Below are positions 1-64,000 of a stretch of DNA of 64,000 nucleotides, piece after piece. A model generated the notes under the pieces. It was given only the letters and a program-made list of their open reading frames with translations, was not told where the DNA came from and made no database searches. Each line of letters opens with the position of its first letter. Within the stretch, counting starts at the first letter, position 1. Made by a program: the position numbers and the translations under genes. The DNA is from Pedobacter arcticus A12 (lineage in GTDB: Bacteria; Bacteroidota; Bacteroidia; Sphingobacteriales; Sphingobacteriaceae): the NCBI RefSeq assembly GCF_000302595.1, contig NZ_JH947127.1:62001-126000 (forward strand), read 5' to 3'.

Positions 1-153
1 GTTAAATATCCCAAATATAAGATAGACGAGATTGAGACTACTCAGTTTAATAGCAAAACAACTTATAAGGTTGAAATAGCACAATTTTTAGGTAAAGAAA
101 GGACTTTGCTTTTTGAGCAGGCCGGCAAATTAGTGAGTGATTTAGCAAATTAA
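1..153 (+). CDS. C-terminal end of a truncated gene, possibly PepSY-like
   Basis: The window opens inside an open frame (phase 1) that gives 50 residues and stops with TAA at 151-153. The visible part is a short, charged beta-type segment (KVEIAQFLGKERTLLFEQAGKLV) of the kind found at the end of small periplasmic PepSY-like (DUF2874-type) proteins of Bacteroidota, where repeated strands read 'Y.V.....g....l.fd..G.l'. That similarity is from memory and weak. The start and any signal peptide lie outside the window. A strong hairpin terminator follows directly, so this is the last gene of its transcript. Confidence 0.6.
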   Translation, partial: VKYPKYKIDEIETTQFNSKTTYKVEIAQFLGKERTLLFEQAGKLVSDLAN

Positions 154-173
154 TTTTACTTACTTTACAAATC

Positions 174-201
174 AAAAGACCCAAATTCTGGGTCTTTTTT
201 T
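174..201 (+). terminator. Rho-independent terminator
   Basis: Perfect 10-bp stem (AAAAGACCCA / TGGGTCTTTT) with a 5-nt loop, ending in a run of T. It closes the truncated gene and lies just before the next start at 216. Confidence 0.85.
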
Positions 202-215
202 AATTAAATATAAAA

Positions 216-878
216 ATGAAAAGCTTAAAGCGTTTTCTAGTTATTATTATAATGACGTTGGTTACCAAATCAAGTCTTGCGCAAAGCAACTTTACGGGTT
301 ATTTTATGCCCACTGTTACCCTAAACCATTCTTTAAGCAAAACCATTAGTCAAAGTTTTGAGATAGAAAACAGGAATTTTATTTTTCAAGAGAACGAACT
401 AGATTTTAAGGTAAAACACCTTGAATTTGGTTACCAGGCTAAATATCGCTTAGGGGCAAACGAACATTTAGGGTTTGGAATAAGATACCGTACTGAGATG
501 GAAGAAGGGGAAGAGAATGAACTACGCTTAATACAGCAGTATGAATGGAAAAAACACGATAAAGCCTTACTAAAGCATCGGATAAGGGTTGAAGAAAGAA
601 TTTATGATTCAAACGTTAAATTTCGCTTCCGTTATAAAGCTGGAGCAAGTTTTAAAACTAAGGTATTCTGTGATCAAGTTTACATTGCTAATGAGCTGGT
701 TTTGACTATGGCAAAGCCGATTAAACCTAAGTATGAAAACCGGTTTTATGCGGAGGCCTCATGGGATTTATCTCCAAAATCGAAACTGATGCTGGGTGCA
801 CAGTATCGTTTAGAAAACTTTACGCACACTGCACATCATAATCTATTTCTAACTACGGGTTTAACCTTTGACCTTTAG
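216..878 (+). CDS. DUF2490-type outer-membrane beta-barrel protein
   Basis: A 220-residue protein with a clear signal peptide (basic MKSLKR, hydrophobic core, cleavage near SLAQ-SN at about residue 23). The rest alternates polar and aromatic residues in short strands (FGYQAKYRL, LGFGIRYRTEME, YRLENFTH) and ends in an aromatic/hydrophobic strand finishing in ...LTFDL, as expected for an outer-membrane barrel. Size and the 'GIRYR.E......E.R..QQYEW....' pattern fit the DUF2490 family, whose function is unknown. It stands alone, with a terminator on each side. The family call rests on recalled pattern, the barrel call on the visible strands. Confidence 0.8.
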   Translation: MKSLKRFLVIIIMTLVTKSSLAQSNFTGYFMPTVTLNHSLSKTISQSFEIENRNFIFQENELDFKVKHLEFGYQAKYRLGANEHLGFGIRYRTEMEEGEENELRLIQQYEWKKHDKALLKHRIRVEERIYDSNVKFRFRYKAGASFKTKVFCDQVYIANELVLTMAKPIKPKYENRFYAEASWDLSPKSKLMLGAQYRLENFTHTAHHNLFLTTGLTFDL

Positions 879-887
879 TATAAAACA

Positions 888-930
888 AAAAAAGCCCGAT
901 TAAACAGTAAATTTAACCGGGCTTTGTATT
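888..930. terminator. Bidirectional terminator between convergent genes
   Basis: The imperfect stem AAAGCCCGATTAAA / TTTAACCGGGCTTT is flanked by A-rich sequence on the left and T-rich on the right, so it can serve both the plus-strand barrel gene ending at 878 and the minus-strand lysA ending at 946. Confidence 0.75.
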
Positions 931-945
931 AGAAATTAATGTGTC

Positions 946-2160
946 TTAATCCTCGGAAAATACATGTCTAATATCCGGACGTAAGTTATAAGCTGATGCC
1001 ATTACCTCTCCGTAGGCTCCCGCGGTTCTTAACGCAATTAAATCACCACGTTTAGTCTCGGGCATTGCTACATCTTTACCAAAACAGTCTGACGATTCGC
1101 AAATTGGTCCAACAACATCGTAAAGTATAGTGGAAGGTTGAAAGTTCAAAGTGGAGGAGTCAGCATCTTCTAACTTTTGACTTCCTACTTTTAACTTAGA
1201 AATATTTTCAATTTTATGATAAGCCTGATATAAAGCTGGACGCATTAATTCCGTCATCCCTGCATCTAATACGGCAAAGTTCTTTTTAATTCCGTTCTTG
1301 ATATATAAAACCTTAGAAACCAAACTACTGCACTGAGCAACTAAAGCTCTACCTAACTCGAAATGAACTTCTTGATGAGGTTTTACTGTTAAAAAATCTG
1401 CGAAGATTTTAAAATAAGCTTCAAAATCTGGAATCGGGTTTTCATCGGGCTGTTGATAGTCAACACCCAAACCACCTCCTACGTTAAGTACCTTAACCGG
1501 CATTCCGCGTTCTTCAAACCACGCCTGCATTTCATTCACTTTAACACATAAACTTTTAAAAACATTCATGTCTAAAATCTGTGAACCCACATGAAAATGA
1601 ATACCCAAGAAGCTTAAATTCTTAGACTTTTTAAGCATTTCAACAACAGCAGGTAAATCCCAAGAGTTTATACCGAACTTATTTTCATCTAAGCCTGTGG
1701 TAATGTAATGGTGCGTATGCGCATCAACATTTGGATTGATTCTTACAGCTACTTTGGCAGTTTTCCCTTTTGCTGCTGCCAGCTCATTAATTACCTCTAA
1801 CTCTTGTATAGATTCTACGTTGAAAGCAAATATATTCTGATCTAAAGCGTAATTAATTTCACGATCAGACTTCCCTACCCCGGCAAAAACAACTTGTTGC
1901 GGTGTAAATCCTGTTTCAACGGCTTTTTTAACTTCACCGCCAGAAACACAGTCGGCACCAAAACCTTGCGCTTTTATGGCTGCTAAGACTTTGTCGTTAA
2001 AATTAGCTTTTAGCGCAAAATGTACATGGTAATTATATCGATTTGCAGCCTCAGCGCATGCTGTTAATGTACTTTTAAGTAGCGATAAATCGTAATAGTA
2101 AAAAGGTGTTTCTTTGTTTTCAAAAGAATCAACAATTTTTTGATTAAACATTTTAGTCAT
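946..2160 (-). CDS. lysA: Diaminopimelate decarboxylase
   Basis: Last step of lysine synthesis: PLP-dependent decarboxylation of meso-diaminopimelate to L-lysine in the cytoplasm. Fold III landmarks are present: the PLP lysine in HFALKAN (K51), the glycine loop GGGLGVDY, the GRALVAQ segment, and the active-site CESSDCFG near residue 354. At 404 residues it is about 20 longer than usual family members; the excess is one block, residues 322-345, between KIENIS and LYDVVGPI, encoded by an AAAGT-rich palindromic repeat (see the repeat entry). No frame is broken and all catalytic residues remain, so the enzyme is probably active. It follows lysC with a 2-bp gap, forming a lysine operon. An alternative start is M4. 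Confidence 0.95.
   Translation of the reverse strand: MTKMFNQKIVDSFENKETPFYYYDLSLLKSTLTACAEAANRYNYHVHFALKANFNDKVLAAIKAQGFGADCVSGGEVKKAVETGFTPQQVVFAGVGKSDREINYALDQNIFAFNVESIQELEVINELAAAKGKTAKVAVRINPNVDAHTHHYITTGLDENKFGINSWDLPAVVEMLKKSKNLSFLGIHFHVGSQILDMNVFKSLCVKVNEMQAWFEERGMPVKVLNVGGGLGVDYQQPDENPIPDFEAYFKIFADFLTVKPHQEVHFELGRALVAQCSSLVSKVLYIKNGIKKNFAVLDAGMTELMRPALYQAYHKIENISKLKVGSQKLEDADSSTLNFQPSTILYDVVGPICESSDCFGKDVAMPETKRGDLIALRTAGAYGEVMASAYNLRPDIRHVFSED
1131..1197. repeat. Palindromic AAAGT-rich repeat inserted in frame in lysA
   Basis: On the plus strand the left arm is rich in GTTGAAAGTTCAAAGT and the right arm in ACTTTTGACTTCCTACTTTTAAC, giving an imperfect inverted repeat of short AAAGT/ACTTT units. 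It encodes the extra residues 322-345 of LysA without a stop codon. The same kind of units fill the purC-phoH gap at 6606-6710. Confidence 0.75.
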
Positions 2161-2162
2161 TC

Positions 2163-3476
2163 TTATTCAAATAAACGGTTGTGTAAACTTCTTAAAGTCT
2201 CTACTTTATCGTCAGTTTTCACTAAAAAAGAGATATTGCAATTGCTACCTCCGTATGAAATCATTCTTAGCGGAATATGCTTTAAAGAATCGAAAACGCG
2301 AGCTGCAAAACCGTGTGAACTGGCGCCTAAATCTCCTACTACACAAATAATTGATTGGTTAACATCAACTTCTACAATTCCAAAATCGCTCAGTTCTTTG
2401 GTGATCTCACCTAAATAACGGGTATCATCAATAGTTACAGAAACCGCAACTTCAGAGGTAGTAATCATATCGATTGGCGTTTTGTAACGCTCAAATACTT
2501 CGAATACGCGGCGTAGAAAACCGTAAGCCAATAACATCCGGCTACTTTGAATTTTAATCGCGGTAATGCCATCTTTGGCTGCAATAGATTTAATTTTACC
2601 TTTTTCGCTTTCAGAAGATATCAATGTACCAAAAGCTTTTGGATCCATGGTGTTTAATATCCTAACCGGAATCTTGTACTTCTGTGCTGGAAAAACAGAT
2701 TGCGGATGCAAGATTTTAGCTCCAAAATAGGCCAACTCTGCGGCCTCATCAAAAGACAAATTGGCAATTGGTTTAGTGCCTTTAACAATACGAGGATCAT
2801 TATTGTGCATACCGTCAATATCTGTCCAAATTTGAACTTCATCGGCTTTTATACCCGAACCGATTAGCGACGCAGTATAATCACTGCCTCCTCTACGTAA
2901 GTTGTCAATCTCGCCGAAAGCATTTCTACAGATAAAACCTTGGGTAATAAAAAGATTCACATCCTTAGCTTCATCAAGCATTGGTTGCAAATGTTCTGTG
3001 ATGTAATCAACAACTGGCTCGTTATCCTCGTCAGTCTTCATAAAATCTAAAGCCGGCAACAATACCGATGGCACATTAATTTCCTTTAAATAAATATGGT
3101 AAAGTGTGGTGGACAACAATTCTCCTTGGGCTAAAACTACTTTTTCCTCAGCAACGGTGAATAAGTCGTTAGAAAAAGCATAAAGAATATCAAAATGATA
3201 ATCAATTACCTCTTTTCCTTGAGCTAAAAACTCAGGCTTATTTAGCAGTTCTTTTATAAAAACCTCGTATTTATCCTGTAGCGTTTTAATTAATTCGTTG
3301 GCCTTCTGTTTATCTGAGGCTAAAAATGCCTGAGAAATTTCAACTAAATTATTTGTGGTACCAGAAACTGCCGACAGAACCACAATCTGCTTCTGTGTTG
3401 GATCAATGATATCCAACAATTTTTTCATCCGCTCTGGACTACCTACAGATGTGCCTCCAAATTTTAAAACTTTCAT
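2163..3476 (-). CDS. lysC: Aspartate kinase, monofunctional
   Basis: Phosphorylates aspartate, the first step toward lysine, threonine and methionine. The N-terminus carries the amino-acid-kinase signature KFGGTSVGS (residues 4-12), followed by the SAVSGTTN loop and the substrate-binding region RRGGSDYTAS and WTDIDGMHNNDPR. From about residue 295 to the end lie two ACT-type regulatory domains (SRMLLAYGFLRRVFEVF..., SIICVVGDLG...). At 437 residues there is no homoserine dehydrogenase domain, so it is not a ThrA-type fusion. It is the first gene of a two-gene operon with lysA, 2 bp apart. I saw no recognisable lysine riboswitch in the 282-bp upstream gap; feedback is probably allosteric through the ACT domains (family knowledge). 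Confidence 0.95.
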   Translation of the reverse strand: MKVLKFGGTSVGSPERMKKLLDIIDPTQKQIVVLSAVSGTTNNLVEISQAFLASDKQKANELIKTLQDKYEVFIKELLNKPEFLAQGKEVIDYHFDILYAFSNDLFTVAEEKVVLAQGELLSTTLYHIYLKEINVPSVLLPALDFMKTDEDNEPVVDYITEHLQPMLDEAKDVNLFITQGFICRNAFGEIDNLRRGGSDYTASLIGSGIKADEVQIWTDIDGMHNNDPRIVKGTKPIANLSFDEAAELAYFGAKILHPQSVFPAQKYKIPVRILNTMDPKAFGTLISSESEKGKIKSIAAKDGITAIKIQSSRMLLAYGFLRRVFEVFERYKTPIDMITTSEVAVSVTIDDTRYLGEITKELSDFGIVEVDVNQSIICVVGDLGASSHGFAARVFDSLKHIPLRMISYGGSNCNISFLVKTDDKVETLRSLHNRLFE

Positions 3477-3758
3477 TATTTGATATGATAAATCGTGATT
3501 TTTATATTGTTTTTAAACGCGGGCTAAAATAGCTAAAAGCTTTATAAAACACAGAAGGAAAAGCCAATAATATTAAGGTCAAAATAATTTTATCAAGAGA
3601 TACTGAATTGTTGGTTTTAAAACCAAGATTTTGGTATACCGTATTATTTAGATTTTAGAATACTGACTTAGGATCTAAAATTGTAATTATTGAACGCTTG
3701 TTAGGGACACTAAGTTCAGAAAAAAGAATGTACAAAAAATTGTCCGAAATCTAATAAT

Positions 3759-4238
3759 TTATCGTAAGTCCCGGTTTCTATTCTTTTCTTGCTTCCACCA
3801 CTGCTTTATCTCTGCTATCCTTGCTTTGTCTATTTTGCCACAAATAGTCAAATTAAATGGATATTCTCTTCCGTTTTTATACGCTTCTAGAATAACAATT
3901 ACTTGCCCTCCAATTGTTGAATTTTCAATTAACTCCACGTAAGGAGATAGTGGTGAGGTTATACATTTTGCAGGCTCAATAGAACTCATCAAACTAATTA
4001 AGCTGTCAATTTCATTTGCTTTTACCCAGTCTGTAGTAGTTTGAATTCCCCCAACTGTCAAAGTTCTAATAGGTTCTTTCGAATTGATTTGTTCTAATTT
4101 GAGTACTTCTAAAAACTCGAAAACTGTTAAATTACGTATGTTGATAAAGTTGGATTTCAATACCTTTTTATACTTCTGATTCTGTCCATAAGCGGTTATA
4201 AAGATCAAGATTGCGAGTACCGTTAATGGTATTTTCAT
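3759..4238 (-). CDS. Secreted protein of unknown function
   Basis: 159 residues with a typical signal peptide (MKIPLTVLAILIFITAYGQ, cleavage near residue 19). The mature part is mixed alpha/beta with no motif I recognise; it has two cysteines (in AKCITSP and TICGKID) that could pair in the periplasm. It ends in a basic, arginine-rich tail (KQWWKQEKNRNRDLR). It stands alone between lysC and rnz on the same strand, with gaps of 282 bp after the lysC start and 52 bp to rnz. No function is proposed. Confidence 0.75.
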   Translation of the reverse strand: MKIPLTVLAILIFITAYGQNQKYKKVLKSNFINIRNLTVFEFLEVLKLEQINSKEPIRTLTVGGIQTTTDWVKANEIDSLISLMSSIEPAKCITSPLSPYVELIENSTIGGQVIVILEAYKNGREYPFNLTICGKIDKARIAEIKQWWKQEKNRNRDLR

Positions 4239-4290
4239 TTGGCTTTTGTAAAATCAGAATTAACAATTAATAAAATCTAAGCAATATTAA

Positions 4291-5202
4291 TCAAATCATA
4301 AAAGTTTCACCTTCTTGTGCTAGGTAAGTATTTGGAAATACTTCTTTTGCTTCCAACAACATTGGTGTTAAATCACGGTAACGGGCAGAAAAATGACCGA
4401 TTAATAATTTTTTAACTGACTGCTTTTTTGCAAGCTGCGCAACTTCCAATGAGGTTGTATGGAAAGTTTCTTTCGCTCTATCAACCATGTCATGCATAAA
4501 GGTAGACTCGTGATAAAGTGTGTCAACACCTTCTATGTGAATATCATAAGAACCGTCCGCAACTGTATCAGAGCAATATGCGTATGTTTTAGGCTCGTCT
4601 GGATCAAAGGTTAAATCTACTGCCTTGTGTGTCACTCCATTTCCGTCCACAAAATCTATCCCTTTTTTTAGCAGCGCATAATACTGTTGTGGAATATTTA
4701 ACTCTTCGGCTTTTTCCTTATCGATTTTACGGAGTCTTTCTTTTTCTTTAAAAATAAAACCTGTGCAAGGTATCCGATGGTTTAAAACGAAAGTTTCAAC
4801 TATTAAATCATTCGTTTCTAATATAATAGACCGCTCTTTAACTTGTGTAAAGTGATAAGCGATCTCAAATTTTATAATGGTTCCAGAGTACTTGAACTGC
4901 AACTCCAAAATTTCTTGAATTTCTGGTGGTGCATACAGGTTTAAAGCCTTTGTTCTGCCGTTTAAATGCATGGAAGAAATCAGCCCAATTAAACCAAAGA
5001 AATGGTCACCATGTAAGTGGCTAATAAAAATATGATCTATTTTATGATACTTTATTCCATAACGAAGCATTTGCTGTTGAGTGCCTTCACCGCAATCAAT
5101 CATCATTAGCTTTTCGTTAATATTTAGTATCTGGGAAGTAGGGTTTCTATGAAATATAGGGGTCGCAGAACTACTGCCCAAAATCGTCACCTCAAATTTC
5201 AT
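4291..5202 (-). CDS. rnz: Ribonuclease Z (tRNA 3' endonuclease)
   Basis: Metallo-beta-lactamase-fold endonuclease that trims the 3' end of tRNA precursors. The zinc motif is SHLHGDH at residues 61-67, preceded by the typical start EVTILGSSSATP and the MIDCGEGTQQQ loop; further ligand regions YCSDT and GHFSARY are present, as is the HEST motif in TLYHESTFMHD. 303 residues is the normal short (RNase ZS) length. It lies 30 bp downstream of a STAS gene and purC on the same strand, probably one transcript. Nothing unusual in the sequence. Confidence 0.95.
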   Translation of the reverse strand: MKFEVTILGSSSATPIFHRNPTSQILNINEKLMMIDCGEGTQQQMLRYGIKYHKIDHIFISHLHGDHFFGLIGLISSMHLNGRTKALNLYAPPEIQEILELQFKYSGTIIKFEIAYHFTQVKERSIILETNDLIVETFVLNHRIPCTGFIFKEKERLRKIDKEKAEELNIPQQYYALLKKGIDFVDGNGVTHKAVDLTFDPDEPKTYAYCSDTVADGSYDIHIEGVDTLYHESTFMHDMVDRAKETFHTTSLEVAQLAKKQSVKKLLIGHFSARYRDLTPMLLEAKEVFPNTYLAQEGETFMI

Positions 5203-5232
5203 ACGCTTGTATATTTCTCGGAGGGCAGAAAA

Positions 5233-5604
5233 TTAGCCTCTCTTCAGTTCTTTCTCGATCTCTTCCATAAAGATAAGATCAATTGCTTCTTCTACGCTAG
5301 GCACAATAGTAATTACATTATCTAACTGAGAGATGTTAATTAACCTAGAAACGGCGTCGTTAATCCCCGTTAAAATGAACACACCTTCTGCATTTTTACA
5401 CAAACGATGTCCCACTAAAAGACTGCTCAAACCGCTAGAATCGGCATATTTAACCTCAGACATATCCAAAATAATATTTCGTTGTCCTTCGGTATTTGTT
5501 AGAATCAATTCCGACTTCAACTTGGGCGAAACCAAAGAATTCAGCTTCGTTTCATCAAGTTTAATCAAAATGTATTTGTCGTGTTTATCTACAGTAAATT
5601 TCAT
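5233..5604 (-). CDS. Stand-alone STAS domain protein (anti-sigma antagonist type)
   Basis: A 123-residue single STAS domain of the SpoIIAA/RsbV type. The phosphorylation loop is intact: YADSSGLSSLL, with the candidate phosphoserine at S57. It ends in an acidic/basic tail (EEIEKELKRG). The partner kinase and phosphatase are not adjacent; the only such genes in the window are at 38406-40421, which have their own STAS protein. It sits between purC (54 bp upstream) and rnz (30 bp downstream), so expression is probably tied to housekeeping genes. Role inferred: phosphorylation-controlled binding of a partner protein; target unknown. Confidence 0.85.
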   Translation of the reverse strand: MKFTVDKHDKYILIKLDETKLNSLVSPKLKSELILTNTEGQRNIILDMSEVKYADSSGLSSLLVGHRLCKNAEGVFILTGINDAVSRLINISQLDNVITIVPSVEEAIDLIFMEEIEKELKRG

Positions 5605-5658
5605 ATAACAACTTATTTGTCTAAGTTACTTTATTTTCTTTTAAAAAAAAATATAATA

Positions 5659-6603
5659 TTAAAGCGCTTTTAACGCCGATAAAATATTTGTTTCCACCCT
5701 TTTATAAACGTTATCGGCATCTTCTTTCAAAAATTCCTTCCCGGTTATTTTCTCGTAAAGCTCAATATATCTAGCTGAGATGGAAGCAACTTTATCAGCA
5801 TCCATCACAGGAACTTGCTGCCCTTCTTTGCCTTGAAAACCATTTTCGATTAACCATTGACGAACAAATTCTTTAGAAAGTTGCTTTTGTGATTCGCCTT
5901 TATCCTGCAGTTCCTGGTAGCTATCTTTATAAAAATATCTTGAAGAATCTGGCGTATGGATCTCGTCGATTAGGTAAATAACATCACCTACTTTTCCAAA
6001 TTCGTATTTCGTATCTACCAAAATCAAACCTCTTTCGCCAGCAATTTCGGTTCCTCTTTGGTATAAAGCTCTTGTATATTCCTCTAGTTTCAAATAATCT
6101 ACTTCACTTACAATGCCTTTTGCTAAAATATCCGCTCTTGAGATATCCTCATCATGCCCTACAGACGCCTTGGTAGTTGGAGTTATAATTGGTTCTGGAA
6201 GCTTATCATTTTCCTTTAAACCTTCAGGCAATTTAACACCGCAAACTTCTCGCTTACCCATTGCATACTCTCTGGCAGCATGACCAGCTAAATATCCTCT
6301 AATAACCATTTCTACTTTAAATGGCTCACATATTTTACCGATAGTTACGCTTGGATCTGGTACGGTAACTACCCAGTTAGGTACAATATCTTTAGTTGCT
6401 TCTAAAAAAATAGCGGCAATTTGATTCAGCACTTGGCCTTTATAAGGAATAGCCTCTGGCAAAACCACATCAAAGGCCGAAATCCTATCGCTCACCACCA
6501 TAACCAAATACTGGTTATCAATAGTATAAACGTCTCTAACTTTACCCTTATAAAACCCTGTTTGTTTAGGGAATTTGAAATTTGTTTCTTTTATTGCTTG
6601 CAT
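5659..6603 (-). CDS. purC: Phosphoribosylaminoimidazole-succinocarboxamide synthase
   Basis: SAICAR synthetase of purine synthesis, joining aspartate to CAIR with ATP. Recognisable by [12 protein letters not shown] near residue 20, [38 protein letters not shown] and LVDTKYEFG. The 314-residue length fits the longer bacterial/fungal-like form common in Bacteroidota (the E. coli enzyme is nearer 240). It follows phoH on the same strand across a 107-bp gap filled by a repeat element, and leads into STAS and rnz. Confidence 0.95.
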
Positions 6604-6605
6604 TT

Positions 6606-6710
6606 TTATGGAGTTGAAAGTTGAAAGTAAAAAGTAGAAAGCTAATGCCTTTAAATTTTGACTTTCAAAGTCCGATTTTCACTTTAAACTTTTAACATTA
6701 AACTTTTAAC
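6606..6710. repeat. AAAGT-rich palindromic intergenic repeat
   Basis: The whole purC-phoH gap is made of short units: GTTGAAAGTTGAAAGTAAAA on the left and ACTTTCAAAGTCC, ACTTTAAACTTTTAAC and ACTTTTAAC on the right, i.e. complementary AAAGT/ACTTT arrays that can fold back. It ends flush with the phoH stop codon (6711) and starts 3 bp from the purC start. The same unit type occurs inside lysA at 1131-1197. Confidence 0.7.
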
Positions 6711-7685
6711 TTATTGGATATCCCCGTAAGCTTCTAAAATTTTAACCACCAATTTATGGCGAACAACATCTTTACCACTTAGGTAAATCACTTCAATTCC
6801 TTTAATACCTTCTAAAATTCTTAAAGCATTAAATAAACCCGACATCTGCTTTTTTGGTAAATCTACCTGCGTAACATCGCCTGTAACAATAAACTTGGCA
6901 GAGGGCCCCATACGTGTTAAAAACATTTTCAACTGCATTTCGGTTGCGTTCTGCGCCTCGTCCAAAATTACAAAACAATTATCCAAAGTACGACCACGCA
7001 TAAAGGCTAATGGTGCAATTTCAATTGTTCTGTTTTCTAAATATTGCCTCAATTTATCTGGCGGAAGCATATCGTCCAGCGCATCATATAGCGGACGCAG
7101 GTAAGGATCAATTTTCTCCTTCATATCGCCGGGTAAAAAACCTAAATTCTCCCCTGCCTCAACTGCCGGACGCGTTAATATAATCCGTTTTATTTCTTTG
7201 TTTTTCAATGCCCGCACCGCTAAAGCAACCGCCGTGTAGGTTTTACCTGTACCAGCCGGGCCAATGGCAAAAAGCACATCGTTTTTCACAATACTGCCCA
7301 CCATTCTGCGTTGGTTATCGGTTCTGGCTTTCACCATAATCCCGTTAGGACCAAAAACAATAACCTCTGAGCTAGATGCAACCGCATTGCTTTCGCCACC
7401 TTCTGCCGTTTCTGGTTTTGGCAACGGTCTGGCGTTTTCTCCTAAAATAGATTCAATATCATTGGTCGATAAATTCTGATATTTATCGAGATGATTGATA
7501 ATTGCGGTAAGTTTAGTGTTAAAATGAATCAACTCTTGCTCGTCGCCTAAAACTTTTACCTCATCACCCCTGGCAACTACTTTAAGTTTTGGAAAAGAAC
7601 GTTTTATTAACTCAAAATACTCATTATTGGGTCCCCAAAGTACCGCTGGGTTCACTGCTTCTAAAGTAATTTTCAGTTCGTTCAA
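6711..7685 (-). CDS. phoH: PhoH family ATPase
   Basis: Cytoplasmic P-loop NTPase of the PhoH/PhoL family, linked to RNA metabolism. The N-terminal ~90 residues form the small RNA-binding-like region; the Walker A motif is GPAGTGKT near residue 141, followed by TRPAVEAGE-LGFLPGD (a PhoH hallmark), Walker B-like VILDEAQNA and VTGDVTQVDLP. 324 residues is normal. It is probably the first gene of the phoH-purC-STAS-rnz run, although a repeat element separates it from purC. Confidence 0.95.
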   Translation of the reverse strand: MNELKITLEAVNPAVLWGPNNEYFELIKRSFPKLKVVARGDEVKVLGDEQELIHFNTKLTAIINHLDKYQNLSTNDIESILGENARPLPKPETAEGGESNAVASSSEVIVFGPNGIMVKARTDNQRRMVGSIVKNDVLFAIGPAGTGKTYTAVALAVRALKNKEIKRIILTRPAVEAGENLGFLPGDMKEKIDPYLRPLYDALDDMLPPDKLRQYLENRTIEIAPLAFMRGRTLDNCFVILDEAQNATEMQLKMFLTRMGPSAKFIVTGDVTQVDLPKKQMSGLFNALRILEGIKGIEVIYLSGKDVVRHKLVVKILEAYGDIQ

Positions 7686-7786
7686 TGTATAGTTTTTATG
7701 TTTCTGATATGAATGTGGATTAAAAATTTAATATTTGTACTGTTAATCCTGTGATACAAGATTAAGAATAAATATTCATAATATTA

Positions 7787-8578
7787 ATGGCAATTATTAC
7801 TTTAACCACAGATTTAGGTTATAAAGATTTTTATCAAGCGGCGTTGAAAGGCAGTATTTTGAGTACTTTGCCTTCTGTTAATATAATTGATATTACCCAT
7901 GAGATAGAGGCTTTTAATATTTCGAAAGCTGCCTTTTTATTAAAAAACTGCTACCATTATTTTCCAAAAAATACGGTTCATTTAATTGGGATTGATACCG
8001 TTTACAGCGCTTCGAATAAATATTTAGCTGTAAAATATCGCGATCATTTTTTTGTAGGCTCTGATAACGGTATATTTTCCTTAATTTTTGAGGAAACGCC
8101 ACAAGAAGTTGTTGAACTAAATATTTTACAGGATTTAAAATTTTTACATTTCCCCTTAGCAGATATTTTTGTAAAAGCAGCCTGCCATTTGGCTTCCGGC
8201 GGTAGTTTAAAAGAAATTGGTGTAAGCACTTTTGAGATTGAGGAGAAAATGAATTTTCATCCAGTGATTGAAAAAGACAGTATAAAAGGAAGTGTGATTT
8301 TTATTGATTCTTTTGAAAACGTGATTACTAACATTACAAAAGATCTGTTTAACAAGGTGCAGGCTGGCCGAAATTTTGAACTGCATTTTAAACGTGGCGA
8401 ATCTATCAGTCAATTGAGTTGGCATTACGATGAAGTAACGGAGGGCGATAAATTGTGTTTATTTGGTATTTCAGATCATTTAGAGATTGCTATAAATAAA
8501 GGTAACGCTAGTGGTTTACTGGGATTAAAAGCCAATGACACCATTTTAATTGAATTCTCAAACGATAAGAATCCTTAG
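7787..8578 (+). CDS. SAM hydrolase (SAM hydroxide adenosyltransferase / DUF62 family)
   Basis: Members split S-adenosylmethionine to adenosine and methionine using water (or halogenate it in the related chlorinase/fluorinase). The family start TLTTDLGYKDFYQAALKG, the VNIIDITHEI strand, FVGSDNGIFSLI and the C-terminal half with IDSFENVITNI and ISDHLEIAINKGNASGLLGL are all visible; 263 residues is normal. The usual VVDPGVG loop reads IGIDTVYSASN here, so the substrate loop differs from the archetype. It is divergent from phoH, with a near-consensus AATATTTG box in the 101-bp gap. Confidence 0.88.
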   Translation: MAIITLTTDLGYKDFYQAALKGSILSTLPSVNIIDITHEIEAFNISKAAFLLKNCYHYFPKNTVHLIGIDTVYSASNKYLAVKYRDHFFVGSDNGIFSLIFEETPQEVVELNILQDLKFLHFPLADIFVKAACHLASGGSLKEIGVSTFEIEEKMNFHPVIEKDSIKGSVIFIDSFENVITNITKDLFNKVQAGRNFELHFKRGESISQLSWHYDEVTEGDKLCLFGISDHLEIAINKGNASGLLGLKANDTILIEFSNDKNP

Positions 8579-8649
8579 TTAAGCAGTTGCTACAAATTTG
8601 AACAACATCAGTAAATAAAATAAAGCTGAAAATTGAAAATAAACCGAAA

Positions 8650-9168
8650 ATGAAATTATTAGTAATTACCTTATTAACAATATTCACACTGCCGGCGTTT
8701 TGTTTCCAAAACTCAGATAGCTTGGCTTATCAGTTACAGCGGAATAAAATAAATGGCATGCTGGATTCGCGGGTTGCCAAGTTTGGACAGTTTACCGAAA
8801 GCCTTAACCAAAAAACTGGCATTTTTGGTTTCAAAACAAAAAAAGACATGCAAAAAAGCATGGATATTTTGAAACAGATTATAGAAACGGATAATGCTAT
8901 TTTAAAAGAGACCAAAACATTGTTGGATTTTAAAACCTACCAGCAAGAAAAAGTTGTATCAGAATCCAAAGAGTCTGAAGGTAGAAACATTGGCTATATG
9001 CGTACCATCAATAAACTGCAAACACAAAACGACACCTTAAACAAAGATATACAGGAGTTTAAACACGGAAAAAGGTTTTATCAGCTTGTGTCCTTCGCAC
9101 TAGCCTTAGCTATCATTGGTTTAGCTCTGTTTGTGTTCCGTAAAATTTCGGCTAAATCAAGGCTATAA
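8650..9168 (+). CDS. Membrane-anchored coiled-coil protein of unknown function
   Basis: 172 residues: an N-terminal signal peptide (LLVITLLTIFTLPAFC, cleavage around residue 19), a long, mostly helical, lysine/glutamate/glutamine-rich middle (residues 25-140) likely to form a coiled coil, then one hydrophobic segment (YQLVSFALALAIIGLALFVF, about 145-165) and a short basic tail. Topology: bulk in the periplasm, C-terminus in the cytoplasm. No family recognised. It lies 71 bp after the SAM-hydrolase gene and 74 bp before the ABC exporter, on the same strand. Confidence 0.75.
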   Translation: MKLLVITLLTIFTLPAFCFQNSDSLAYQLQRNKINGMLDSRVAKFGQFTESLNQKTGIFGFKTKKDMQKSMDILKQIIETDNAILKETKTLLDFKTYQQEKVVSESKESEGRNIGYMRTINKLQTQNDTLNKDIQEFKHGKRFYQLVSFALALAIIGLALFVFRKISAKSRL

Positions 9169-9182
9169 CTCAAATTATATCT

Positions 9183-9190
9183 TAGTTTTG
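9183..9190 (+). promoter_or_regulatory. Possible -7 box (TAnnTTTG) before the ABC exporter
   Basis: TAGTTTTG matches the Bacteroidota -7 element 52 bp upstream of the exporter start. No convincing TTTG is seen about 20 bp further upstream, so support is partial. Confidence 0.35.
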
Positions 9191-9242
9191 CAGCCATTGT
9201 TTTTGGGAGAGCGTTTTTCCCTATTTACATAACACCCTATAA

Positions 9243-11072
9243 ATGGCCAGAAACGGATTAAACAGCAGCTCCACTCCTGCTCAAGAGTTTACAAAATCAA
9301 AAATCAATAAAGAAAACATCCAGAAAATAAGTGCTTTACTAGCGTACATAAAGCCGTATAAAAGCAAATTTATGTTTGGGATGGTGTTTTTGCTATTATC
9401 AAGCGTTGTGGGCCTCGCTTTCCCAGCTATTATACAGGTGATGGTTGATGTAGCAACAGATAAAGCCCCCAAATATGGCTTACCCAACTCTATCAATCAA
9501 ATTGGTTTAATTGCGTTTGGCATCTTGTTTATTCAAGCTGTTGTGTCTTTTTTTAGGATTAGGCTATTTGTGGAGGTTGCTGAAAAAGCACTGGCAGATA
9601 TTAGAAGAGATACCTATTTTAGGATGATTACTTTACCAATGAACTTTTTCGCAAATCGTAGAGTTGGAGAACTTAATAGTAGAATATCCTCCGACTTATC
9701 GCAGATACAAGATACTTTGACCACCACTTTAGCAGAGATGATTCGCCAAGTTATTTTATTGGTTGGTGGTATCGCAATCTTGGTTTACGTATCTGGCAAA
9801 TTAACTTTATTTTTATTAGCCATAATGCCAGTTGTTGTAGTGGCTGGTATTTTCTTTGGGAAAGCTTTGCGCAAGATTTCAAGAGATGCACAGGATAAAT
9901 TAGCAGAATCAAATACCATTGTTGAAGAAACTTTACAGGGAATATCAAACGTAAAAGCTTTTGTTAACGAGGCTTTTGAGGCAAGCAGGTACGACAAAAG
10001 CTTACGCGAAGTGGTGAAAATTGCATTGAAAGGCGCCAATTACCGTGGGTTATTTGCTTCCTTTATTGTTTTTTGCCTATTTGGAGCTATCATGGGCGTT
10101 TTATGGTACGGATCATTTCTAGTAAAACAGGGCGATTTATCTGTAGGTGATTTATTAGCTTATATATTCTACTCCTTTTTTGTTGGAGCGGCTATGGGAA
10201 GTTTCCCAGAAATGTACGCCAACGTTCAAAAAGCCATTGGTGCATCGGAAAGAGTACTGGAGATTTTGGATGAAGAACATGAGCCCATTTCAATGGATCC
10301 AAAAAACAATGAAATCAAACATGTTTTAAACGGCGATATCAGTTTCAAAAATGCTTTTTTCAGCTATCCATCTCGTCCGGATATTGCTGTACTAAACGGC
10401 GTTTCTTTTGAAGCCAAAGCAGGAGAAAAAATTGCTATTGTTGGTCCATCTGGTGCTGGAAAATCGACTATTGCTGGCTTAATCTTACGGTTTTACAATT
10501 TACAAAGAGGTTCAATTTTATTTGACGGACATTCCATCGAAGATTTGGCGGTAACCGATATCAGAAATCAGGTTGCCATTGTACCACAAGACGTGATTTT
10601 ATTTGGCGGAACCATCAAAGAAAATATTGCTTACGGAAAGCTCAGCGCAAGCGATAAAGAAATTGAAGAAGCTGCTAAAAAAGCCAATGCACACCAATTT
10701 ATTTCAGGTTTTCCAGAAGGTTACGAAACTGTTGTTGGAGAACGTGGTGTTAAATTATCCGGCGGACAAAGACAGCGAATTGCCATAGCAAGAGCTTTAT
10801 TGAAAGATCCGGTTATTTTAATTCTGGACGAAGCTACCTCGTCTTTAGATTCTGAATCTGAAAAACTGGTACAGGAAGCTTTAGAAGTTTTAATGAAAGA
10901 CAGAACATCTATCATTATCGCTCACCGTCTTTCAACCATTAGAGAAGCCGATAAAATCATCGTTTTAGACCACGGACAGATTGTAGAAAGTGGCACACAC
11001 AAAGAACTATCGCAAATACAAGAAGGTTTATACAAACGCTTGAGTTCTCTGCAATTTGAATATCAAAATTAG
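9243..11072 (+). CDS. ABC exporter, MsbA/lipid-exporter type (fused TM and ATPase)
   Basis: A 609-residue half-transporter with an N-terminal six-helix membrane domain (about residues 40-330) and a C-terminal nucleotide-binding domain. Walker A GPSGAGKST is near residue 402, the signature LSGGQRQR near 505, Walker B LILDEATSSLD near 525, and the H-loop IIAHRLST near 560. It should work as a homodimer in the inner membrane; the closest general type is MsbA/LmrA-like exporters of lipids or drugs, but the substrate cannot be read from sequence. It is followed after 6 bp by a beta-CASP protein, so the two are co-transcribed. Confidence 0.92.
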   Translation: MARNGLNSSSTPAQEFTKSKINKENIQKISALLAYIKPYKSKFMFGMVFLLLSSVVGLAFPAIIQVMVDVATDKAPKYGLPNSINQIGLIAFGILFIQAVVSFFRIRLFVEVAEKALADIRRDTYFRMITLPMNFFANRRVGELNSRISSDLSQIQDTLTTTLAEMIRQVILLVGGIAILVYVSGKLTLFLLAIMPVVVVAGIFFGKALRKISRDAQDKLAESNTIVEETLQGISNVKAFVNEAFEASRYDKSLREVVKIALKGANYRGLFASFIVFCLFGAIMGVLWYGSFLVKQGDLSVGDLLAYIFYSFFVGAAMGSFPEMYANVQKAIGASERVLEILDEEHEPISMDPKNNEIKHVLNGDISFKNAFFSYPSRPDIAVLNGVSFEAKAGEKIAIVGPSGAGKSTIAGLILRFYNLQRGSILFDGHSIEDLAVTDIRNQVAIVPQDVILFGGTIKENIAYGKLSASDKEIEEAAKKANAHQFISGFPEGYETVVGERGVKLSGGQRQRIAIARALLKDPVILILDEATSSLDSESEKLVQEALEVLMKDRTSIIIAHRLSTIREADKIIVLDHGQIVESGTHKELSQIQEGLYKRLSSLQFEYQN

Positions 11073-11078
11073 CGGTAA

Positions 11079-12482
11079 ATGAAATTAACAATTTGGGGCG
11101 CAGCCGAACAGGTGACTGGAAGTATGCACCTGTTAGAAGTTGATAATTACCGTATTCTGGTTGATTGCGGGCTAAATTATGAAGGGGGAATTGAGTTATC
11201 AGCCAATGAAAACTTTCCATTTTCGCCAGCTGACATCGATTTAGTGGTTTTAACCCATGCACATATAGACCACAGTGGCAATATACCCACCTTGATAAAA
11301 AACGGTTTTATGGGTCAGGTTTTATGTACCTATCCCACGGCAGACTTGGTTCAGCTTCTACTTTCTGATTCCGTAAATATTTTTATGCGAAAGCAACAGG
11401 AAAAAAAGCGGAGCAGGGGAAAATTCAAGAAAAACAGATTCATAAATCACAACCAGCCTTTATACCTCCAGAAACATGTAAATGATACCGCGGAAAGAAC
11501 GGTAGCTATTGCTTTCAACAAGCCTTTTAAAATCAATAAAGACATTACGCTAAGGTTGGTTGCTACTGGGCATTTGTTGGGTGCTGCCGCAGCTCATTTT
11601 ACGTTAAACGACCAAGGGACAGAAAAGACGATTGCCTTTACAGGCGATATCGGACGCAAAAATTACCCAGTTTTAAATGATGCAGAGTATCTGCCAGAAA
11701 CTAATTATTTAGTTTGCGAATCAACTTACGGCGGACGCTTCCATACCACCACAGACACTTTACAAAACACATTAATTAAAGTGATTACCGAGGCTTGTAT
11801 TGACCAACCCGGCAGGTTAATTATTCCTGCTTTTAGTGTAGGTAGAACGCAATCTTTGGTGTTTTCGCTAAATAACATTTTCTCAACAGGTCTGCTGCCA
11901 CCTATCCCTGTTTTTGTGGATAGCCCAATGGCCACTACCGCAACAGAAGTTTACAGAAAACACCACAAATACGTAAGCAACGAAGCCAAATCTTTTTATA
12001 AGCAACATGGTAATGAGTACGAATTTGAAAATCTCAACTATGTAAAAGAACTAAAAGAGAGCAAGGAAATATCAAACCACTTTGAGCCTTGTATCATTAT
12101 TTCTTCTGCTGGGATGTTAGAAGGTGGCCGAATTCAGGATCATCTTTTCAGAAATATCGAAAACTTTTATGCTACCCTACTATTTATTGGCTTTTGTGCA
12201 AAAGGCACTTTAGGTCATAAGTTATTACGTGGCGATTCTTTCGTTAACATCAAAGGCAAAGAGCTTTCCGTAATGGCTACCATAAAAAAAACGGATTTAC
12301 TGAGCGGACACGGCGATCATTCCGATATTATGGAATACGTTACAAAAATCCCCAACCGTTCTTTAAAAAGGGTTTTCTTGGTACACGGTGAACCTGAAAG
12401 TATGGAAGCTTTAAAAGTTAACATGGAACTTAACAAACTGGAAGTTACCATTCCACAAAAAGGCGTTTGTTTTGAGCTTTAA
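11079..12482 (+). CDS. Beta-CASP metallo-beta-lactamase protein (RNA-processing type)
   Basis: 467 residues with the metal-binding motif THAHIDHSG near residues 57-65, a further ligand region TGHLLGAAA, FTGDIGR, and the C-terminal SGHGDH motif of the beta-CASP/RMMBL module (VFLVHGEPESMEALK). This layout is that of bacterial YSH1/CPSF-like nucleases, known or predicted to cut RNA; it is not a beta-lactamase. It starts 6 bp after the ABC exporter gene, so the two share a transcript, without an obvious shared pathway. Confidence 0.9.
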   Translation: MKLTIWGAAEQVTGSMHLLEVDNYRILVDCGLNYEGGIELSANENFPFSPADIDLVVLTHAHIDHSGNIPTLIKNGFMGQVLCTYPTADLVQLLLSDSVNIFMRKQQEKKRSRGKFKKNRFINHNQPLYLQKHVNDTAERTVAIAFNKPFKINKDITLRLVATGHLLGAAAAHFTLNDQGTEKTIAFTGDIGRKNYPVLNDAEYLPETNYLVCESTYGGRFHTTTDTLQNTLIKVITEACIDQPGRLIIPAFSVGRTQSLVFSLNNIFSTGLLPPIPVFVDSPMATTATEVYRKHHKYVSNEAKSFYKQHGNEYEFENLNYVKELKESKEISNHFEPCIIISSAGMLEGGRIQDHLFRNIENFYATLLFIGFCAKGTLGHKLLRGDSFVNIKGKELSVMATIKKTDLLSGHGDHSDIMEYVTKIPNRSLKRVFLVHGEPESMEALKVNMELNKLEVTIPQKGVCFEL

Positions 12483-12487
12483 ACAAT

Positions 12488-12506
12488 AGAATATTTAAGA
12501 TATTCT
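12488..12506 (+). terminator. Weak hairpin after the beta-CASP gene
   Basis: The 7-bp perfect stem AGAATAT / ATATTCT with a 5-nt loop is followed by a pyrimidine-rich stretch rather than a clean T run. It is a plausible end for the exporter operon but weak, being all A/T except one pair. Confidence 0.35.
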
Positions 12507-12566
12507 TCTTACAAAAAAACTTTCTCTTAACAAAAATCTAAATTTATCATAGCCAATACATCGTCA

Positions 12567-13589
12567 TTAAGCCACCGGTAAAAACATCTTCAAATCATCT
12601 ACCATTAAAGGTTTATTAAGAAAGCCTTTTACGTTTTCGTACGTAGAAGCTTTAATGCGATCTTGCGGATTGATTGAGGAAGAAACGATAATTACGTTAT
12701 GATTTAATAACAGATTTCTCATTTGACCTAAAAACTCCCAAGCATTCATCTCAGGCATGTTAATATCCAAAAGAATAAGATCTGCTTTGTTTTTTTCTAA
12801 ATATTTCAGCGCTTCTTTTGGGTTATTAAAAGATAAGCGCTCTATATTTCTATTCACTTTCTCAATCATCCTGCTATTAAGCATCGTTACAATAGGTTCA
12901 TCATCTATTAAAATGATGCGTTTGATTTCCCTATCGTCATTTTTATTGAATTCCATTTTCTGATTGTCTGATATTAACTTACTTAATACATGAATTATAT
13001 TATCTAAGATTTCTGCTTGGTTTTGGATATTTTTAAAGAGGTATTTTACCTTTGAATAATCTTCAGAAACTTCGTCATCTAAATCATCAATTAAACTGGA
13101 AAGCCCCAAGATATTAGTTAATGGAGCTCTTAATTTATGTGAAGTGAGGAAAGCATACTCTTGTAGGGTTTTGTTTTTATCTACAAGAGCAACATCTTTA
13201 CTCTTTTTAGAAGATATGTTTCTGATAATAACAGACACACCTAACAACCTATCCCCTAGTCGGACGGGATTAAACTGAAATTCGAGCCATGTGGTGCTAT
13301 TTATGGAAGCATTGAAAAATTCTATTTCCTCGGCATGCGCCTTCTTCTCTATCGCAACTTTAAAACTTTTAACGAATTTCTTTTTATACTCATCAGGAAT
13401 ATAATCCAAAATATTTGTATTTTGAGCTAAGACAGCAAGCGTTTGTTTAGTGTAAACTTTTTGAATGCTTTTGTTAAAGAAAAGAATTTTATAGTCGGGG
13501 CTAATTAATATATAATACTCACTAACCGCACTATCTAGAACAGCTTTAAGTTCTACTACGGTTAATGACATTTCATCGGATTCTTGCAT
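12567..13589 (-). CDS. PAS - histidine phosphoacceptor - receiver protein lacking an ATPase domain
   Basis: 340 residues in three visible parts. Residues 10-130: a PAS sensor fold (YILISPDYKILFFNKSIQKVY ... WLEFQFNPVRLGD). Residues 140-205: a dimerisation/phosphoacceptor segment with SHKLRAPLTNILGL, candidate phosphohistidine H151. Residues 223-340: a receiver domain with DD at 229-230, phosphoacceptor D275 (LLDINMPEMN) and K326 (FLNKP). The HATPase domain expected between H151 and the receiver is absent: only about 20 linker residues join them. It therefore cannot autophosphorylate and may instead relay phosphate, or be regulated by another kinase (inference). No transmembrane segment, so cytoplasmic. 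It is a single gene facing the convergent beta-CASP operon. Confidence 0.85.
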   Translation of the reverse strand: MQESDEMSLTVVELKAVLDSAVSEYYILISPDYKILFFNKSIQKVYTKQTLAVLAQNTNILDYIPDEYKKKFVKSFKVAIEKKAHAEEIEFFNASINSTTWLEFQFNPVRLGDRLLGVSVIIRNISSKKSKDVALVDKNKTLQEYAFLTSHKLRAPLTNILGLSSLIDDLDDEVSEDYSKVKYLFKNIQNQAEILDNIIHVLSKLISDNQKMEFNKNDDREIKRIILIDDEPIVTMLNSRMIEKVNRNIERLSFNNPKEALKYLEKNKADLILLDINMPEMNAWEFLGQMRNLLLNHNVIIVSSSINPQDRIKASTYENVKGFLNKPLMVDDLKMFLPVA

Positions 13590-13718
13590 ATAAAATCGAA
13601 TTCTTAATGGTATCGCTTACTTTCATTTTTAGAATATTTAGGTAGAGGATTGCTCCAAAATTGTTTAATACATTGAAAAATAGCCTAACATAAGCCCAAT
13701 AGTTTTAACGGCATAAAC

Positions 13719-13730
13719 ATTGCATGCAAT
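13719..13730. promoter_or_regulatory. Candidate operator: perfect 12-bp palindrome
   Basis: ATTGCATGCAAT is a perfect palindrome 43 bp upstream of the XRE-type regulator start, followed at once by another TTGCAA half-site. Position and symmetry fit an autoregulatory site for a dimeric HTH protein; no binding evidence. Confidence 0.4.
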
Positions 13731-13773
13731 TGCAAGAAATAGTCTCGACGAATCTAACTATTAAATCATAACA

Positions 13774-14577
13774 ATGCAAGAAATAACGTCAAAAAGAATT
13801 CTAGGAAAAAGGTTAAAATCCTTAAGAGTTCAAGAGCAACTATCTCAGGAAGAGCTTGCTAAGATATTAGAAATTTCAAGAAGCAATTATTCACAGATAG
13901 AGTTAGGAAAGCAATACCCCACATATCAATCGTTAAATTTACTTTGCAAATATTTCGAAAAAGATTATAATTGGATTTTAAATCCCAACGATACGGAAGT
14001 TAAAAGTTTAGTTAAGGTTTCTTTACAAGAAATGATACCAGGTCAGCAGCATAACGTATTTCCTTTTATTGACTTGGTTAGCGCAAACGCTCAAAAAAAA
14101 TACATCAATAAATATAACGACTCCACTTTTATCGAAAAGCTTCCCAAAATATCTTTCCCTATCAACGACTCGGAAACTGAACTAAGAGCTTTTGAAGTCG
14201 GCAAAAATCTTCCAAATTTAAATCTAAAAAAAGGTGACATCGTTATTGGCTCTAAGGTAGCACAGCTTCAGAACATTAACCTAAACTACCTTTATATAAT
14301 TCATAATACCGAAAAACTGCAATTCAGCAGATGTGCATATAACTTAGCAAATGCTCAATTATTACTGATTGACAAATTTAAAAACGAGCAGCTGAACCAA
14401 TCAGAAGTTATTGAATTATGGCAAGTTACCTCCAAATACTCTTCGAACTTTGCTGTAGAAGAGCAACAGCTAGAACTACAGACTGAAAAATTTGAGCATA
14501 TCTTAAATGATCTGAGAAACGAGATTATCCAACTAATTGCGCTTCATCCCAAAAAAAATGGAGTACATCAAACTTAA
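13774..14577 (+). CDS. XRE-family regulator with a degenerate S24/LexA-like domain
   Basis: 267 residues. Residues 8-67 form a Cro/CI-type helix-turn-helix (LRVQEQLSQEELAKILEISRSNYSQIELGK). The region 95-215 aligns by eye with the LexA-like half of the regulator at 20808 (LVSANAQKKYINKY versus PVKASAGYLNGY; ELRAFEVGKNLPNLNLKKGD versus TYRAFEIKGDSMLPLPSGS), but the Ala-Gly cleavage pair, the catalytic serine of GDSM and the lysine are all replaced. So it should be a DNA-binding protein that does not self-cleave. The C-terminal ~50 residues (EEQQLELQTEKFEHIL...) are likely coiled coil. A perfect palindrome upstream may be its own operator. Confidence 0.85.
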   Translation: MQEITSKRILGKRLKSLRVQEQLSQEELAKILEISRSNYSQIELGKQYPTYQSLNLLCKYFEKDYNWILNPNDTEVKSLVKVSLQEMIPGQQHNVFPFIDLVSANAQKKYINKYNDSTFIEKLPKISFPINDSETELRAFEVGKNLPNLNLKKGDIVIGSKVAQLQNINLNYLYIIHNTEKLQFSRCAYNLANAQLLLIDKFKNEQLNQSEVIELWQVTSKYSSNFAVEEQQLELQTEKFEHILNDLRNEIIQLIALHPKKNGVHQT

Positions 14578-14663
14578 TCGTCTGTATTAACCAGCTAATA
14601 ACATATTTACTACCTAAACAATTATCAATAATTGCTTTTATATAAATTCCAGAACCGAACAGC

Positions 14664-15665
14664 ATGACAAAAAATACTGGTTTAACAAGATTTACTAATC
14701 AGCTCAACAGCTTAAAAAACCTCCTATCATTGGCTAAAGAAGCACAGAACCCAGCGCTTACTTTTTATAGTTCAAATGCTCGGCAAATTCTTTTTTATTT
14801 AGAAGCGCTATCTCGCATATACAAAGAAATACACAATGAGAAACTATTTAAGGGTTTTAAAAACGACTTTAAAAGCTTGGAAGACCAGCTCGGAAAAATA
14901 GATTATTTTGATGCTTATTATAAAGAATTAGCTGTGTTGCCCAGTTTCCCGAAAAAGATCAGTGAGCATTTACGCGTCAATTACCAGCAGGAGCTACAAA
15001 AACTCGGGAATTTATTAGTTGCTAACAGATGGCTGGACAACAAACTGGTGGAGATAAATGAAGAATTGATAAAAGCAGATTGGCTAAGCCCTGATGACGA
15101 CCGCAAAGCGGTTGCCAAAACTATTGCAAAAGAAATCAAAAGCATCGAAAAAGATTATAAAACCGGAGAATTAAACTTTAAAGATCTAGAACATGGTGTG
15201 CATGAGTTTAGACGGCAGATTCGCTGGATTAGTATTTACGCACAAGCACTAGACGGTTTAATCCAACTGAAACCAGATGATTTATCACAAAAACTAAGCG
15301 TTTACCTAACGAAAGATATCATAGAAAGTAAGTTTAATGTAATGCCTTCTTCTAAAAACCTTACTGAAACCATTAACATATCACAAGCTGCATTTTATGC
15401 TTTAAGCTGGATGATTGCAAAAAGTGGAGATTTAAAAGACGAGGGCTTAAAGCTGATTTGCGTAGAAGAGTGTATGAAAGCGATAAACTTTTTGCCCGAA
15501 TTAGAAATAGAAGCCAAAGCAAAACGACTGTTGCCCGATCTAAAAGTCACGCCGAAAGAGATTAAAGCCGAAATGAAGGTTTTAGCGGATCAGTTTCTTA
15601 CCCAACACCGTGTTTTAGATATCTTGAGAGATGATTTAAAAGCTGTTTATAAAGACCAAAACTAA
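14664..15665 (+). CDS. Helical protein, possibly CHAD-like
   Basis: 333 residues, almost entirely alpha-helical and rich in Lys/Glu, without signal peptide or membrane segment. The best motif is VHEFRRQIRWISIYAQAL at about residue 175, which resembles the CHAD-domain core (H..R...RR......L) that binds polyphosphate; the N-terminal half has a similar but histidine-less helix (NARQILFYLEALSRIY). On that weak basis CHAD-like is suggested; an unrelated helical family is equally possible. It lies 86 bp after the XRE regulator on the same strand and may be co-expressed. Confidence 0.7.
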   Translation: MTKNTGLTRFTNQLNSLKNLLSLAKEAQNPALTFYSSNARQILFYLEALSRIYKEIHNEKLFKGFKNDFKSLEDQLGKIDYFDAYYKELAVLPSFPKKISEHLRVNYQQELQKLGNLLVANRWLDNKLVEINEELIKADWLSPDDDRKAVAKTIAKEIKSIEKDYKTGELNFKDLEHGVHEFRRQIRWISIYAQALDGLIQLKPDDLSQKLSVYLTKDIIESKFNVMPSSKNLTETINISQAAFYALSWMIAKSGDLKDEGLKLICVEECMKAINFLPELEIEAKAKRLLPDLKVTPKEIKAEMKVLADQFLTQHRVLDILRDDLKAVYKDQN

Positions 15666-15698
15666 TTAAACCAAAATTGAAAAAACAGTAAATGAACG

Positions 15699-16658
15699 CT
15701 AAAACTTAATCCCCAAAACAAACTCATGAGAACCCGAGGTTATGGTTTTAATAGTCGAAATACTATGATCAAAGGCATAACCTGCATCTAACATTTTATT
15801 GATGCTGAAACCTGCCAAAACAGAAAAAGCATCTTTTTTACGGAACGAACCACCTATCCAAAAATTATTTCTGAAAGCAACTTTAAGATTTAAATCATAC
15901 GAAAGTGGAAAAGGTGCAACGTATTTCGCCATAATGGAGGGCGTAAAAGAAATATCCTCTCCAACAAAAAATCGATATCCTCCGGTTAAAAAATAATGTG
16001 AGACCTCTGCGCTTTTATCCGAAATATCATTGAAAGAAAGTTTTTCTTTAACAACCTGTTGGATGGATCCGCCAAAGAAAAACTGAGAGCCATATAGGTA
16101 AAAACCCAAATTAACATCAGGAGTCCAATTAATAATTTCTCCGTTGGTAACCACAGGGTCATTTGGGTCTTCAAAAACCAAACCTGTTGTGTTTAATCCA
16201 ATCCTACTCATCCCTGCTCCTACTCCAAACGATAAATTTGCAATATCGCCAAGCAACAGATGGTAAGCATACGTTAAATTAGCAGTAGTACGATTGATTG
16301 GTCCTGTATTATCGTTAATAAAACTCAACCCTATTCCGTGGTGATTATCGGACGAGTAGTAAGAATCCTTATCAGATCTGGTATAAGGTTCTTCAATTCC
16401 ATAATCCGCAGAGCCAGCAATTAATGGGCTACCATCTAAATTTAAAGGTATACTTGCGGTAAGATAAGCTGTTTTAGGTGCATCTTTTATCCCAATCCAT
16501 TGGTTTCTAAAACCCATTTTTACGTTCACCGCCTTGTACATCCCGGTTAATGCCGGATTAATGATTTCCATATTTTGCAAATACTGCGTATAATATGGTC
16601 TCTGTTGTGCAAATATGGAGTTTGCGAGGAGCAAAAAAAGAAGCGTAAATCTTTTCAT
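15699..16658 (-). CDS. PorP/SprF-type T9SS outer-membrane protein
   Basis: 319 residues with a signal peptide (cleavage near SIFAQ-Q at 18) and the family start YYTQYLQNMEIINPALTGMY, FRNQWIGIKDAPKTAYLTASIPL. The rest is a 14-strand-like barrel ending in HEFVLGIKF. In Bacteroidota, PorP/SprF proteins are usually encoded next to large type-B cargo proteins, bind their C-terminal domains after T9SS export and hold them on the surface (family knowledge). Here the partner gene ends 1 bp before this start on the same strand, so the pair is translationally linked. Not to be confused with the essential PorP of the core machinery, which sits with porKLMN. Confidence 0.92.
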   Translation of the reverse strand: MKRFTLLFLLLANSIFAQQRPYYTQYLQNMEIINPALTGMYKAVNVKMGFRNQWIGIKDAPKTAYLTASIPLNLDGSPLIAGSADYGIEEPYTRSDKDSYYSSDNHHGIGLSFINDNTGPINRTTANLTYAYHLLLGDIANLSFGVGAGMSRIGLNTTGLVFEDPNDPVVTNGEIINWTPDVNLGFYLYGSQFFFGGSIQQVVKEKLSFNDISDKSAEVSHYFLTGGYRFFVGEDISFTPSIMAKYVAPFPLSYDLNLKVAFRNNFWIGGSFRKKDAFSVLAGFSINKMLDAGYAFDHSISTIKTITSGSHEFVLGIKF

Positions 16659-16659
16659 T

Positions 16660-19600
16660 TTACCGCAACAGGGTTATAGAACCGGTGTACTTTTTACGTC
16701 CGTTATTTGGTTCGATGATGTAATAATAAACACCTACGGGAACATCTGCGTTATTATATCTGCCATCCCAGGGCGTGGTATATTGATTAGAAAAAAACAC
16801 TTGTTGACCACCTCTATTAAAAATACGAATATTGGCTTTCACAAAAGTTTCTAAATACTTGATAGACCATGTGTCGTTAATTCCATCTGCATTTGGCGAA
16901 AAAACGTTTGGAATCATCGGATCAATATGAACGGTAACAAATACTTCATCAGCAACCATGCAACCGTCTTTTGAAGTAACCAGCAAAGTATATTTTGTAG
17001 ATTCAGTGGGAGACGCTATCGGATTTAAAATACTGTCATCACTTAAGCCTGTAGTAGGAGTCCACTTGTAGGTTACGTTATTGCCCGTCACCTTCGTTTC
17101 GATCCGTTTCTCGCCTGCTAACAAAATATCTAAATCTTTGCCTGCATCAACTTTAGGAATATCAACCACTTTAATGGTGTTTGTAATTACTTCTTGGCAA
17201 CCTTTTGTTGCGGTAAAAGTGTAAGTAATCAAATGATCACCAACCCCTGCAGCCGCTGGGTCAAAGTAGTTGCCTAAAACTCCTTTTCCTTCTAGTTTAA
17301 AAGTTCCTTTTATGCCCGTTGTTTCTTTTGCCACGCTCAATAAAAATTTAGCACTATTTAAACATACAGGTTCTACATTGTCAAAACTCACTTCGGGGCT
17401 GCCATTTACAGTAATGGTTATGGGCGCCGATTCCTGATAACAAGCTTGTCCAGAGTAGGCTCTAAAAACAACTTGATAGTTTTGATCTGTAGCAGATTTT
17501 GGATATTTGTACGTATAAATCTTTCCGAATGCAGGTTCATCATCAGTATAAACTATTGAAGTTCCACTGGTTTTGTTTTCGTAGCTTATATCAAGCCTCA
17601 CAATCTTTCCAAAAAAAATGGTAGAGGTATTTTTAAAACTAACCGGCGTGTTGCTACACAAGTTATTTTTATCTAAAACCTCAAAAATCACGTTAGGGTT
17701 TGAGCCACTGATGGTAATTGTTTTGGTTAAGCTAGTTACACATCCTTGGGGCGAAGTTGCTTTTAAATTCACATTATACGTTCCGGTGCTCAGGTATTTA
17801 TGTTGCGGATTTTGTTTAACACGTTCAACATCGTCTATCGAGCCATCACCAAAATCCCAAAACCATGAAATCACCGTTCCACTCTTAAGCACTGCATTAA
17901 AAGCGACCAAATCATCAATACACGAACCTGGATCTGCAAAGTCAATTTCTGCTGGATCCACAACCTTGATTGTTTTCTCCAAAATTTCTGTACAACCTGT
18001 TTGCGATGCTGTAGTAAGGCGTACTTGATAGGTTCCACTTTTTGAATAAATGTGAGCAGGATTTTGTTCTGTCGACACCTTTCCATCACCAAAATCCCAC
18101 AGCCACTCCATAATCCCATCGGCAGAAACTGTTTGATCAATAAAGGAAATATTGGTATTGGTGCATAATGGGCTAACAATCTCAAATTTATTGGTTAAGG
18201 GCTTAATAATTTCGATGCTTTTTTCGAATTCGAGTGAGTTACAGCCTGCTTTGCTCATGAGGTTGAGCTTAACCTGATAGGTTCCTAGCGCTGTGTAAAC
18301 ATGGGAAGGACTTTGTTCATTAGAATACGTACCATCACCAAAGTCCCAAACCCATGCGGTTACCGGCTCGCCGATATTTTTATCAACGTAGGTGAATTTT
18401 GCAGGCTTCGTAATACAACTTTTTGCTGGAGCCGTAAACTCGGCAACCGGCAGATCACTTACTTCAAAAATGTAATCTATTTTCTCTTCATCTACGGTAG
18501 AGCATACATTAGCACCAACTGGTATAGCCGAAACAACCGTAATATTTTTTGTACCGCTGGTTGTAAAAACTTTATTAGCGGGCAACTTAAATTGGTACAG
18601 CAGTTTATTATTAACTACGGTCTGTTCTTCGGGGGCAGGTGCATTTTGTGTAATAAACGCTGTGTTAACACCCAATTGCCAAACCAACTTGGTAGGTTTG
18701 TAGGGCAAATACAATTTAAAATCATAGGGCTGGTTAACGCAAGCAACCCGCACAACATCATTTGTGCCATATTTTACCGCGTTAACAACGGTGGTGCTTG
18801 CTAAACTGGTTCCTGCCGAATAAGCATAAGATTCCAATTGGCCAAAGCCGTAAGCCATGGCGTTAAAGCCTGTATCGGCTGCTAAACTAAAGTTTGCGCC
18901 TAGTCCAGTTAAATTTAGCTGTGCATAGGAATAGTCTTTAGCGCTGGGAACAGGGTAAAAGCTATTGGTAAACTTTACATTATTAAGCGTAAACGTTGAG
19001 ACTTTAGTGGTTGGGATAACGATATTTAAATACTGTTCGGTAATATCCAATCTAGAAGAAGAGTATAGCGTAATTTTATCTATGCTATACTCCAATGGAT
19101 TTAAAATCACCATATCTGGGTCGCCAACTATTTCATCGGCAAATTCATTTCTACTGTCAGAGCAAAACTGACTAATGGCAAACTGCGCTACAGAAATAGG
19201 TTTATCCGCTTGAATTAGCGAAACGTTAGTAATTGGTGGCGAAGTGTAGAATTTACCCGTATTTAAAACTACTTTAACGCCATCTACCGTAACGGTTGTA
19301 TTATCTTCAGAAGCAATTACCCGATAAATACTACCGGCATTTCTATTATAGAAAGGAACCAAAGGAAAGGTTTTTCCCCAGCTTTCAATAGGATAAAGCT
19401 GTTGTAAAAGCGGATCTGATGTTGTGTGGCTTAAAGCCACCACATCGCAGGTGGGTGTGCTAATTGCAATACCCGAACTTCCAGAAAATACCGCTATTCG
19501 CTTACATCCAGACAATACAGAGTCAACTTCGATGAGTGTTCCTGTAATATCCTGAACATTTTGATATTGATACACGTCTCCAACATTGGTTAGAGTTTGA

Positions 19601-20175
19601 GAAAACCCAGCTTGTGGAATACCATTGACTACCGGTTTAATATTAATGGTTGTATTGGCATCTACTGCTACAATATTAAATTGCGAGCGAAAGTTTTTAT
19701 CGAGTCCTGTCTGTTGATCATATGCCATAGCGAAATATTTTCTACCTAACGCTTCATAAGGTAAAACCAAAGTTGCGGCAGATCTAAAGCCAGCAAAAAC
19801 GTGGGCATATACTACAACTTTTGATTTGCCTTCGTCAACTTTTACTCTTATACCTTTGCTTGGGGCTATTTTACTACCTCTGCCAATAAAAGAAATATCT
19901 CTTGGCACAAGAATTTCTTTAACCGTATTAGCACTTACCGCAAATGTTTCTGTGTAGTTTCCGCAAGAAACAACACCACTGGAGTTGTTTTTAGAGGTGA
20001 TAAATACGGACATTGCTGCCACCTTATCGTCAGCTGGTATATGATCTGGAAAACACAACCAAAAGTCTGCACCCTCGTTAGAAATATTTTGTGCCGAAGC
20101 ACTATGGAAATTAAATAAGAAACCTATAAATAAAAGATATAATTTATAATTAAGCTTCATCTGAACAAAAAACAC
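16660..20175 (-). CDS. Large T9SS-secreted surface protein with PKD domains and type-B sorting domain
   Basis: 1171 residues with a signal peptide ending near SASAQ-N (about 29). Residues 30-450 resemble the IgGFc-binding/adhesin N-terminal fold (GADFWLCFPDHIPADDKVAAMSVFIT, LVLPYEALGRKYFAMAYD). Three PKD domains follow, each with a WDFGDG core, near residues 612, 690 and 775; then Ig-like strands and a region with KYTLLVTSKDGC. The last ~85 residues (NVFSPNADGINDTW ... IFNRGGQQVFFS ... VGVYYYIIE) are the gliding-motility type-B C-terminal domain for T9SS export. It is probably a surface adhesin held by the adjacent PorP/SprF-type protein, whose start lies 1 bp downstream of its stop. Ligand unknown. 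Confidence 0.92.
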   Translation of the reverse strand: MFFVQMKLNYKLYLLFIGFLFNFHSASAQNISNEGADFWLCFPDHIPADDKVAAMSVFITSKNNSSGVVSCGNYTETFAVSANTVKEILVPRDISFIGRGSKIAPSKGIRVKVDEGKSKVVVYAHVFAGFRSAATLVLPYEALGRKYFAMAYDQQTGLDKNFRSQFNIVAVDANTTINIKPVVNGIPQAGFSQTLTNVGDVYQYQNVQDITGTLIEVDSVLSGCKRIAVFSGSSGIAISTPTCDVVALSHTTSDPLLQQLYPIESWGKTFPLVPFYNRNAGSIYRVIASEDNTTVTVDGVKVVLNTGKFYTSPPITNVSLIQADKPISVAQFAISQFCSDSRNEFADEIVGDPDMVILNPLEYSIDKITLYSSSRLDITEQYLNIVIPTTKVSTFTLNNVKFTNSFYPVPSAKDYSYAQLNLTGLGANFSLAADTGFNAMAYGFGQLESYAYSAGTSLASTTVVNAVKYGTNDVVRVACVNQPYDFKLYLPYKPTKLVWQLGVNTAFITQNAPAPEEQTVVNNKLLYQFKLPANKVFTTSGTKNITVVSAIPVGANVCSTVDEEKIDYIFEVSDLPVAEFTAPAKSCITKPAKFTYVDKNIGEPVTAWVWDFGDGTYSNEQSPSHVYTALGTYQVKLNLMSKAGCNSLEFEKSIEIIKPLTNKFEIVSPLCTNTNISFIDQTVSADGIMEWLWDFGDGKVSTEQNPAHIYSKSGTYQVRLTTASQTGCTEILEKTIKVVDPAEIDFADPGSCIDDLVAFNAVLKSGTVISWFWDFGDGSIDDVERVKQNPQHKYLSTGTYNVNLKATSPQGCVTSLTKTITISGSNPNVIFEVLDKNNLCSNTPVSFKNTSTIFFGKIVRLDISYENKTSGTSIVYTDDEPAFGKIYTYKYPKSATDQNYQVVFRAYSGQACYQESAPITITVNGSPEVSFDNVEPVCLNSAKFLLSVAKETTGIKGTFKLEGKGVLGNYFDPAAAGVGDHLITYTFTATKGCQEVITNTIKVVDIPKVDAGKDLDILLAGEKRIETKVTGNNVTYKWTPTTGLSDDSILNPIASPTESTKYTLLVTSKDGCMVADEVFVTVHIDPMIPNVFSPNADGINDTWSIKYLETFVKANIRIFNRGGQQVFFSNQYTTPWDGRYNNADVPVGVYYYIIEPNNGRKKYTGSITLLR

Positions 20176-20313
20176 AACTAATTAATATAATTACGCAAAG
20201 TAATCAATATCAAGATTTTTTAGCTACTGATGATTAGAATATTTTTCTAAAGCTTAAAATAGTTTTTCGAAATTAAGACCACAGCTAGAAAAACCGAAAG
20301 CCCTGTGAGAAAA

Positions 20314-20694
20314 CTAAGATGCAAAACTTAGAATATGCTGGGGCAACCTAACTGTATTAATAAGATTTTCATTTTTTAAAGCCATGGTTAAATCTAACCA
20401 ATCAGCATTCACGGTTCTTACCATTCTTTCTTTTTGAATACGTGTGTATCTATTAAGTAGGTTAAACCGAGTAGTTGCGGTTGTTTCGTCATTTAATTCC
20501 TCAAAATAAACCAAGCGTGTTAGTTGCTGGCTAGCGTCGAACATTAAACTTGGCATTTTTTTGTAAAAGTCCATTGTTTTCAAAATATCAGCACTTAAAC
20601 CTACATGCAGATTATTGCGATTACGATCTGTAACTATAAAAACGTATTTTTTTATGTTCTTGTTTCTGCTTACGCTACTAATTAATGTGCTCAT
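20314..20694 (-). CDS. Degenerate GIY-YIG-like protein
   Basis: 126 residues, no signal peptide. The layout resembles the small GIY-YIG nucleases of Bacteroidota: an initial strand (KKYVFIVTDRNRNNLHVGLSAD) where YVYILTN......YVG is usual, then TRLVYFEELND and RYTRIQKERMVRTVNADWLDLT, matching the usual LVYFE....... and TR..K..LI...NP.W.DL. GIY is replaced by VFI and YIG by HVG, and the usual catalytic Arg/Glu positions are not obvious, so nuclease activity is doubtful. Single gene, divergent from the XRE-S24 regulator starting 113 bp away, so the two may share control. Family call moderate. Confidence 0.72.
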   Translation of the reverse strand: MSTLISSVSRNKNIKKYVFIVTDRNRNNLHVGLSADILKTMDFYKKMPSLMFDASQQLTRLVYFEELNDETTATTRFNLLNRYTRIQKERMVRTVNADWLDLTMALKNENLINTVRLPQHILSFAS

Positions 20695-20807
20695 ACCTAA
20701 GATTTAAAAAATGTTTAAAAATTCTGTTTCTGAAATCAAAAAATAATTACTAATTTTATTGGCATAAAGATGCTAACTTTTTTAGTAAAAACAAATCTTT
20801 TTTTGAA

Positions 20808-21596
20808 ATGAGTAAAATATCAGAAAACATCAAGTTCCTTCGAAAGAAAAAAGGACTTACGCAACAGCAATTTGCAGACACTATGGAGATTAAAAGATCG
20901 CTGGTGGGTGCCTATGAAGAAGAGCGAGCTGATCCAAAATACGATCTACTTAAAAAGTTTGCCGATTTCTTTGAGTTAAGTATCGATGAGCTTATAAATG
21001 AAAAAATTGATGCTGCTTGGAAACCAAAGCCAAAAAGTGATGGTTCTAACGTTAGGATACTTAGCATAACGGTAGATAAAGACGATAACGAAAACATTGA
21101 ATTAGTGCCAGTAAAAGCAAGTGCCGGTTATTTAAATGGTTATAGCGACCCAGAGTATGTGGCTACGCTACCTAAATTTTCTTTACCCATTTTTAAACAG
21201 GGTACCTACAGGGCTTTTGAAATTAAAGGAGACTCTATGTTGCCACTTCCATCTGGTTCTATCATTATTTCCGAATATGTAGAAAACTGGAACGATTTAA
21301 AAGTTGGGGAAACAGCGGTAGTTATTAGTAGCAATGAAGGTGTTGTTTACAAAAGAATTGGTTCTAAGATAAAAGCCGACAAAGGCCTAAAGTTAGTATC
21401 TGATAATCAGGTTTATGACCCGTATTACATTACAGCCGATGAGATTATGGAAATATGGAGAGCTAAAGGCTATATCTCTACAGAAATGCCACAACCAACG
21501 CCCGAACCAACAATGGAAAGTTTAACAACTATGATGTCACAGATGCAGCGTTCCATCAGTCAATTACAGCAAGAAAAAATTAATTATGTAGATTAA
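20808..21596 (+). CDS. XRE-family repressor with intact S24 (LexA/CI-like) peptidase domain
   Basis: 262 residues. Residues 5-65 are an HTH domain (LRKKKGLTQQQFADTMEIKRSLVGAYEEER). The C-terminal domain has the full self-cleavage set: Ala-Gly in ASAGYLNG (A106-G107), catalytic serine in GDSMLP (S143) and lysine in VVYKRIG (K182). It should therefore be a repressor inactivated by autoproteolysis, as in LexA/CI (family knowledge). A low-complexity tail (PQPTPEPTMESLTTMMSQMQ) follows. It shares a region with the divergent GIY-YIG-like gene; the flanking A/T-rich sequence has a CTAA..TTAG symmetric stretch near 20773-20786 but no clear operator. The trigger is unknown. Confidence 0.9.
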   Translation: MSKISENIKFLRKKKGLTQQQFADTMEIKRSLVGAYEEERADPKYDLLKKFADFFELSIDELINEKIDAAWKPKPKSDGSNVRILSITVDKDDNENIELVPVKASAGYLNGYSDPEYVATLPKFSLPIFKQGTYRAFEIKGDSMLPLPSGSIIISEYVENWNDLKVGETAVVISSNEGVVYKRIGSKIKADKGLKLVSDNQVYDPYYITADEIMEIWRAKGYISTEMPQPTPEPTMESLTTMMSQMQRSISQLQQEKINYVD

Positions 21597-21642
21597 ACCT
21601 TTTTAATTTTTCTGATTCATAGTGCTATAAATCTCATAGAAA

Positions 21643-22005
21643 ATGAAGAAATACATTTTATCAATCGCCCTATTTGCGGCACTAAGTACCGCAGGCTTCG
21701 CACAAAAGAAAACTGTTGAAGAAAGAGCAACAAAGCCAACCGAGACCTTGGCAACTAATCTTTCCCTTTCTGCGGAACAAAAAACAGTAATTTTTAATGC
21801 AACAGTAGAAAAAATAAAAGCTACAGATGCCTTAAAATTAGCTGCTGGCGAAGGCAACAAACCAGATGCTGATGAGATGAAAGCCATCAACAAAAAGTAC
21901 AGCGATGTGCTTAAAGCAACGTTGACAGATGATCAAAAAGCAAAGCAAAAAGAATTGAAAGCTCAGCAAGACGCAGCGAAAGCCGCGGCTGCAGGGCAAA
22001 ATTAA
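21643..22005 (+). CDS. Small secreted helical protein (Spy/CpxP-like in character)
   Basis: 120 residues with a signal peptide (MKKYILSIALFAALSTAGFAQ, cleavage at 21). The mature protein is short, helical, and rich in Ala/Lys/Glu, with LSLSAEQKTVIFNATVEK and ATLTDDQKAKQKEL repeating the 'Ls..Q' pattern of small periplasmic Spy/CpxP/DUF4890-type proteins, usually stress-induced chaperone-like. It has no cysteine in the mature part. It follows the XRE-S24 gene by 46 bp on the same strand and ends at a strong terminator. Confidence 0.82.
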   Translation: MKKYILSIALFAALSTAGFAQKKTVEERATKPTETLATNLSLSAEQKTVIFNATVEKIKATDALKLAAGEGNKPDADEMKAINKKYSDVLKATLTDDQKAKQKELKAQQDAAKAAAAGQN

Positions 22006-22021
22006 TTATCCGTTTAAAATG

Positions 22022-22064
22022 AAACCGGGCTGTGTCTGATAAAGAGACAGCCCGGTTTTTTTTA
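22022..22064. terminator. Strong terminator between convergent genes
   Basis: The stem AAACCGGGCTGT / ACAGCCCGGTTT plus an inner TCT/AGA pairing has an 8-T tail on the plus strand. It closes the small secreted-protein gene and can also stop the minus-strand E2 gene. Confidence 0.88.
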
Positions 22065-22130
22065 TTTATTCTATTTCAACATTAAGTTTTCACCAGTAAA
22101 TAGAATTAACTCATACCTAATAGGTTATGT

Positions 22131-23486
22131 TTAGAGTTCCCTATTTACGTCCCACTGCTCTAAGTAATCTGCAACGCGTTTTACAAAAGTGCCACCTAAA
22201 GCGCCATCTACAATTCTATGATCATAAGATAGCGAAAGATACATCATGTGTCTAATTGCGATAACATCCCCATATTGAGTTTCTAAAACTGCAGGCTTCT
22301 TTTTGATAGCGCCTACCGCTAAAATAGCTACTTGTGGCTGGTTGATGATAGGTGTTCCCATAATATTTCCAAACCCACCAATATTCGTCAATGTAAATGT
22401 TCCTCCTTTTACCTCATCAGGTACAAGTTTGTTCTGTTTGGCTCGTTTTGCTAAATCATTTACCGCTTTAGTTAAACCAACTAAACTTAACTGATCGGCG
22501 TTTTTTATCACTGGAACAATTAAGTTTCCGTTTGGCAAGGCAGCGGCCATTCCTATATTAATATCTTTTTTCTTGATAATCTGACTCCCGTTCAAAGAGA
22601 TGTTGATCATGGGCATATCCTTGATCGCCTTCGTTACGGCCTCTACAAAAATTGGTGTAAAGGTTATTTTTTCTCCTTCGCGTTTTTCGAAAGCACCTTT
22701 TACTTTCTCTCTCCATAAAACCAAATTAGTGACATCTGCTTCTACAAAAGAAGTGACATGAGCTGCAATTTCTTTACTAGCAATCATGTGTTCAGCTATC
22801 ACTTTCCGCATCCTATCCATCTCCACAATCTCGTCAGACATTGGTTTATGAGCAGGAAATACAGTTTTATTAAAAGCAGGTGTAGATGATGATTCGTTTG
22901 CAGATGAAGTTTGTCTCGAATCTCCAATATTTTCTGATTTGGCATTACTGCGAATTGGTTCATTTTTAGAACCACGGCTTGTTATATAACTCAACAAATC
23001 GTCTTTCGTCACTCTACCTTCATTCCCCGACCCTTTGATTTGATCAAGTTCTGCCACATCAATACCTTCTTCTTGTGCAATACTTTTTACCAAAGGAGAG
23101 TAAAAACGCTCAGATGTAGAAAAATCAGAAATTTTCTCTTTAATATCTTGTTCATCGTTTGCTGGAACATATGGAATTTCTTGTTCGCTTTCAGGCTCTT
23201 CAACAGCGGGTTCTTCTTTGTCGGGTTCCGGACCGCTATCTTCTCCTTCTATTTCGATAAGTGCAATTACATCACCAACCTGTGCAATTTCATTTTCTTT
23301 AAATAACTGCTCAAGTAATTTACCTTTTACCGGCGATGGCACTTCAGAATCTACCTTATCGGTTGCGATTTCAAGTATGCTATCGTCAACTTCGATTTGG
23401 TCTCCAGGTTGCTTGGCCCATTTGATAATCGTTGCTTCCGCAACGCTCTCTCCCATTTTTGGTAATAAAAGTTCGTATTGAGCCAT
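22131..23486 (-). CDS. Dihydrolipoamide acyltransferase (E2) of a 2-oxoacid dehydrogenase complex
   Basis: 451 residues in the usual order: a lipoyl domain (1-77) with the lipoylated lysine in EIATDKVDSEV (K44), an acidic Glu/Pro linker, the E3/E1-binding domain (about 132-172: FYSPLVKSIAQEEGIDV...GRVTKDDLL), a Ser/Asn-rich linker, and the catalytic acyltransferase domain (about 218-451) with the active-site motif YDHRIVDGA (H423, D427). A single lipoyl domain and the MGESVAEATI start suit the branched-chain or 2-oxoglutarate type better than a multi-lipoyl pyruvate E2, but the substrate cannot be fixed. No E1 or E3 gene is next to it. Confidence 0.92.
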   Translation of the reverse strand: MAQYELLLPKMGESVAEATIIKWAKQPGDQIEVDDSILEIATDKVDSEVPSPVKGKLLEQLFKENEIAQVGDVIALIEIEGEDSGPEPDKEEPAVEEPESEQEIPYVPANDEQDIKEKISDFSTSERFYSPLVKSIAQEEGIDVAELDQIKGSGNEGRVTKDDLLSYITSRGSKNEPIRSNAKSENIGDSRQTSSANESSSTPAFNKTVFPAHKPMSDEIVEMDRMRKVIAEHMIASKEIAAHVTSFVEADVTNLVLWREKVKGAFEKREGEKITFTPIFVEAVTKAIKDMPMINISLNGSQIIKKKDINIGMAAALPNGNLIVPVIKNADQLSLVGLTKAVNDLAKRAKQNKLVPDEVKGGTFTLTNIGGFGNIMGTPIINQPQVAILAVGAIKKKPAVLETQYGDVIAIRHMMYLSLSYDHRIVDGALGGTFVKRVADYLEQWDVNREL

Positions 23487-23508
23487 GGAGTTTTTATAAG
23501 TTTAAAAT

Positions 23509-23516
23509 CAAAATTA
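23509..23516 (-). promoter_or_regulatory. Possible -7 box before the E2 gene
   Basis: On the minus strand TAATTTTG matches TAnnTTTG, 22 bp upstream of the E2 start. The -33 element is not clear (an ATTG lies about 24 bp further up). Confidence 0.35.
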
Positions 23517-23634
23517 ATAATATAATGCCTTTTAGCCTAACAATCGTACAACTGTTTTTTGGGTAAAAGTGTTTGAGCGTACGTCACAAATCAATTCTCA
23601 AGGTGGTCATACGCAATAAATTTCGGCGAAGAGT

Positions 23635-24882
23635 TTAACTATGGGATTTTAATAATTTAAATAAAAGCGTAAAAGCGGCCATTGTAGCTCGTTCAATATT
23701 CTGAACTCTTTTGTTACCAAAAACAAACTTCTTCGACACCACCTGCTGTTTATTTGCAACGGCAATCCAAACCGTACCTACCGGTTTTCCTATAGTTCCA
23801 CCATCTGGACCAGCTACCCCACTAACTGCAACGCTATAATCTGATTCGAAATTTTCTATTGCTCCTTGAGCCATTTCCCTTACTGTTTCCTCACTTACCG
23901 CTCCGAATTTGGCTAAAGTATCCGCTTTTACACCTAATACTTTTGATTTTAAGCTATTTGAATAGGTAACTGCTCCACCTAAAAAAACAGATGAACAACC
24001 CGCATGTTGGGTTATGGTGCTCGCAATATCGCCACCTGTGCAACTTTCTGCAACAGATAAGGTCAATGATTGCTGTTTCATTAAATTCAAGATTACTTTT
24101 TCTATCGGTAAGTCTTCTTTTGCAACCCAATCATTGGGTATAGCATTTGTTATTTCATCAGCGAAAGCGTTAACTTCTTTGATTAAAGCATCTGAAGCAT
24201 GTTCGGTGGTACTTAAACGTAACCTAACGGAACCTAACTTTGGTAAATAAGCAAGCTTAATATAGTTTGGCAAACGATCTTCAATAGGTTCTAAAATTTC
24301 GGCTAAAAAAGACTCCCCCACGCCTGCTGTTAAAATAGTTTGATGATACACCGCGGGCAGATGATAGATATTCTGAATGAGCGGTATTACAGAACTAGTC
24401 ATAATGCCCTTCATCTCGTAAGGAACACCGGGCATGGAGATAAAAAGCTTTTTCTCTTTTCTAAACAACATTGCGGGCGCAGTACCTTGCTCATTTAAAA
24501 TCACTTCACATACCTTGGGAACCATTGCCTGCTGTATGTTTACCTCTAATAATGGTCGATTATATTTTGCAAAAATCTCTTTCACAACATCCAAAGATGG
24601 CTGGTGGAGCACAAATTCATCGCAATTGAAATATTTAGCTAAAGTTTTTTTAGTGATATCGTCTTTGGTAGGCCCTAAACCTCCGGTAATCAGCACCAAG
24701 TCTGCTCTTTTTTCTGCTTCTGCTAAAGCTTCCAAAATATGTTCTACATCATCAGAAACAGAACTGATCTGTTTTACTTTGATTCCTATTTTATTGAGCT
24801 CCGTTGCCATCCAGGCAGAGTTAGTATCAACAATCTGTCCGATTAAAATTTCATCACCTATGGTAATTAGCTCTGCTTGCAT
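23635..24882 (-). CDS. cinA: CinA family protein (nicotinamide-nucleotide amidohydrolase)
   Basis: 415 residues: an N-terminal MoaB/MogA-like domain (ELITIGDEILIGQIVDTNSAWMA, LVLITGGLGPTKDDITK; residues 1-170) and a C-terminal PncC-type amidohydrolase domain (about 255-415) with AESCTGGDIASTIT, VSEETVREMAQGA and AVSGVAGPDGGT. Such proteins salvage NAD by cleaving nicotinamide mononucleotide or ADP-ribose (family knowledge). It starts 4 bp after the lptD stop, so the two form an operon, although their functions differ. Confidence 0.94.
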   Translation of the reverse strand: MQAELITIGDEILIGQIVDTNSAWMATELNKIGIKVKQISSVSDDVEHILEALAEAEKRADLVLITGGLGPTKDDITKKTLAKYFNCDEFVLHQPSLDVVKEIFAKYNRPLLEVNIQQAMVPKVCEVILNEQGTAPAMLFRKEKKLFISMPGVPYEMKGIMTSSVIPLIQNIYHLPAVYHQTILTAGVGESFLAEILEPIEDRLPNYIKLAYLPKLGSVRLRLSTTEHASDALIKEVNAFADEITNAIPNDWVAKEDLPIEKVILNLMKQQSLTLSVAESCTGGDIASTITQHAGCSSVFLGGAVTYSNSLKSKVLGVKADTLAKFGAVSEETVREMAQGAIENFESDYSVAVSGVAGPDGGTIGKPVGTVWIAVANKQQVVSKKFVFGNKRVQNIERATMAAFTLLFKLLKSHS

Positions 24883-24886
24883 ATAT

Positions 24887-27535
24887 TTAAAACTGGTTGT
24901 AATATTCTCTTCTCTTGCTCAATTTCAAATCCTGTAAAATTGAGGATTTAACCCTTAAATCTATACTGTAACTCTGGTAAGGGCCAAAAGGAATCCACCG
25001 AATAGACATATCCCAACAGTGCAAATCTCTATAAATAGAGAAAGAAGTCAAGCTGATTGCATTATTTCTAAAATCGTAACCTGTGTTAAACTGCACTTTC
25101 CATTTTGGTGTTAAATTAAAATCGCCATTGGCGTTTAAAGTTTGTACCAATTGTTTTTGCAAACCGCTGTTTGAGTAGTTGAAGTTATAGTAAAAACTAA
25201 GGTTCCACGGGATGTTAAAATCAACAAAAGCATTTGCATTTCGGCTAATTTGTTGCAACTGCTCTGCCTGTTCTGCGTTTACTCTGTTAAAAAGATCGGC
25301 GTTATTGCCCGGTGGAGGTGGATTGTTGGCTCTATTGTTTTTACCGAGCGAGGTTGAGTTTAAGCTGTAGTCAAAAGAAAAGTTGAAATTCGTTAAACGG
25401 GGTAATTTACCGTCTTGCCAGCGATACCTATTGATGTTTCTACCTTGCAACCTGCCACTTACGGTTTCTGTATAAAATACATATGGATCAAATGAACCAG
25501 AGAAACTTACACCTAATTTTTCGGTAAAGAAAGTTCGTCCACCAAAACTTAATTGCGAAAGTTTTAAACTATCTGCCACAAAATTATAGGAACCGTTTAC
25601 GGATAAACCCTGTAAGATCGGGATTTTCCGGATACCATTATTGGTAGTATCCTTAGCACTTCGCACTTTTATTTCTATATTGTTATCTAACCCAAAGTTT
25701 ATTGCAGCACTCTTTCCGTTTCCTGGGCCACCGTATAAACTATTCTCAAAAATTGAGTAGGCTTGCTTTCTACCGTATTGATCAACCTGCAAGCTGTCAT
25801 AATAGCCAAATTTAGCCTGCCCAAAATCCGGACGGTAAGAAAAACCAACATTGGGTGTGATAACATGCCGAACGGCCATCAGCTTTCCCTTTTTAAAGTT
25901 CACCATACCGTAAATTTTGGTGCTTAAACTTCCGCCAACGCTATAGTCAGATGCTCTTCTAAACCCGGGAATGGTATCTAATGCAACAGAATCAATGGTT
26001 CCCATAGGGGTTGGCCTTGCAACATACTGCTTTCTAATGGTTTGAAAATACCATTTTTCGCTATAGTTGATGCTTTGGCTAAATTGAAAAAATTTCAACA
26101 CCTTTGATGACATTGATATCGGAATATTGTGTTGAACACCGCTACGTAATCTTCTCAAACTCTCGTTTTTAAACAACAAGGAATCGAAAGTATTTAGCTG
26201 ATTATCTGCCTGCATAGAATAGCCAACCGCAATCCGTTGATACCACTTTTGCTCTCCTACCCTCTCTTTAGAGTCAAATGGATTTAAAGTGCTCATGCTA
26301 AAATTCAAACTCGGTAAACTGATAGAAACCGTTCCGGTTGATAAATCTTGACTATGTGTTAAAGCAGTTGTTAAACTAAAGGGCGAATTTGCCCAATTTT
26401 TACTGTAGGAGATACTTGAGCTGAGTTGGTTTTGTACAATCTGTTGGTAACTATAACCTGGTACGTTTTTAAAAGCACCTCTAGTACTTGCATTTACAGA
26501 TGCCCCAAAATTAGTCCCCGGACGAGCATTTGGGTTTTGCTGATGCGACCACCTGATCTGGAAATCTTTTGTAGGGTTTTCGAACTCTGGCGTTCCCTCT
26601 ACCCCAAACTTACGAGAGGAATATGACAGATAAAGATTTCCGCTGTATTTATAACGCTTGGTATATCTACTAGCTGCGTTGGCTTCGTAGGAACCTTTGG
26701 AGTAAACACCTCCCTTTAAAGTTAAATCCCAATAATCATTTAAACCAATATAATAGCCAAAATCACGCAAAAAGAAACCTAAAGTAGCATCCTCACCTAC
26801 TTGAGGCAACAGAATTCCAGATGCTCTTTTATTAGGTTTCGGAAAAAAGCCAAATGGAATAACAAAGGGCAATGGCACATCCTCGATAAACATATAAGCC
26901 GGCCCGGTTACAATCTGATTTTGTGTGGCGATTCCTTTTGTAATTACGATACCAAAATGTTGATGTGGCGAAGGCAAATCGCAGGTAGAGTAGATTACAT
27001 TTTTCATGTGCACCTCGTCATTCACCTGTTTTTTAATTTTTCCACCAGTAATGTAGCCCCCATCTTGCTCAGAGTACACCTGAAAAATCTTACCTTTTTC
27101 TGTTTTAAAATTATAAAAAACCGAGTCGGCGGTTAAAGCTCCCTGCGATGGATCTTTAAAAATCGGCAAACCCGAAAACCTTCCTAAAGAATCTGTTATG
27201 CCTTTTGCAAAAACCGTATTATCCTTATAATCAACTTTTATATAACCAGCATCAACTTGGGCTTCGCCGTAAGTAATCCGGGCATTACCAAAAAGATACA
27301 TCACATTTTCTTTTACATCGTAAAAAGAAGAATCGGAGGCTACAGCTTTAATTACATCAGTAATTTCGCCAGGTTTAGACTTTTTCTTTATGCTATCCGT
27401 TTTAACAACAGAACTGCTATCAGTTACTACAACTTTTTTTAGTGTATCTTGCTGGAAAGAAGCATGGACTTTTGTACTAATGTTTACAAATAGTAAGACA
27501 CATGTAAAAAATATATAGTTAAATTTCAAAATCAA
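24887..27535 (-). CDS. lptD: LptD-type outer-membrane LPS assembly protein
   Basis: 882 residues with a signal peptide (cleavage near residue 26, VHASFQQD). Residues ~60-200 are the OstA/LptA-like jellyroll (VMYLFGNARITYGEAQVDAGYIKVDYKDNTVFAKG), where the lipid A chain is passed, followed by the conserved PFGFFPKPNKRASGILLPQVGED segment and a long barrel to the C-terminus. This is the Bacteroidota form of LptD, which inserts LPS into the outer leaflet. It is first in an operon with cinA and divergent from the cell-wall amidase across 51 bp. Confidence 0.92.
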   Translation of the reverse strand: MILKFNYIFFTCVLLFVNISTKVHASFQQDTLKKVVVTDSSSVVKTDSIKKKSKPGEITDVIKAVASDSSFYDVKENVMYLFGNARITYGEAQVDAGYIKVDYKDNTVFAKGITDSLGRFSGLPIFKDPSQGALTADSVFYNFKTEKGKIFQVYSEQDGGYITGGKIKKQVNDEVHMKNVIYSTCDLPSPHQHFGIVITKGIATQNQIVTGPAYMFIEDVPLPFVIPFGFFPKPNKRASGILLPQVGEDATLGFFLRDFGYYIGLNDYWDLTLKGGVYSKGSYEANAASRYTKRYKYSGNLYLSYSSRKFGVEGTPEFENPTKDFQIRWSHQQNPNARPGTNFGASVNASTRGAFKNVPGYSYQQIVQNQLSSSISYSKNWANSPFSLTTALTHSQDLSTGTVSISLPSLNFSMSTLNPFDSKERVGEQKWYQRIAVGYSMQADNQLNTFDSLLFKNESLRRLRSGVQHNIPISMSSKVLKFFQFSQSINYSEKWYFQTIRKQYVARPTPMGTIDSVALDTIPGFRRASDYSVGGSLSTKIYGMVNFKKGKLMAVRHVITPNVGFSYRPDFGQAKFGYYDSLQVDQYGRKQAYSIFENSLYGGPGNGKSAAINFGLDNNIEIKVRSAKDTTNNGIRKIPILQGLSVNGSYNFVADSLKLSQLSFGGRTFFTEKLGVSFSGSFDPYVFYTETVSGRLQGRNINRYRWQDGKLPRLTNFNFSFDYSLNSTSLGKNNRANNPPPPGNNADLFNRVNAEQAEQLQQISRNANAFVDFNIPWNLSFYYNFNYSNSGLQKQLVQTLNANGDFNLTPKWKVQFNTGYDFRNNAISLTSFSIYRDLHCWDMSIRWIPFGPYQSYSIDLRVKSSILQDLKLSKRREYYNQF

Positions 27536-27545
27536 ATAAGAATAA

Positions 27546-27553
27546 TATTTTTG
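27546..27553 (+). promoter_or_regulatory. -7 box of the amidase promoter
   Basis: TATTTTTG is a perfect TAnnTTTG, 33 bp upstream of the amidase start; a TTTC lies near 27524, about where the -33 TTTG would be. It overlaps the start region of the divergent lptD. Confidence 0.5.
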
Positions 27554-27586
27554 TAAACAAAGGTTATCAAAAAACGTCCAAAATTA

Positions 27587-28447
27587 ATGAAAATTACAAC
27601 ATCAAAAAGGTTTATTACATGTTTAATATTAACAACTTTTACTTTTTCACTATTTAGTTCTCTAAAATCAGGCGACGGAAAAAATTATTTATCCACAAGC
27701 GCAAAAGTAAAAACCATTGTTATCGACGCCGGTCATGGAGGTGAAGATGGTTCGACCCATGGTGCTTTTTCAAAAGAAAAAAATGTTGCCTTAGAGGTAT
27801 CCTTAAAATTAGGAAAAGCAATTGAAGATAAGCTTCCAGATGTTAGGGTGGTTTACACGAGAAAAACCGATGTGTTTGTAAAACTTTATGATAGAATTGG
27901 CATTGCAAATAGAGAAAAAGCTGATATTTTCATTTCTATACACTGTAATTCCATGCCTTTGGTTCGTCGTCGTTTTATTGTAAATGGAAAAGCGGTTTAT
28001 AAAAGCATCCCTAATCCAGACACACGAGGAACAGAAACTTTTGTAGCAGGTTATAATCGCTTAAATGAACAAAATGTAGCCATAAGAGAAAATGCTTCTA
28101 TCCTTTTAGAAAAAGATTATAAAAACAACTACGATGGCTTTGACCCTAATGACCCAGAGAGTTATATTATTTTTTCTTTAATGAAGAATGCTTTTAGAGA
28201 TCAGAGTATAAGATTGGCATCATTAGTGCAGGAGCAGTACACAAGCTCTGGACGGGTAGATAGAGGTATTAAAGAACAAGGTTTAGCGGTTTTACAGAGA
28301 GCTGGGATGCCTGCAATTTTAACAGAAATTGGTTTTATCAGCAACCCAGAAGAGGAAAAATACATCAACTCGGAAAGTGGCCAAGCCGAGATTGTAAATA
28401 ATATTTTAACTGCAATTACGAAGTATAAAAAATTGGTCGAGAATTAA
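27587..28447 (+). CDS. N-acetylmuramoyl-L-alanine amidase (AmiC/Amidase_3 type)
   Basis: 286 residues with an N-terminal hydrophobic export signal (residues 8-26). It is a zinc peptidoglycan amidase: VIDAGHGGEDGS (H50), KNVALEVSLKLG (E70) and ISIHCNS provide zinc ligands, and LTEIGFISNPEEE carries the catalytic glutamate. There is a short insertion after HCNS (VRRRFIVNGKAVYKSIPNPD), as in other Bacteroidota members, and no LysM or SPOR domain. It cuts the bond between muramic acid and the peptide stem during cell separation. It is followed after 35 bp by an MlaD-type gene. Confidence 0.93.
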   Translation: MKITTSKRFITCLILTTFTFSLFSSLKSGDGKNYLSTSAKVKTIVIDAGHGGEDGSTHGAFSKEKNVALEVSLKLGKAIEDKLPDVRVVYTRKTDVFVKLYDRIGIANREKADIFISIHCNSMPLVRRRFIVNGKAVYKSIPNPDTRGTETFVAGYNRLNEQNVAIRENASILLEKDYKNNYDGFDPNDPESYIIFSLMKNAFRDQSIRLASLVQEQYTSSGRVDRGIKEQGLAVLQRAGMPAILTEIGFISNPEEEKYINSESGQAEIVNNILTAITKYKKLVEN

Positions 28448-28482
28448 CAATTTACATTAAAGACAAACTAAATCGATTCCAT

Positions 28483-29427
28483 TTGAAAATCTCTAACGAA
28501 ACCAAAGTAGGTATTTTAGCCGCTATAGCCATTGTAATATTTATTGTAGGCTATAACTTTTTGAAAGGAAATGACATCTTTTCAAGCGAAAACGAATTTT
28601 ACGCAAAATACGACAAGGTAGATGGGCTTGCGGTTTCAAAGCCAGTGCTGGTAAATGGATACCAAGTTGGTCGTGTATCTGCATTAACGCTACAAGAAAA
28701 CGGACAAATTTTAGCACAATTTAAAATTGACCCTAAGTATGCAATTCCAACCAATACGATAGCTCGCTTAGAAAGCACTGATTTATTAGGAAGTAAAGCC
28801 GTAGTTTTTGATTTAGGAAACAGCATTAAGTACGCAGTAGATGGCGATACTTTAAACGCCAACGTACAAGCTAACTTGCTCGAGAAAGTAGAGCCAGTGC
28901 AAAAAAAGGCTCAGGTAATTATTGCGAAACTTGATTCCTTACTAACTTCTGTCAACACGATACTTAACCCTGAATTTCAGAAAAACGTAAATAGAAGCTT
29001 TGCCAGTATTGCTAAAACTTTAGAATATTTAGAATCAACTTCTAAAACCGTTGATGGAACGGTAAGTATCCAAGCTCAACGTATTGATGTGATTTTAGCC
29101 AATGCAGAATCTATTTCAAATAACCTTAAAAACAATAACGAACGCATCAATTCAATGATGACGAATTTGGATTCTTTTTCTGGTCAGTTGGCAAAAACGC
29201 AAATCCAAACTACCATTGATAATGCAAATAAAGCAGTTATGGAATTGCAAACTGCCGTAAATAAAATAAATACAGGTACAGGGTCAATTGCACTTTTATT
29301 GAACGACAGCAAGCTGTACGACAATTTAAACAACTCTGCTAAAAACTTAGACAACTTGATGCTCGATGTAAAAGCAAATCCTAAACGCTACGTTAGCTTC
29401 TCTGTTTTTGGCGGAAGAAAAGACTAA
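28483..29427 (+). CDS. MlaD/MCE-domain lipid-transport protein
   Basis: 314 residues: one N-terminal membrane anchor (VGILAAIAIVIFIVGYNFL, about 9-27), an MCE domain (about 38-118: FYAKYDKVDGLAVSKPVLVNGYQVGRVSAL, RLESTDLLGSKAVVF), then a long helical region (130-290) rich in Asn/Ser/Lys typical of the tunnel-forming part of MCE proteins. It would carry phospholipids between inner and outer membrane. The start codon is TTG; no in-frame ATG lies near enough to keep the anchor. The partner Mla ATPase and permease are not in the window. It ends at a terminator at 29470. Confidence 0.9.
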   Translation: MKISNETKVGILAAIAIVIFIVGYNFLKGNDIFSSENEFYAKYDKVDGLAVSKPVLVNGYQVGRVSALTLQENGQILAQFKIDPKYAIPTNTIARLESTDLLGSKAVVFDLGNSIKYAVDGDTLNANVQANLLEKVEPVQKKAQVIIAKLDSLLTSVNTILNPEFQKNVNRSFASIAKTLEYLESTSKTVDGTVSIQAQRIDVILANAESISNNLKNNNERINSMMTNLDSFSGQLAKTQIQTTIDNANKAVMELQTAVNKINTGTGSIALLLNDSKLYDNLNNSAKNLDNLMLDVKANPKRYVSFSVFGGRKD

Positions 29428-29469
29428 TTCATCCACGGGTTTTGAACCTGAATAGAAAATATATTTTAG

Positions 29470-29501
29470 AACGGAAAAAGGTTAGCTTTTTCCGTTTTTT
29501 A
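29470..29501 (+). terminator. Rho-independent terminator after the MCE gene
   Basis: The 12-bp stem AACGGAAAAAGG-type arm / CTTTTTCCGTT with a short GTTA loop ends in TTTTTT. It lies inside the longest open frame of the next gene, which argues that this gene starts at 29532 rather than at the upstream TTG (29442). Confidence 0.85.
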
Positions 29502-29531
29502 TTAGGATACTTTCTTAATTTACGTAATACG

Positions 29532-30086
29532 ATGAAGACAGAAAAAGAAAAAATGATTGCCGGCGAATTTTATAATGCCAACGACGAACAGCTGGTAAAA
29601 GACCGCAGAAGCGCCAAGCGACTGTTACGGCAATTAAACATTACGGAATACCTGGTTACCAAAACCGCCAAGCAGATTATCAAAGAGCTGATACCTCAAG
29701 CGACAAAAAGCTTGTACATTGAACCGCCGTTCCATTGCGACTATGGTTATAATATTAGCTGTGGAGAGCGTGTTTATTTTAACGTAAACTGTGTTGTGCT
29801 AGATGTGGCCAAAGTTACCATTGGTAACGATGTAATGTTTGCGCCGGGCGTTCAGTTATATACTGCTACGCATCCTATTGATAAAGAACTCCGCAAAACG
29901 TTAGAGTATGCTAAAGAAATTACAATTGGCAACGATGTTTGGGTTGGTGGTGGGAGCATTATTTTACCCGGAGTGAATATTGGCAACAACTGCGTAATTG
30001 GCGCCGGTTCTGTAGTAACTAAAGATATTCCGGACAACTCAATGGCGGTGGGAAACCCTGCTAAAGTGATTAAAAAATTGGATTAG
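29532..30086 (+). CDS. Sugar O-acetyltransferase (maltose/galactoside acetyltransferase family)
   Basis: 184 residues from ATG at 29532. The start MKTEKEKMIAGEFYNANDE is the classic N-terminus of Maa/LacA-type enzymes (EKEKMIAGE.Y), so the upstream TTG, which would put 30 residues across a terminator, is rejected. The C-terminal two thirds is a left-handed beta-helix of hexapeptide repeats (TIGNDVMFAPGVQLY, ITIGNDVWVGGGSIILPGVNIGNN, VIGAGSVV), with the catalytic histidine in YTATHPID near residue 114. It transfers acetyl from acetyl-CoA to sugars. Single gene. Confidence 0.9.
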   Translation: MKTEKEKMIAGEFYNANDEQLVKDRRSAKRLLRQLNITEYLVTKTAKQIIKELIPQATKSLYIEPPFHCDYGYNISCGERVYFNVNCVVLDVAKVTIGNDVMFAPGVQLYTATHPIDKELRKTLEYAKEITIGNDVWVGGGSIILPGVNIGNNCVIGAGSVVTKDIPDNSMAVGNPAKVIKKLD

Positions 30087-30224
30087 TTCCTTTTTTACTG
30101 CTTTCTATTTAGTTTTAACCTCGCCTTATTTATCAAATAATACTGATAATCAGACAATTAAATACCTAATTCACGTTAAGTACTATCAGCGGAACCACAA
30201 ATAATGACCTAAGTGATAATTTTT

Positions 30225-30986
30225 TTATTCAAAATACAAACTAAAAACAAAGTTTCTTAAGTATAGTTTTTCTATTGGACTTGAGTAAGGGTGATCTTCT
30301 CTTTTTAGGATATTTTTTATAGAGTTGCTCAGTTTAATTTCTGGTGAAAGCTTAAAAAATTCAAAATAAAGGTCAAAGCCTATACCAACCTCGTATGAAA
30401 GAATCCCTTTGTTATTTTTCAATTGCATGTTGATTGCAATCTCTCCTTCATCATCGGCGTTCTTTTTAGCACCAATGTCGATACCGTATTTTCCTCCTGC
30501 AAGTAAGTAAGCTCTAAAATTATTTCTTCTATCGGATTTTAGTTTTATTCCTACCGGAAATTCAAACATGGTGGAATTGACAACTCTACGTGTGAAACCT
30601 TCTGGAGATTTAACCCCATGCCAATCGTGTGACATGCCATCATTAAATTCATAATCGATAATACGATCGGCAAATACAAAAATGGGCGTAAATCTTAGGT
30701 TTACATTTGGTGTTATATACAAATCAGAAACAAAACCAATCCCAAAACCGGGGTTTTGAATAGAACGGATGCTCTTTAAACCTTTGTTGGGATCTGAAGC
30801 AAATTCTGGAAAAGGCGCTTGCCAATCTGCAAATTTTTGGATCTTGTATTCAGAGCTGATATACTGAAAACCAAAACCAAAATGTAGTGTCTCATCATCA
30901 ACACCGCCACCATAATTACCTTGTGCGAAACAACTTATTGATGATATTAAAAGAATAAAACAAATAAATGTTTTTATTTTGATCAT
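30225..30986 (-). CDS. porT: PorT-like outer-membrane protein
   Basis: 253 residues with a signal peptide (cleavage near SCFAQ-G at 22) and eight-strand-type barrel features (GFGFQYISSEYKIQ, GFGIGFVSDLYITPNVNLRFTPIFVFADRIIDYEF, YLLAGGKYGIDIGAKK), ending in ...FVFSLYFE. Size and adjacency to ubiE, an arrangement I recall as common in Bacteroidota, fit PorT/SprT, which is needed for type IX secretion and gliding. The start overlaps the ubiE stop by 4 bp (ATGA), so the two are translationally coupled. It could also be another PorT-family barrel without a T9SS role. Confidence 0.8.
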   Translation of the reverse strand: MIKIKTFICFILLISSISCFAQGNYGGGVDDETLHFGFGFQYISSEYKIQKFADWQAPFPEFASDPNKGLKSIRSIQNPGFGIGFVSDLYITPNVNLRFTPIFVFADRIIDYEFNDGMSHDWHGVKSPEGFTRRVVNSTMFEFPVGIKLKSDRRNNFRAYLLAGGKYGIDIGAKKNADDEGEIAINMQLKNNKGILSYEVGIGFDLYFEFFKLSPEIKLSNSIKNILKREDHPYSSPIEKLYLRNFVFSLYFE

Positions 30987-31717
30987 TTAACGCCAGTGTA
31001 TATGGAACAAATCCCAAACGCTAAGGGACGGCATTTCGTATCTTTATAACCTACTTTATCCATTAACTTAGTAAAAGTTTCTCCGTCTGGAAATGCATTT
31101 ACAGACTCAGGTAAATAAGAATAAGCGCTCGCATCTTTAGAAAAAACTTTTCCGATAGTTGGTGTTACGTGTTGAAAGTAAAAGTTGTAAAGTTGCTTTA
31201 CCGGAAAAACCTTCGGCTTGGAGAACTCCAAAATCACAGCTTTACCACCGGGTTTCAAAACGCGACGCATGTCTGCAATTCCTTTCTCCAAATTCTCAAA
31301 ATTCCTTACACCATAGGCAACCGTTATGGCGTCAAAGCTGTCGTCTTCAAAAAGCAATTTTTCAGAATCTCCAAGTCTTACCTCAAAAACATCTGACTTT
31401 TTACGTTTGATAATTTTTTCTCGGGCTACCGCCAACATTCCTTCAGAAATATCTACACCTACAATCTTACTAGGCTTCAAAATTTCTAATGCTTCAAAAG
31501 CGAAATCGCCAGTGCCCGTTGCTACATCTAAAATAGTTTGCGGTTTGTCTTTCAAAAGCTCCTTAATTGCCATCTTACGCCAAATTATATCAATGCCTAA
31601 AGACATAAAGTGGTTTAAAAAATCGTAAGTTTTAGAGATATTATTGAACATGGTAGCAACCTGTTCTTTTTTTGCTACCTGTTGGTCTTTGTAGGGTGTA
31701 ACGTTTTCTGACATCAT
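30983..31717 (-). CDS. ubiE: Demethylmenaquinone methyltransferase
   Basis: 244 residues; class I SAM methyltransferase of menaquinone synthesis, adding the last methyl group. SAM-binding motif I LDVATGTGDFAFE, ISEGMLAVAREK, the family signature YGVRNFENLEKGIADMRRVLKPGG, and ILEFSKP are all present. Bacteroidota use menaquinone, so the menG role is the relevant one. It starts ATGATG; the -7 box TATCTTTG ends only 5-8 bp upstream, so the transcript may be nearly leaderless. It is translationally coupled to the PorT-like gene downstream. Confidence 0.94.
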   Translation of the reverse strand: MMSENVTPYKDQQVAKKEQVATMFNNISKTYDFLNHFMSLGIDIIWRKMAIKELLKDKPQTILDVATGTGDFAFEALEILKPSKIVGVDISEGMLAVAREKIIKRKKSDVFEVRLGDSEKLLFEDDSFDAITVAYGVRNFENLEKGIADMRRVLKPGGKAVILEFSKPKVFPVKQLYNFYFQHVTPTIGKVFSKDASAYSYLPESVNAFPDGETFTKLMDKVGYKDTKCRPLAFGICSIYTGVK

Positions 31718-31722
31718 TTGTG

Positions 31723-31730
31723 CAAAGATA
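31723..31730 (-). promoter_or_regulatory. -7 box of the ubiE promoter
   Basis: On the minus strand TATCTTTG is a perfect TAnnTTTG; the region 20 bp upstream reads CCTTTACAC, a partial -33. The box ends 5 bp before the first ATG. Confidence 0.5.
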
Positions 31731-31775
31731 ATTTTATTTGTGTAAAGGCGGGAGGTTAAAAGCGAGTCCGGGGTC

Positions 31776-31803
31776 CTGTAGAATTAAGCGAAGCGTTCTA
31801 CAG
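31776..31803. repeat. Inverted repeat in the ubiE - toxin gap
   Basis: CTGTAGAA ... TTCTACAG, an 8-bp perfect stem around a 12-nt loop (TTAAGCGAAGCG). It has no T run on either strand, so it is not a simple terminator; the GC-rich flanks (GCGAGTCCGGGG) differ from the surrounding A/T-rich DNA and suggest a dispersed repeat. Confidence 0.5.
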
Positions 31804-31824
31804 ATTGAAGAAACGTAAGGATTT

Positions 31825-32106
31825 TTATTTATCAGAATAGTGCCCCTGTGCAGAGATTACAGTTACAATAACTATTTCATCTTCTATTTTATAGATTAAT
31901 CTGTCTTTTTGGTTTAGTCTTCGTGACCAATAACCCGAAAGGTTATCTTTTAATGCTTCAACCTTTCCTGTACCCGTTCGTGGGTGTTCTTCTAGTTCGA
32001 GAAAAATTTTATCAATTTTATTGATAGTAGCCTTATTACCACTTTTTCTTATTACTTGTAAATCCTTGTTGGCTTTTTCGGTTAAAACTATTTCAAACTT
32101 TGCCAT
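31825..32106 (-). CDS. yoeB: YoeB/Txe-type toxin
   Basis: 93 residues, RelE-superfamily mRNA interferase acting at the ribosome. Family features: KANKDLQVIRKSGN, EEHPRTGTGKVEALKDNLSGYWSRRLNQKDRLIYKI and the C-terminal HY (SAQGHYSDK), matching YoeB where the glutamate of the VEALK segment, the DRLIY arginine and the terminal His-Tyr are catalytic. All these residues are present, so the toxin is probably active. Its start lies inside the antitoxin gene (19-bp overlap), the usual coupling of type II pairs. Confidence 0.92.
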   Translation of the reverse strand: MAKFEIVLTEKANKDLQVIRKSGNKATINKIDKIFLELEEHPRTGTGKVEALKDNLSGYWSRRLNQKDRLIYKIEDEIVIVTVISAQGHYSDK

Positions 32107-32306
32107 ACATTTTTTGGATCTACTTTTATACGGACAGGATTTGCCTCAGCCTCCTTTACCATTTTAACAAATTCAGGATTGTAAATGTTTTTTTTATCCG
32201 AAATGATTTCAACACCATCACCCTTTTTTGAAAATGACTCGATTAATGCCATAAAAGACTTTCCGGCTTTGGTGCGTTCGTTTATTTTTATAGTTAATGT
32301 AGTCAT
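32088..32306 (-). CDS. Antitoxin of the YoeB pair
   Basis: 72 residues from ATG at 32306 (MTTLTIKINERTKAGKSFMALIES). Longer starts (up to 32363) are rejected because a promoter (-33 at 32361, -7 at 32335) lies across that stretch. The first ~45 residues are a short DNA-binding-type region with a ribbon-helix-helix-like start; the C-terminal part (PEFVKMVKEAEANPVRIKVDPKNVWQSLK) is the flexible toxin-neutralising tail. It resembles small Bacteroidota YoeB partners rather than canonical YefM. It precedes and overlaps the toxin gene, as expected for autoregulated pairs. Confidence 0.88.
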   Translation of the reverse strand: MTTLTIKINERTKAGKSFMALIESFSKKGDGVEIISDKKNIYNPEFVKMVKEAEANPVRIKVDPKNVWQSLK

Positions 32307-32334
32307 AGAAGTAATAATTTGAGACATAAAGGTA

Positions 32335-32364
32335 CAAAAATATGGATTGAATATAGAAGTCAAA
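32335..32364 (-). promoter_or_regulatory. Promoter of the toxin-antitoxin operon
   Basis: Minus strand: TTTG at 32364-32361, an 18-bp spacer, then TATTTTTG at 32342-32335, close to the Bacteroidota consensus. The ATG follows 28 bp later at 32306. Confidence 0.6.
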
Positions 32365-32403
32365 AACTCTTATATTTCTATACGTATGGGGTTTACGAAA
32401 TTG

Positions 32404-32462
32404 AAGAGTTTGGAAACTCTTTTCCATTCCCTTAATCCTTAGCCCCCTGCGGAACTCTAAGG
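32404..32462. repeat. Two hairpins in the 317-bp gap before the toxin-antitoxin operon
   Basis: The gap 32307-32623 holds no gene. Besides the promoter it has AAGAGTTT-GG-AAACTCTT (32404-32421, perfect 8-bp stem) and CCTTAG ... CTAAGG (32437-32462) around a C-rich loop (CCCCCTGCGG). The second looks like the CCTTAGCCCCCT-type dispersed repeat seen in related genomes (recalled, not checked). The rest, up to 32623, shows nothing recognisable. Confidence 0.45.
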
Positions 32463-32623
32463 ACAGTTTGAGGTTTTGAATTAACAATTTAGCTGACTTA
32501 CGCCTGCATGTAACGAGTGCTTATTATAAGTATGATACCTGTTTGTGAGATGTTTCAATATCGTTCAAAATAACGAACTCTTTAAACTACAGTATAGTAT
32601 TATCCACGCATAAGTCTTTTGAC

Positions 32624-33454
32624 TTAGTAAGCTTCTTCCAACACATCGCACCAAACAAATTTATCTGTCATGATGCCTCTTGGATGTTCTGCATTTATTT
32701 TAAAACCAAACCAATTTTTGGGGGCATAAACTACTTTCTTTTTAGGACTAAGATACGATGCCCACCAAGCAAAAGTACTATTAGAAATAATGCTGATATC
32801 CGCATTCTGAATAACTTGAAAGTCTATAATCTCGTTGTTTTCTGAGAAAACATAGTTTGGCTTAGTTGTAAAAACCTCTTTCACATGCTTGATATCATCA
32901 CTCACAAAAATTACTTTATAGTCTTGTAAGTTTTCAATCGCGTTTAAACGTTTTTTAAAATAAGCCATTGGTAAAGAAATATCACGTTTTCTTCTTTCGC
33001 CGTAATTCATATAATCAGTACGACGAATATGAACCACTACTGTTTTGTTTTCGCGATAAAGTTTTCCGTATAAATTTTCAAAATCATCGCGATAGGTTTG
33101 TTTGATTTTAAAAATTGGCTTTTGCTGGAGCTGTTGGTAATAATAATCTGATTGAAAATAACCTACATAAACCGACCAGTTTTTGACAACAAATTCTTTC
33201 GGGATAATCCAATTATGGATATAAACCTGCTTTAGTTGCAAAAGAAAAGGTAAGGACCTGGTAATTGCAGAATAAGCTTTTGACGCCAGCAAAGCATTAT
33301 CATTGCCTTCTAAATCAAAATATTTTTGAATATAGGCATGATGAGGATTAGTAAAAAAAACAGTAGTCCCCGGCTCCCGCTGTTTTAAGTATTTTAAAAA
33401 AACATACTGAAAAAGCTGGTTGCCTAACCTACCGTCAAATTTAACACCGATCAT
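32624..33454 (-). CDS. Alpha-1,2-fucosyltransferase-type glycosyltransferase (GT11)
   Basis: 276 residues. GT11 landmarks: the start GVKFDGRLGNQLFQYVFLKYL, the GDP-binding motif VVVHIRRTDYMNYG, VIFVSDDIKHVKE, and ISIISNSTFAWWASYLSPKKKVVYAPKNWF. It should transfer fucose (or a related deoxysugar) from a GDP donor in the cytoplasm to a growing surface glycan. It is the last gene of a six-gene operon, with a 4-bp ATGA overlap with the flippase gene. A GDP-fucose pathway is not in the window. Confidence 0.93.
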   Translation of the reverse strand: MIGVKFDGRLGNQLFQYVFLKYLKQREPGTTVFFTNPHHAYIQKYFDLEGNDNALLASKAYSAITRSLPFLLQLKQVYIHNWIIPKEFVVKNWSVYVGYFQSDYYYQQLQQKPIFKIKQTYRDDFENLYGKLYRENKTVVVHIRRTDYMNYGERRKRDISLPMAYFKKRLNAIENLQDYKVIFVSDDIKHVKEVFTTKPNYVFSENNEIIDFQVIQNADISIISNSTFAWWASYLSPKKKVVYAPKNWFGFKINAEHPRGIMTDKFVWCDVLEEAY

Positions 33455-34803
33455 TTTTTTCTGTTTTTAAATTTTGTGATTTGTGGTTTTACAAAAGACG
33501 TATAAAACTCTGGATAAAAACGATAGGCGTAAACAAAAGTGTGGTAAAATTTAACGCCTAATTCCTTACGTAAAATGTACTGCGCTATAATAAACCCAAC
33601 AATATTTGACGCTAAAGTTGCATAAGCGGCACCCAATACTCCAATTTTTAAAATAAAGAAATAGTTTAGCGTTAGGTTTATTGTTGCGGTTACCACCACA
33701 ATATAGAAGGTGGTTTTTGTTTTCCCGATAGAGTCTAAAATAATCCCAAACTGCCTACCAAAAGGGATCAACAGCGTGTACAATAAGGTAATACGGAGTA
33801 ATGGGACTGCATCTGTATACTTTTCGCCAGCTAAAAGGTAAAGTACAAAACTTGGAAAAATATAGATAAAAATTAAGCCTGGAATTAAAATTGCCAAAAT
33901 TGTACCTACAGATTTTTCATAAAGATACCTAATAGCATCTTTCCCTTCGGTCTCTATTCGTTTGGCACTTTGCGGAAACACAATATTGGCAACGGCACTG
34001 GTTGGGATATCTATCAGGTTCACTATTTTAACAGCTACGTTGAACACGCCAGAAGCACTTGGCGAAATGATACTGGAAAGCATCATTTGATCAACACTAC
34101 CCGATAATATAGAGCTCATTGAAGTGCCAAAAGCGTATTTGCCGTAATTAAATAACTTTAGCATCCACCCTTTGTAAATACCAACCGCAAAATTTAAAAA
34201 TGGCTTGGTGTAAAAAAATGCAATTAGCATTGCCGTAGCAGAGCCAATAATTTGTACAAAAACCAAATGACTTAACTGAATATTTACTTTTAGCACATAA
34301 CAATAAAGTACGTATGCAAAAAATATAGCCTGGAAAACAGTATTTGAAACAAAAACCCCTTTAAACTTAAAATGAGCTTGCTCTATACAGTTAAACTGCG
34401 TTAATATTCCGTTTAAAACATATACGATATTGAAAAGATAAAAGAGATTAATCAGCTCGGGCGAGTTAAGTAAACGAGCCAAAACCGCACCCAAAGAAAG
34501 GTTTAAAACTACAATTACTACGGTAATCATTAAATTGATAGTGAAAGCCGCCGACATAATTTTCGGCTTTTCTTCATCGCTTGCGCCAGATAAAAATTTT
34601 ATCAACGCGTTTCTAATCAAACCATCTCTAAAGATATTGAGAATAGTTATGGTGGTCATGTAAACAATCCAAACACCATAATCATGTTCTGATAACCCCC
34701 TAACCAAAAAGAAAAAGCTTCCAAAACCAAATAAAACGCCTGCCATATTTTGAAAAACGTTAATCAGCCCGGATTTTAGCCAGTAATTCCCCTCTCCTTT
34801 CAT
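33451..34803 (-). CDS. Wzx-type polysaccharide flippase
   Basis: 450 residues with about 12-14 hydrophobic helices, MATE/MOP-superfamily style: SGLINVFQNMAGVLFGFGSFFFLVRGLSEHDYGVWIVYMT at the start is the typical O-antigen/teichoic-acid flippase N-terminus. It should move lipid-linked oligosaccharide across the inner membrane for assembly outside. ATGA overlaps on both sides tie it tightly to the GT11 gene and to the unassigned enzyme gene at 34800. No Wzy polymerase is seen in this operon. Confidence 0.9.
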   Translation of the reverse strand: MKGEGNYWLKSGLINVFQNMAGVLFGFGSFFFLVRGLSEHDYGVWIVYMTTITILNIFRDGLIRNALIKFLSGASDEEKPKIMSAAFTINLMITVVIVVLNLSLGAVLARLLNSPELINLFYLFNIVYVLNGILTQFNCIEQAHFKFKGVFVSNTVFQAIFFAYVLYCYVLKVNIQLSHLVFVQIIGSATAMLIAFFYTKPFLNFAVGIYKGWMLKLFNYGKYAFGTSMSSILSGSVDQMMLSSIISPSASGVFNVAVKIVNLIDIPTSAVANIVFPQSAKRIETEGKDAIRYLYEKSVGTILAILIPGLIFIYIFPSFVLYLLAGEKYTDAVPLLRITLLYTLLIPFGRQFGIILDSIGKTKTTFYIVVVTATINLTLNYFFILKIGVLGAAYATLASNIVGFIIAQYILRKELGVKFYHTFVYAYRFYPEFYTSFVKPQITKFKNRKK

Positions 34804-35777
34804 GCTTTATTTGGGGTGTAAAAATCGTTAATGTAAGCTTTCACCTCTTCATCGTTTTTAGCATGATGGATTATTGCGCCAGATAATTTGGGAAATAGTG
34901 TTTGGAAACACCCAAAATGATGCTCAGGACCTTGTTTGGATAAAATAATATTTTCACCTTCAAAGCAACTTGCCAAAGCTGCGGTTCCGCCATGAATGGA
35001 TAAAAACTTGTCGGCGTTGGCATAAACACACATCTGAAAATGATTGAAACTGGTTGCTTTAATTGCGTTCTCCCGGTATAAATCTTCCATTAAAACCACT
35101 GACGGATATTCCTTTTTGATAAAGTCGTATTCATTTAAATCATTCACTTCACTGGTATCAGAAGTAATTTGCTCTGGTCGCGGACGGTTATAAATAATCT
35201 GATAATGTGCACCAAGTTTATCAAAGATGAATTTCAACATATCTATGCTAAAGAAACTAATTGGTGGGCCGTCCCATTCGGTATTGTAACGGTTTGCAAC
35301 CACCAAAACTGGCTTATCGTAAACAAAAATATCATTTTTAAAATGGGCTTTAAAAGGTACTTGCTCCCATTTTTTCATATCGTAATTATGGCTGTATAAA
35401 ATCCTCGGCGTTTCGTAATTGTAATTGCCTTCGTTGGTTCGCACATTATAAACTTCTTGATGATCGGGCGAAAAGAAATACATTTCTTTGGTAAACTTTG
35501 CGCCTTCCGTTCTTAATAGCGTACCATTTTTGTAATGCCAATAAGCAAATGGAATCACAAACTCCAATTCGGGTGCAAACTCACCATCAAAAGAAATCAC
35601 TTTATACTTTTTCTTAGAAAAATAATCTTTGAAAATGTATTTGAGCTGCACAAATTGGCAATAGTAGGTATCTCTGTAATAATATCTTACATCCCAGTGT
35701 AATTTACCATATCTTAATCTAACATATAAGCTAATTAGTTTGGTAATGATGTTATTTGGTACTTTATGCGCCGTCAA
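34800..35777 (-). CDS. Putative glycosyltransferase of unassigned family (in glycan operon)
   Basis: 325 residues, no signal peptide and no transmembrane helix. It has many Tyr/Trp/Phe residues and a C-terminal segment MCVYANADKFLSIHGGTAALASCFEGENIILSKQGPEHHFGCFQTLFP that looks like the nucleotide-sugar-binding half of GT-B enzymes (compare 'sIhGa.la....f' in GT61). The first 120 residues (YYYRDTYYCQFVQLKYIF...) match nothing I know. The call rests on this partial resemblance and on its place between the flippase and a GT2, with 4-bp overlaps to both. Confidence 0.65.
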   Translation of the reverse strand: MTAHKVPNNIITKLISLYVRLRYGKLHWDVRYYYRDTYYCQFVQLKYIFKDYFSKKKYKVISFDGEFAPELEFVIPFAYWHYKNGTLLRTEGAKFTKEMYFFSPDHQEVYNVRTNEGNYNYETPRILYSHNYDMKKWEQVPFKAHFKNDIFVYDKPVLVVANRYNTEWDGPPISFFSIDMLKFIFDKLGAHYQIIYNRPRPEQITSDTSEVNDLNEYDFIKKEYPSVVLMEDLYRENAIKATSFNHFQMCVYANADKFLSIHGGTAALASCFEGENIILSKQGPEHHFGCFQTLFPKLSGAIIHHAKNDEEVKAYINDFYTPNKA

Positions 35778-36661
35778 ATTTTCCCTCCATTTAAATATTC
35801 TAACAAGCGTTTTGAGTGAAGTTTAATTCGGTATTTGAATGCTTTTAAAATCCCGCCCTCAGCAATCAATCTACGAGAAGATGTAAAAACTGTGGCTTTT
35901 TGATCAGTCACTAATTTTAGTTTTCCCGTTTTCATTAAATTAACTGCCATTCGCCCATCTTCAGATTCATCAACATAATATTCGCTGCCTATGGCGTTGT
36001 CAAATTTACGTACATTCTTTACTTTAAAACCTCCGTTATCCAAACCAACTTGAGTAATAAAGCCCATGTTGAAGCCTAAAAAATTGATATGCTCCCGGTT
36101 TCTTTTGCGTAACCTGATGATAATACCTGCAAAGCGCTCATAAATCCAAAACACACAACGATCGTATGCGTTTTCCGGAATAAATGCGTACCTGCCATAC
36201 ACGCCAACAATTTCATTATCCGCCTGTAAAGGTGCAACCATTGCGTCAATCCATCCGGGTGGATAAAAAGTATCCGAATCTGCACATAAATGGTATTTTC
36301 CCTTGGCTTTTTCTAAACCCAATTGCCTAGCAAAAGTAATTCCCTGCTGTGGTTCAAAGTAACTTCGTACGCTAAGTGCGTCTAAAACTTTTTGTGTACC
36401 GTCTGTAGAGTTATTGTTGATCACTACAATTTCCACTTTTCTGGTGGTATTGCTAGCCGCTAATGACGATAAAGTTCTGAATATATTGTTTTCCTCGTTC
36501 CAAGCGGGAATCATTACAGAAATCTCAGCTTCATCATCGCTGAATCTGCAGATTCTTTCTCTGATATCATTAAGCTCAAGATTGCTCAAATCGGCAAAAC
36601 CTTTATTAAAATAAAGATGCGGTTTTAACCAAGATGGCAATTTAAATAAGGCTACGGCCAT
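35774..36661 (-). CDS. Glycosyltransferase family 2
   Basis: 295 residues. GT-A fold: ISVMIPAWNEENNIFRTLSSLAA, VEIVVINNNSTDGTQKVL, and the metal-binding DXD in LCADSDTFYPPGW; the acceptor region EYYVDESEDGRMAVNLMKTGKL has the conserved ED. About 45 extra N-terminal residues precede the GT-A domain. It overlaps the gene before it by 20 bp and the one after by 4 bp. The transferred sugar cannot be told. Confidence 0.9.
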   Translation of the reverse strand: MAVALFKLPSWLKPHLYFNKGFADLSNLELNDIRERICRFSDDEAEISVMIPAWNEENNIFRTLSSLAASNTTRKVEIVVINNNSTDGTQKVLDALSVRSYFEPQQGITFARQLGLEKAKGKYHLCADSDTFYPPGWIDAMVAPLQADNEIVGVYGRYAFIPENAYDRCVFWIYERFAGIIIRLRKRNREHINFLGFNMGFITQVGLDNGGFKVKNVRKFDNAIGSEYYVDESEDGRMAVNLMKTGKLKLVTDQKATVFTSSRRLIAEGGILKAFKYRIKLHSKRLLEYLNGGKI

Positions 36662-37445
36662 TGGTTTTGCGCTTTATTTTAAAAATTAGTAATTCTAGAT
36701 TAAATCGTAAATATCGATAAACTGCTCTAGTTATCACAGAGAATAAACGGTTGCTGTTGCGCAAAATATTTCTTTTAATCGTACTAGGCTCTTCAACACT
36801 ATTTTCTTGTGCTAATAGAACGTTGATATCATCATAGAAATAAGCTTTTGGCTTACCTGCCAATACCTGCATCATCATATTGTACTCTGTTCTGTCGGGC
36901 TTTATCCCCTCTTCATATTCTCCAAATCTATCAAAAAAGTTCTGACGGCGTAAATGCGGATGATCACTGTATACATAAAATTTACGGTAGCCTTCCCAAA
37001 AATTACGGTGTTTAAAGTGCATTTCCGAGAAACCATCGCTCACTGGTATTAAATAAGGGAACTTAAAATAGGCATAAAAGCGTACAAAATCTAAGTCTGC
37101 ATCCTTTTCTAAAAATTGGTGGGCTTTCTGTAATTTCTCAATTAATATAGGTTGTGGAATAAAATCTTCCTGAATATATAAAGTGTATGGTGTTTTTATT
37201 ACTTTTTGCCCTTTATTGATATTATTGCCAAGACCTTTGTTGACTGGTGTTTTAATCAGTGTAAACTGATAAATGCGCTGTAATTCTTCAACAAAATCAA
37301 GATGCTCGGGCTTGCTGCCATCATCAGAAACTACAATTTCGTGGAACTTTAATTCTAGCCTATGTAATCCTTTCAGAAGTTTTTCTAAAGATTTGCTCCG
37401 ATTATAATGGGTAACCAGTACCGAGATATCATTAAAGACCACCAT
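36642..37445 (-). CDS. Glycosyltransferase family 2
   Basis: 267 residues: the GT-A start ISVLVTHYNRSKSLEKLLKGL, VVSDDGSKPEHL, the short nucleotide segment PVNKGLGNNINKG, and a DXD-like QEDF in YTLYIQEDFIPQP. The C-terminal ~60 residues are basic and Arg/Asn-rich (FKIKRKTNGRSLI). It is the second gene of the operon, 42 bp after the GT8 gene. A family-level call only. Confidence 0.88.
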   Translation of the reverse strand: MVVFNDISVLVTHYNRSKSLEKLLKGLHRLELKFHEIVVSDDGSKPEHLDFVEELQRIYQFTLIKTPVNKGLGNNINKGQKVIKTPYTLYIQEDFIPQPILIEKLQKAHQFLEKDADLDFVRFYAYFKFPYLIPVSDGFSEMHFKHRNFWEGYRKFYVYSDHPHLRRQNFFDRFGEYEEGIKPDRTEYNMMMQVLAGKPKAYFYDDINVLLAQENSVEEPSTIKRNILRNSNRLFSVITRAVYRYLRFNLELLIFKIKRKTNGRSLI

Positions 37446-37487
37446 TTATAAAAAAAATTAACTGCTAAACTATAAAATAAACCTCGA

Positions 37488-38369
37488 TTAGGGAATTAAA
37501 GCTTTAATTCTCTTTTTAAGCTTTATAATAGCTTTGCGTATCAAACGGCTGATATCACTTTTCAAAGGCATCCCCCGCCATGGTGTCATTTCTAAATATT
37601 TAAAAAATGCTTTTCGTAAAATTGGATCCGAGTTATAAGATTTAAATATGGGCTTAATATCCAAGTAATGAATGCAGTTGGGGTTTGGATGATAAATATT
37701 TGCGAACCAGTTCCACATTGGATTTACCTGCAACCATTTCCCAGTAAAAACCACGTTTAATCCATACTGATCCGCATAGTTCACATGTGCTATATTTTCA
37801 CGCATTGCCGTAAAAACTTGATTTGGTATATCCTGGGCAACCCATTGCTCGCAATCAATCAGCATCATTCCCGAATTAAAATAAGGCGCATCTTCATCTA
37901 TTCCTAAAGCTTTATAGTTTGGAATACCGCCCCATTTACAACCAGCTATTTTACCAACATCTAACACTGCAGCCATTGCATAACCTTGCATATCTACATT
38001 CCAGAGGTCAGATACATCTGCCTGTACAATCATGTCCACATCAAAATAAATTAGCTTTTTTACCTCTTTTGGAACCACAAATGGTGCAAAAAGCCTTAAA
38101 TATGCTGTTGAAGGAAATGCGGAATCATCCATCGGAAACTTAACATCTTTCGGAAATACTTCCTCAGCATTTTTCCAGATGAGCTGCGATTTATCTGCAT
38201 CAACAATCAAAGAATTTATTTTTTCTTGATTTGATTTGGAGATATGATCGTTTAATAGGTAAAAGTTTATTGGTTCTGCGGTATGATGGTTGTACAGGAT
38301 AGATTTGATTAATGTTGCCATTAATACCGCATAATTGTTATTACTTGCGAGCGCTATTGAGATCATCAA
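37488..38369 (-). CDS. Glycosyltransferase family 8 (lipopolysaccharide glucosyl/galactosyl type)
   Basis: 293 residues. GT8 landmarks: SIALASNNNYAVLMATLIKSIL, the LLND segment, FPSTAYLRLFAPFVVP, the DXD motif in KLIYFDVDMIVQADVSDLW, and YFNSGMMLIDCEQW; the C-terminal YLDIKPIF...PWRG is typical. It adds a hexose from a UDP donor. It is the first gene of the polysaccharide operon, with only 36 bp separating it from the partner-switching genes that end at 38406 on the same strand, so read-through from that module is likely. Confidence 0.9.
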   Translation of the reverse strand: MMISIALASNNNYAVLMATLIKSILYNHHTAEPINFYLLNDHISKSNQEKINSLIVDADKSQLIWKNAEEVFPKDVKFPMDDSAFPSTAYLRLFAPFVVPKEVKKLIYFDVDMIVQADVSDLWNVDMQGYAMAAVLDVGKIAGCKWGGIPNYKALGIDEDAPYFNSGMMLIDCEQWVAQDIPNQVFTAMRENIAHVNYADQYGLNVVFTGKWLQVNPMWNWFANIYHPNPNCIHYLDIKPIFKSYNSDPILRKAFFKYLEMTPWRGMPLKSDISRLIRKAIIKLKKRIKALIP

Positions 38370-38405
38370 TAAGTTGGTTAATTTTTTTACGCTAGCAAGA
38401 TAGAA

Positions 38406-38957
38406 TTATTTAAAATTAAAAACCACTTCAAAGGTATTTCTCCCATCGGGAACGTTGTAGTGGTAATGGAAAGAACTTGCACATTGCTTGATCACCATTA
38501 AACCGAAGTTTTCGGGCAGCTCGTGGGCAGATAGATAATCAATTTCTTTTGGTTCTAAAAATTCGATCAGATCTTCGTTTTTAATTAAAATATCTAACGA
38601 ATAATTATCTCCAAAAACTGCTAACATCTGTGTTGGATATCGGAAACCTGTTAATGGAAAACAGTAAGATTTTCCGGTTTTGGAATCTAAAAACGAAAAC
38701 CTGCTACCTGCATCTATTTTTCTGATGCTTATTTCGTCAGCGCCGATTTCAAGCTCTAAAAAAGATATCGCTTTAGTATGCTTCATCGCATTTGTAAGCA
38801 GTTCCATAATCACCAGTTTAAACTTTGCAAGCCGTTTAAAATCACCAGACAATGGTTCAAAATCACCGACAAAGTTACAGCAAGTATCTATAAAAGTTCT
38901 ATAGCTACTAATTTGAGCTGGTATTTCAAGAATAAGTTTTTGGGATTTAAAGACCAT
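38406..38957 (-). CDS. RsbW/SpoIIAB-type anti-sigma-like ATP-binding protein
   Basis: 183 residues with a GHKL-type ATPase fold: N box MELLTNAMKHT (about residue 50), a D-x-G segment IDAGSRF (the second glycine of DxGxG is Arg here), then a longer than usual middle with GKSYCFPLTGFRYPTQ before the C-terminal GLMVIKQCASS and NTFEVVFNF strand. RsbW-like kinases phosphorylate a STAS partner. It follows the STAS gene with a 1-bp TAATG overlap, and the receiver-PP2C gene above that. Kinase activity is uncertain because of the altered G1 box. Confidence 0.82.
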   Translation of the reverse strand: MVFKSQKLILEIPAQISSYRTFIDTCCNFVGDFEPLSGDFKRLAKFKLVIMELLTNAMKHTKAISFLELEIGADEISIRKIDAGSRFSFLDSKTGKSYCFPLTGFRYPTQMLAVFGDNYSLDILIKNEDLIEFLEPKEIDYLSAHELPENFGLMVIKQCASSFHYHYNVPDGRNTFEVVFNFK

Positions 38958-39295
38958 TATTTAAGCTCCTCTATTGCTTCTTCTTTAGTGTCATAAATCT
39001 TAAAAACTTTATCTAAACGGGTAAGTTCAAATAAGGCCATCACGTCGGTATTAACGTTTACCAGCGCCATCTCTCCACCTTTCGATAATACGTTTTTTAA
39101 ACCTGCAACCAATGCACCGATGAAAGAACTATCCATATACTGGATTTCGCTCATATCTAACACTAGTTTTGGCGGTGTTACTTCGGTAGTATCGTATAAA
39201 AACTTTTTAAAATCTTCAGACTGGTTCAAACTTGCTTCCGATAAATTAATATTTATCAGCACAACATTGTTTATGATGCTTTTACTGTAATCCAT
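38957..39295 (-). CDS. STAS domain anti-sigma-antagonist protein
   Basis: 112 residues, single STAS domain with the phosphorylation loop YMDSSFIGAL (candidate phosphoserine S57; the usual DSSG glycine is Phe). It lies 1 bp after the receiver-PP2C gene and overlaps the kinase-like gene by one base, so all three are one unit. Expected role (family knowledge): free or phosphorylated by the RsbW-like partner and dephosphorylated by the PP2C protein, so that the released partner acts downstream. Confidence 0.9.
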   Translation of the reverse strand: MDYSKSIINNVVLININLSEASLNQSEDFKKFLYDTTEVTPPKLVLDMSEIQYMDSSFIGALVAGLKNVLSKGGEMALVNVNTDVMALFELTRLDKVFKIYDTKEEAIEELK

Positions 39296-39296
39296 T

Positions 39297-40421
39297 TTAG
39301 AGACGTTTAATTTGTATTAGGCTGCAATCATCAACCTGGTATTTTTTGTTATTAAATATGCTTGAGGTAATTTCTTTAAAAGTGAGGTTCTGTTGTAAAT
39401 GGGCCTTAAGCTCCTTGGCAAACATCCCTAAATCCGTTTTCTTTACTCCGTTTGCTTCAAAATCGATGGCTCCATCAGAAAGCAGGTATATCTTATCATT
39501 TGATTCGGAACTAATCAGCTGCTCATTGAAATTACCGTTTTTAAAAAAACCCAGCAACAAGCCTTTTGATTTGTACTGTGTAATTTCGTTTGTTGCGTTG
39601 CCAAACTTTAACAGCGGTAAATCACTAGCTCCTGAATAAGTAATCAACCCTTCTTCATCATCAATTAAAACCAAACTTAAGGTTGAGTAAATATCATCCA
39701 AAAACTCATCTACATGAATTACTTGGTTAATGCGTTGCATAATTTGCGCTACAGACAAATTACCATCAAACACACAGAGCCTAATTGCAGAACGTATATA
39801 GCTTAAAAAGGTGAAGGAGAAAAACCAAGCACCCCATTTCTTTCCCATCACATCGCCCAGCACAATAAAAGTGTAACGGTCATCTATTTTAATAAAATCA
39901 ATAAAATCTCCGCCGGGGTGGTTCTGAAAAGTTTTGTGAAAAACATCAACCTCAAATTTTTTGAGTTTTAGGCTTTTGTTAGGTACATTTTTTAGGTTGA
40001 GCTTATCTGCTACAAGCTTAAGCTCGTTTATCGACTTCTCTTTTTGCTCTACAACAGCAGCTAAGATATTTTTTACTTTAGCAACTAGCTGAACTATAGG
40101 TGTGTTTTTATCAATATAATCAATCGCTTTTAGGGCTAAACCTTTGTCAATCAGTATTTCCTTATTGTGTGCGGTGTGGAATAAAAAAGGGATGTTTTTT
40201 AACTGATTGTTTTCTAGCAATCTCCTTCTAAATTCAAACCCATCAGCTTCGGGCATTTCAATATCCGAAATGATCAAATCCTGAATTTCATTATCTAAAA
40301 TCTCAAAAGCGGTTGCCACCGATGTAGCAGTGACTACGTCGAAACCATTCTGACTCAACACTTGTTGCATCAAGCGAAGCTGAAAAGGTTCATCATCAAC
40401 TAAAAGTATTTTTTTACCCAC
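39297..40421 (-). CDS. Response regulator with PP2C-type (SpoIIE/RsbU) phosphatase domain
   Basis: 374 residues. Residues 1-125: a receiver domain with DDEP (9-12), phosphoacceptor D53 (IISDIEMPEADGF) and a lysine near 106. Residues ~130-374: a SpoIIE/PP2C phosphatase with GDFIDFIKI, IVLGDVMGKKWGAWF, LVLIDDEEGLITYSGASDLPLL and IYLLSDGAIDFE; the metal-binding aspartates (in GDF, GDV, SDG) are kept although the usual GDVSGHG is changed. The protein should dephosphorylate the STAS partner when its receiver is phosphorylated. No cognate histidine kinase is next to it. Confidence 0.92.
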   Translation of the reverse strand: MGKKILLVDDEPFQLRLMQQVLSQNGFDVVTATSVATAFEILDNEIQDLIISDIEMPEADGFEFRRRLLENNQLKNIPFLFHTAHNKEILIDKGLALKAIDYIDKNTPIVQLVAKVKNILAAVVEQKEKSINELKLVADKLNLKNVPNKSLKLKKFEVDVFHKTFQNHPGGDFIDFIKIDDRYTFIVLGDVMGKKWGAWFFSFTFLSYIRSAIRLCVFDGNLSVAQIMQRINQVIHVDEFLDDIYSTLSLVLIDDEEGLITYSGASDLPLLKFGNATNEITQYKSKGLLLGFFKNGNFNEQLISSESNDKIYLLSDGAIDFEANGVKKTDLGMFAKELKAHLQQNLTFKEITSSIFNNKKYQVDDCSLIQIKRL

Positions 40422-40428
40422 TTTTTAA

Positions 40429-40941
40429 TTATTGGTTCGCAAATTTAAAGTATGATTTAACAATAACAAACACCCCAGTTAATACAATTACCAATGAAAT
40501 TAAATCCATTAAAGTAAAACCATCGTTTACACTAAAATAAAATATAGTAAACATTTCGAAGTATTTAGGTGCTGGCAATATAATCATTGCAAAACCAAGA
40601 GTTACCATTACAAACCCAATTAATACAGGAATAAGCATTTCTACATAGTGTTTTACAGCTACAGATTTAGCAACTTTTGTATCGATAAAATTATTTTTAA
40701 GGATAGATTCAATTTTATCTAATTTCTGTAAACGCGAAAGCTCATCATCATCAACGGTTTTAAATTCGGCAATCAGTTCAGACTCGCTTAACTTATTATC
40801 TATCGCTTTATTAAATTTGTGTTGCAGGGTTTTAATATTGGCAGAATTAATGTCCACTTTATTAAGTGCTACTATTAAGTCGTTTAATTTCTCATCTACA
40901 GAAGCTTCTTGCATATTTTGAAAACTTATTGAACTTTCCAT
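40429..40941 (-). CDS. Small membrane protein heading the partner-switching operon
   Basis: 170 residues: a cytoplasmic N-terminal helical half (about 1-95, Lys/Asp/Asn-rich with likely coiled coil) and two transmembrane helices (about 103-126 MLIPVLIGFVMVTLGFAMIILP; about 142-165 LMDLISLVIVLTGVFVIVKSY). It starts the operon leading into the receiver-PP2C gene 7 bp later. No family recognised; it could anchor the signalling module at the membrane (inference). Confidence 0.75.
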   Translation of the reverse strand: MESSISFQNMQEASVDEKLNDLIVALNKVDINSANIKTLQHKFNKAIDNKLSESELIAEFKTVDDDELSRLQKLDKIESILKNNFIDTKVAKSVAVKHYVEMLIPVLIGFVMVTLGFAMIILPAPKYFEMFTIFYFSVNDGFTLMDLISLVIVLTGVFVIVKSYFKFANQ

Positions 40942-41003
40942 CCTGTTAATTGTATTATTGCGTTAAAACAAATTATTTTAATTTAGCATCTTAATCATCT
41001 TGG

Positions 41004-41915
41004 ATGAAGCTTGTATCAATCGTTACCGTAAACTTTAATCAGCCTTTAGCAACTATTGCACTGCTTCAATCTTTAAAAAACCAAGGTTATGCAAACATTG
41101 AGGTGATATTGGTAGATAACGCCAGCGAGGAAAATCACGAGGCAGTATTCCATAATACTTATCCCAATCTTACCTTTATTCGTACAAAAACCAATTTAGG
41201 TTTCGCTGGAGGCAATAATTATGGAATTAATATTGCAAAAGGTGATTATATTTTTCTTCTAAACAACGATACCGAAGTGCCTTACGGCTGTATTACGCAA
41301 ATGGTTGAAGAATTAGAGGCCGAAGAAAGCATTGGATTATTATCTCCTTTAATTCTTTACGATGATGATAAAAGCATTATTCAATATGCTGGATATACTC
41401 CGTTAAACTATCTTACAGCAAGAAATAAACAGATTGGTCAGTTCGAAAAAAACGTTGGGCAATTTGATGGAGTTACCCAAAAAACAGGATTCTGCCATGG
41501 CGCCGCCGTAATGTGCCGAACAGAAGATATGCAGAAAGCCGGTTTAATGGATGAAAACTATTTTCTTTATTATGAGGAATTAGACTGGTGCGAGAAGTTT
41601 AAAAAAACTGGAAAAGAGATTTATTTTACTGGAAAAACCTTTATTTACCACAAAGAATCGATATCTGTTGGAAAAGAAAGTGCCATAAAAACCTATTTCA
41701 TAACCCGTAATCGGATGTTGTTTATCCGAAAAAATACTGGTCTTTTAAATACTTTGTTTTTCAGCACTTACTATATTTTTATAGCTTGCCCTAAAATGAT
41801 TGTAAAATATGCCTTAACGGGAAAAAGTCGCCTTATTAAATGGGTGTTGAAAGCAGTTTTATGGAATTTAACACATCAAAAAAATAGTAAAAATTTAGGT
41901 TTTAAAATAAAATAA
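41004..41915 (+). CDS. Glycosyltransferase family 2 (rhamnosyltransferase-like, WbbL/WcaE type)
   Basis: 303 residues. GT-A landmarks: MKLVSIVTVNFNQPLATIALLQSLK, VILVDNASEENHE, TNLGFAGGNNYGINIAKGDYIFLLNNDTEVP (nucleotide pocket and NND metal motif), GFCHGAAVMCRTEDMQKAGLMDENYFLYYEELDWCEKFKK (acceptor/ED region). This type often transfers rhamnose from dTDP-rhamnose (family knowledge, not proven here). A hydrophobic segment near residues 245-265 suggests membrane association. Its stop overlaps the start of the next GT2 gene by one base. Divergent from the partner-switching operon (63 bp). Confidence 0.9.
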   Translation: MKLVSIVTVNFNQPLATIALLQSLKNQGYANIEVILVDNASEENHEAVFHNTYPNLTFIRTKTNLGFAGGNNYGINIAKGDYIFLLNNDTEVPYGCITQMVEELEAEESIGLLSPLILYDDDKSIIQYAGYTPLNYLTARNKQIGQFEKNVGQFDGVTQKTGFCHGAAVMCRTEDMQKAGLMDENYFLYYEELDWCEKFKKTGKEIYFTGKTFIYHKESISVGKESAIKTYFITRNRMLFIRKNTGLLNTLFFSTYYIFIACPKMIVKYALTGKSRLIKWVLKAVLWNLTHQKNSKNLGFKIK

Positions 41916-43123
41916 TGATTGTACTTTTTTGGATTTTTCTATTTATCATTTTTTACACTTTTTTTGGCTATGGGATATTTCTTTTTGCAATTGTTAAACT
42001 AAAAAAAGCATTCAAAAAGCCATTTAAATTTTCAACGGATGTCGATTTACCGACCGTTTCTTTATTAATAGCTGCCTTTAACGAAGAAGATATTATTGAA
42101 GAAAAGATCAAAAACTGTTTAAACTTAGCTTATCCGAAAGAAAAATTACAAATTATTTTTATTACCGATGGTTCATCTGATAACACGCCAAACCTGGTTG
42201 CCAGATATTCCGAAGTAACGCTGTTGCATGAAAATATTCGGGAGGGGAAAATGGCTGCTATAAAAAGAGCGCTTCCCCTAATCAAAAATGACATAACTGT
42301 TTTCACTGATGCCAATACTTTTTTAAATACCGTAGCAATTAAAGAGTTGGTAAAACACTACCAAAACCCAAAAGTTGGTGCCGTTGCGGGCGAAAAAAGG
42401 ATTATGGTAGCCCAAAGTGCAGATGCCAGCGCTGCAGGTGAAGGCTTTTACTGGAAATACGAATCAACTTTAAAAAAATGGGATTACGAGCTGTACTCGA
42501 ATGTTGGTGCCGCTGGCGAGCTGTTCAGTATTAGAACAGCGCTTTATCCACCTGTAGAATCAGATACCATTGTGGATGACCACATGATTGCCATGCGTAT
42601 TGCCGAAAAAGGATATATCATTGCTTACGAACCCAATGCCTACGCCTTGGAAACCGCATCTGCAAATACAAAAGAGGAACTGAAACGAAAAATAAGAATT
42701 GCTGCGGGTGGCATACAGTCTATTTTTAGATTGAGAAAATCGGCCAATCCCTTCCATAATCCCATTCTTACTTTTCAGTACATCAGTCACCGTGTTTTAC
42801 GATGGACCATTACCCCATGGTTAATGATTTTTGTGCTGTTGTTGAATGTGGCAATCTGTATCAGCTATCCAGCGCTGGTACTTTACCAGATTATCCTTGC
42901 TTTGCAGTTTTTATTTTATCTGTCAGCAATAATAGGTGCTGTTTTAGAATCAAGATCCATCAAAATAAAAGTGCTTTTTATTCCTTTTTATTTCTGTATG
43001 ATGAATTATGCTACCATTGCCGGAACAATTAGATATTTTAAAGGGACACAATCTGCAGCTTGGGAAAAGTCTAAGAGAGCCTCACCCCAACCCTCTCCGA
43101 AGGAGAGGGAGCGTCTGACATGA
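41915..43123 (+). CDS. Membrane glycosyltransferase family 2 (IcaA/cellulose-synthase-like topology)
   Basis: 402 residues: an N-terminal membrane helix (residues 2-25), a cytoplasmic GT-A domain (TVSLLIAAFNEEDIIEEKI, IIFITDGSSDNTPNLV, VFTDANTF, ESDTIVDDHMIAMRIAEKGY; IAAGGIQSIFRLR is the QxxRW-like site), then three or four C-terminal helices (MIFVLLLNVAICISYPALVLY, LALQFLFYLSAIIGAVLE). This is the plan of processive exopolysaccharide synthases. The last ~15 residues (ASPQPSPKERERLT) are encoded by a CTCACCCC-type repeat, so the native C-terminus was probably lost or extended by repeat insertion. Translationally coupled to the preceding GT2. Confidence 0.9.
   Translation: MIVLFWIFLFIIFYTFFGYGIFLFAIVKLKKAFKKPFKFSTDVDLPTVSLLIAAFNEEDIIEEKIKNCLNLAYPKEKLQIIFITDGSSDNTPNLVARYSEVTLLHENIREGKMAAIKRALPLIKNDITVFTDANTFLNTVAIKELVKHYQNPKVGAVAGEKRIMVAQSADASAAGEGFYWKYESTLKKWDYELYSNVGAAGELFSIRTALYPPVESDTIVDDHMIAMRIAEKGYIIAYEPNAYALETASANTKEELKRKIRIAAGGIQSIFRLRKSANPFHNPILTFQYISHRVLRWTITPWLMIFVLLLNVAICISYPALVLYQIILALQFLFYLSAIIGAVLESRSIKIKVLFIPFYFCMMNYATIAGTIRYFKGTQSAAWEKSKRASPQPSPKERERLT
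43078..43110 (+). repeat. CTCACCCC-type hairpin repeat encoding a protein tail
   Basis: CCTCACCCCAA then CCCTCTCC-GAA-GGAGAGGG (43091-43109, 8-bp stem) is a widespread intergenic repeat; here it is read in frame as SPQPSPKERE. A second hairpin (AACCGAA-CT-TTCGGTT, 43133-43148) follows the stop codon; it is followed by A's, not T's, so it is not a plus-strand terminator. Confidence 0.8.
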
Positions 43124-43170
43124 CTAATAACGAACCGAACTTTCGGTTAAAAAAAAGCCTAATGACTAAT

Positions 43171-43202
43171 ACTAACTAATAACTAACTAACTAACTAACT
43201 AA
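43171..43202. repeat. CTAA tetranucleotide microsatellite
   Basis: Five or more consecutive CTAA units (43182-43202) within a longer ACTAA-rich run (from about 43163) between the GT2 stop (43123) and the nudix stop (43206). It is intergenic, so length change would not shift a frame. Confidence 0.7.
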
Positions 43203-43205
43203 AAA

Positions 43206-43817
43206 CTAACAAACGAAATTAATTACTTCTAAAATATTGCCAAAGGTGTTGGATTTTATAATGCTGAAATCTTGTTTGGCAAACCATTTCACTTCGGTGA
43301 TTCCTTCTTCTAACTGCGGAACCAATTTCTGGTTACCTTTAGCTTGCATCGCATACCAGTGCGAAATTTTTAAAACGGGCTTACCTTTAATTTCGTAAAC
43401 GTGATAAGTTTTTATTATTTTCTCGTTCAGCTTTTTAACTTTTAGCCCGCACTCCTCTTCTACTTCCCTAACAGCAGCTTCTTTCTTCTTTTCTTTAGGT
43501 TCAAGTTTGCCTTTTGGTAAATCCCATCGGCCATTGCGGTATATAAAAAGGTATTTCCCGTCTTCATTCTTCACCAATCCACCAGCCGCTTCAATCACGC
43601 GAACCTTATCTTTGATAGTTTTAAATACCATTTTTGGGTCATTACAAACCATTACAAACAAGGAGTTGGGATTTTTCCTCAAGGCTTGATAAAACTTCTC
43701 AAAATCAAAAGACTGGGCTTCAACCAATTGATAATTGATAAGATCTTTAGGAACTTCAGAAGTGATAATTAATGACTTCTCGTTGATATAAATATTGTAT
43801 TTACTTGTTGTTGCCAA
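43206..43817 (-). CDS. NUDIX hydrolase with an N-terminal extension
   Basis: 203 residues. The nudix box is complete: G-x5-E-x7-REVEEECGL (GKLEPKEKKKEAAVREVEEECGL, near residue 103), preceded by GGLVKNEDGKYLFIYRNGRWDLPKG. The first ~75 residues are an uncharacterised extension (IYINEKSLIITSEVPKD...) not part of the nudix fold. Substrate unknown; nudix enzymes hydrolyse nucleoside diphosphates linked to other groups. TAGTTTTG at 43850-43857 on the minus strand is a likely -7 box 33 bp upstream. Confidence 0.88.
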   Translation of the reverse strand: MATTSKYNIYINEKSLIITSEVPKDLINYQLVEAQSFDFEKFYQALRKNPNSLFVMVCNDPKMVFKTIKDKVRVIEAAGGLVKNEDGKYLFIYRNGRWDLPKGKLEPKEKKKEAAVREVEEECGLKVKKLNEKIIKTYHVYEIKGKPVLKISHWYAMQAKGNQKLVPQLEEGITEVKWFAKQDFSIIKSNTFGNILEVINFVC

Positions 43818-43918
43818 TGCTTTTATTTTAATAATCTGCGTTTTTTAAACAAAACTACGTTTTTATAAGCTAATTATTCGTCGGTTAAAGTTTTTGGCGA
43901 GTGCATTTAAACTAAGCT

Positions 43919-46900
43919 CTACTTACCAAAAGACAAAAATTTTCCGGCGCTATTGCTTCTGTATTCGGGAGCATACATACTTTCTATTGTACTTATTCCT
44001 GTACTAAATTTTCCGCTCTGCGCTACCCTTAATTCATACTCAAACACATAATTCCCCTTTCTTAAATAATTGATAAAGAAGTTGGTAGAAACATCTTTGC
44101 TCACCTGATAATAAAACAAACCATCCTGAGCATTATACCTCGATATCTGTTGTGTAGGCTCGGTAGCGGAAGGACGCATGTCTTTTAATAACACATACTC
44201 GTAATCTCGATCGCTTTTTAAAGTAACAATCACTTTTATTAGATCACCAATTTTAGCCAGATAATTTGCGTCAATCTCCATATAGGTACTATTCTGTTGA
44301 TTTTTCAGATAGTATTTACGAATCAGCTTTAAGCCATTTGCTCCCGGCTTTACCTTATCCTGATTTTCGGTGTATTGCCAGTACATTGCACCGAACGCTG
44401 TTTGTGGTGCATTGGTAATTTCTACTTTTCCAAAATCCGGACGGATATCATCTTTGAGCCAATTGGTTTTGATATAACCTGTCTGATCCTCGGCTTTTAA
44501 AGCTGGTTTAAGTTCAAAAACACTTTTGCCACCTAATTTTATTTCGGGAATACGGTTATTTTCTAAAACGTTTGACTGTTTTAACAAAGCGTAACAAGCC
44601 AATGTAGTAGCTTTACTTGTTCCCCAATTATTGGTTTGCTTTTGACGCAACAGCCATAATTTAAGTTCGGGCAAAAGCGTTGAAGTTGGTTCGGTTTCCT
44701 CCAGCATCTCTATCACCAAAGCATGTGTTTCAATAGGTAACTGGTACCAAAAGCAGCCCCAGTTTACGCTTGGCCAATAAGCGCCCATATCTTTGGTTTT
44801 AATTGCTCGGTCTTTTATTGAGCTACTGATAGTTTTGGAAAGCTCTTTTTCGCCTAATCGTGATAAAGTAAACGCGGCTAAAGTTTGCTGATATAAACTA
44901 AAACTTAGCCAGTGTGCTTTTATATCTTTAACGTAAGCCTGCCATTTAACATTTAAATCCGTGGGAACTGTTTTTTCAAAATAGCTGATTGCATACCAGG
45001 CATGTGCATCTAAATAAACATTATCCTTGCCTTCTATTTTACTTTTCACATAAACCAAAAGCTTCTGCGTAACTTCTTCTTGAGTTTTATCTGTTGTTAG
45101 CGCTCCGAAACCTTTTAATTGGCCCAAACCAGCCAAAATATATTGGGAAATAAATTGGTCTTCATAAGTACCGCTCATCCATGGAAAAGCGCCGTTTGCC
45201 AACTGTAACTGTTTTAGCTTGTTGCTGTAAATAGATTGCTGTTTTTGTATCGAATCCATCTGGAAAAACAATGCAAGCTTTCGTTGCTGTTCTTTCTCGC
45301 TTGCTGCATTTTTTAACCAAGGGCTTTCCTGCAATAAGATTGATTTCAGCTCGGGATTTTTAGCTAACTGGGTTATGCTGGCATTGTTGCTACTATCTTT
45401 AAATTTGGCGAAATAGTTTTTTATTCCCGGATTTTTATCCAAAATGCGGGTTGCAATCGCATTTGCATACAAAGCGCTAAAAATTGGTTCCGAACCTTCG
45501 TATCTAGGTTCTGCCAAGTAAGGAATTGCTTCCGCTACCAACCAATTGGGGTTTGCGGTCCATTCAAAAGTGAGGCTTTTGTGCTGTAACGTTTTACTGT
45601 TATTTTTCACAAAATCCTCGAAAATAAAAGTTTTACTTTCCCCTTCTTTAACCAGCATACTCATGCTTTGGGTAAGCAAAATACTGTTTGATAAAACTGG
45701 AGCACTATTTTGTTCACCATCTGAAAATTTCCCAGCATCTACAATAAATCGATAGCCTATTGCTTCCACTCCCTCTGGTATCGCCAAACTAAGCTCTGCC
45801 ATAGCATTACTGTTTGGGCTAATGTTAAACTGGTTTTCCGGGCTGTTAATCAAAACATTTAAAACCTTATTATTTAACAGGTTATAAAACTCAACTCTTA
45901 AATTAGCTTTTAAACTATCTATTGTAAGATTGATGACCCTCAATTTAACGTTTACGGTATCTCCAGTTCTAAAAAAACGAGGCATATTGCTCTGTACCAT
46001 CAAGCTTTTTTGTGCTACAAGTTGCGTATCAATAGCTATACTGTTCAGTTCTTTATCGTAAGCGAAAGCTTTAAAGTGCCATTTTGTTAAGGCATCTGGT
46101 AAGGTAAAAGGCATTGTAAAAACACCACGCTCGTCAGCTTTTAATTGTGGGATAAAAAGTGCCGTTTCGGCAAAATTTGTCCGCATGGTTTTACCTACTA
46201 AATCATCAGCGCTGGTAAAAATCTGATTAACTGCTTCGGCCTGTACACCAGCAACAGCACCTGTTAGGTCGCTTCTCTTTTGAGTTCCGTAACCTACTAC
46301 TACAACTTCATTTAAACCATTTATGGGTCCTTCTCCTAATGACGTATTAATTTGAACGTCTCCACTGCTTAAAACATTAGTTCCTCTAATCATTATTTCC
46401 ATATTGGGGTTTCCTTTAATGGTTTTAATGCCCTTATCAACTGATCTGTTGATGGTAATTATTGGATAGTTTGTATCGCTTTTACAGGTTATTTCTACAA
46501 GTTTTTGATCTGCATACTCAATGGAAATCTTGCTATTTTCTGGAACTTTGATCTTAAAATAACCGAAAGAGTTACTTACCGTACTGATATTTTTATCTTT
46601 TAGTCTGATAATTGCGCCAGGAACTCCTAAGCCAGTTTGATAATCAACCACTCTCCCATTATAATCAAAACCTGTTTTTACTGCCTTTGCATTTTGCAGA
46701 TATTGCACTTTAATCAAAGAATCCTGGTAGGTGTTGACGCTGATTTGCTTTACGCGATTTTTGTACTCACGGAATGCGGAATTATAATTTCCAACATAGT
46801 TATAATTACCAAAGTCGATGCTTTCATAAAATTTGGGAGAAAAGTATGGAGAAAAATATGACTCACTTCTCGTACTGCTTTGTACCGAACGATTAAAACT

Positions 46901-49900
46901 ATAGATATTCCATACACTGTTGAAGTAAGAAAACCTTGAGCCACTTTTGTTTTTAAATAAGGTTTGCCAATTTTGAGAGCTATAAACTGCATCTAAAGAC
47001 GCATCGTACATCGTCGCTACCACTTCTGCATCCGCTGGCTGACCGTTTTGTGTGGTGATGCGTAAGCTGATTTTATCTTTTTGTCCCGGCTCCAGTTTGC
47101 TTTGGAAGTTTAAAAATTGATAATTCAGCTTTTCTTGCTTTTGTTTGAGTGTAAGGCTTTGATTAAAAGTAAGAACCCTGTTTTTGTAAACCATCAAAAA
47201 AGAAATATTTAGCAAGGGTTTATCCCCTAAACCTAAGGTAATTAATCTTGGTTGCTTCCCTGTTTTAATCCATTGGCTCTGTATTTTTTTCTCTTCATCA
47301 AAAACCTCCATCAACACATAGACTTGGGGCATGTTAATGCTAAAAGTTGCTTTCTCGGTTTGTAAAATCTGCGTTCGGTCTACCGTTAGCCAATTGTTGA
47401 TTTTTTGGGCAATTGCTGGTTTATGGATATAATAAAAATCGAAAACACGACTTACAGTATCTCCATCAACAGATTTAGCTTTAATCTCTATCTGATAGTC
47501 CCCAGTTTCTAGGTTGCTTATTTTATCGAATTTCAGCGTAAAAGCAGAAGAATCACCATTCATTGTAAGCGACTCAATCCTAATCGAGTTTGATGATTTT
47601 TCGGTATCTCCAATTGGCGCTACATCTGGAAAATGTTTTTGGTAATCTTTTAACGAAATAAACGAACTATCTACTTTTTTAAACAACCTAGTTTTTGAAT
47701 ACAATTTTTTAGGTTCTAATTTACTTAGCGAAGCCTCAATGTTTCCATTAACCGGATGAAAGCTCAAGTTTTTTAAGCTTATTTTAAACGGTTTAGCATC
47801 AATTTTCGTGACTTTAGAGGGGATTTCTGCATAAATAAAAATATTGTTCTTCTTTACACGAGTGTGAGCACTTTTAATCTGTGTTTCTCCATTTTCATCG
47901 GTCACGGTTACGGCTAAGCTATAGTTGATCAATTGCTTTTCTATCGGAACTCTAACAAAATGAGAAGCCAAAAAGCTCACTTTAAACTCTCCATTACCGT
48001 CAGTCAAAACGGTAGCTGCTTTCAAAAGTTGCTGGCCAAAGTTTGATTGTTCAAAGTTGGGAATGTAGTTTAAAGACCGATTCAAAACATACGCTACTTT
48101 TGCATTTGGCAAGGCGTAACCATTATAAGCCAGTACTTTTCCTTTAAAAGTTACACTGTCATTTAAGTTGTAGGTTTGCTTTTCTGGTATTAAACTAACT
48201 TCAAAATTTGGTCTTTTATATTCTTCTAACAATACGCTACCCGCATCGTTATCATTAACTTCAAACCTTATTCTACCGTTTAAAACTTGTTGCGGAATAA
48301 CAAAACTCCCCTCAAAACTTCCAAACTCGTTGGTGATGGATTTCATGTCGGCTAATTTGGTTCCGTCCTGAGATTTGGCATGAAACTCCACCACAGAATT
48401 GCTTGCAAGCTTTGCTTTTTCCGCTCTTTTATCAAAACAGATCCCTTTAAAATAAACGGTTTGCCCGGGGCGGTAAATAGCCCTATCTGTGTAAACTACA
48501 GAACTGTTTTTGTCTGCTACCAACTGTGTTTTATAATTCCTTTTGTTAAACGATATTCTTTCCTGGTTTAGGGTGTCTTTTTTATAGATGATCTTTAGGT
48601 CCAGATAATCGTATCTATCTACTACTTTTGGAGTTATTACGAATAAACCATCATTCACTTCCGCAACAGCATTCACAACTTTTTCCATCTTTTTTGTAAG
48701 CCTACTATACCCCAAAGCAGCGATTTCCGCATTTTTAATAGGCTTTCCAGATTGTCTTTCCTGAACGATGAAGGTATTTTTGTTGTATTTATTTTGCGTA
48801 GAACTAATAATGGAAATATTGCTAACCTTTAGATAGGTTGTGCTGTGTTTTTCTTGAGACGAACTGTATTCATTCAGTATATAATAATCACCCGTTGGCA
48901 GTGCATCCAGTTTAAACTCGTAGATATGGTTCTGGTAATCTGTAAATTCTGATAGGTTTAAAGTATCAATCCTATAAACCTGTTTGTTTCTTAATTTAAT
49001 AAATACACTATCTGCATGCTGGGTTACGAAATTAAAATTATTAGTCTTTAATGCGCCAATTTCGTTATCATTTATTTTATAGATTTCTAAAACCAGCTTT
49101 TTTGCATTCTTATGATTCACTAATCCTAAAACAGCCTGATCTGGCGTATTTATCTCTTCAAAGGTTAAGTCCGCTTTTACCTCCTCAATGGCTTTTATAC
49201 CATTTTTTGCAATTATCGTATAAGCTGAATCTAATGTCAGCTCTTTTAATTGCTGGTAATAATCAAATGCCTTAATTTTCTCGGCCTTATTGTAATAATA
49301 CTGCGCAAGCTTTGCCGTAGCTTCAGATGCAATACCATTTAACTTTGTTTGCCCAGCTAATTCTCCCAACCTTTTTATATACAAACTGTCTTTATTATAG
49401 ATATTGGTGTTTTTATAAATAAAATCCAGCTTTCTCAGTTCCAAATCTGCTACCGCTTCTTCGTTATGATTTGCTAAATGAAAAGCAGTAGCTTGCTGAA
49501 TCAGCTTTAAACCTTTTAAATAGTTGTGGTTTGCCTGTTCGTCGGTCAAATTAATTTGTATAAACCCAATAGTTGGTTTAAATAAATCTGGATTAAAAAG
49601 CAAAAACAGCGGTTTGGGTTGATTGATAGTCGCATTATAGCTTAAATAATAATCTAAAGCTCTGTTAAGCAACAAGTCGTAAAGCGTTGGCCGATATTTT
49701 CTGGTGGTTTGGTCACCAATTAAAACAGCATCGTAATTACCTATTGGAATGCGCTGTAATTCTTTAAGATTATTTAATGAAGCTTGATATAAATAGCCTG
49801 TCTCTTCTAATAGTTTGATAGTTCCCCAAAAAGTAAAATCTGTGTTTTGGATAGCTAAATCACTTCGTTGACTTATTTTATACCGATTTTGATTGTAGTA

Positions 49901-50242
49901 TTTATTATAAATCTCGGCTTCAAAAGATTGTAAAATATTTCTTGTTGGGAATGCTGCAACTTTAATCTCTTGGTTTAAACTGCTGATGATTTTTGCAATG
50001 GCATCTTCCTGCAAATAGCTGATGAACTTAATCTTATAAACGGTACACTTCAGAAATAAGGTTTCATTGGCTTCCTTTTTAGCCAAAGCTTGTAGCTTTT
50101 CCACTTTCGCTAAGGCCGCCTGTGGTTGACCGATACTTTCTAAAGAATCTATGCTATAAAAAACATCGTTAAAGTTAGTTTGTGCAAAAACCGGCTTTGA
50201 AGCACAGTAAAAAAAGAATAGTAAGATATATAGCTTTTTCAT
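43919..50242 (-). CDS. Giant alpha-2-macroglobulin-family protein without thioester
   Basis: 2107 residues with a signal peptide ending near PVFAQ (21). An N-terminal ~550-residue region without clear family is followed by MG2-type beta domains (VYTDRAIYRPGQTVYFKG near residue 580; FEVSLIPEKQTYNLNDSVTFKGKV; YALPNAKVAYVL). Near residue 1190 a carboxypeptidase-regulatory-like segment begins (GRVVDYQTGLGVPGAIIRLKDKN), ending with NEVVVVGYGTQKRSDLTGAV (near 1310), a SusC plug signature. An MG7-like part (TALFIPQLKADERGVFTMPFTLP) and the alpha/alpha-toroid region (1560-1850) follow, with YEGSEPIF (about 1580) where other members have the thioester C-x-E-Q. In bacteria such proteins are thought to trap proteases (family knowledge); here trapping by thioester is impossible. 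Likely periplasmic or outer-membrane; 68 bp after a secreted thioredoxin-fold gene. Confidence 0.9.
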   Translation of the reverse strand: MKKLYILLFFFYCASKPVFAQTNFNDVFYSIDSLESIGQPQAALAKVEKLQALAKKEANETLFLKCTVYKIKFISYLQEDAIAKIISSLNQEIKVAAFPTRNILQSFEAEIYNKYYNQNRYKISQRSDLAIQNTDFTFWGTIKLLEETGYLYQASLNNLKELQRIPIGNYDAVLIGDQTTRKYRPTLYDLLLNRALDYYLSYNATINQPKPLFLLFNPDLFKPTIGFIQINLTDEQANHNYLKGLKLIQQATAFHLANHNEEAVADLELRKLDFIYKNTNIYNKDSLYIKRLGELAGQTKLNGIASEATAKLAQYYYNKAEKIKAFDYYQQLKELTLDSAYTIIAKNGIKAIEEVKADLTFEEINTPDQAVLGLVNHKNAKKLVLEIYKINDNEIGALKTNNFNFVTQHADSVFIKLRNKQVYRIDTLNLSEFTDYQNHIYEFKLDALPTGDYYILNEYSSSQEKHSTTYLKVSNISIISSTQNKYNKNTFIVQERQSGKPIKNAEIAALGYSRLTKKMEKVVNAVAEVNDGLFVITPKVVDRYDYLDLKIIYKKDTLNQERISFNKRNYKTQLVADKNSSVVYTDRAIYRPGQTVYFKGICFDKRAEKAKLASNSVVEFHAKSQDGTKLADMKSITNEFGSFEGSFVIPQQVLNGRIRFEVNDNDAGSVLLEEYKRPNFEVSLIPEKQTYNLNDSVTFKGKVLAYNGYALPNAKVAYVLNRSLNYIPNFEQSNFGQQLLKAATVLTDGNGEFKVSFLASHFVRVPIEKQLINYSLAVTVTDENGETQIKSAHTRVKKNNIFIYAEIPSKVTKIDAKPFKISLKNLSFHPVNGNIEASLSKLEPKKLYSKTRLFKKVDSSFISLKDYQKHFPDVAPIGDTEKSSNSIRIESLTMNGDSSAFTLKFDKISNLETGDYQIEIKAKSVDGDTVSRVFDFYYIHKPAIAQKINNWLTVDRTQILQTEKATFSINMPQVYVLMEVFDEEKKIQSQWIKTGKQPRLITLGLGDKPLLNISFLMVYKNRVLTFNQSLTLKQKQEKLNYQFLNFQSKLEPGQKDKISLRITTQNGQPADAEVVATMYDASLDAVYSSQNWQTLFKNKSGSRFSYFNSVWNIYSFNRSVQSSTRSESYFSPYFSPKFYESIDFGNYNYVGNYNSAFREYKNRVKQISVNTYQDSLIKVQYLQNAKAVKTGFDYNGRVVDYQTGLGVPGAIIRLKDKNISTVSNSFGYFKIKVPENSKISIEYADQKLVEITCKSDTNYPIITINRSVDKGIKTIKGNPNMEIMIRGTNVLSSGDVQINTSLGEGPINGLNEVVVVGYGTQKRSDLTGAVAGVQAEAVNQIFTSADDLVGKTMRTNFAETALFIPQLKADERGVFTMPFTLPDALTKWHFKAFAYDKELNSIAIDTQLVAQKSLMVQSNMPRFFRTGDTVNVKLRVINLTIDSLKANLRVEFYNLLNNKVLNVLINSPENQFNISPNSNAMAELSLAIPEGVEAIGYRFIVDAGKFSDGEQNSAPVLSNSILLTQSMSMLVKEGESKTFIFEDFVKNNSKTLQHKSLTFEWTANPNWLVAEAIPYLAEPRYEGSEPIFSALYANAIATRILDKNPGIKNYFAKFKDSSNNASITQLAKNPELKSILLQESPWLKNAASEKEQQRKLALFFQMDSIQKQQSIYSNKLKQLQLANGAFPWMSGTYEDQFISQYILAGLGQLKGFGALTTDKTQEEVTQKLLVYVKSKIEGKDNVYLDAHAWYAISYFEKTVPTDLNVKWQAYVKDIKAHWLSFSLYQQTLAAFTLSRLGEKELSKTISSSIKDRAIKTKDMGAYWPSVNWGCFWYQLPIETHALVIEMLEETEPTSTLLPELKLWLLRQKQTNNWGTSKATTLACYALLKQSNVLENNRIPEIKLGGKSVFELKPALKAEDQTGYIKTNWLKDDIRPDFGKVEITNAPQTAFGAMYWQYTENQDKVKPGANGLKLIRKYYLKNQQNSTYMEIDANYLAKIGDLIKVIVTLKSDRDYEYVLLKDMRPSATEPTQQISRYNAQDGLFYYQVSKDVSTNFFINYLRKGNYVFEYELRVAQSGKFSTGISTIESMYAPEYRSNSAGKFLSFGK

Positions 50243-50310
50243 AGGTTCTTTTTTGGTTTTCTTTGGTCATGAAAATCTCACGACTTTAAGAGAAGATGCA
50301 TTTTTGTTGC

Positions 50311-51639
50311 TTATTCCACATTGAGGTATCGGATTTTTTCTAAATCACTCCTATACTTTGAACGTAAGGCTTCGGATATATTCGGAGTGTTGATTACTTC
50401 CCGCTGTAATTTCTCGGCTTCAGCAGAAAAGCCAGATAGGTAAAGTAGTTGCGCTAACGTTGCTTTTGCTCTGTAAAAGTGTGGCGACAATAAAAGTGTA
50501 TGCCGACAATAATTTATCCCTTTATTCAGATAGAATGGATCTCTAATATGGTATTTAACAATTTGATTTGCCCCGTAATATAGTCTATCTGGAAAATAAT
50601 CTTTACTCCCTACGGTTACGATACTGCCGTTTTTAACACCACTCTTCACCATTTCATTTTTTCTTTTTTCAGCTAATTTAGCTTCATATTTTTTAGATGA
50701 ATCTGGTGTAACCAGCAGGTATTTATCATAGTACTTGCATAAATAAATCAAGAAGTTTGAGGTATCTTTTGTGCTTCTGTAATAGTTCATCATCACCCAT
50801 GGGCTGTATATTTCCTTATCATAATCGTTTTTATTATACCTGTACTGATAGGATCTGGCCACGTTTTGGATCATTTTTAAATTTCTTGTTTCTGTAGCGT
50901 AGGCGATGGAATTTGTTAATGCCCTTTTATCAAACCGAGGGGAATAATTAGAGTATTCTTTCTTATAAATAGCATTATATAACTCTTTATGGGTAACCGC
51001 CTTCTTACTTGCTAAGCCACTGTAAAATGGTCCTGCCCGCATAATCAAAAGTAATATTTCTGAATTTTCAGTATCTGCTTCATCCATTTCAGTAGCAAAT
51101 TTTTCTATCAATTCGCCGTTATCGTATTGCTTCAATTGTAATTTTAGCCCGATAAAATCTTTTAATTCTTTTTTTGTGATTGTATTTTGCGCTAATTTGT
51201 CCTTATAAAATTTCAGATGACTCAATTTTTTGGCTTTTTCCAAAGCACTGTCCCTCATTAATTCAAAGTCTTTCACCAGTTTATTCACACCGAAACTGCT
51301 GTGTAGCAAATTACTATCGGCATCAAAAATATAGTAAGCAGGCAGTATTTTAGGCAATTGCTTTTTAAATAAAAAGCTGGTTAAGCTATCGCCAATAGAA
51401 ATACGGAAACATCTGAAATTTTGGCTCAAAAACGTGGCAGTTTCTTTATTTGTAAGCGAAGAATAGCTTCTAATTTTTTTGACCTTAACCTTATTATAAT
51501 CAGATAACTGAAGTTCAATAAAAACAAGTTTTTTGCTGTTCTTTAATTTTAAAAAATCAACAGTTCCTGATGTGTCAATTTGCGCAAATGCCGAAAAGCA
51601 TAAAAAACAAACAACAACAAGCAGGTAGTGTTTTTTCAT
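50311..51639 (-). CDS. Secreted thioredoxin-fold-like protein lacking active-site cysteines
   Basis: 442 residues with a signal peptide (MKKHYLLVVVCFLCFSAFAQ, cleavage at 20). Residues 30-125 have a thioredoxin-like strand order (KKLVFIELQLSDYN.....SYSSLTNKETATFLSQNFRCFRISI ... LPAYYIFDADSNLLHSSFG, with the cis-proline in LPAYYIF), but no CxxC is present. The C-terminal two thirds is helical, with repeated hairpins of TPR character (AKATLAQLLYLSGFSAEAEKLQ). It sits upstream of the A2M-like gene on the same strand. No oxidoreductase role is expected; a scaffold role is a guess. Confidence 0.75.
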   Translation of the reverse strand: MKKHYLLVVVCFLCFSAFAQIDTSGTVDFLKLKNSKKLVFIELQLSDYNKVKVKKIRSYSSLTNKETATFLSQNFRCFRISIGDSLTSFLFKKQLPKILPAYYIFDADSNLLHSSFGVNKLVKDFELMRDSALEKAKKLSHLKFYKDKLAQNTITKKELKDFIGLKLQLKQYDNGELIEKFATEMDEADTENSEILLLIMRAGPFYSGLASKKAVTHKELYNAIYKKEYSNYSPRFDKRALTNSIAYATETRNLKMIQNVARSYQYRYNKNDYDKEIYSPWVMMNYYRSTKDTSNFLIYLCKYYDKYLLVTPDSSKKYEAKLAEKRKNEMVKSGVKNGSIVTVGSKDYFPDRLYYGANQIVKYHIRDPFYLNKGINYCRHTLLLSPHFYRAKATLAQLLYLSGFSAEAEKLQREVINTPNISEALRSKYRSDLEKIRYLNVE

Positions 51640-51723
51640 TTGATGAAGATACCTTTTTTGAAAATAAAAAAGCTTTTAAATGATGTTTAATTTATTTGTC
51701 TAATATTATTGTATTTTCGCGTC

Positions 51724-52365
51724 ATGTACAACAAAAGTGAGATTGAAGAGAAAATTGCTGAGTTTTTGTTGCAAATTAAAGCAATTAAATTACAACCAAC
51801 CGCCCCTTTCACATGGGCATCAGGGTGGAAATCACCCATTTATTGCGACAACCGTATCACGCTATCACATCCATCTATCCGAACTTATATCAGACAGAAA
51901 CTTGCTGAGCTGGTACAGGAAGAATACGGATCATGCAGTGTAGTTGCCGGTGTTGCAACAGCAGGAATACCTCAAGGTGCTTTGGTAGCGCAAGATTTAG
52001 GTTTACCTTTTATATACGTAAGATCAAAAGCCAAAGAACATGGCACCCAAAGTTTAATTGAGGGCGAAATCAATCCCGGACAGCGTGTGGTTGTAGTAGA
52101 AGATTTAATTTCTACAGGCAAAAGTAGCATACAGGCTGTTCATGCTTTACGCGAAGCAGGTTATGAGGTAGCTGGCTTAGTTGCCATTTTTTCTTACGGA
52201 TTTGATATCGCTACAGAAAACTTTGCTGAAGCTAAATGTAGGTTTGCAACTTTATCCAACTACAGCGCACTAATTGAATATGCTGCTGAACATAACTTTA
52301 TTCAGAAAAATGATATTGAGCTACTGAGCGACTGGAGAAAAAATCCTGCAACTTGGGGTCAGTAA
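51724..52365 (+). CDS. pyrE: Orotate phosphoribosyltransferase
   Basis: 213 residues from the ATG at 51724; the in-frame upstream TTG at 51709 is rejected because it would lie in the promoter-like TATTTTCG stretch. Pyrimidine synthesis, adding ribose-5-phosphate from PRPP to orotate. The PRPP motif is VVVVEDLISTGKSSIQAV, preceded by FTWASGWKSPIYCDNR, PQGALVAQDLGLPFIYVRSKAKEHGTQ. Normal length. It lies 16 bp before an SRPBCC gene, on the same transcript. Confidence 0.95.
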   Translation: MYNKSEIEEKIAEFLLQIKAIKLQPTAPFTWASGWKSPIYCDNRITLSHPSIRTYIRQKLAELVQEEYGSCSVVAGVATAGIPQGALVAQDLGLPFIYVRSKAKEHGTQSLIEGEINPGQRVVVVEDLISTGKSSIQAVHALREAGYEVAGLVAIFSYGFDIATENFAEAKCRFATLSNYSALIEYAAEHNFIQKNDIELLSDWRKNPATWGQ

Positions 52366-52381
52366 ACAAAATATAATAACC

Positions 52382-52777
52382 ATGACAACTTTCGAAAGTA
52401 GCGTAAGCATTGCACAACCGATAGAAAAAGTTTATGCTTTTTTAAGCGATTTAAACAACCATCAGCAATTGATGCCCGAAAATATCTATAACTGGAGCAG
52501 TACTGCAGATGAAGCAAAATTCACCATACAAAACATGGCGAAATTGGCGTTAAAAGTAAGTTCGAGAGTTGAGAATTCGGAAATATCAATAGACCCATCA
52601 GAAGAAGCACCTTTTGCTTTAAATATGAAATGGTTAGTTGTTACAGATGTTAACGGCACTACTGCCAAACTAATTGTATCGGCAGAACTTAATATGATGA
52701 TGAAAATGATGGCCAGTGGCCCGTTACAAAAACTGGTAGATCATCAAACAAGTGCTTTAGAAAAAGCATTGGCATAA
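52382..52777 (+). CDS. SRPBCC (START-like) family small protein
   Basis: 131 residues. START/Bet v1-like: FESSVSIAQPIEKVYAFLSDLNNHQQLMPENIYNW is the typical first strand and helix, with a long C-terminal helix (MMASGPLQKLVDHQTSALEKAL). Such folds bind hydrophobic ligands; the specific ligand is unknown. It follows pyrE at 16 bp and ends at a hairpin. No signal peptide. Confidence 0.85.
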   Translation: MTTFESSVSIAQPIEKVYAFLSDLNNHQQLMPENIYNWSSTADEAKFTIQNMAKLALKVSSRVENSEISIDPSEEAPFALNMKWLVVTDVNGTTAKLIVSAELNMMMKMMASGPLQKLVDHQTSALEKALA

Positions 52778-52787
52778 AGCAAATGGG

Positions 52788-52831
52788 GATTAAGAATCTT
52801 CGGTCTTTTAAATCTTCTGATGTTCTTAATC
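52788..52831 (+). terminator. Hairpin after the pyrE operon
   Basis: GATTAAGAA ... TTCTTAATC, a 9-bp perfect stem around a long loop, 10 bp after the SRPBCC stop. It lacks a T run right after the stem, so it is a weak terminator or just an inverted repeat. Confidence 0.35.
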
Positions 52832-53207
52832 TTCACTCCTTATTTCAAATTTTATTTTCTTTTCAATATTCATCAAAAGTTCATGCAATCCGGCAGATTG
52901 TAGAGCTCCTTATATTTTCTGCAAAGGTTATCCGTATAAAAATCAGATTTAAGAACTAATTTTACATTCGTTCCCTTTCCAGCTGTTCTCGCATATGATT
53001 GTTTAGGTTTTCTACGTTTTTTGGAACGCTCTCTTCAGTTGCAGTGGTTTTATATCTTATAATTTTTTAAAGCAATTGGATATCTAATTTACTCATATAC
53101 AATATCGACGAGAACAAAACAAACAACTGAAATTTCGTCAGCAAAAAACCAAGCCCCTAAGACAAAAAGTCACTATCGCTCAACCTATTAAGACATTCGT
53201 CACTTTT
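52832..53207. other. Intergenic stretch before clpB with a possible gene remnant
   Basis: No complete gene. On the minus strand an open stretch at 52962-53066 reads as a 34-residue peptide ending ESVPKNVENLNNHMREQLERERM before TAA, which looks protein-like, but it has no credible start codon and is closed upstream by a stop. The remainder shows no recognisable element. Confidence 0.4.
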
Positions 53208-53239
53208 ATTGACTAAACCCTTATTTGGTTATATTTTTG
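53208..53239 (+). promoter_or_regulatory. Promoter of clpB
   Basis: ATTG at 53208-53211 (-33), a 20-bp spacer, TATTTTTG at 53232-53239 (perfect -7 box), 27 bp before the ATG at 53267. It matches the Bacteroidota primary-sigma consensus. Confidence 0.75.
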
Positions 53240-53266
53240 TTGCCACTCTACCCGAGGAACAATATT

Positions 53267-55897
53267 ATGAACTTTAACAATTTTACAATCAAAGCGCAGG
53301 AAGCTGTTCAAAAAGCTTCTGAAATTACGCAGGGTTTTCAGCAACAAGCTATTGAACCCGCACATATTTTAAAAGGTTTGTTATCTGTTGATGAAAATGT
53401 AGTCGGCTATATTCTTAAAAAACTAAACGTAAATATTAACCGGCTTAACTCATCGCTTGACGAGCAGATTAACACTTACCCAAAAGTTAGCGGTACGGAA
53501 GTTTACCTTTCTTCATCTTCAAATTCGGTTTTACAAAAAGCCACAGGCTATTTAAAAGAATTTAAAGATGAGTTTGTGTCGGTAGAACATCTCCTTTTGG
53601 GGATTTTAGAGGCAGGCGACAAAACTTCATCTCTTTTAAAAGATCAAGGTGTTACCGAAAAAGACTTAAAGAAAGCAATTAAAGATTTACGTGGCGATGC
53701 AAAAGTGACCGACCAAAACGCGGAAGCGAGTTATCAAGCACTAAACAAATATGCTCGTAATTTAAACGAATACGCCGAATCGGGCAAACTAGACCCAGTA
53801 ATTGGTCGTGATGAAGAAATCAGAAGGGTAATCCAGATTTTATCTCGTCGTACTAAAAACAATCCAATCTTAATTGGTGAACCTGGCGTAGGTAAAACCG
53901 CTATTGCAGAAGGAATTGCTTTTAGAATCATTAAAGGTGATGTGCCCGAAAATTTAAAATCCAAAACGGTTTACTCTTTAGACATGGGCGCTTTAATTGC
54001 CGGTGCAAAATACAAAGGTGAGTTTGAAGAACGTTTAAAAGCTGTTGTAAAAGAAGTTGCCGATAGTGATGGTGATTTGATTTTATTCATCGATGAAATT
54101 CACACTTTGGTTGGTGCCGGTGGCGGCGAAGGTGCTATGGATGCGGCAAACATCCTAAAACCTGCTTTGGCCCGTGGCGAACTAAGAGCAATTGGTGCCA
54201 CAACACTCAATGAATACCAAAAATATTTAGAAAAAGATAAAGCTTTGGAGCGTAGGTTCCAGAAAGTAATGGTGGAAGAGCCGGATACCGCCGATGCTAT
54301 TTCTATTTTACGTGGCTTAAAAGAACGTTACGAAACTCACCACAAGGTTAGGATTAAAGATGAAGCCATTATTGCAGCGGTTGAACTTTCTCAACGCTAT
54401 ATATCCGATAGATTCTTACCAGATAAAGCCATTGATTTAATGGACGAAGCCGCATCTAAACTTAGGATGGAAATGGACTCTGTGCCAGAGGCAGTGGACG
54501 AGCTTGACCGTAAAATTATGCAGTTAGAAATTGAACGTGAAGCAATTAAACGCGAAAAAGACGAGCGAAAAGTAGAGGATTTATCTAAAGAAATTGCCGA
54601 TTTATCTTCTGAACGTGATGAGCTGAAAGCAAAATGGCAAGGCGAAAAAGATTTAGTTGACGGTTTAAATTCGAAAATTGAGAAAATTGAGGATTTAAAA
54701 CAAGAAGCTGACCAAGCCGAAAGAGCTGGGGATTACGGAAAAGTAGCTGAGATCCGTTACGGAAGAATTAAGGAAACACAAGAAGAAGTCGAAAAACTCA
54801 AAACCGAACTCCACAGCAAAACTTCTGACAGCAGAATGCTTAAAGAAGAAGTTACTGCTGAAGACATTGCTGGCGTTGTTGCCCGTTGGACAGGTATTCC
54901 GGTCAATAAATTAGTGGCTAGTGAGCGTGAAAAACTATTAACGCTAGAAGCCGAATTACATAAAAGAGTTGCCGGACAGCATGAAGCAATTGAGGCTTTA
55001 GCCGATGCAATAAGACGCTCTAGGGCTGGTTTAAATGACCAAAGAAAGCCAATTGGGTCATTTATATTTTTAGGAACAACAGGTGTGGGCAAAACCGAAC
55101 TGGCAAAAGCTTTAGCTGAGTTTTTATTCAACGACGAACATAGTATGGTGCGTATTGATATGAGTGAATATCAGGAACGCCACTCCGTAAGTAGATTGAT
55201 TGGTGCGCCTCCGGGGTATGTTGGTTATGATGAAGGCGGACAGTTAACAGAGGCGGTTCGTAGAAAACCTTATTCTGTGATATTGTTGGATGAAATTGAA
55301 AAAGCGCATCCGGATGTGTTTAACATTTTATTGCAGGTTTTAGATGATGGACGATTGACGGATAATAAAGGTAGAATGGTGAATTTCAAAAACACAATCA
55401 TTATTATGACGTCCAATATTGGTTCCCATTTGATTCAGGAAAACTTTAGTCTGTTGGTTGATGATAACCGAGACGAAGTAATCGCAAAAACCAAGAATGA
55501 AGTTTTTGAATTACTTAAAAAAACCATCCGTCCTGAATTTTTAAACCGGATTGACGAGGTAATCATGTTTACTCCATTGAACCGCGATGAAATTAGAGAT
55601 ATTGTAAAACTACAGTTTGTGGGTGTACAAAAATCGCTTGCAGAAATGGGAATATCCATTGAAGCATCTGAAGAAGCTTTAGATTGGCTGGCGGAGTTAG
55701 GTTACGATCCGCAATTTGGGGCTCGCCCTTTAAAAAGAGTAGTACAAAAAAGAATTTTGAATGAACTGTCTAAACAGATTTTAGCCGGAACGGTTGACCG
55801 TGACAGCAAAATTAAAATAGATGTATTTGATAAAAACTTCGTTTTTTTGAATACTCAATCTGGGGCGGATAAAAAATATGTACAGCCAAAAGATTAA
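53267..55897 (+). CDS. clpB: ATP-dependent disaggregase ClpB
   Basis: 876 residues from ATG at 53267 ([14 protein letters not shown]); the longer TTG start at 53225 lies inside the promoter and is rejected. It has the Clp N-domain (1-145), the first AAA module with [13 protein letters not shown] (near 203), the coiled-coil middle domain (about 400-525, [18 protein letters not shown]) that makes it ClpB rather than ClpA/C, and the second AAA module with [13 protein letters not shown] (near 602) and [22 protein letters not shown]. It rescues aggregated protein with DnaK. No ClpP-docking loop is needed. A heat-shock-specific element was not recognised. Strong terminator after the gene. Confidence 0.97.
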
Positions 55898-55938
55898 CTT
55901 TTTTATTTACAAAACGTAATAAAAATTCATATCATTAT

Positions 55939-55968
55939 AAGCCATCCCAGAATTCAGGGATGGCTTTT
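55939..55968 (+). terminator. Rho-independent terminator of clpB
   Basis: A 10-bp perfect stem AAGCCATCCC / GGGATGGCTT with an 8-nt loop and a short T tract follows 42 bp after the clpB stop. Confidence 0.88.
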
Positions 55969-56322
55969 CTGTTTACCAACTTTTGATTAAGAATTAACAG
56001 TACTCCAGATTGCCGAAAGAACATTTACAATCTGGTTTATCGATTATTAAACACAAAAAAATCTCAACCAGAATATTTTAAAAATCTCACAGATATCACA
56101 GAATTCGCCAACAATTCATAATAAAAATATAATTTCAGGGTGCATAATAAATAGAATTCAAAACCTGGAAACCCCAATATTAGGAAATAAGCTTAGGTAA
56201 CAAGTTGCACCATCCTAATTACTATTTTTCACCAATCTCTTTATAAAACAAGCATTATGTATAACATTATTTATTGTAAAATATTTGCTTTTTAAAGTTT
56301 TATACAATAATTTGGTAACGTA
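55969..56322. other. Gene-free A/T-rich gap before the sigma factor
   Basis: 354 bp between the clpB terminator and the ECF sigma gene. I see no gene, no tRNA and no clear TAnnTTTG promoter; the sigma gene's control site should be in here but could not be identified. Confidence 0.5.
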
Positions 56323-56916
56323 ATGGTTACAGAGTATTATCAACCGTGTAAATCGTCTATTGACAATGAGCTTCTCATTTCTATTAGAAATGATGACCGG
56401 TTTGCATTTAATACAATTTATAATCAATACTGGTCAAAACTTTATTTATTTGCGTACAATATTTTAAGAAATCGCGAAGCTGCCGAAGATATTGTTCAAG
56501 ACATTTTCATTCAACTTTGGCAAAAAAGAGCCGACGTTCACATCGATAACCTACAAAACTATTTATACACTGCGGTTCGGTATCAAGTATTCAGATCAAT
56601 TAGAGATGGAAAAAACCGTACGAATTTGCTTGAGCGATTCCTAAAGTTTAGTCCACAAGTTGAGATAGAAAGCGTACTCTTCGAAAAGGAAATAAACCAA
56701 CGTTTGGATGAAAGTATCGCACTTTTACCTGCTCGGTGTAAAGAAATATTTACGCTTAGCAGAAAAGAACATTTATCTATAAAAGAAATTTCTAAAAGAT
56801 TAGAGATTAGCCCTAAAACTATCGAAAACCAGATTACTATAGCAATACGTCGCGTCCGAGCTAATATGACTGATCTTTTCACTTGGCTTGTGTTCTTAAT
56901 TTACTATTGCCTTTAA
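56323..56916 (+). CDS. ECF RNA polymerase sigma factor (FecI-like)
   Basis: 197 residues. Region 2 is NDDRFAFNTIYNQYWSKLYLFAYNILRNREAAEDIVQDIFIQLWQK, region 4 LPARCKEIFTLSRKEHLSIKEISKRLEISPKTIENQI, the standard Bacteroidota ECF type (sigma70-like, about 190 residues). It probably drives the susC/susD operon behind it, in answer to a signal relayed by the FecR gene 76 bp on (counting from its likely start) and the STN domain of SusC (family knowledge). Confidence 0.94.
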   Translation: MVTEYYQPCKSSIDNELLISIRNDDRFAFNTIYNQYWSKLYLFAYNILRNREAAEDIVQDIFIQLWQKRADVHIDNLQNYLYTAVRYQVFRSIRDGKNRTNLLERFLKFSPQVEIESVLFEKEINQRLDESIALLPARCKEIFTLSRKEHLSIKEISKRLEISPKTIENQITIAIRRVRANMTDLFTWLVFLIYYCL

Positions 56917-56992
56917 AACTTCTAATTTATTTTTGTACTTCTTTGGGGGCAAATGTATTTTTACGGTACATACTGTTAAAAGCAATACTATT

Positions 56993-58165
56993 TTGACAGA
57001 AGAAAAATTCAAGAGTTTACTCAACAACTATTTAGAAGGAACCGCAAGCGAACAAGACCAACAAAGGTTAATTAACTTTTATGATGATATCCAAAAAGAT
57101 AAATTAAGTTGGATAACTTCAGAGATGGGTGAACAAGAACAAGTTCGACAAGCTCTTCTAAATAAGATAAATGATCGCTTAGATTGTAAATCAAAAAAAC
57201 TTAAAAACAAAAACCGTTGGCAACTATCTATTGCAGCTTCCTTAATTTTGCTTCTCAGCATAGGGAGTTATACATATCTTAAACTTCATCAAAAAGAAAT
57301 TGCTTATCATCAAAAATCCAACGAAATCAAACCTGGTTGCAACAAAGCTATTCTAACCTTAGCTAACGGCAAAAAGATTAGCCTCGATGACAGCCATAGC
57401 GGTAAGATTGTGGAAGAGGCAGGCGTTCTCATCACCAAAACAGGTGAAGGAAAACTGGTTTATAATGTTGTTACTAGTAAAGCGCTACCTGCCGATGTTG
57501 CGATTACTTATAATACAATAAGCACCCCAAAAGGTGGGCAATATCAAATTGATTTGCCTGATGGTACAAAAGTGTGGTTAAACGCAGCATCTTCATTAAA
57601 ATATCCCATTCAATTTAAAACTAATGAAAGGATAGTTGAATTATCAGGAGAAGGGTATTTTGAAGTGGCCAAAGATAAAAGCAGACCATTTAAGGTGATT
57701 ACCGCTATGCAACAAGTAGAAGTTTTAGGAACTCATTTTAACATCAATTCTTACAGCGACGAGCCATCGGTAAAAACTACTTTATTAGAAGGCAAAGTCA
57801 GCGTATTTCCACTATACACGAACAAAAAGAAAGGAAATCCTGATACCCAACATGCCATATTGAAACCCAACCAGCAATCTGTTATGATTGACCAACAAAT
57901 TAAAGTTTTAGCTATTGATGCTCAAACTGTTATAGACTGGAGAAATGGGGAGTTTATATTCAATGACGAACCTATTAAAACAGCGATGAGAAAATTAGCC
58001 CGTTGGTACGATGTGGATGTTGTTTACGAGGGTAATTTTGACGACATCTATTTCGGTGGATCTTTTTCCAAGTTTGTCAACCTCAATGAGTCTGTTAAAA
58101 TATTAGAATCTACCAATAAATTACGATGCAAAATCATAGGAAGGAGGGTTTACATGAAGAGATAA
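56993..58165 (+). CDS. FecR-type anti-sigma factor
   Basis: 390 residues from a TTG at 56993 (LTEEKFKSLLNNYLEG..., the usual Bacteroidota FecR N-terminus); an upstream TTG at 56933 would add 20 residues with no family match, and no ATG is in frame, so the start is uncertain. A cytoplasmic N-domain, one membrane helix (LSIAASLILLLSIGSYTYL), the FecR domain (TPKGGQYQIDLPDGTKVWLNAASSLKYP, GEGYFEVAKDKSRPF, LGTHFNINSY), and a C-terminal DUF4974 domain (DWRNGEFIFNDEPIKTAMRKLARWY). It holds the ECF sigma inactive until the SusC STN domain signals. Confidence 0.92.
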   Translation: MTEEKFKSLLNNYLEGTASEQDQQRLINFYDDIQKDKLSWITSEMGEQEQVRQALLNKINDRLDCKSKKLKNKNRWQLSIAASLILLLSIGSYTYLKLHQKEIAYHQKSNEIKPGCNKAILTLANGKKISLDDSHSGKIVEEAGVLITKTGEGKLVYNVVTSKALPADVAITYNTISTPKGGQYQIDLPDGTKVWLNAASSLKYPIQFKTNERIVELSGEGYFEVAKDKSRPFKVITAMQQVEVLGTHFNINSYSDEPSVKTTLLEGKVSVFPLYTNKKKGNPDTQHAILKPNQQSVMIDQQIKVLAIDAQTVIDWRNGEFIFNDEPIKTAMRKLARWYDVDVVYEGNFDDIYFGGSFSKFVNLNESVKILESTNKLRCKIIGRRVYMKR

Positions 58166-58198
58166 GATGCACTTCCATCTGTGTAGCCCACAAAAAAA

Positions 58199-58222
58199 CC
58201 GGAAGTGTTAGCGCACTTCCGG
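58199..58222 (+). promoter_or_regulatory. Perfect hairpin in the susC leader
   Basis: CCGGAAGTG-TTAGCG-CACTTCCGG, a 9-bp GC-rich stem 108 bp upstream of the susC start and 33 bp after the fecR stop. It is preceded by A7 and has no T run after it, so it is not a standard terminator; it may be a leader or mRNA-stability element. Confidence 0.5.
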
Positions 58223-58330
58223 CAATCAATAAAATGGACCCTACAGCAATACCTAATCGAAATTACTAACCAAACCAATATAGTCTAGTTTGTAAAGGCT
58301 ATACTTTATTAATCCAAATTATTCAAATGT

Positions 58331-61300
58331 ATGAAAATTTATAATTTTAATTTATATGAACTTCTCCATATAAAGGGTAAAATTTTACTGACTATGAAGT
58401 TTATACTCATCCTGTTTTTAACCAGCATTTTACAGGTAAACGCTGCAAGTTATGCGCAAAAGAATATCAAACTTTCAGAAAAAAACGCACCCTTAACAAA
58501 GATTTTAAAATCCATTAAATCACAAAGTGGTTATAATGTGTTTTTTATCCAAAGCGATCTTAATAAGGCGAATCCTGTAACTATTGAAATTAAAGACGCC
58601 TCATTAGACGAAGTCCTCAAATTGTGTTTTTTTAATCAGCCTTTAAATTATACGATAGAGGCTAAAACGATTATCATCAAAGAAAAGCTAACTGAAAGTT
58701 TAGAAAAAGCAGATCCAATTAAAATTTCGGGTACAATTAGAGATGGTGCTGGTCTGCCTATTCCTGGCGTTGCGGTTAAGATTGTAGGAAAAAAAAGAGC
58801 AACAGTGACCAATACTTTGGGGAAGTATTCGATTGAAGTTGAACTTAGAGATTTGTTAGAGTTTTCTTATTTAGGTTATACTTCAAGGACCATAGAGGTT
58901 ACTGGAATCGGGAGTATAGATGTAATCTTAGAACCAGCCGAGGCTAACAAATTAGATGAAATAGCCGTGGTTGGTTATGGAAAGCAGAAGAAAATAAGTG
59001 TGGTTGGAGCATTAACAACCATTAAACCCGAAGAATTAAGAATTCCGACCAGTAATTTATCGAATGCCTTAGCAGGAAAATTAGCTGGAGTTATTGCTTT
59101 CCAGCGTTCTGGAGAGCCAGGTGCCGACGGTGCTTCTTTTTACATTAGAGGTATTTCTACCTTTAGTGGTGCTACTAGTCCATTAATTGTTTTAGATGGA
59201 GTGGCAGTTAGTCAAGGTGATTTAAACGCTTTGGCTCCAGAGGTCATCGAAAGCTTCTCTATTTTAAAGGATGCCACTGCAACTGCGATTTATGGCTCGA
59301 GAGGAGCAAATGGGGTAATGATTGTAACTACCAAAACCGGAAAAGATTTAGAGCGTCCGCGGATAAATTTGAGAATAGAAAATTCGATTTCTGCACCAAG
59401 TTCTGTACCTAAATTTGTAGATGGGGCAAGATTTATGGAGCTCTATAATGAAGCAGTAATTGGGCGTGGAACTGGGGAACGTCCTTATCAACAGGACAAA
59501 ATAGATGGAACTCGAGCACACCTAGATCCACTCGTTTTCCCAGACGTAAACTGGTACGATGAAATGTTCAAAGCTTCTTCTCAAAACCGTAGTGTAAATT
59601 TCAATATCCTAGGTGGGGGTAAGCGTATCGATTATTTTATGAGTGGAACCTACAACCAAGATAATGGGATGCTCAAAAAATTTGATGTGAATAGTTACGA
59701 TAATAATATTTCTGTAAAAAGATACTCTTTCCAAAACAACTTAAACGCAAATTTATCAAGTACTACAAAGTTAGCTTTACGAATAAATACGCAGTTAAGA
59801 GACTATTCAGGTGCATCTAGACCAGTAAAAGACATCTTTGGCGATGCTATGAATGCGAATGGAGTAGATTTTCCAATTATTTTCCCTAATGCTACTGGTA
59901 GTAAAAGTATTCTTTTTGGAGGTAAATCGGGAGGTCGCGTAAACGGAGGCTTTATTAATCCTTTTGCTGAAATGGTTAGAGGTTATAGCAATAATTTTCA
60001 GAGTACTGTAATTGCTACTGTTGATGGTGAGCAAAAATTGGACTTTATAACCCCTGGACTATCTTTCAAAGCATTGGCCTCTTTCAAGAATTATAGTGAA
60101 ACAAATACAATACGAATAAGAAATGTCAATAACTTTGAAGTCAATCCAGCTACCTTGGTTGCGGGAGCAGATGGAAAGTACACTTATGATCTCGCTCAAG
60201 TAGGGTCTACTTTAAGTGAAACGTTAGAGACTACCAATCAACCGGCAGGAAATAGAAAGCTATATTTCCAAGCATCTTTTGATTATAATAAAACTTTTGG
60301 TGTTAGACACAATGTGTCTGGTTTATTGTTATATAACCAAGAAGAGTTTAACGTAAATGCTCCTGCAGATTTTATTTCTTCTTTACCTAGACGTTCTCAA
60401 GGTATTGCAGGACGTACCACTTATTCTTATGACAATAAGTATTTAGCAGAGTTTAATTTTGGCTATAATGGTTCTGAAAGTTTTTCAAAAAACAATAGAT
60501 TTGGATTTTTCCCTTCAGCAGCATTAGGATATGTGTTAAGTAGTGAACCTTTTTTAAAACCGTTAGCTAATGTGGTTAGCTTTCTTAAATTCAGAGGATC
60601 TTGGGGACTGGTTGGTAATGATCAAATCTTATTGGGCGATGGAACCCCTGCGAGATTCATTTATTTATCGGATATAGACTTACAAGGGCAACAGTTTACT
60701 ACCGGAGTAAGCCAAGACTATAGCAAAAGCGGTCCACTCTATTCACGTTTTGCAAATCCTAATATTACTTGGGAAGTTGCCGAGAAGATTAATCTTGGCA
60801 TGGACTTAAGCCTGTTTAGAGATTTAAATATTACTGTTGACATATTTAAGGAAAACCGTAAAAACATATTTTTGACGCGTCGGGTAATACCAGACTTCTT
60901 CGGAACCACCGGTACGACGGTTTATAGTAATTTAGGAAAAGTATTAAATAAAGGGATAGATGCCTCTGTAGATTATACACGTGAACTCTCTTCTAATTTA
61001 ACCATGAGCCTTAAAGGTACTTTTACTTTAGCTAAAAACAAGGTAATTGCGAATGATGAACCTGCGTTTACAAAATACAAAAACATCTCTTCGGTGGGTT
61101 ATCCAGTAAACTCTTTATTAGGCTACGAAGCCCAACGACTATTTATTGATCAAGCAGAAATAAGTCGCAGTGCTTTACAACAAATTGGTGGATTCGTACA
61201 AGCAGGAGATCTAAAATATCGAGACGTAACCAATGATATTGATGGATTAAATATGGTAAATAGCGATGACCGTATTAGAATGGGGTATCCCACAGTTCCG

Positions 61301-61750
61301 GAAATTGTATATGGTTTTGGACCGTCTTTTAGGTTTAAAAAGATAGATTTTTCCTTCTTTTTCCAAGGGGTAGCACATACTTCCTTCTTTATAAGTGGTT
61401 TTCATCCATTCGGAACTAGCGATCAACGTAACGTTTTAAGATTTGTAGAGGCAGACCATTGGAGTCCCGAAAACCCAAATATCTACGCCGCTTATCCTCG
61501 TCTAAGTAAATTAGATAATCCTAATAACACAACAAACTCTTCTTTTTGGTTAAGGAATGGTTCATTTTTAAAACTAAGAAATGTAGAGTTAGGTTATACT
61601 CATAAATTTTTACGGGTTTATGTGAGTGGCTTAAATGTACTTACTTTTTCTAAGTTTAAAGAGTGGGATCCTGAACAAGGCGGAGGTAATGGATTATCAT
61701 ACCCAACGCAACGAGTGTTTAATGTTGGACTACAAATGGGCTTTAAATAA
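58331..61750 (+). CDS. susC: SusC/RagA-type TonB-dependent transporter with STN signalling domain
   Basis: 1139 residues. A signal peptide (ends near SYAQ, about residue 43), then an STN domain (about 45-125, LSEKNAPLTKILKSIKSQSGYNVFF) that links the receptor to FecR, a carboxypeptidase-regulatory-like domain (about 135-210, ISGTIRDGAGLPIPGVAVKI), the SusC signature LDEIAVVGYGKQKK, the plug (ISVVGALTTIKPEELRIPTSNLSNALAGKLAGVIAFQRSG) and the 22-strand-type barrel. It imports oligosaccharides or other oligomers across the outer membrane with energy from TonB. The next gene is its SusD partner, 4 bp on. The substrate is not inferable: no hydrolase gene is visible yet. Confidence 0.95.
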   Translation: MKIYNFNLYELLHIKGKILLTMKFILILFLTSILQVNAASYAQKNIKLSEKNAPLTKILKSIKSQSGYNVFFIQSDLNKANPVTIEIKDASLDEVLKLCFFNQPLNYTIEAKTIIIKEKLTESLEKADPIKISGTIRDGAGLPIPGVAVKIVGKKRATVTNTLGKYSIEVELRDLLEFSYLGYTSRTIEVTGIGSIDVILEPAEANKLDEIAVVGYGKQKKISVVGALTTIKPEELRIPTSNLSNALAGKLAGVIAFQRSGEPGADGASFYIRGISTFSGATSPLIVLDGVAVSQGDLNALAPEVIESFSILKDATATAIYGSRGANGVMIVTTKTGKDLERPRINLRIENSISAPSSVPKFVDGARFMELYNEAVIGRGTGERPYQQDKIDGTRAHLDPLVFPDVNWYDEMFKASSQNRSVNFNILGGGKRIDYFMSGTYNQDNGMLKKFDVNSYDNNISVKRYSFQNNLNANLSSTTKLALRINTQLRDYSGASRPVKDIFGDAMNANGVDFPIIFPNATGSKSILFGGKSGGRVNGGFINPFAEMVRGYSNNFQSTVIATVDGEQKLDFITPGLSFKALASFKNYSETNTIRIRNVNNFEVNPATLVAGADGKYTYDLAQVGSTLSETLETTNQPAGNRKLYFQASFDYNKTFGVRHNVSGLLLYNQEEFNVNAPADFISSLPRRSQGIAGRTTYSYDNKYLAEFNFGYNGSESFSKNNRFGFFPSAALGYVLSSEPFLKPLANVVSFLKFRGSWGLVGNDQILLGDGTPARFIYLSDIDLQGQQFTTGVSQDYSKSGPLYSRFANPNITWEVAEKINLGMDLSLFRDLNITVDIFKENRKNIFLTRRVIPDFFGTTGTTVYSNLGKVLNKGIDASVDYTRELSSNLTMSLKGTFTLAKNKVIANDEPAFTKYKNISSVGYPVNSLLGYEAQRLFIDQAEISRSALQQIGGFVQAGDLKYRDVTNDIDGLNMVNSDDRIRMGYPTVPEIVYGFGPSFRFKKIDFSFFFQGVAHTSFFISGFHPFGTSDQRNVLRFVEADHWSPENPNIYAAYPRLSKLDNPNNTTNSSFWLRNGSFLKLRNVELGYTHKFLRVYVSGLNVLTFSKFKEWDPEQGGGNGLSYPTQRVFNVGLQMGFK

Positions 61751-61754
61751 AAAA

Positions 61755-63590
61755 ATGATGAAGAAACTAAAATATATTTTATTGATCGTGGTATGTTTTA
61801 CCATACCCAATGTTGGATGTCAAAATTTTCTGGACGTTGTGCCAGACGAAAGACCAACAGAAGCGGATGCATTTAAAGATGAATTTGCAGCAGAAAACTT
61901 CCTGTATTCTTGTTACTCGTCTCTACCAACACCGAGGGTTGGACAGAATGCAATAGATTTAATGACTACAGACGAAGTGGTTACCGCATTTGAACATGAA
62001 ACTTTTGCAAGATTCCCAAAAGGGACTTTCACTGCTTCAACACCAGTAATTTCTTATTGGGCTACCCTTTATAAAGGAATAAGACAATGTTATATCTTAA
62101 TTAACAATATAGATCAGGCTCCGGGATTAACAACCGAAAATAAAGCGCTATATAAAGCAGAAGCTAAATTTTTAGTCGCTTATTATCATTTCTTATTGGT
62201 GCGCATGTATGGGCCGGTGGTTATCGTAAAAGAAGTAAAAGACATAGAATCTGATGCAAGTACTTACGATGCCCGTTCTAAATATGACGATTGCGTAAAA
62301 TTTATATGCGATATGTTTGATGAGGCAGCAAGCAATTTACCGCCAAAGCAAACGGGTTCTGCATATGGAAGAGCAACAAGCACAGCTGCAAAAGCAATTA
62401 AAGCAAGAATGTTGTTATATGCAGCTTCTCCTCTTTTCAACGGTGGTGGTGGACTTGCTACAAGCTTTTATACTGATTTTAAAGACAAAGCAGGTGTTCA
62501 GTTAATTCCTACAACCTTTGATAAAGAGAAATGGAAAAAAGCTGCAGATGCAGCTAAAGAAGCAATTGATTTTGCCGAGTCTCAGGGTTACGCTTTATAT
62601 AAAAACTCAGTGGTTCCAGGCTTACCGTCCAATCCAATTGAAAAAGATCTACGTTATACCTATATAGATAAGACTTCTACAGAAATCATTTGGGCGGACA
62701 CCAGACGAGAAGGAATTTATGATTTTCAAAATAAATCTACGCCTTTCCTTAATGCTGGTGCTTATAATGGTGTTGCACCAACATTGTCAATTATCGAGCA
62801 ATTTTATACAGAAAACGGTTTACCAATTGATAAAGATCCAAGTTTTGGTTACGCTAACCGTTATGGCATTGGTGTTTCTCCATTCGGAGGCACCACTTTA
62901 AATTTAAACTTGAAACGAGAACCTAGGTTTAAAGCATGGATTGCGTATCACAATAGCAATTATGAGATTCAAAGACCTGGTGTTGAGTTTGTAAAAGTTC
63001 TCTTCAGGAAAAATGATAACTGTGGTATAAAAACTAGAAGTAACAATTATTCTCCAACAGGTTATCTGAATAAAAAAGGAGTTAACCCACAATTTGGATC
63101 GGGACAGGCACAAGAACTGCAACCTACTGTATCAGAATCCTATCCATGGCCAGTAGTAAGGTTAGCCGAACTATACCTAGACTATGCAGAAGCTTTGATC
63201 GAATATGGGGTGGATTTGGGTACTGCAAAAACTTATATCGACAAGGTCCGTGTTCGGGCGGGTATTCCTACCATCGATGCTGCATGGACTCCAATAGGAG
63301 GCGCCAACGATTTGGCAACTTTACGTTCAATTGTTCGCCAAGAACGTACCATTGAATTCTATTTAGAAAATCAACGTTTTTGGGATTTACGACGATGGAT
63401 GATTGCAGAACCTTATTTAGGCGTAAAAGCAAAAGGAATGAATATACAGGGCACTTCTGATGCCACCTTTTTTACCGTCACAGAAGTAATATTCCCTAGA
63501 GCATTTCGCTCTCCTGCATTTTACCTAATGCCCATTCCAATTGGGGAAATTAATAAAGATGAAACTCTAGTACAAAACCCAGGATATTAA
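61755..63590 (+). CDS. susD: SusD/RagB-type surface lipoprotein
   Basis: 611 residues from ATG at 61755 (MMKKLKYILLIVVCF), chosen over an open extension back to 61635 because that overlaps susC and lacks a signal peptide. It has a lipobox ending in Cys (PNVGC, about residue 21), then the SusD N-domain (NFLDVVPDERPTEADAFKDEFAAENFLYSCYSSL) and TPR-like helices (YKAEAKFLVAYYHFLLVRMYGPVVIVKE) and the C-terminal VRLAELYLDYAEALIEYG, IVRQERTIEFYLENQRFWDLRRWMIAE. It binds substrate outside and passes it to SusC, forming the lid of the transporter. Confidence 0.95.
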   Translation: MMKKLKYILLIVVCFTIPNVGCQNFLDVVPDERPTEADAFKDEFAAENFLYSCYSSLPTPRVGQNAIDLMTTDEVVTAFEHETFARFPKGTFTASTPVISYWATLYKGIRQCYILINNIDQAPGLTTENKALYKAEAKFLVAYYHFLLVRMYGPVVIVKEVKDIESDASTYDARSKYDDCVKFICDMFDEAASNLPPKQTGSAYGRATSTAAKAIKARMLLYAASPLFNGGGGLATSFYTDFKDKAGVQLIPTTFDKEKWKKAADAAKEAIDFAESQGYALYKNSVVPGLPSNPIEKDLRYTYIDKTSTEIIWADTRREGIYDFQNKSTPFLNAGAYNGVAPTLSIIEQFYTENGLPIDKDPSFGYANRYGIGVSPFGGTTLNLNLKREPRFKAWIAYHNSNYEIQRPGVEFVKVLFRKNDNCGIKTRSNNYSPTGYLNKKGVNPQFGSGQAQELQPTVSESYPWPVVRLAELYLDYAEALIEYGVDLGTAKTYIDKVRVRAGIPTIDAAWTPIGGANDLATLRSIVRQERTIEFYLENQRFWDLRRWMIAEPYLGVKAKGMNIQGTSDATFFTVTEVIFPRAFRSPAFYLMPIPIGEINKDETLVQNPGY

Positions 63591-63605
63591 TTAAAAAAAA
63601 CAATG

Positions 63606-63656
63606 ATTAATCAGGAGTTTCTTCATAAGGCAAACTGAATAAAGCTCCTGATTAAT
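63606..63656 (+). promoter_or_regulatory. Intercistronic hairpin after susD
   Basis: A 12-bp perfect stem ATTAATCAGGAG / CTCCTGATTAAT around a 27-nt loop (partly extending inward) followed by TTTT, in the 97-bp susD to lipoprotein gap. It can act as a partial terminator or a 3'-end stabiliser, lowering downstream expression. Confidence 0.6.
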
Positions 63657-63687
63657 TTTTAACCAATAAAAACCAAATTGTATTCCA

Positions 63688-64000
63688 ATGAAAAAAATAT
63701 TATTCTTATTTTTTGTAGCACTTGCGTTTGCGGCCTGCAAAAAAGAATCAAACCAAATAAAAGCACCCTCAACAATCTCTGACCTTGATGTACAACCCAC
63801 AGTAGGTGGCGCTATACTCAGTTGGGCGGTACCTGCTGATAGTAATTACACTTATTTGGAAGTGAGTTACATGAAAAATGGAAAAAAAATCACAACTAAT
63901 GTGAGCAAATACACAAACTCCATAGAAATTACTGGTTTACTCAATAAACTCGACTATACTTTTGAAGTAAGGCCTGTTAATAACAACGGAGAAGCTATTG
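63688..64000 (+). CDS. Lipoprotein with fibronectin-like domain (DUF4959-type), cut by window end
   Basis: 104 residues visible, cut at the window end. ATG at 63688 starts MKKILFLFFVALAFAACKKES, a lipoprotein signal with lipobox AAC. The rest (SDLDVQPTVGGAILSWAVP...YLEVSYMKNGKKITTNVSKYTNSIEITGLLNKLDYTFEVRPVNNNGEAI) is a fibronectin type III-like sandwich, as in the DUF4959-type accessory lipoproteins commonly encoded after susD. It is probably a surface glycan-binding protein of this locus. Confidence 0.85.
   Translation, partial: MKKILFLFFVALAFAACKKESNQIKAPSTISDLDVQPTVGGAILSWAVPADSNYTYLEVSYMKNGKKITTNVSKYTNSIEITGLLNKLDYTFEVRPVNNNGEAI

Follow-up and report, generated by a model that had tools for sequence, protein, structure and literature searches.

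The A2M gene and its neighbourhood

The window, a stretch of 64,000 nucleotides from Pedobacter arcticus A12, carries on its reverse strand a long open reading frame of the alpha-2-macroglobulin (A2M) family (Table 1). Alpha-2-macroglobulin is a human blood protein acting as a spring-loaded protease trap, and the window protein is a bacterial relative of it. The domain order of the family (MG2, PF00207, C-terminal bMG) is present, all three domains scoring above their Pfam cut-offs. Because its signal peptide shows no lipobox-like pattern, the protein is probably soluble in the periplasm. No outer-membrane barrel domain was matched in it by Pfam or NCBIfam, and Pfam detected no Plug domain (PF07715) in the protein or in its bait.

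The gene belongs to a same-strand run of three, together with genes for a 442-aa protein and a NUDIX protein. The 442-aa protein has no Pfam or NCBIfam match, and it was rejected as a conserved operon partner since it has no relative among the neighbours over 15 kb in the 80-locus set described below. The first-pass annotation had distinguished the protein from A2Ms paired with a penicillin-binding protein and, consistently, neither a penicillin-binding protein nor pbpC was present among the flanking ORFs examined, four of which were run against Pfam. Beside the C-V-E-Q A2Ms L153-L156, no ORF was recognised as pbpC by eye. The SusC at position 58331, in which the Plug, NTE and STN domains were matched, reads AVVGYGKQKK, as that annotation had stated.

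Table 1. Features of the A2M gene and its product (coordinates in the window)
Feature	Coordinates	Strand	Residues	Remarks
A2M-family ORF	43919..50242	-		2107 aa; no internal stop
Signal peptide			1-21	by eye; no lipobox-like pattern
MG2 domain	48242..48499	-	582-667	Pfam PF01835, 69.0 bits
Bait position	46181..46987	-	1086-1354	from the end of the bait-region domain (VVATMYDASLDA) to the first strand of MG7 (TNFAETALF)
Stalk helix, predicted	46682..46780	-	1155-1187	AlphaFold2 pLDDT ~45 rising to 88
SusC-type NTE	46445..46678	-	1189-1266	PF13715-like Ig/transthyretin fold
IMIRGTNVL	46370..46396	-	1283-1291	resembles plug motif IRIRGxxSL; below motif threshold
Ton box LNEVVVVGYG	46286..46315	-	1310-1319	within predicted disordered 1268-1349
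First plug residues TQKRSDLTGAVAGVQ	46241..46285	-	1320-1334	remaining plug absent
A2M domain / MG7 start	45896..46165	-	1360-1449	PF00207, 63.0 bits
Former thioester site YEGSEPIF	45479..45502	-	1581-1588	YECSEQxF-like in most relatives
bMG10 C-terminal domain	43964..44335	-	1970-2093	Pfam PF17973, 104.7 bits

Anatomy of the bait

The bait boundaries were taken from a 100-protein alignment, and the AlphaFold2 model was aligned with residues 855-1074 of E. coli A2M, in which, according to an extract of PMC4498604, no density is seen for residues 923-942 of the cleaved bait. Alignment and model both locate the transporter-derived segment in the bait position, where the first-pass annotation had placed it, and the segment recurs in orthologues. 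The carboxypeptidase-regulatory-like segment noticed in that first reading corresponds to residues 1195-1256; its Pfam matches are weak (28.8 and 26.0 bits, both below cut-off), the NTE reaching 29.9 bits by sequence against the PF13715 cut-off of 32.2, and the identification is confirmed by the fold. Structure prediction, which had been suggested as a check, gave a folded NTE (AlphaFold2 pLDDT block means of 81-95, final block 69) superposing on the solved NTE of SusC BT3090 (9hfj), the top Foldseek match (TM 0.85 by target length, rmsd 1.4 A). Structural alignment of the NTE gave a VIA Z of 12.8 with rmsd 2.4 over 80 residues.

Behind the NTE stands a Ton box, the short tag on transporters that is gripped by the motor protein TonB, followed by the start of a plug; NEVVVVGYGTQKRSDLTGAV occupies residues 1311-1330. 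The Ton-box stretch was modelled with pLDDT of 26-41, and this very low confidence, shared by the plug stretch, perhaps reflects the shallow alignments (18 and 32 rows). The plug-like IMIRGTNVL precedes the Ton box, out of the SusC order, and INIRGTTSL likewise precedes the Ton box of the orthologue L093.

The window bait matched the SusC/RagA model TIGR04056 with E = 3e-13. Its three PDB sequence matches were all SusC homologues, among them 8aa4 (E = 7e-6) and 5t3r (E = 2.7e-4), probably Bt1763, judging by its DEVVVTG Ton box; in this search LNEVVVVGYG aligned onto DEVVVTGYT. The Bt1763 Ton box is defined in PMC7782687, an extract of which reports that its deletion abolished transport and that, behind the NTE, it is disordered by NMR. 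The window bait thus holds SusC-derived sequence: the NTE, the Ton box and the plug start are there, and the plug is otherwise lost. The SusC plug signature of the first reading is real, with its wording corrected to a Ton box and first plug residues after a SusC NTE; the Plug domain itself is unmatched in the window protein and matched in relatives.

Recurrence among A2M proteins

The survey comprised 100 baits. Besides that of the window protein, these came from 100 regions picked for spread, not at random, among the matches found in 77 and 84 genomes, with two regions from each of five genomes; one of the regions, L159, gave no ORF, leaving 99. It includes other subfamilies (L153-L156, L160), of which L160, L153 and L155 recur in the second survey as L353, L356 and L355. 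An additional set was formed by the best 80 of at least 578 loci, of which 8 gave no bait by pattern, 2 (L195 and L211) had baits delimited too long and 3 encoded copies of survey proteins. After removal of these copies and of L160, the resulting 172 rows became 168 in the backbone tree.

The SusC signature, which it had been proposed to look for among Bacteroidota A2Ms, recurs in many genomes. TIGR04056 matched 39 of the 100 survey baits and the Plug domain matched 19. Ton-box/plug motif matches numbered 104 in 18,144 bait residues versus 13 in the 186,841 other residues of the same 100 proteins, a density about 80 times higher in the baits. The motif threshold was reached by 59/100 real baits and, by construction, by about 1/100 shuffled ones. 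Neither a Ton-box nor a plug element was found in 40 baits; a looser Ton-box count, weak matches included, gave 45/100, and the strict hexamer occurs in 49 of the 172 rows. Apart from the odd architecture, nothing speaks for a misjoined assembly or a random resemblance, the two outcomes that the first reading had named as refuting it. Both are excluded by the same architecture across many genomes and by the contrast between real and shuffled baits, and we attach practically no credence to either.

In the second subfamily, represented for instance in Mucilaginibacter pedocola, the module is nearly universal: CarbopepD_reg_2 (NTE) was found in 34/34 proteins, Plug in 32/34, TIGR04056 in 34/34 and the Ton box in 33/34. 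Since the bait segment is transporter-derived, recurrent in orthologues and equipped with a Ton box, the two roles first proposed for it, a plug-derived bait and a TonB-linked function, are both possible, in a sharper form than originally put. One scan of viral contigs revealed no relative. Shorter MG2-plug proteins were considered as a third kind and discarded, a 771-aa ORF being an ordinary receptor by eye and the L162 stretch containing no such gene.

The thioester site

YEGSEPIF does replace C-x-E-Q in the window protein, as first reported. As a general trait, however, the missing thioester does not stand: it is a lineage loss, C-x-E-Q being kept in 78 of the 100 surveyed proteins, in 45 of the 60 that carry a Ton-box or plug element and in all 34 second-subfamily proteins read. 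The nearly constant presence of both in the second subfamily shows that module and thioester motif occur side by side. In the genus of the window, full A2M matches were obtained in only 3 of 18 genomes, on long branches (0.73-1.38), and the site reads YEGSEP in the window protein, EGCPEN in one relative and has no counterpart in the other.

Loss of the motif in all three proteins, the long branches and the patchy occurrence could indicate a dying gene, in which the thioester and most of the plug have gone and A2M is disappearing from the genus, even if the module works elsewhere. We consider this most improbable, as all three frames are open without stops (2115, 2080 and 1950 codons), the domains of the window A2M score well above the Pfam cut-offs and its Ton box is retained. 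Moreover, a thioester-less A2M can function: an extract of PMC5764988 describes non-covalent protease trapping by MagD, which lacks the thioester.

Conservation of the Ton box

Conservation was measured between nearest pairs. In subfamily 2 the first member had to possess a recognisable plug core and reciprocal pairs were counted once, which left pairs of 17 of the 34 proteins. In these 17 pairs the Ton box was 84% identical and its flanks 40% and 34%, compared with 52% for the NTE, 58% for the plug core and 79% for the MG7 start; the partner retained the Ton-box hexamer in 17/17. Being so strongly conserved, the subfamily-2 Ton box probably has some function. In subfamily 1, which includes the window protein, all 41 nearest pairs gave 52% for the Ton box versus 29% either side. 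The strict hexamer was kept by the nearest relative in 21 of them, near-misses such as LNEVAVVGYG being scored as lost, and the Ton-box columns were 31% identical in the remaining 20. Since many baits of this subfamily hold a reduced module or none, the module seems dispensable to the trap in many species.

Such erosion would be expected if the bait loop tolerated anything and a transporter segment that had landed there were decaying without any role. On the backbone tree, the least numbers of changes were 33 for the Ton box and 12 for the plug core; subfamily-1 baits contain permuted and partial pieces, and the sister proteins L110 and L229 have baits of 135 and 288 residues. We nevertheless hold an idle passenger to be unlikely. 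The module is near-universal alongside the thioester motif in subfamily 2, where the Ton box is as conserved as the MG7 start and its constraint already argues against this reading for that subfamily. Moreover, the window protein and L093 share 9 of 10 Ton-box residues, their identity being 28% before the bait and 37% after it.

Origin of the module

The trees rested on 70 columns, with SusC rows from few genomes and picked by similarity. In the one with 51 A2M rows, which drew on both A2M subfamilies, the plug cores could be grouped in a single clade separate from 61 SusCs (AU p = 0.731, the held-together tree being better by 14.3 log units); with 20 A2M rows, AU p was 0.306. As these trees do not reject a single A2M clade, many independent captures were not retained as an explanation, and a single origin of the A2M-borne module is favoured, though not shown.

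Fresh capture from the SusCs of its own genome is likewise unsupported for the window copy. Among the matches listed for its Ton-box segment, the best non-self one is the A2M orthologue of genome G008 (48.4 bits, 59%), above the best own-genome SusC (38.5 bits); SusCs of G003, a genome of the same genus, are among the matches listed and its A2M is not. In Wocania L229 such a capture found no support either: SusCs from elsewhere (67.7 bits) and the A2M of L206 (62.7 bits) match its A2M plug at least as well as the best of its own SusCs (59.1 bits). For L066, a local replacement is possible, since the own-genome SusC (125.6 bits) outscores the same-genus A2Ms (88.3 and 87.3 bits) and its row sits among SusCs in one tree. 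Sequence comparison points clearly to part-replacement in L331, which keeps NTE and Ton box and in which part of the plug resembles another TonB receptor family, matching OMP_b-brl_3-type ORFs at 44% over about 100 residues. Part-replacement is also suggested in L107, L111, L115, L200, L222, L365 and L366, with another SusC start type (LGYA).

A proposed protease trap with a transporter-like bait

The anatomy of the bait, its homology, its recurrence across species and the constraint on its Ton box were all established by computation. The explanation that we place first, and to which we would give an even chance, is a periplasmic A2M trap that has captured the front end of a transporter (SusC-type, TonB-dependent) as its bait, which thus acts as a transporter mimic. 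The macroglobulin ring would display the NTE, folded and borne by a stalk; some 80 residues predicted to be disordered come next and contain the Ton box. A protease attacking the exposed periplasmic ends of transporters would cut the mimic, upon which the trap would close and hold the protease, covalently where the thioester is kept and non-covalently in the window protein, in the way shown for the thioester-less MagD. We infer that the window protein still traps proteases and that its bait was selected for transporter likeness. A general protease bait, however, needs no conserved 10-mer, and that of subfamily 2 appears conserved as if read by a specific partner, a pattern not expected of a decoy aimed at many proteases.

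Such a partner could be TonB itself. Its C-terminal domain would bind the bait Ton box, and this would either tether the trap to TonB complexes or let a pmf-driven pull on the bait spring or reset it through tension, not by cleavage alone. We advance this reading tentatively. No other part of the subfamily-2 bait is as conserved as the Ton box, which also stands above its surroundings in subfamily 1. It aligns with that of Bt1763, needed for transport, and like it (by NMR, in the same extract of PMC7782687) lies in a disordered stretch, here a predicted one. The lack of a lipobox pattern in the signal peptide points to the periplasm, the compartment in which TonB acts, and L331 has preserved NTE and Ton box despite its partly replaced plug. 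On the other hand, the strict hexamer is missing from the partner in 20/41 subfamily-1 pairs, with the low identity given above, and the conservation of the 10-mer would also fit a specific protease site. That Bacteroidota possess A2Ms with a working bait Ton box, such that pmf-powered TonB attaches to the bait of a soluble trap in the periplasm and may pull on it, we regard as doubtful.

The role of A2M traps in bacteria is unsettled. The module joins these traps to TonB-dependent import, and no paper connecting the two was found in the open literature searched. If TonB binds the bait Ton box, its clients would extend beyond outer-membrane transporters and A2M would come under energised, mechanical control. 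If the bait is a decoy, the trap would protect the periplasmic ends of SusC-type transporters, which would therefore indicate the proteases to seek. With either reading, the role of a bacterial A2M becomes testable through a 10-residue mutation. Annotators should note that a protein matching NTE or Plug is not necessarily a transporter.

Comparison with known systems

With the type I bacterial A2Ms (E. coli ECAM/YfhM, Salmonella SaA2M), the window protein shares the domain order MG2, PF00207, bMG10 and the placement of the bait, and the type I structures 4rtd, 4u4j and 5a42 were among the five best alignments of its model. It differs from them by carrying a SusC NTE and a Ton box within the bait and by the absence of the thioester motif, of a pbpC neighbour among those examined and of a lipobox pattern; pbpC adjoins type I A2M in a number of bacteria according to an extract of PMC5764988. 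The type II protein MagD of Pseudomonas aeruginosa, like the window protein, lacks C-x-E-Q yet keeps the bait position. MagD is often encoded in a six-gene mag operon, whereas the same-strand run in the window has three genes (compared as gene runs), and the thioester loss in the window protein, unlike that of MagD, sits inside a mostly C-x-E-Q family.

Among transporters, the OMP_b-brl_3-type TonB receptors (PF14905) resemble the L331 plug only, the window copy being SusC-like and unrelated to them. The SusC/RagA proteins (Bt1763, BT3090) present the NTE fold, the Ton box (at the sequence level) and the plug start in the same order as the window bait. Compared with these, the window module has no barrel, no STN and little of the plug, and is carried inside an A2M.

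Anatomy of the bait

The features of the window's alpha-2-macroglobulin (A2M) are collected in the table. Among solved structures, its nearest sequence relatives are A2Ms and complement C3. It carries a signal peptide, recognised by eye, in which the lipobox-like pattern is absent, so that it is probably a soluble periplasmic protein. It is the single match of its kind in its genome. Of the 18 genomes in the genus, 3 contain full A2M matches, the genome of the window protein being one of them; the remaining matches in these 18 genomes are SusC transporters caught through the Ton-box segment. Directly upstream on the same strand, with 68 bases between the open reading frames, lies the gene of a 442-residue protein (window 50311-51639) with no Pfam match at E 0.01 and no NCBIfam match at E 1. 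An ordinary-looking sus locus (window 56323-63590) comprises sigma-factor-like and anti-sigma-factor-like proteins (by eye), then a SusC with an STN domain and a SusD.

Features of the window A2M (nucleotide positions in the window for the open reading frame, residue positions for all others)
Feature	Position	Strand	Remarks
A2M-family open reading frame	43919-50242	minus	2107 residues; MG2, A2M (PF00207) and bMG10 all above Pfam cut-offs
End of bait-region domain	1074-1085		VVATMYDASLDA
Bait	1086-1354		269 residues, between end of bait-region domain and MG7 start
Predicted stalk helix	1155-1187		In the bait; from the structure model
Confident NTE-like domain	1189-1266		pLDDT block means 81-95, last block 69
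Predicted disordered stretch	1268-1349		pLDDT block means 26-41; contains the Ton box
Ton box	1310-1319		LNEVVVVGYG; in the bait
MG7 start	1355-1363		TNFAETALF

The limits of the bait were taken from an alignment of 100 sequences, comprising the window protein and 99 proteins from the survey regions, in which this stretch is highly variable, with a mean column identity of 10%. In a structure model of residues 1020-1470, model residues 16-451 aligned with residues 855-1074 of E. coli A2M (Z 14.2, rmsd 6.4, 175 residues), whose bait residues 923-942 are described as lacking density in the cleaved form (PMC4498604). Together, the alignment limits, the model match and the missing density place the SusC-like insert in the bait, as the first-pass annotation had proposed.

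The bait matched the SusC/RagA model TIGR04056 with E = 3e-13, and a sequence search of the PDB returned three hits, all SusC homologues: 8aa4 (E = 7e-6), 5t3r (E = 2.7e-4) and 6zlt (E = 0.56). The LNEVVVVGYG stretch aligned on DEVVVTGYT of 5t3r, which is probably Bt1763, judging by the letters of its Ton box. The Ton box of Bt1763, the tag gripped by TonB, is given as 82-DEVVVTG-88; it is described as flexible and preceded by a 9-kDa N-terminal extension (NTE, Pfam 13715) with an Ig-like fold, and removal of VDEVVV as causing the growth defect of a non-functional transporter (PMC7782687). The window bait copies this layout, with an NTE-like domain followed by a Ton box in a stretch predicted to be disordered. 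The best PDB match of the model by Foldseek was 9hfj, the NTE of SusC BT3090 (E = 2.3e-4, TM 0.85 by target length, rmsd 1.4, 24% identity), and VIA-align aligned 9hfj with the model over all 80 residues (Z 12.8, rmsd 2.4).

The plug remnant behind the Ton box amounts to only about 15 residues, and the Pfam search gave no Plug (PF07715) match in the protein or in its bait. IMIRGTNVL (1283-1291), similar to the plug IRIRG motif and under the motif threshold, precedes the Ton box, opposite to the SusC order; the orthologue L093 shares this order and L075 shows the reverse. By eye, a recurring motif of roughly DPGVKSxxGDPNAxIRIDEPVG occurs at or close to the position of the Ton box in seven other baits (L068, L074, L081, L165-L167 and L170), and a motif of this type is also seen at about residues 1270-1285 of the window protein.

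Survey of A2M baits

The 99 survey regions were picked for spread from the matches in 201 genomes of the family and 395 of the phylum (77 and 84 with matches, respectively). At E values up to 0.01, the 100 baits matched CarbopepD_reg_2 (PF13715) in 29 cases, Plug in 19, TIGR04056 in 39 and the NCBIfam model TIGR04057 in 18. A motif profile was built from 24 SusC N-termini, with a threshold set at the 99% level of shuffled baits, and 59 of the 100 baits scored above it. Its Ton-box/plug part hit the baits 104 times, in 53 of them (5.7 per 1000 residues), and sequence outside the bait 13 times, in 10 proteins (0.07 per 1000 residues); the strong ones among these 13 are real plug pieces. A plug can thus be split across two places of one A2M: L064 (about 835-890) and L072 (about 885-935) have a plug core in an upstream MG-domain loop and a Ton box in the bait. 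The upstream core of L064 passes the Pfam cut-off (28.4 bits, cut-off 23.9).

Within subfamily 1, that of the window protein, baits contain anything from NTE, Ton box and plug core together down to none of them; 40 of the 100 survey baits have no Ton-box or plug element. On a FastTree backbone tree of 168 rows, calculated without the bait and subject to long-branch warnings, the minimum numbers of changes were 14 for the NTE (39 rows), 33 for the Ton box (60 rows) and 12 for the plug core (22 rows). Close sisters can be unlike, L110 having a bait of 135 residues and L229 (Wocania) one of 288 residues that holds both an NTE and a plug core. In this tree the window protein grouped with L075 (99) and then L093 (83), inside a clade of 36 rows in which most named members belong to Mucilaginibacter or Pedobacter. 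With a loose pattern, the plug motif lies ahead of the Ton box in 13 baits including that of the window, and with the strict threshold in 4 (L067, L100, L135, L137). Among the best 80 of at least 578 named loci, carriers of NTE, Ton-box or plug pieces included Pedobacter, Mucilaginibacter, Botryobacter, Winogradskyella and Wocania. Long A2Ms of this kind also appeared, among the matches listed, in MAGs labelled Acidobacteriota, Cloacimonetes, Calditrichota and Ignavibacteria (L212, L230, L239, L209), which may reflect transfer or misbinning.

A second A2M subfamily

Stronger evidence that the SusC module in the bait matters is provided by subfamily 2. Its first member, a 1953-residue open reading frame in genome G023, was retrieved with the plug of L094 as query and shows the Pfam order MG2, CarbopepD_reg_2, Plug, A2M, bMG10, with MG2 just under its cut-off (32.0 bits, cut-off 32.8) and the other four domains above theirs. 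Matches were found in 32 of the 201 family genomes, two as fragments only, and none in the window's genome. In the phylum, 12 of 390 genomes matched, 4 of them closely. The 34 baits examined (30 + 4) matched CarbopepD_reg_2 in 34 cases, Plug in 32, TIGR04056 in 34 and TIGR04057 in 33; the Ton box was present in 33 and the C-x-E-Q thioester motif in all 34.

The remaining 8 phylum matches were of the C-V-E-Q or C-L-E-Q kind, with open frames of 1649-2000 codons; no Ton box or plug was found in them, and two had an NTE-like stretch. Bacteroidota A2Ms of the C-V-E-Q kind include L153-L156, L354 and L356, the bait of some having an NTE-like or carboxypeptidase-like domain and no Ton box. C-V-E-Q-kind A2Ms with an NTE-like bait domain possibly represent a step before the SusC module.

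Six of 20 named genomes searched matched subfamily 2, the Botryobacter match covering only 81 residues. The other five were Mucilaginibacter pedocola, M. sp. SMC90, M. gilvus, Chitinophaga sp. S165 (two copies) and Dawidia soli; by eye, all six of their baits have an NTE and a Ton-box-like stretch, and all except L365 of Chitinophaga a plug core. In Chitinophaga sp. S165, the L365 and L368 genes are about 6 kb apart and their baits have different SusC front-end types.

Conservation of the Ton box

Seventeen nearest pairs of subfamily 2 proteins were compared (mean identity after the bait 66.5%). Identity was 84% in the Ton box (143/170), 79% at the MG7 start, 58% in the plug core and 52% in the NTE, against 40% in the 15 residues preceding the Ton box and 34% in the 15 that follow it. 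The hexamer was kept by the partner in 17/17 pairs, first members having been chosen for the hexamer (in subfamily 2 for the plug core too) and partners not. In 41 subfamily 1 pairs, identity was 52% in the Ton box (214/410) and 29% on either side; the strict hexamer was kept in 21 pairs, and Ton-box columns were 31% identical in the other 20. Between the window protein and L093, 9 of the 10 Ton-box positions are identical, against an identity of 28% before the bait and 37% after it.

This conservation fits two readings. The bait may be a decoy attracting a protease whose targets are the periplasmic ends of TonB-dependent transporters, a reading that requires nothing new about A2Ms. Alternatively, the Ton box in the bait may be a docking site for TonB, which better explains why exactly the Ton box is conserved. 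We consider a direct coupling of TonB to the A2M bait less likely than not. In the most likely mode of action, a soluble periplasmic trap would display the front end of a transporter as bait, and a cut in the disordered tail would close it. We give an even chance to the window A2M being such a transporter-mimic protease trap. Its anatomy and the conservation of the bait module are shown by the analysis; both the trapping of a protease and what selects the bait are points that we infer.

Thioester

The C-x-E-Q motif is kept in 78 of the 100 survey proteins, including 45 of the 60 that carry Ton-box or plug sequence, and missing in 22. The first-pass annotation had rightly read the window A2M as lacking a thioester, the site being YEGSEP; the motif is also lost in L075 (EGCPEN) and L093. 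Set against its retention in most of the survey, its absence is a loss in the window's genus. MagD, without C-x-E-Q, is described as trapping protease non-covalently (PMC5764988).

Origin of the module

Trees were built from 70 columns of the plug core. With 20 + 31 A2M rows from both subfamilies and 61 SusCs, the tree keeping the A2Ms together scored 14.3 log units above the free quick tree (AU p = 0.731), and a single A2M clade was not rejected with the 20 first-survey rows alone (p = 0.306). These comparisons favour, without proving it, a single ancient capture, after which the module was inherited, lost in places and in some cases replaced. The clearest replacement case is L331 of subfamily 2 (1162-1503), whose bait retains a SusC-type NTE and Ton box; its plug in part resembles (44%, about 77 bits) that of another kind of TonB receptor, and receptors of that kind match PF14905 (OMP_b-brl_3). 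Judged from its sequence, this bait is a mosaic of OMP_b-brl_3-like plug sequence and SusC-like motifs. Among the matches listed, the window Ton-box segment was closest to the A2M of genome G008 (48.4 bits, 59% over 46 residues), ahead of the SusCs of its own genome (best 38.5 bits); the A2M of genome G003 was not among them.

Comparison with known systems

In open-licence PubMed Central articles, we found no relevant paper on A2M with TonB, a plug domain or the bait region in Bacteroidota. Bacterial A2Ms were reportedly first described in a 2004 paper. The architecture is probably already visible in domain databases, since four Pfam domains of it pass their cut-offs in L319.
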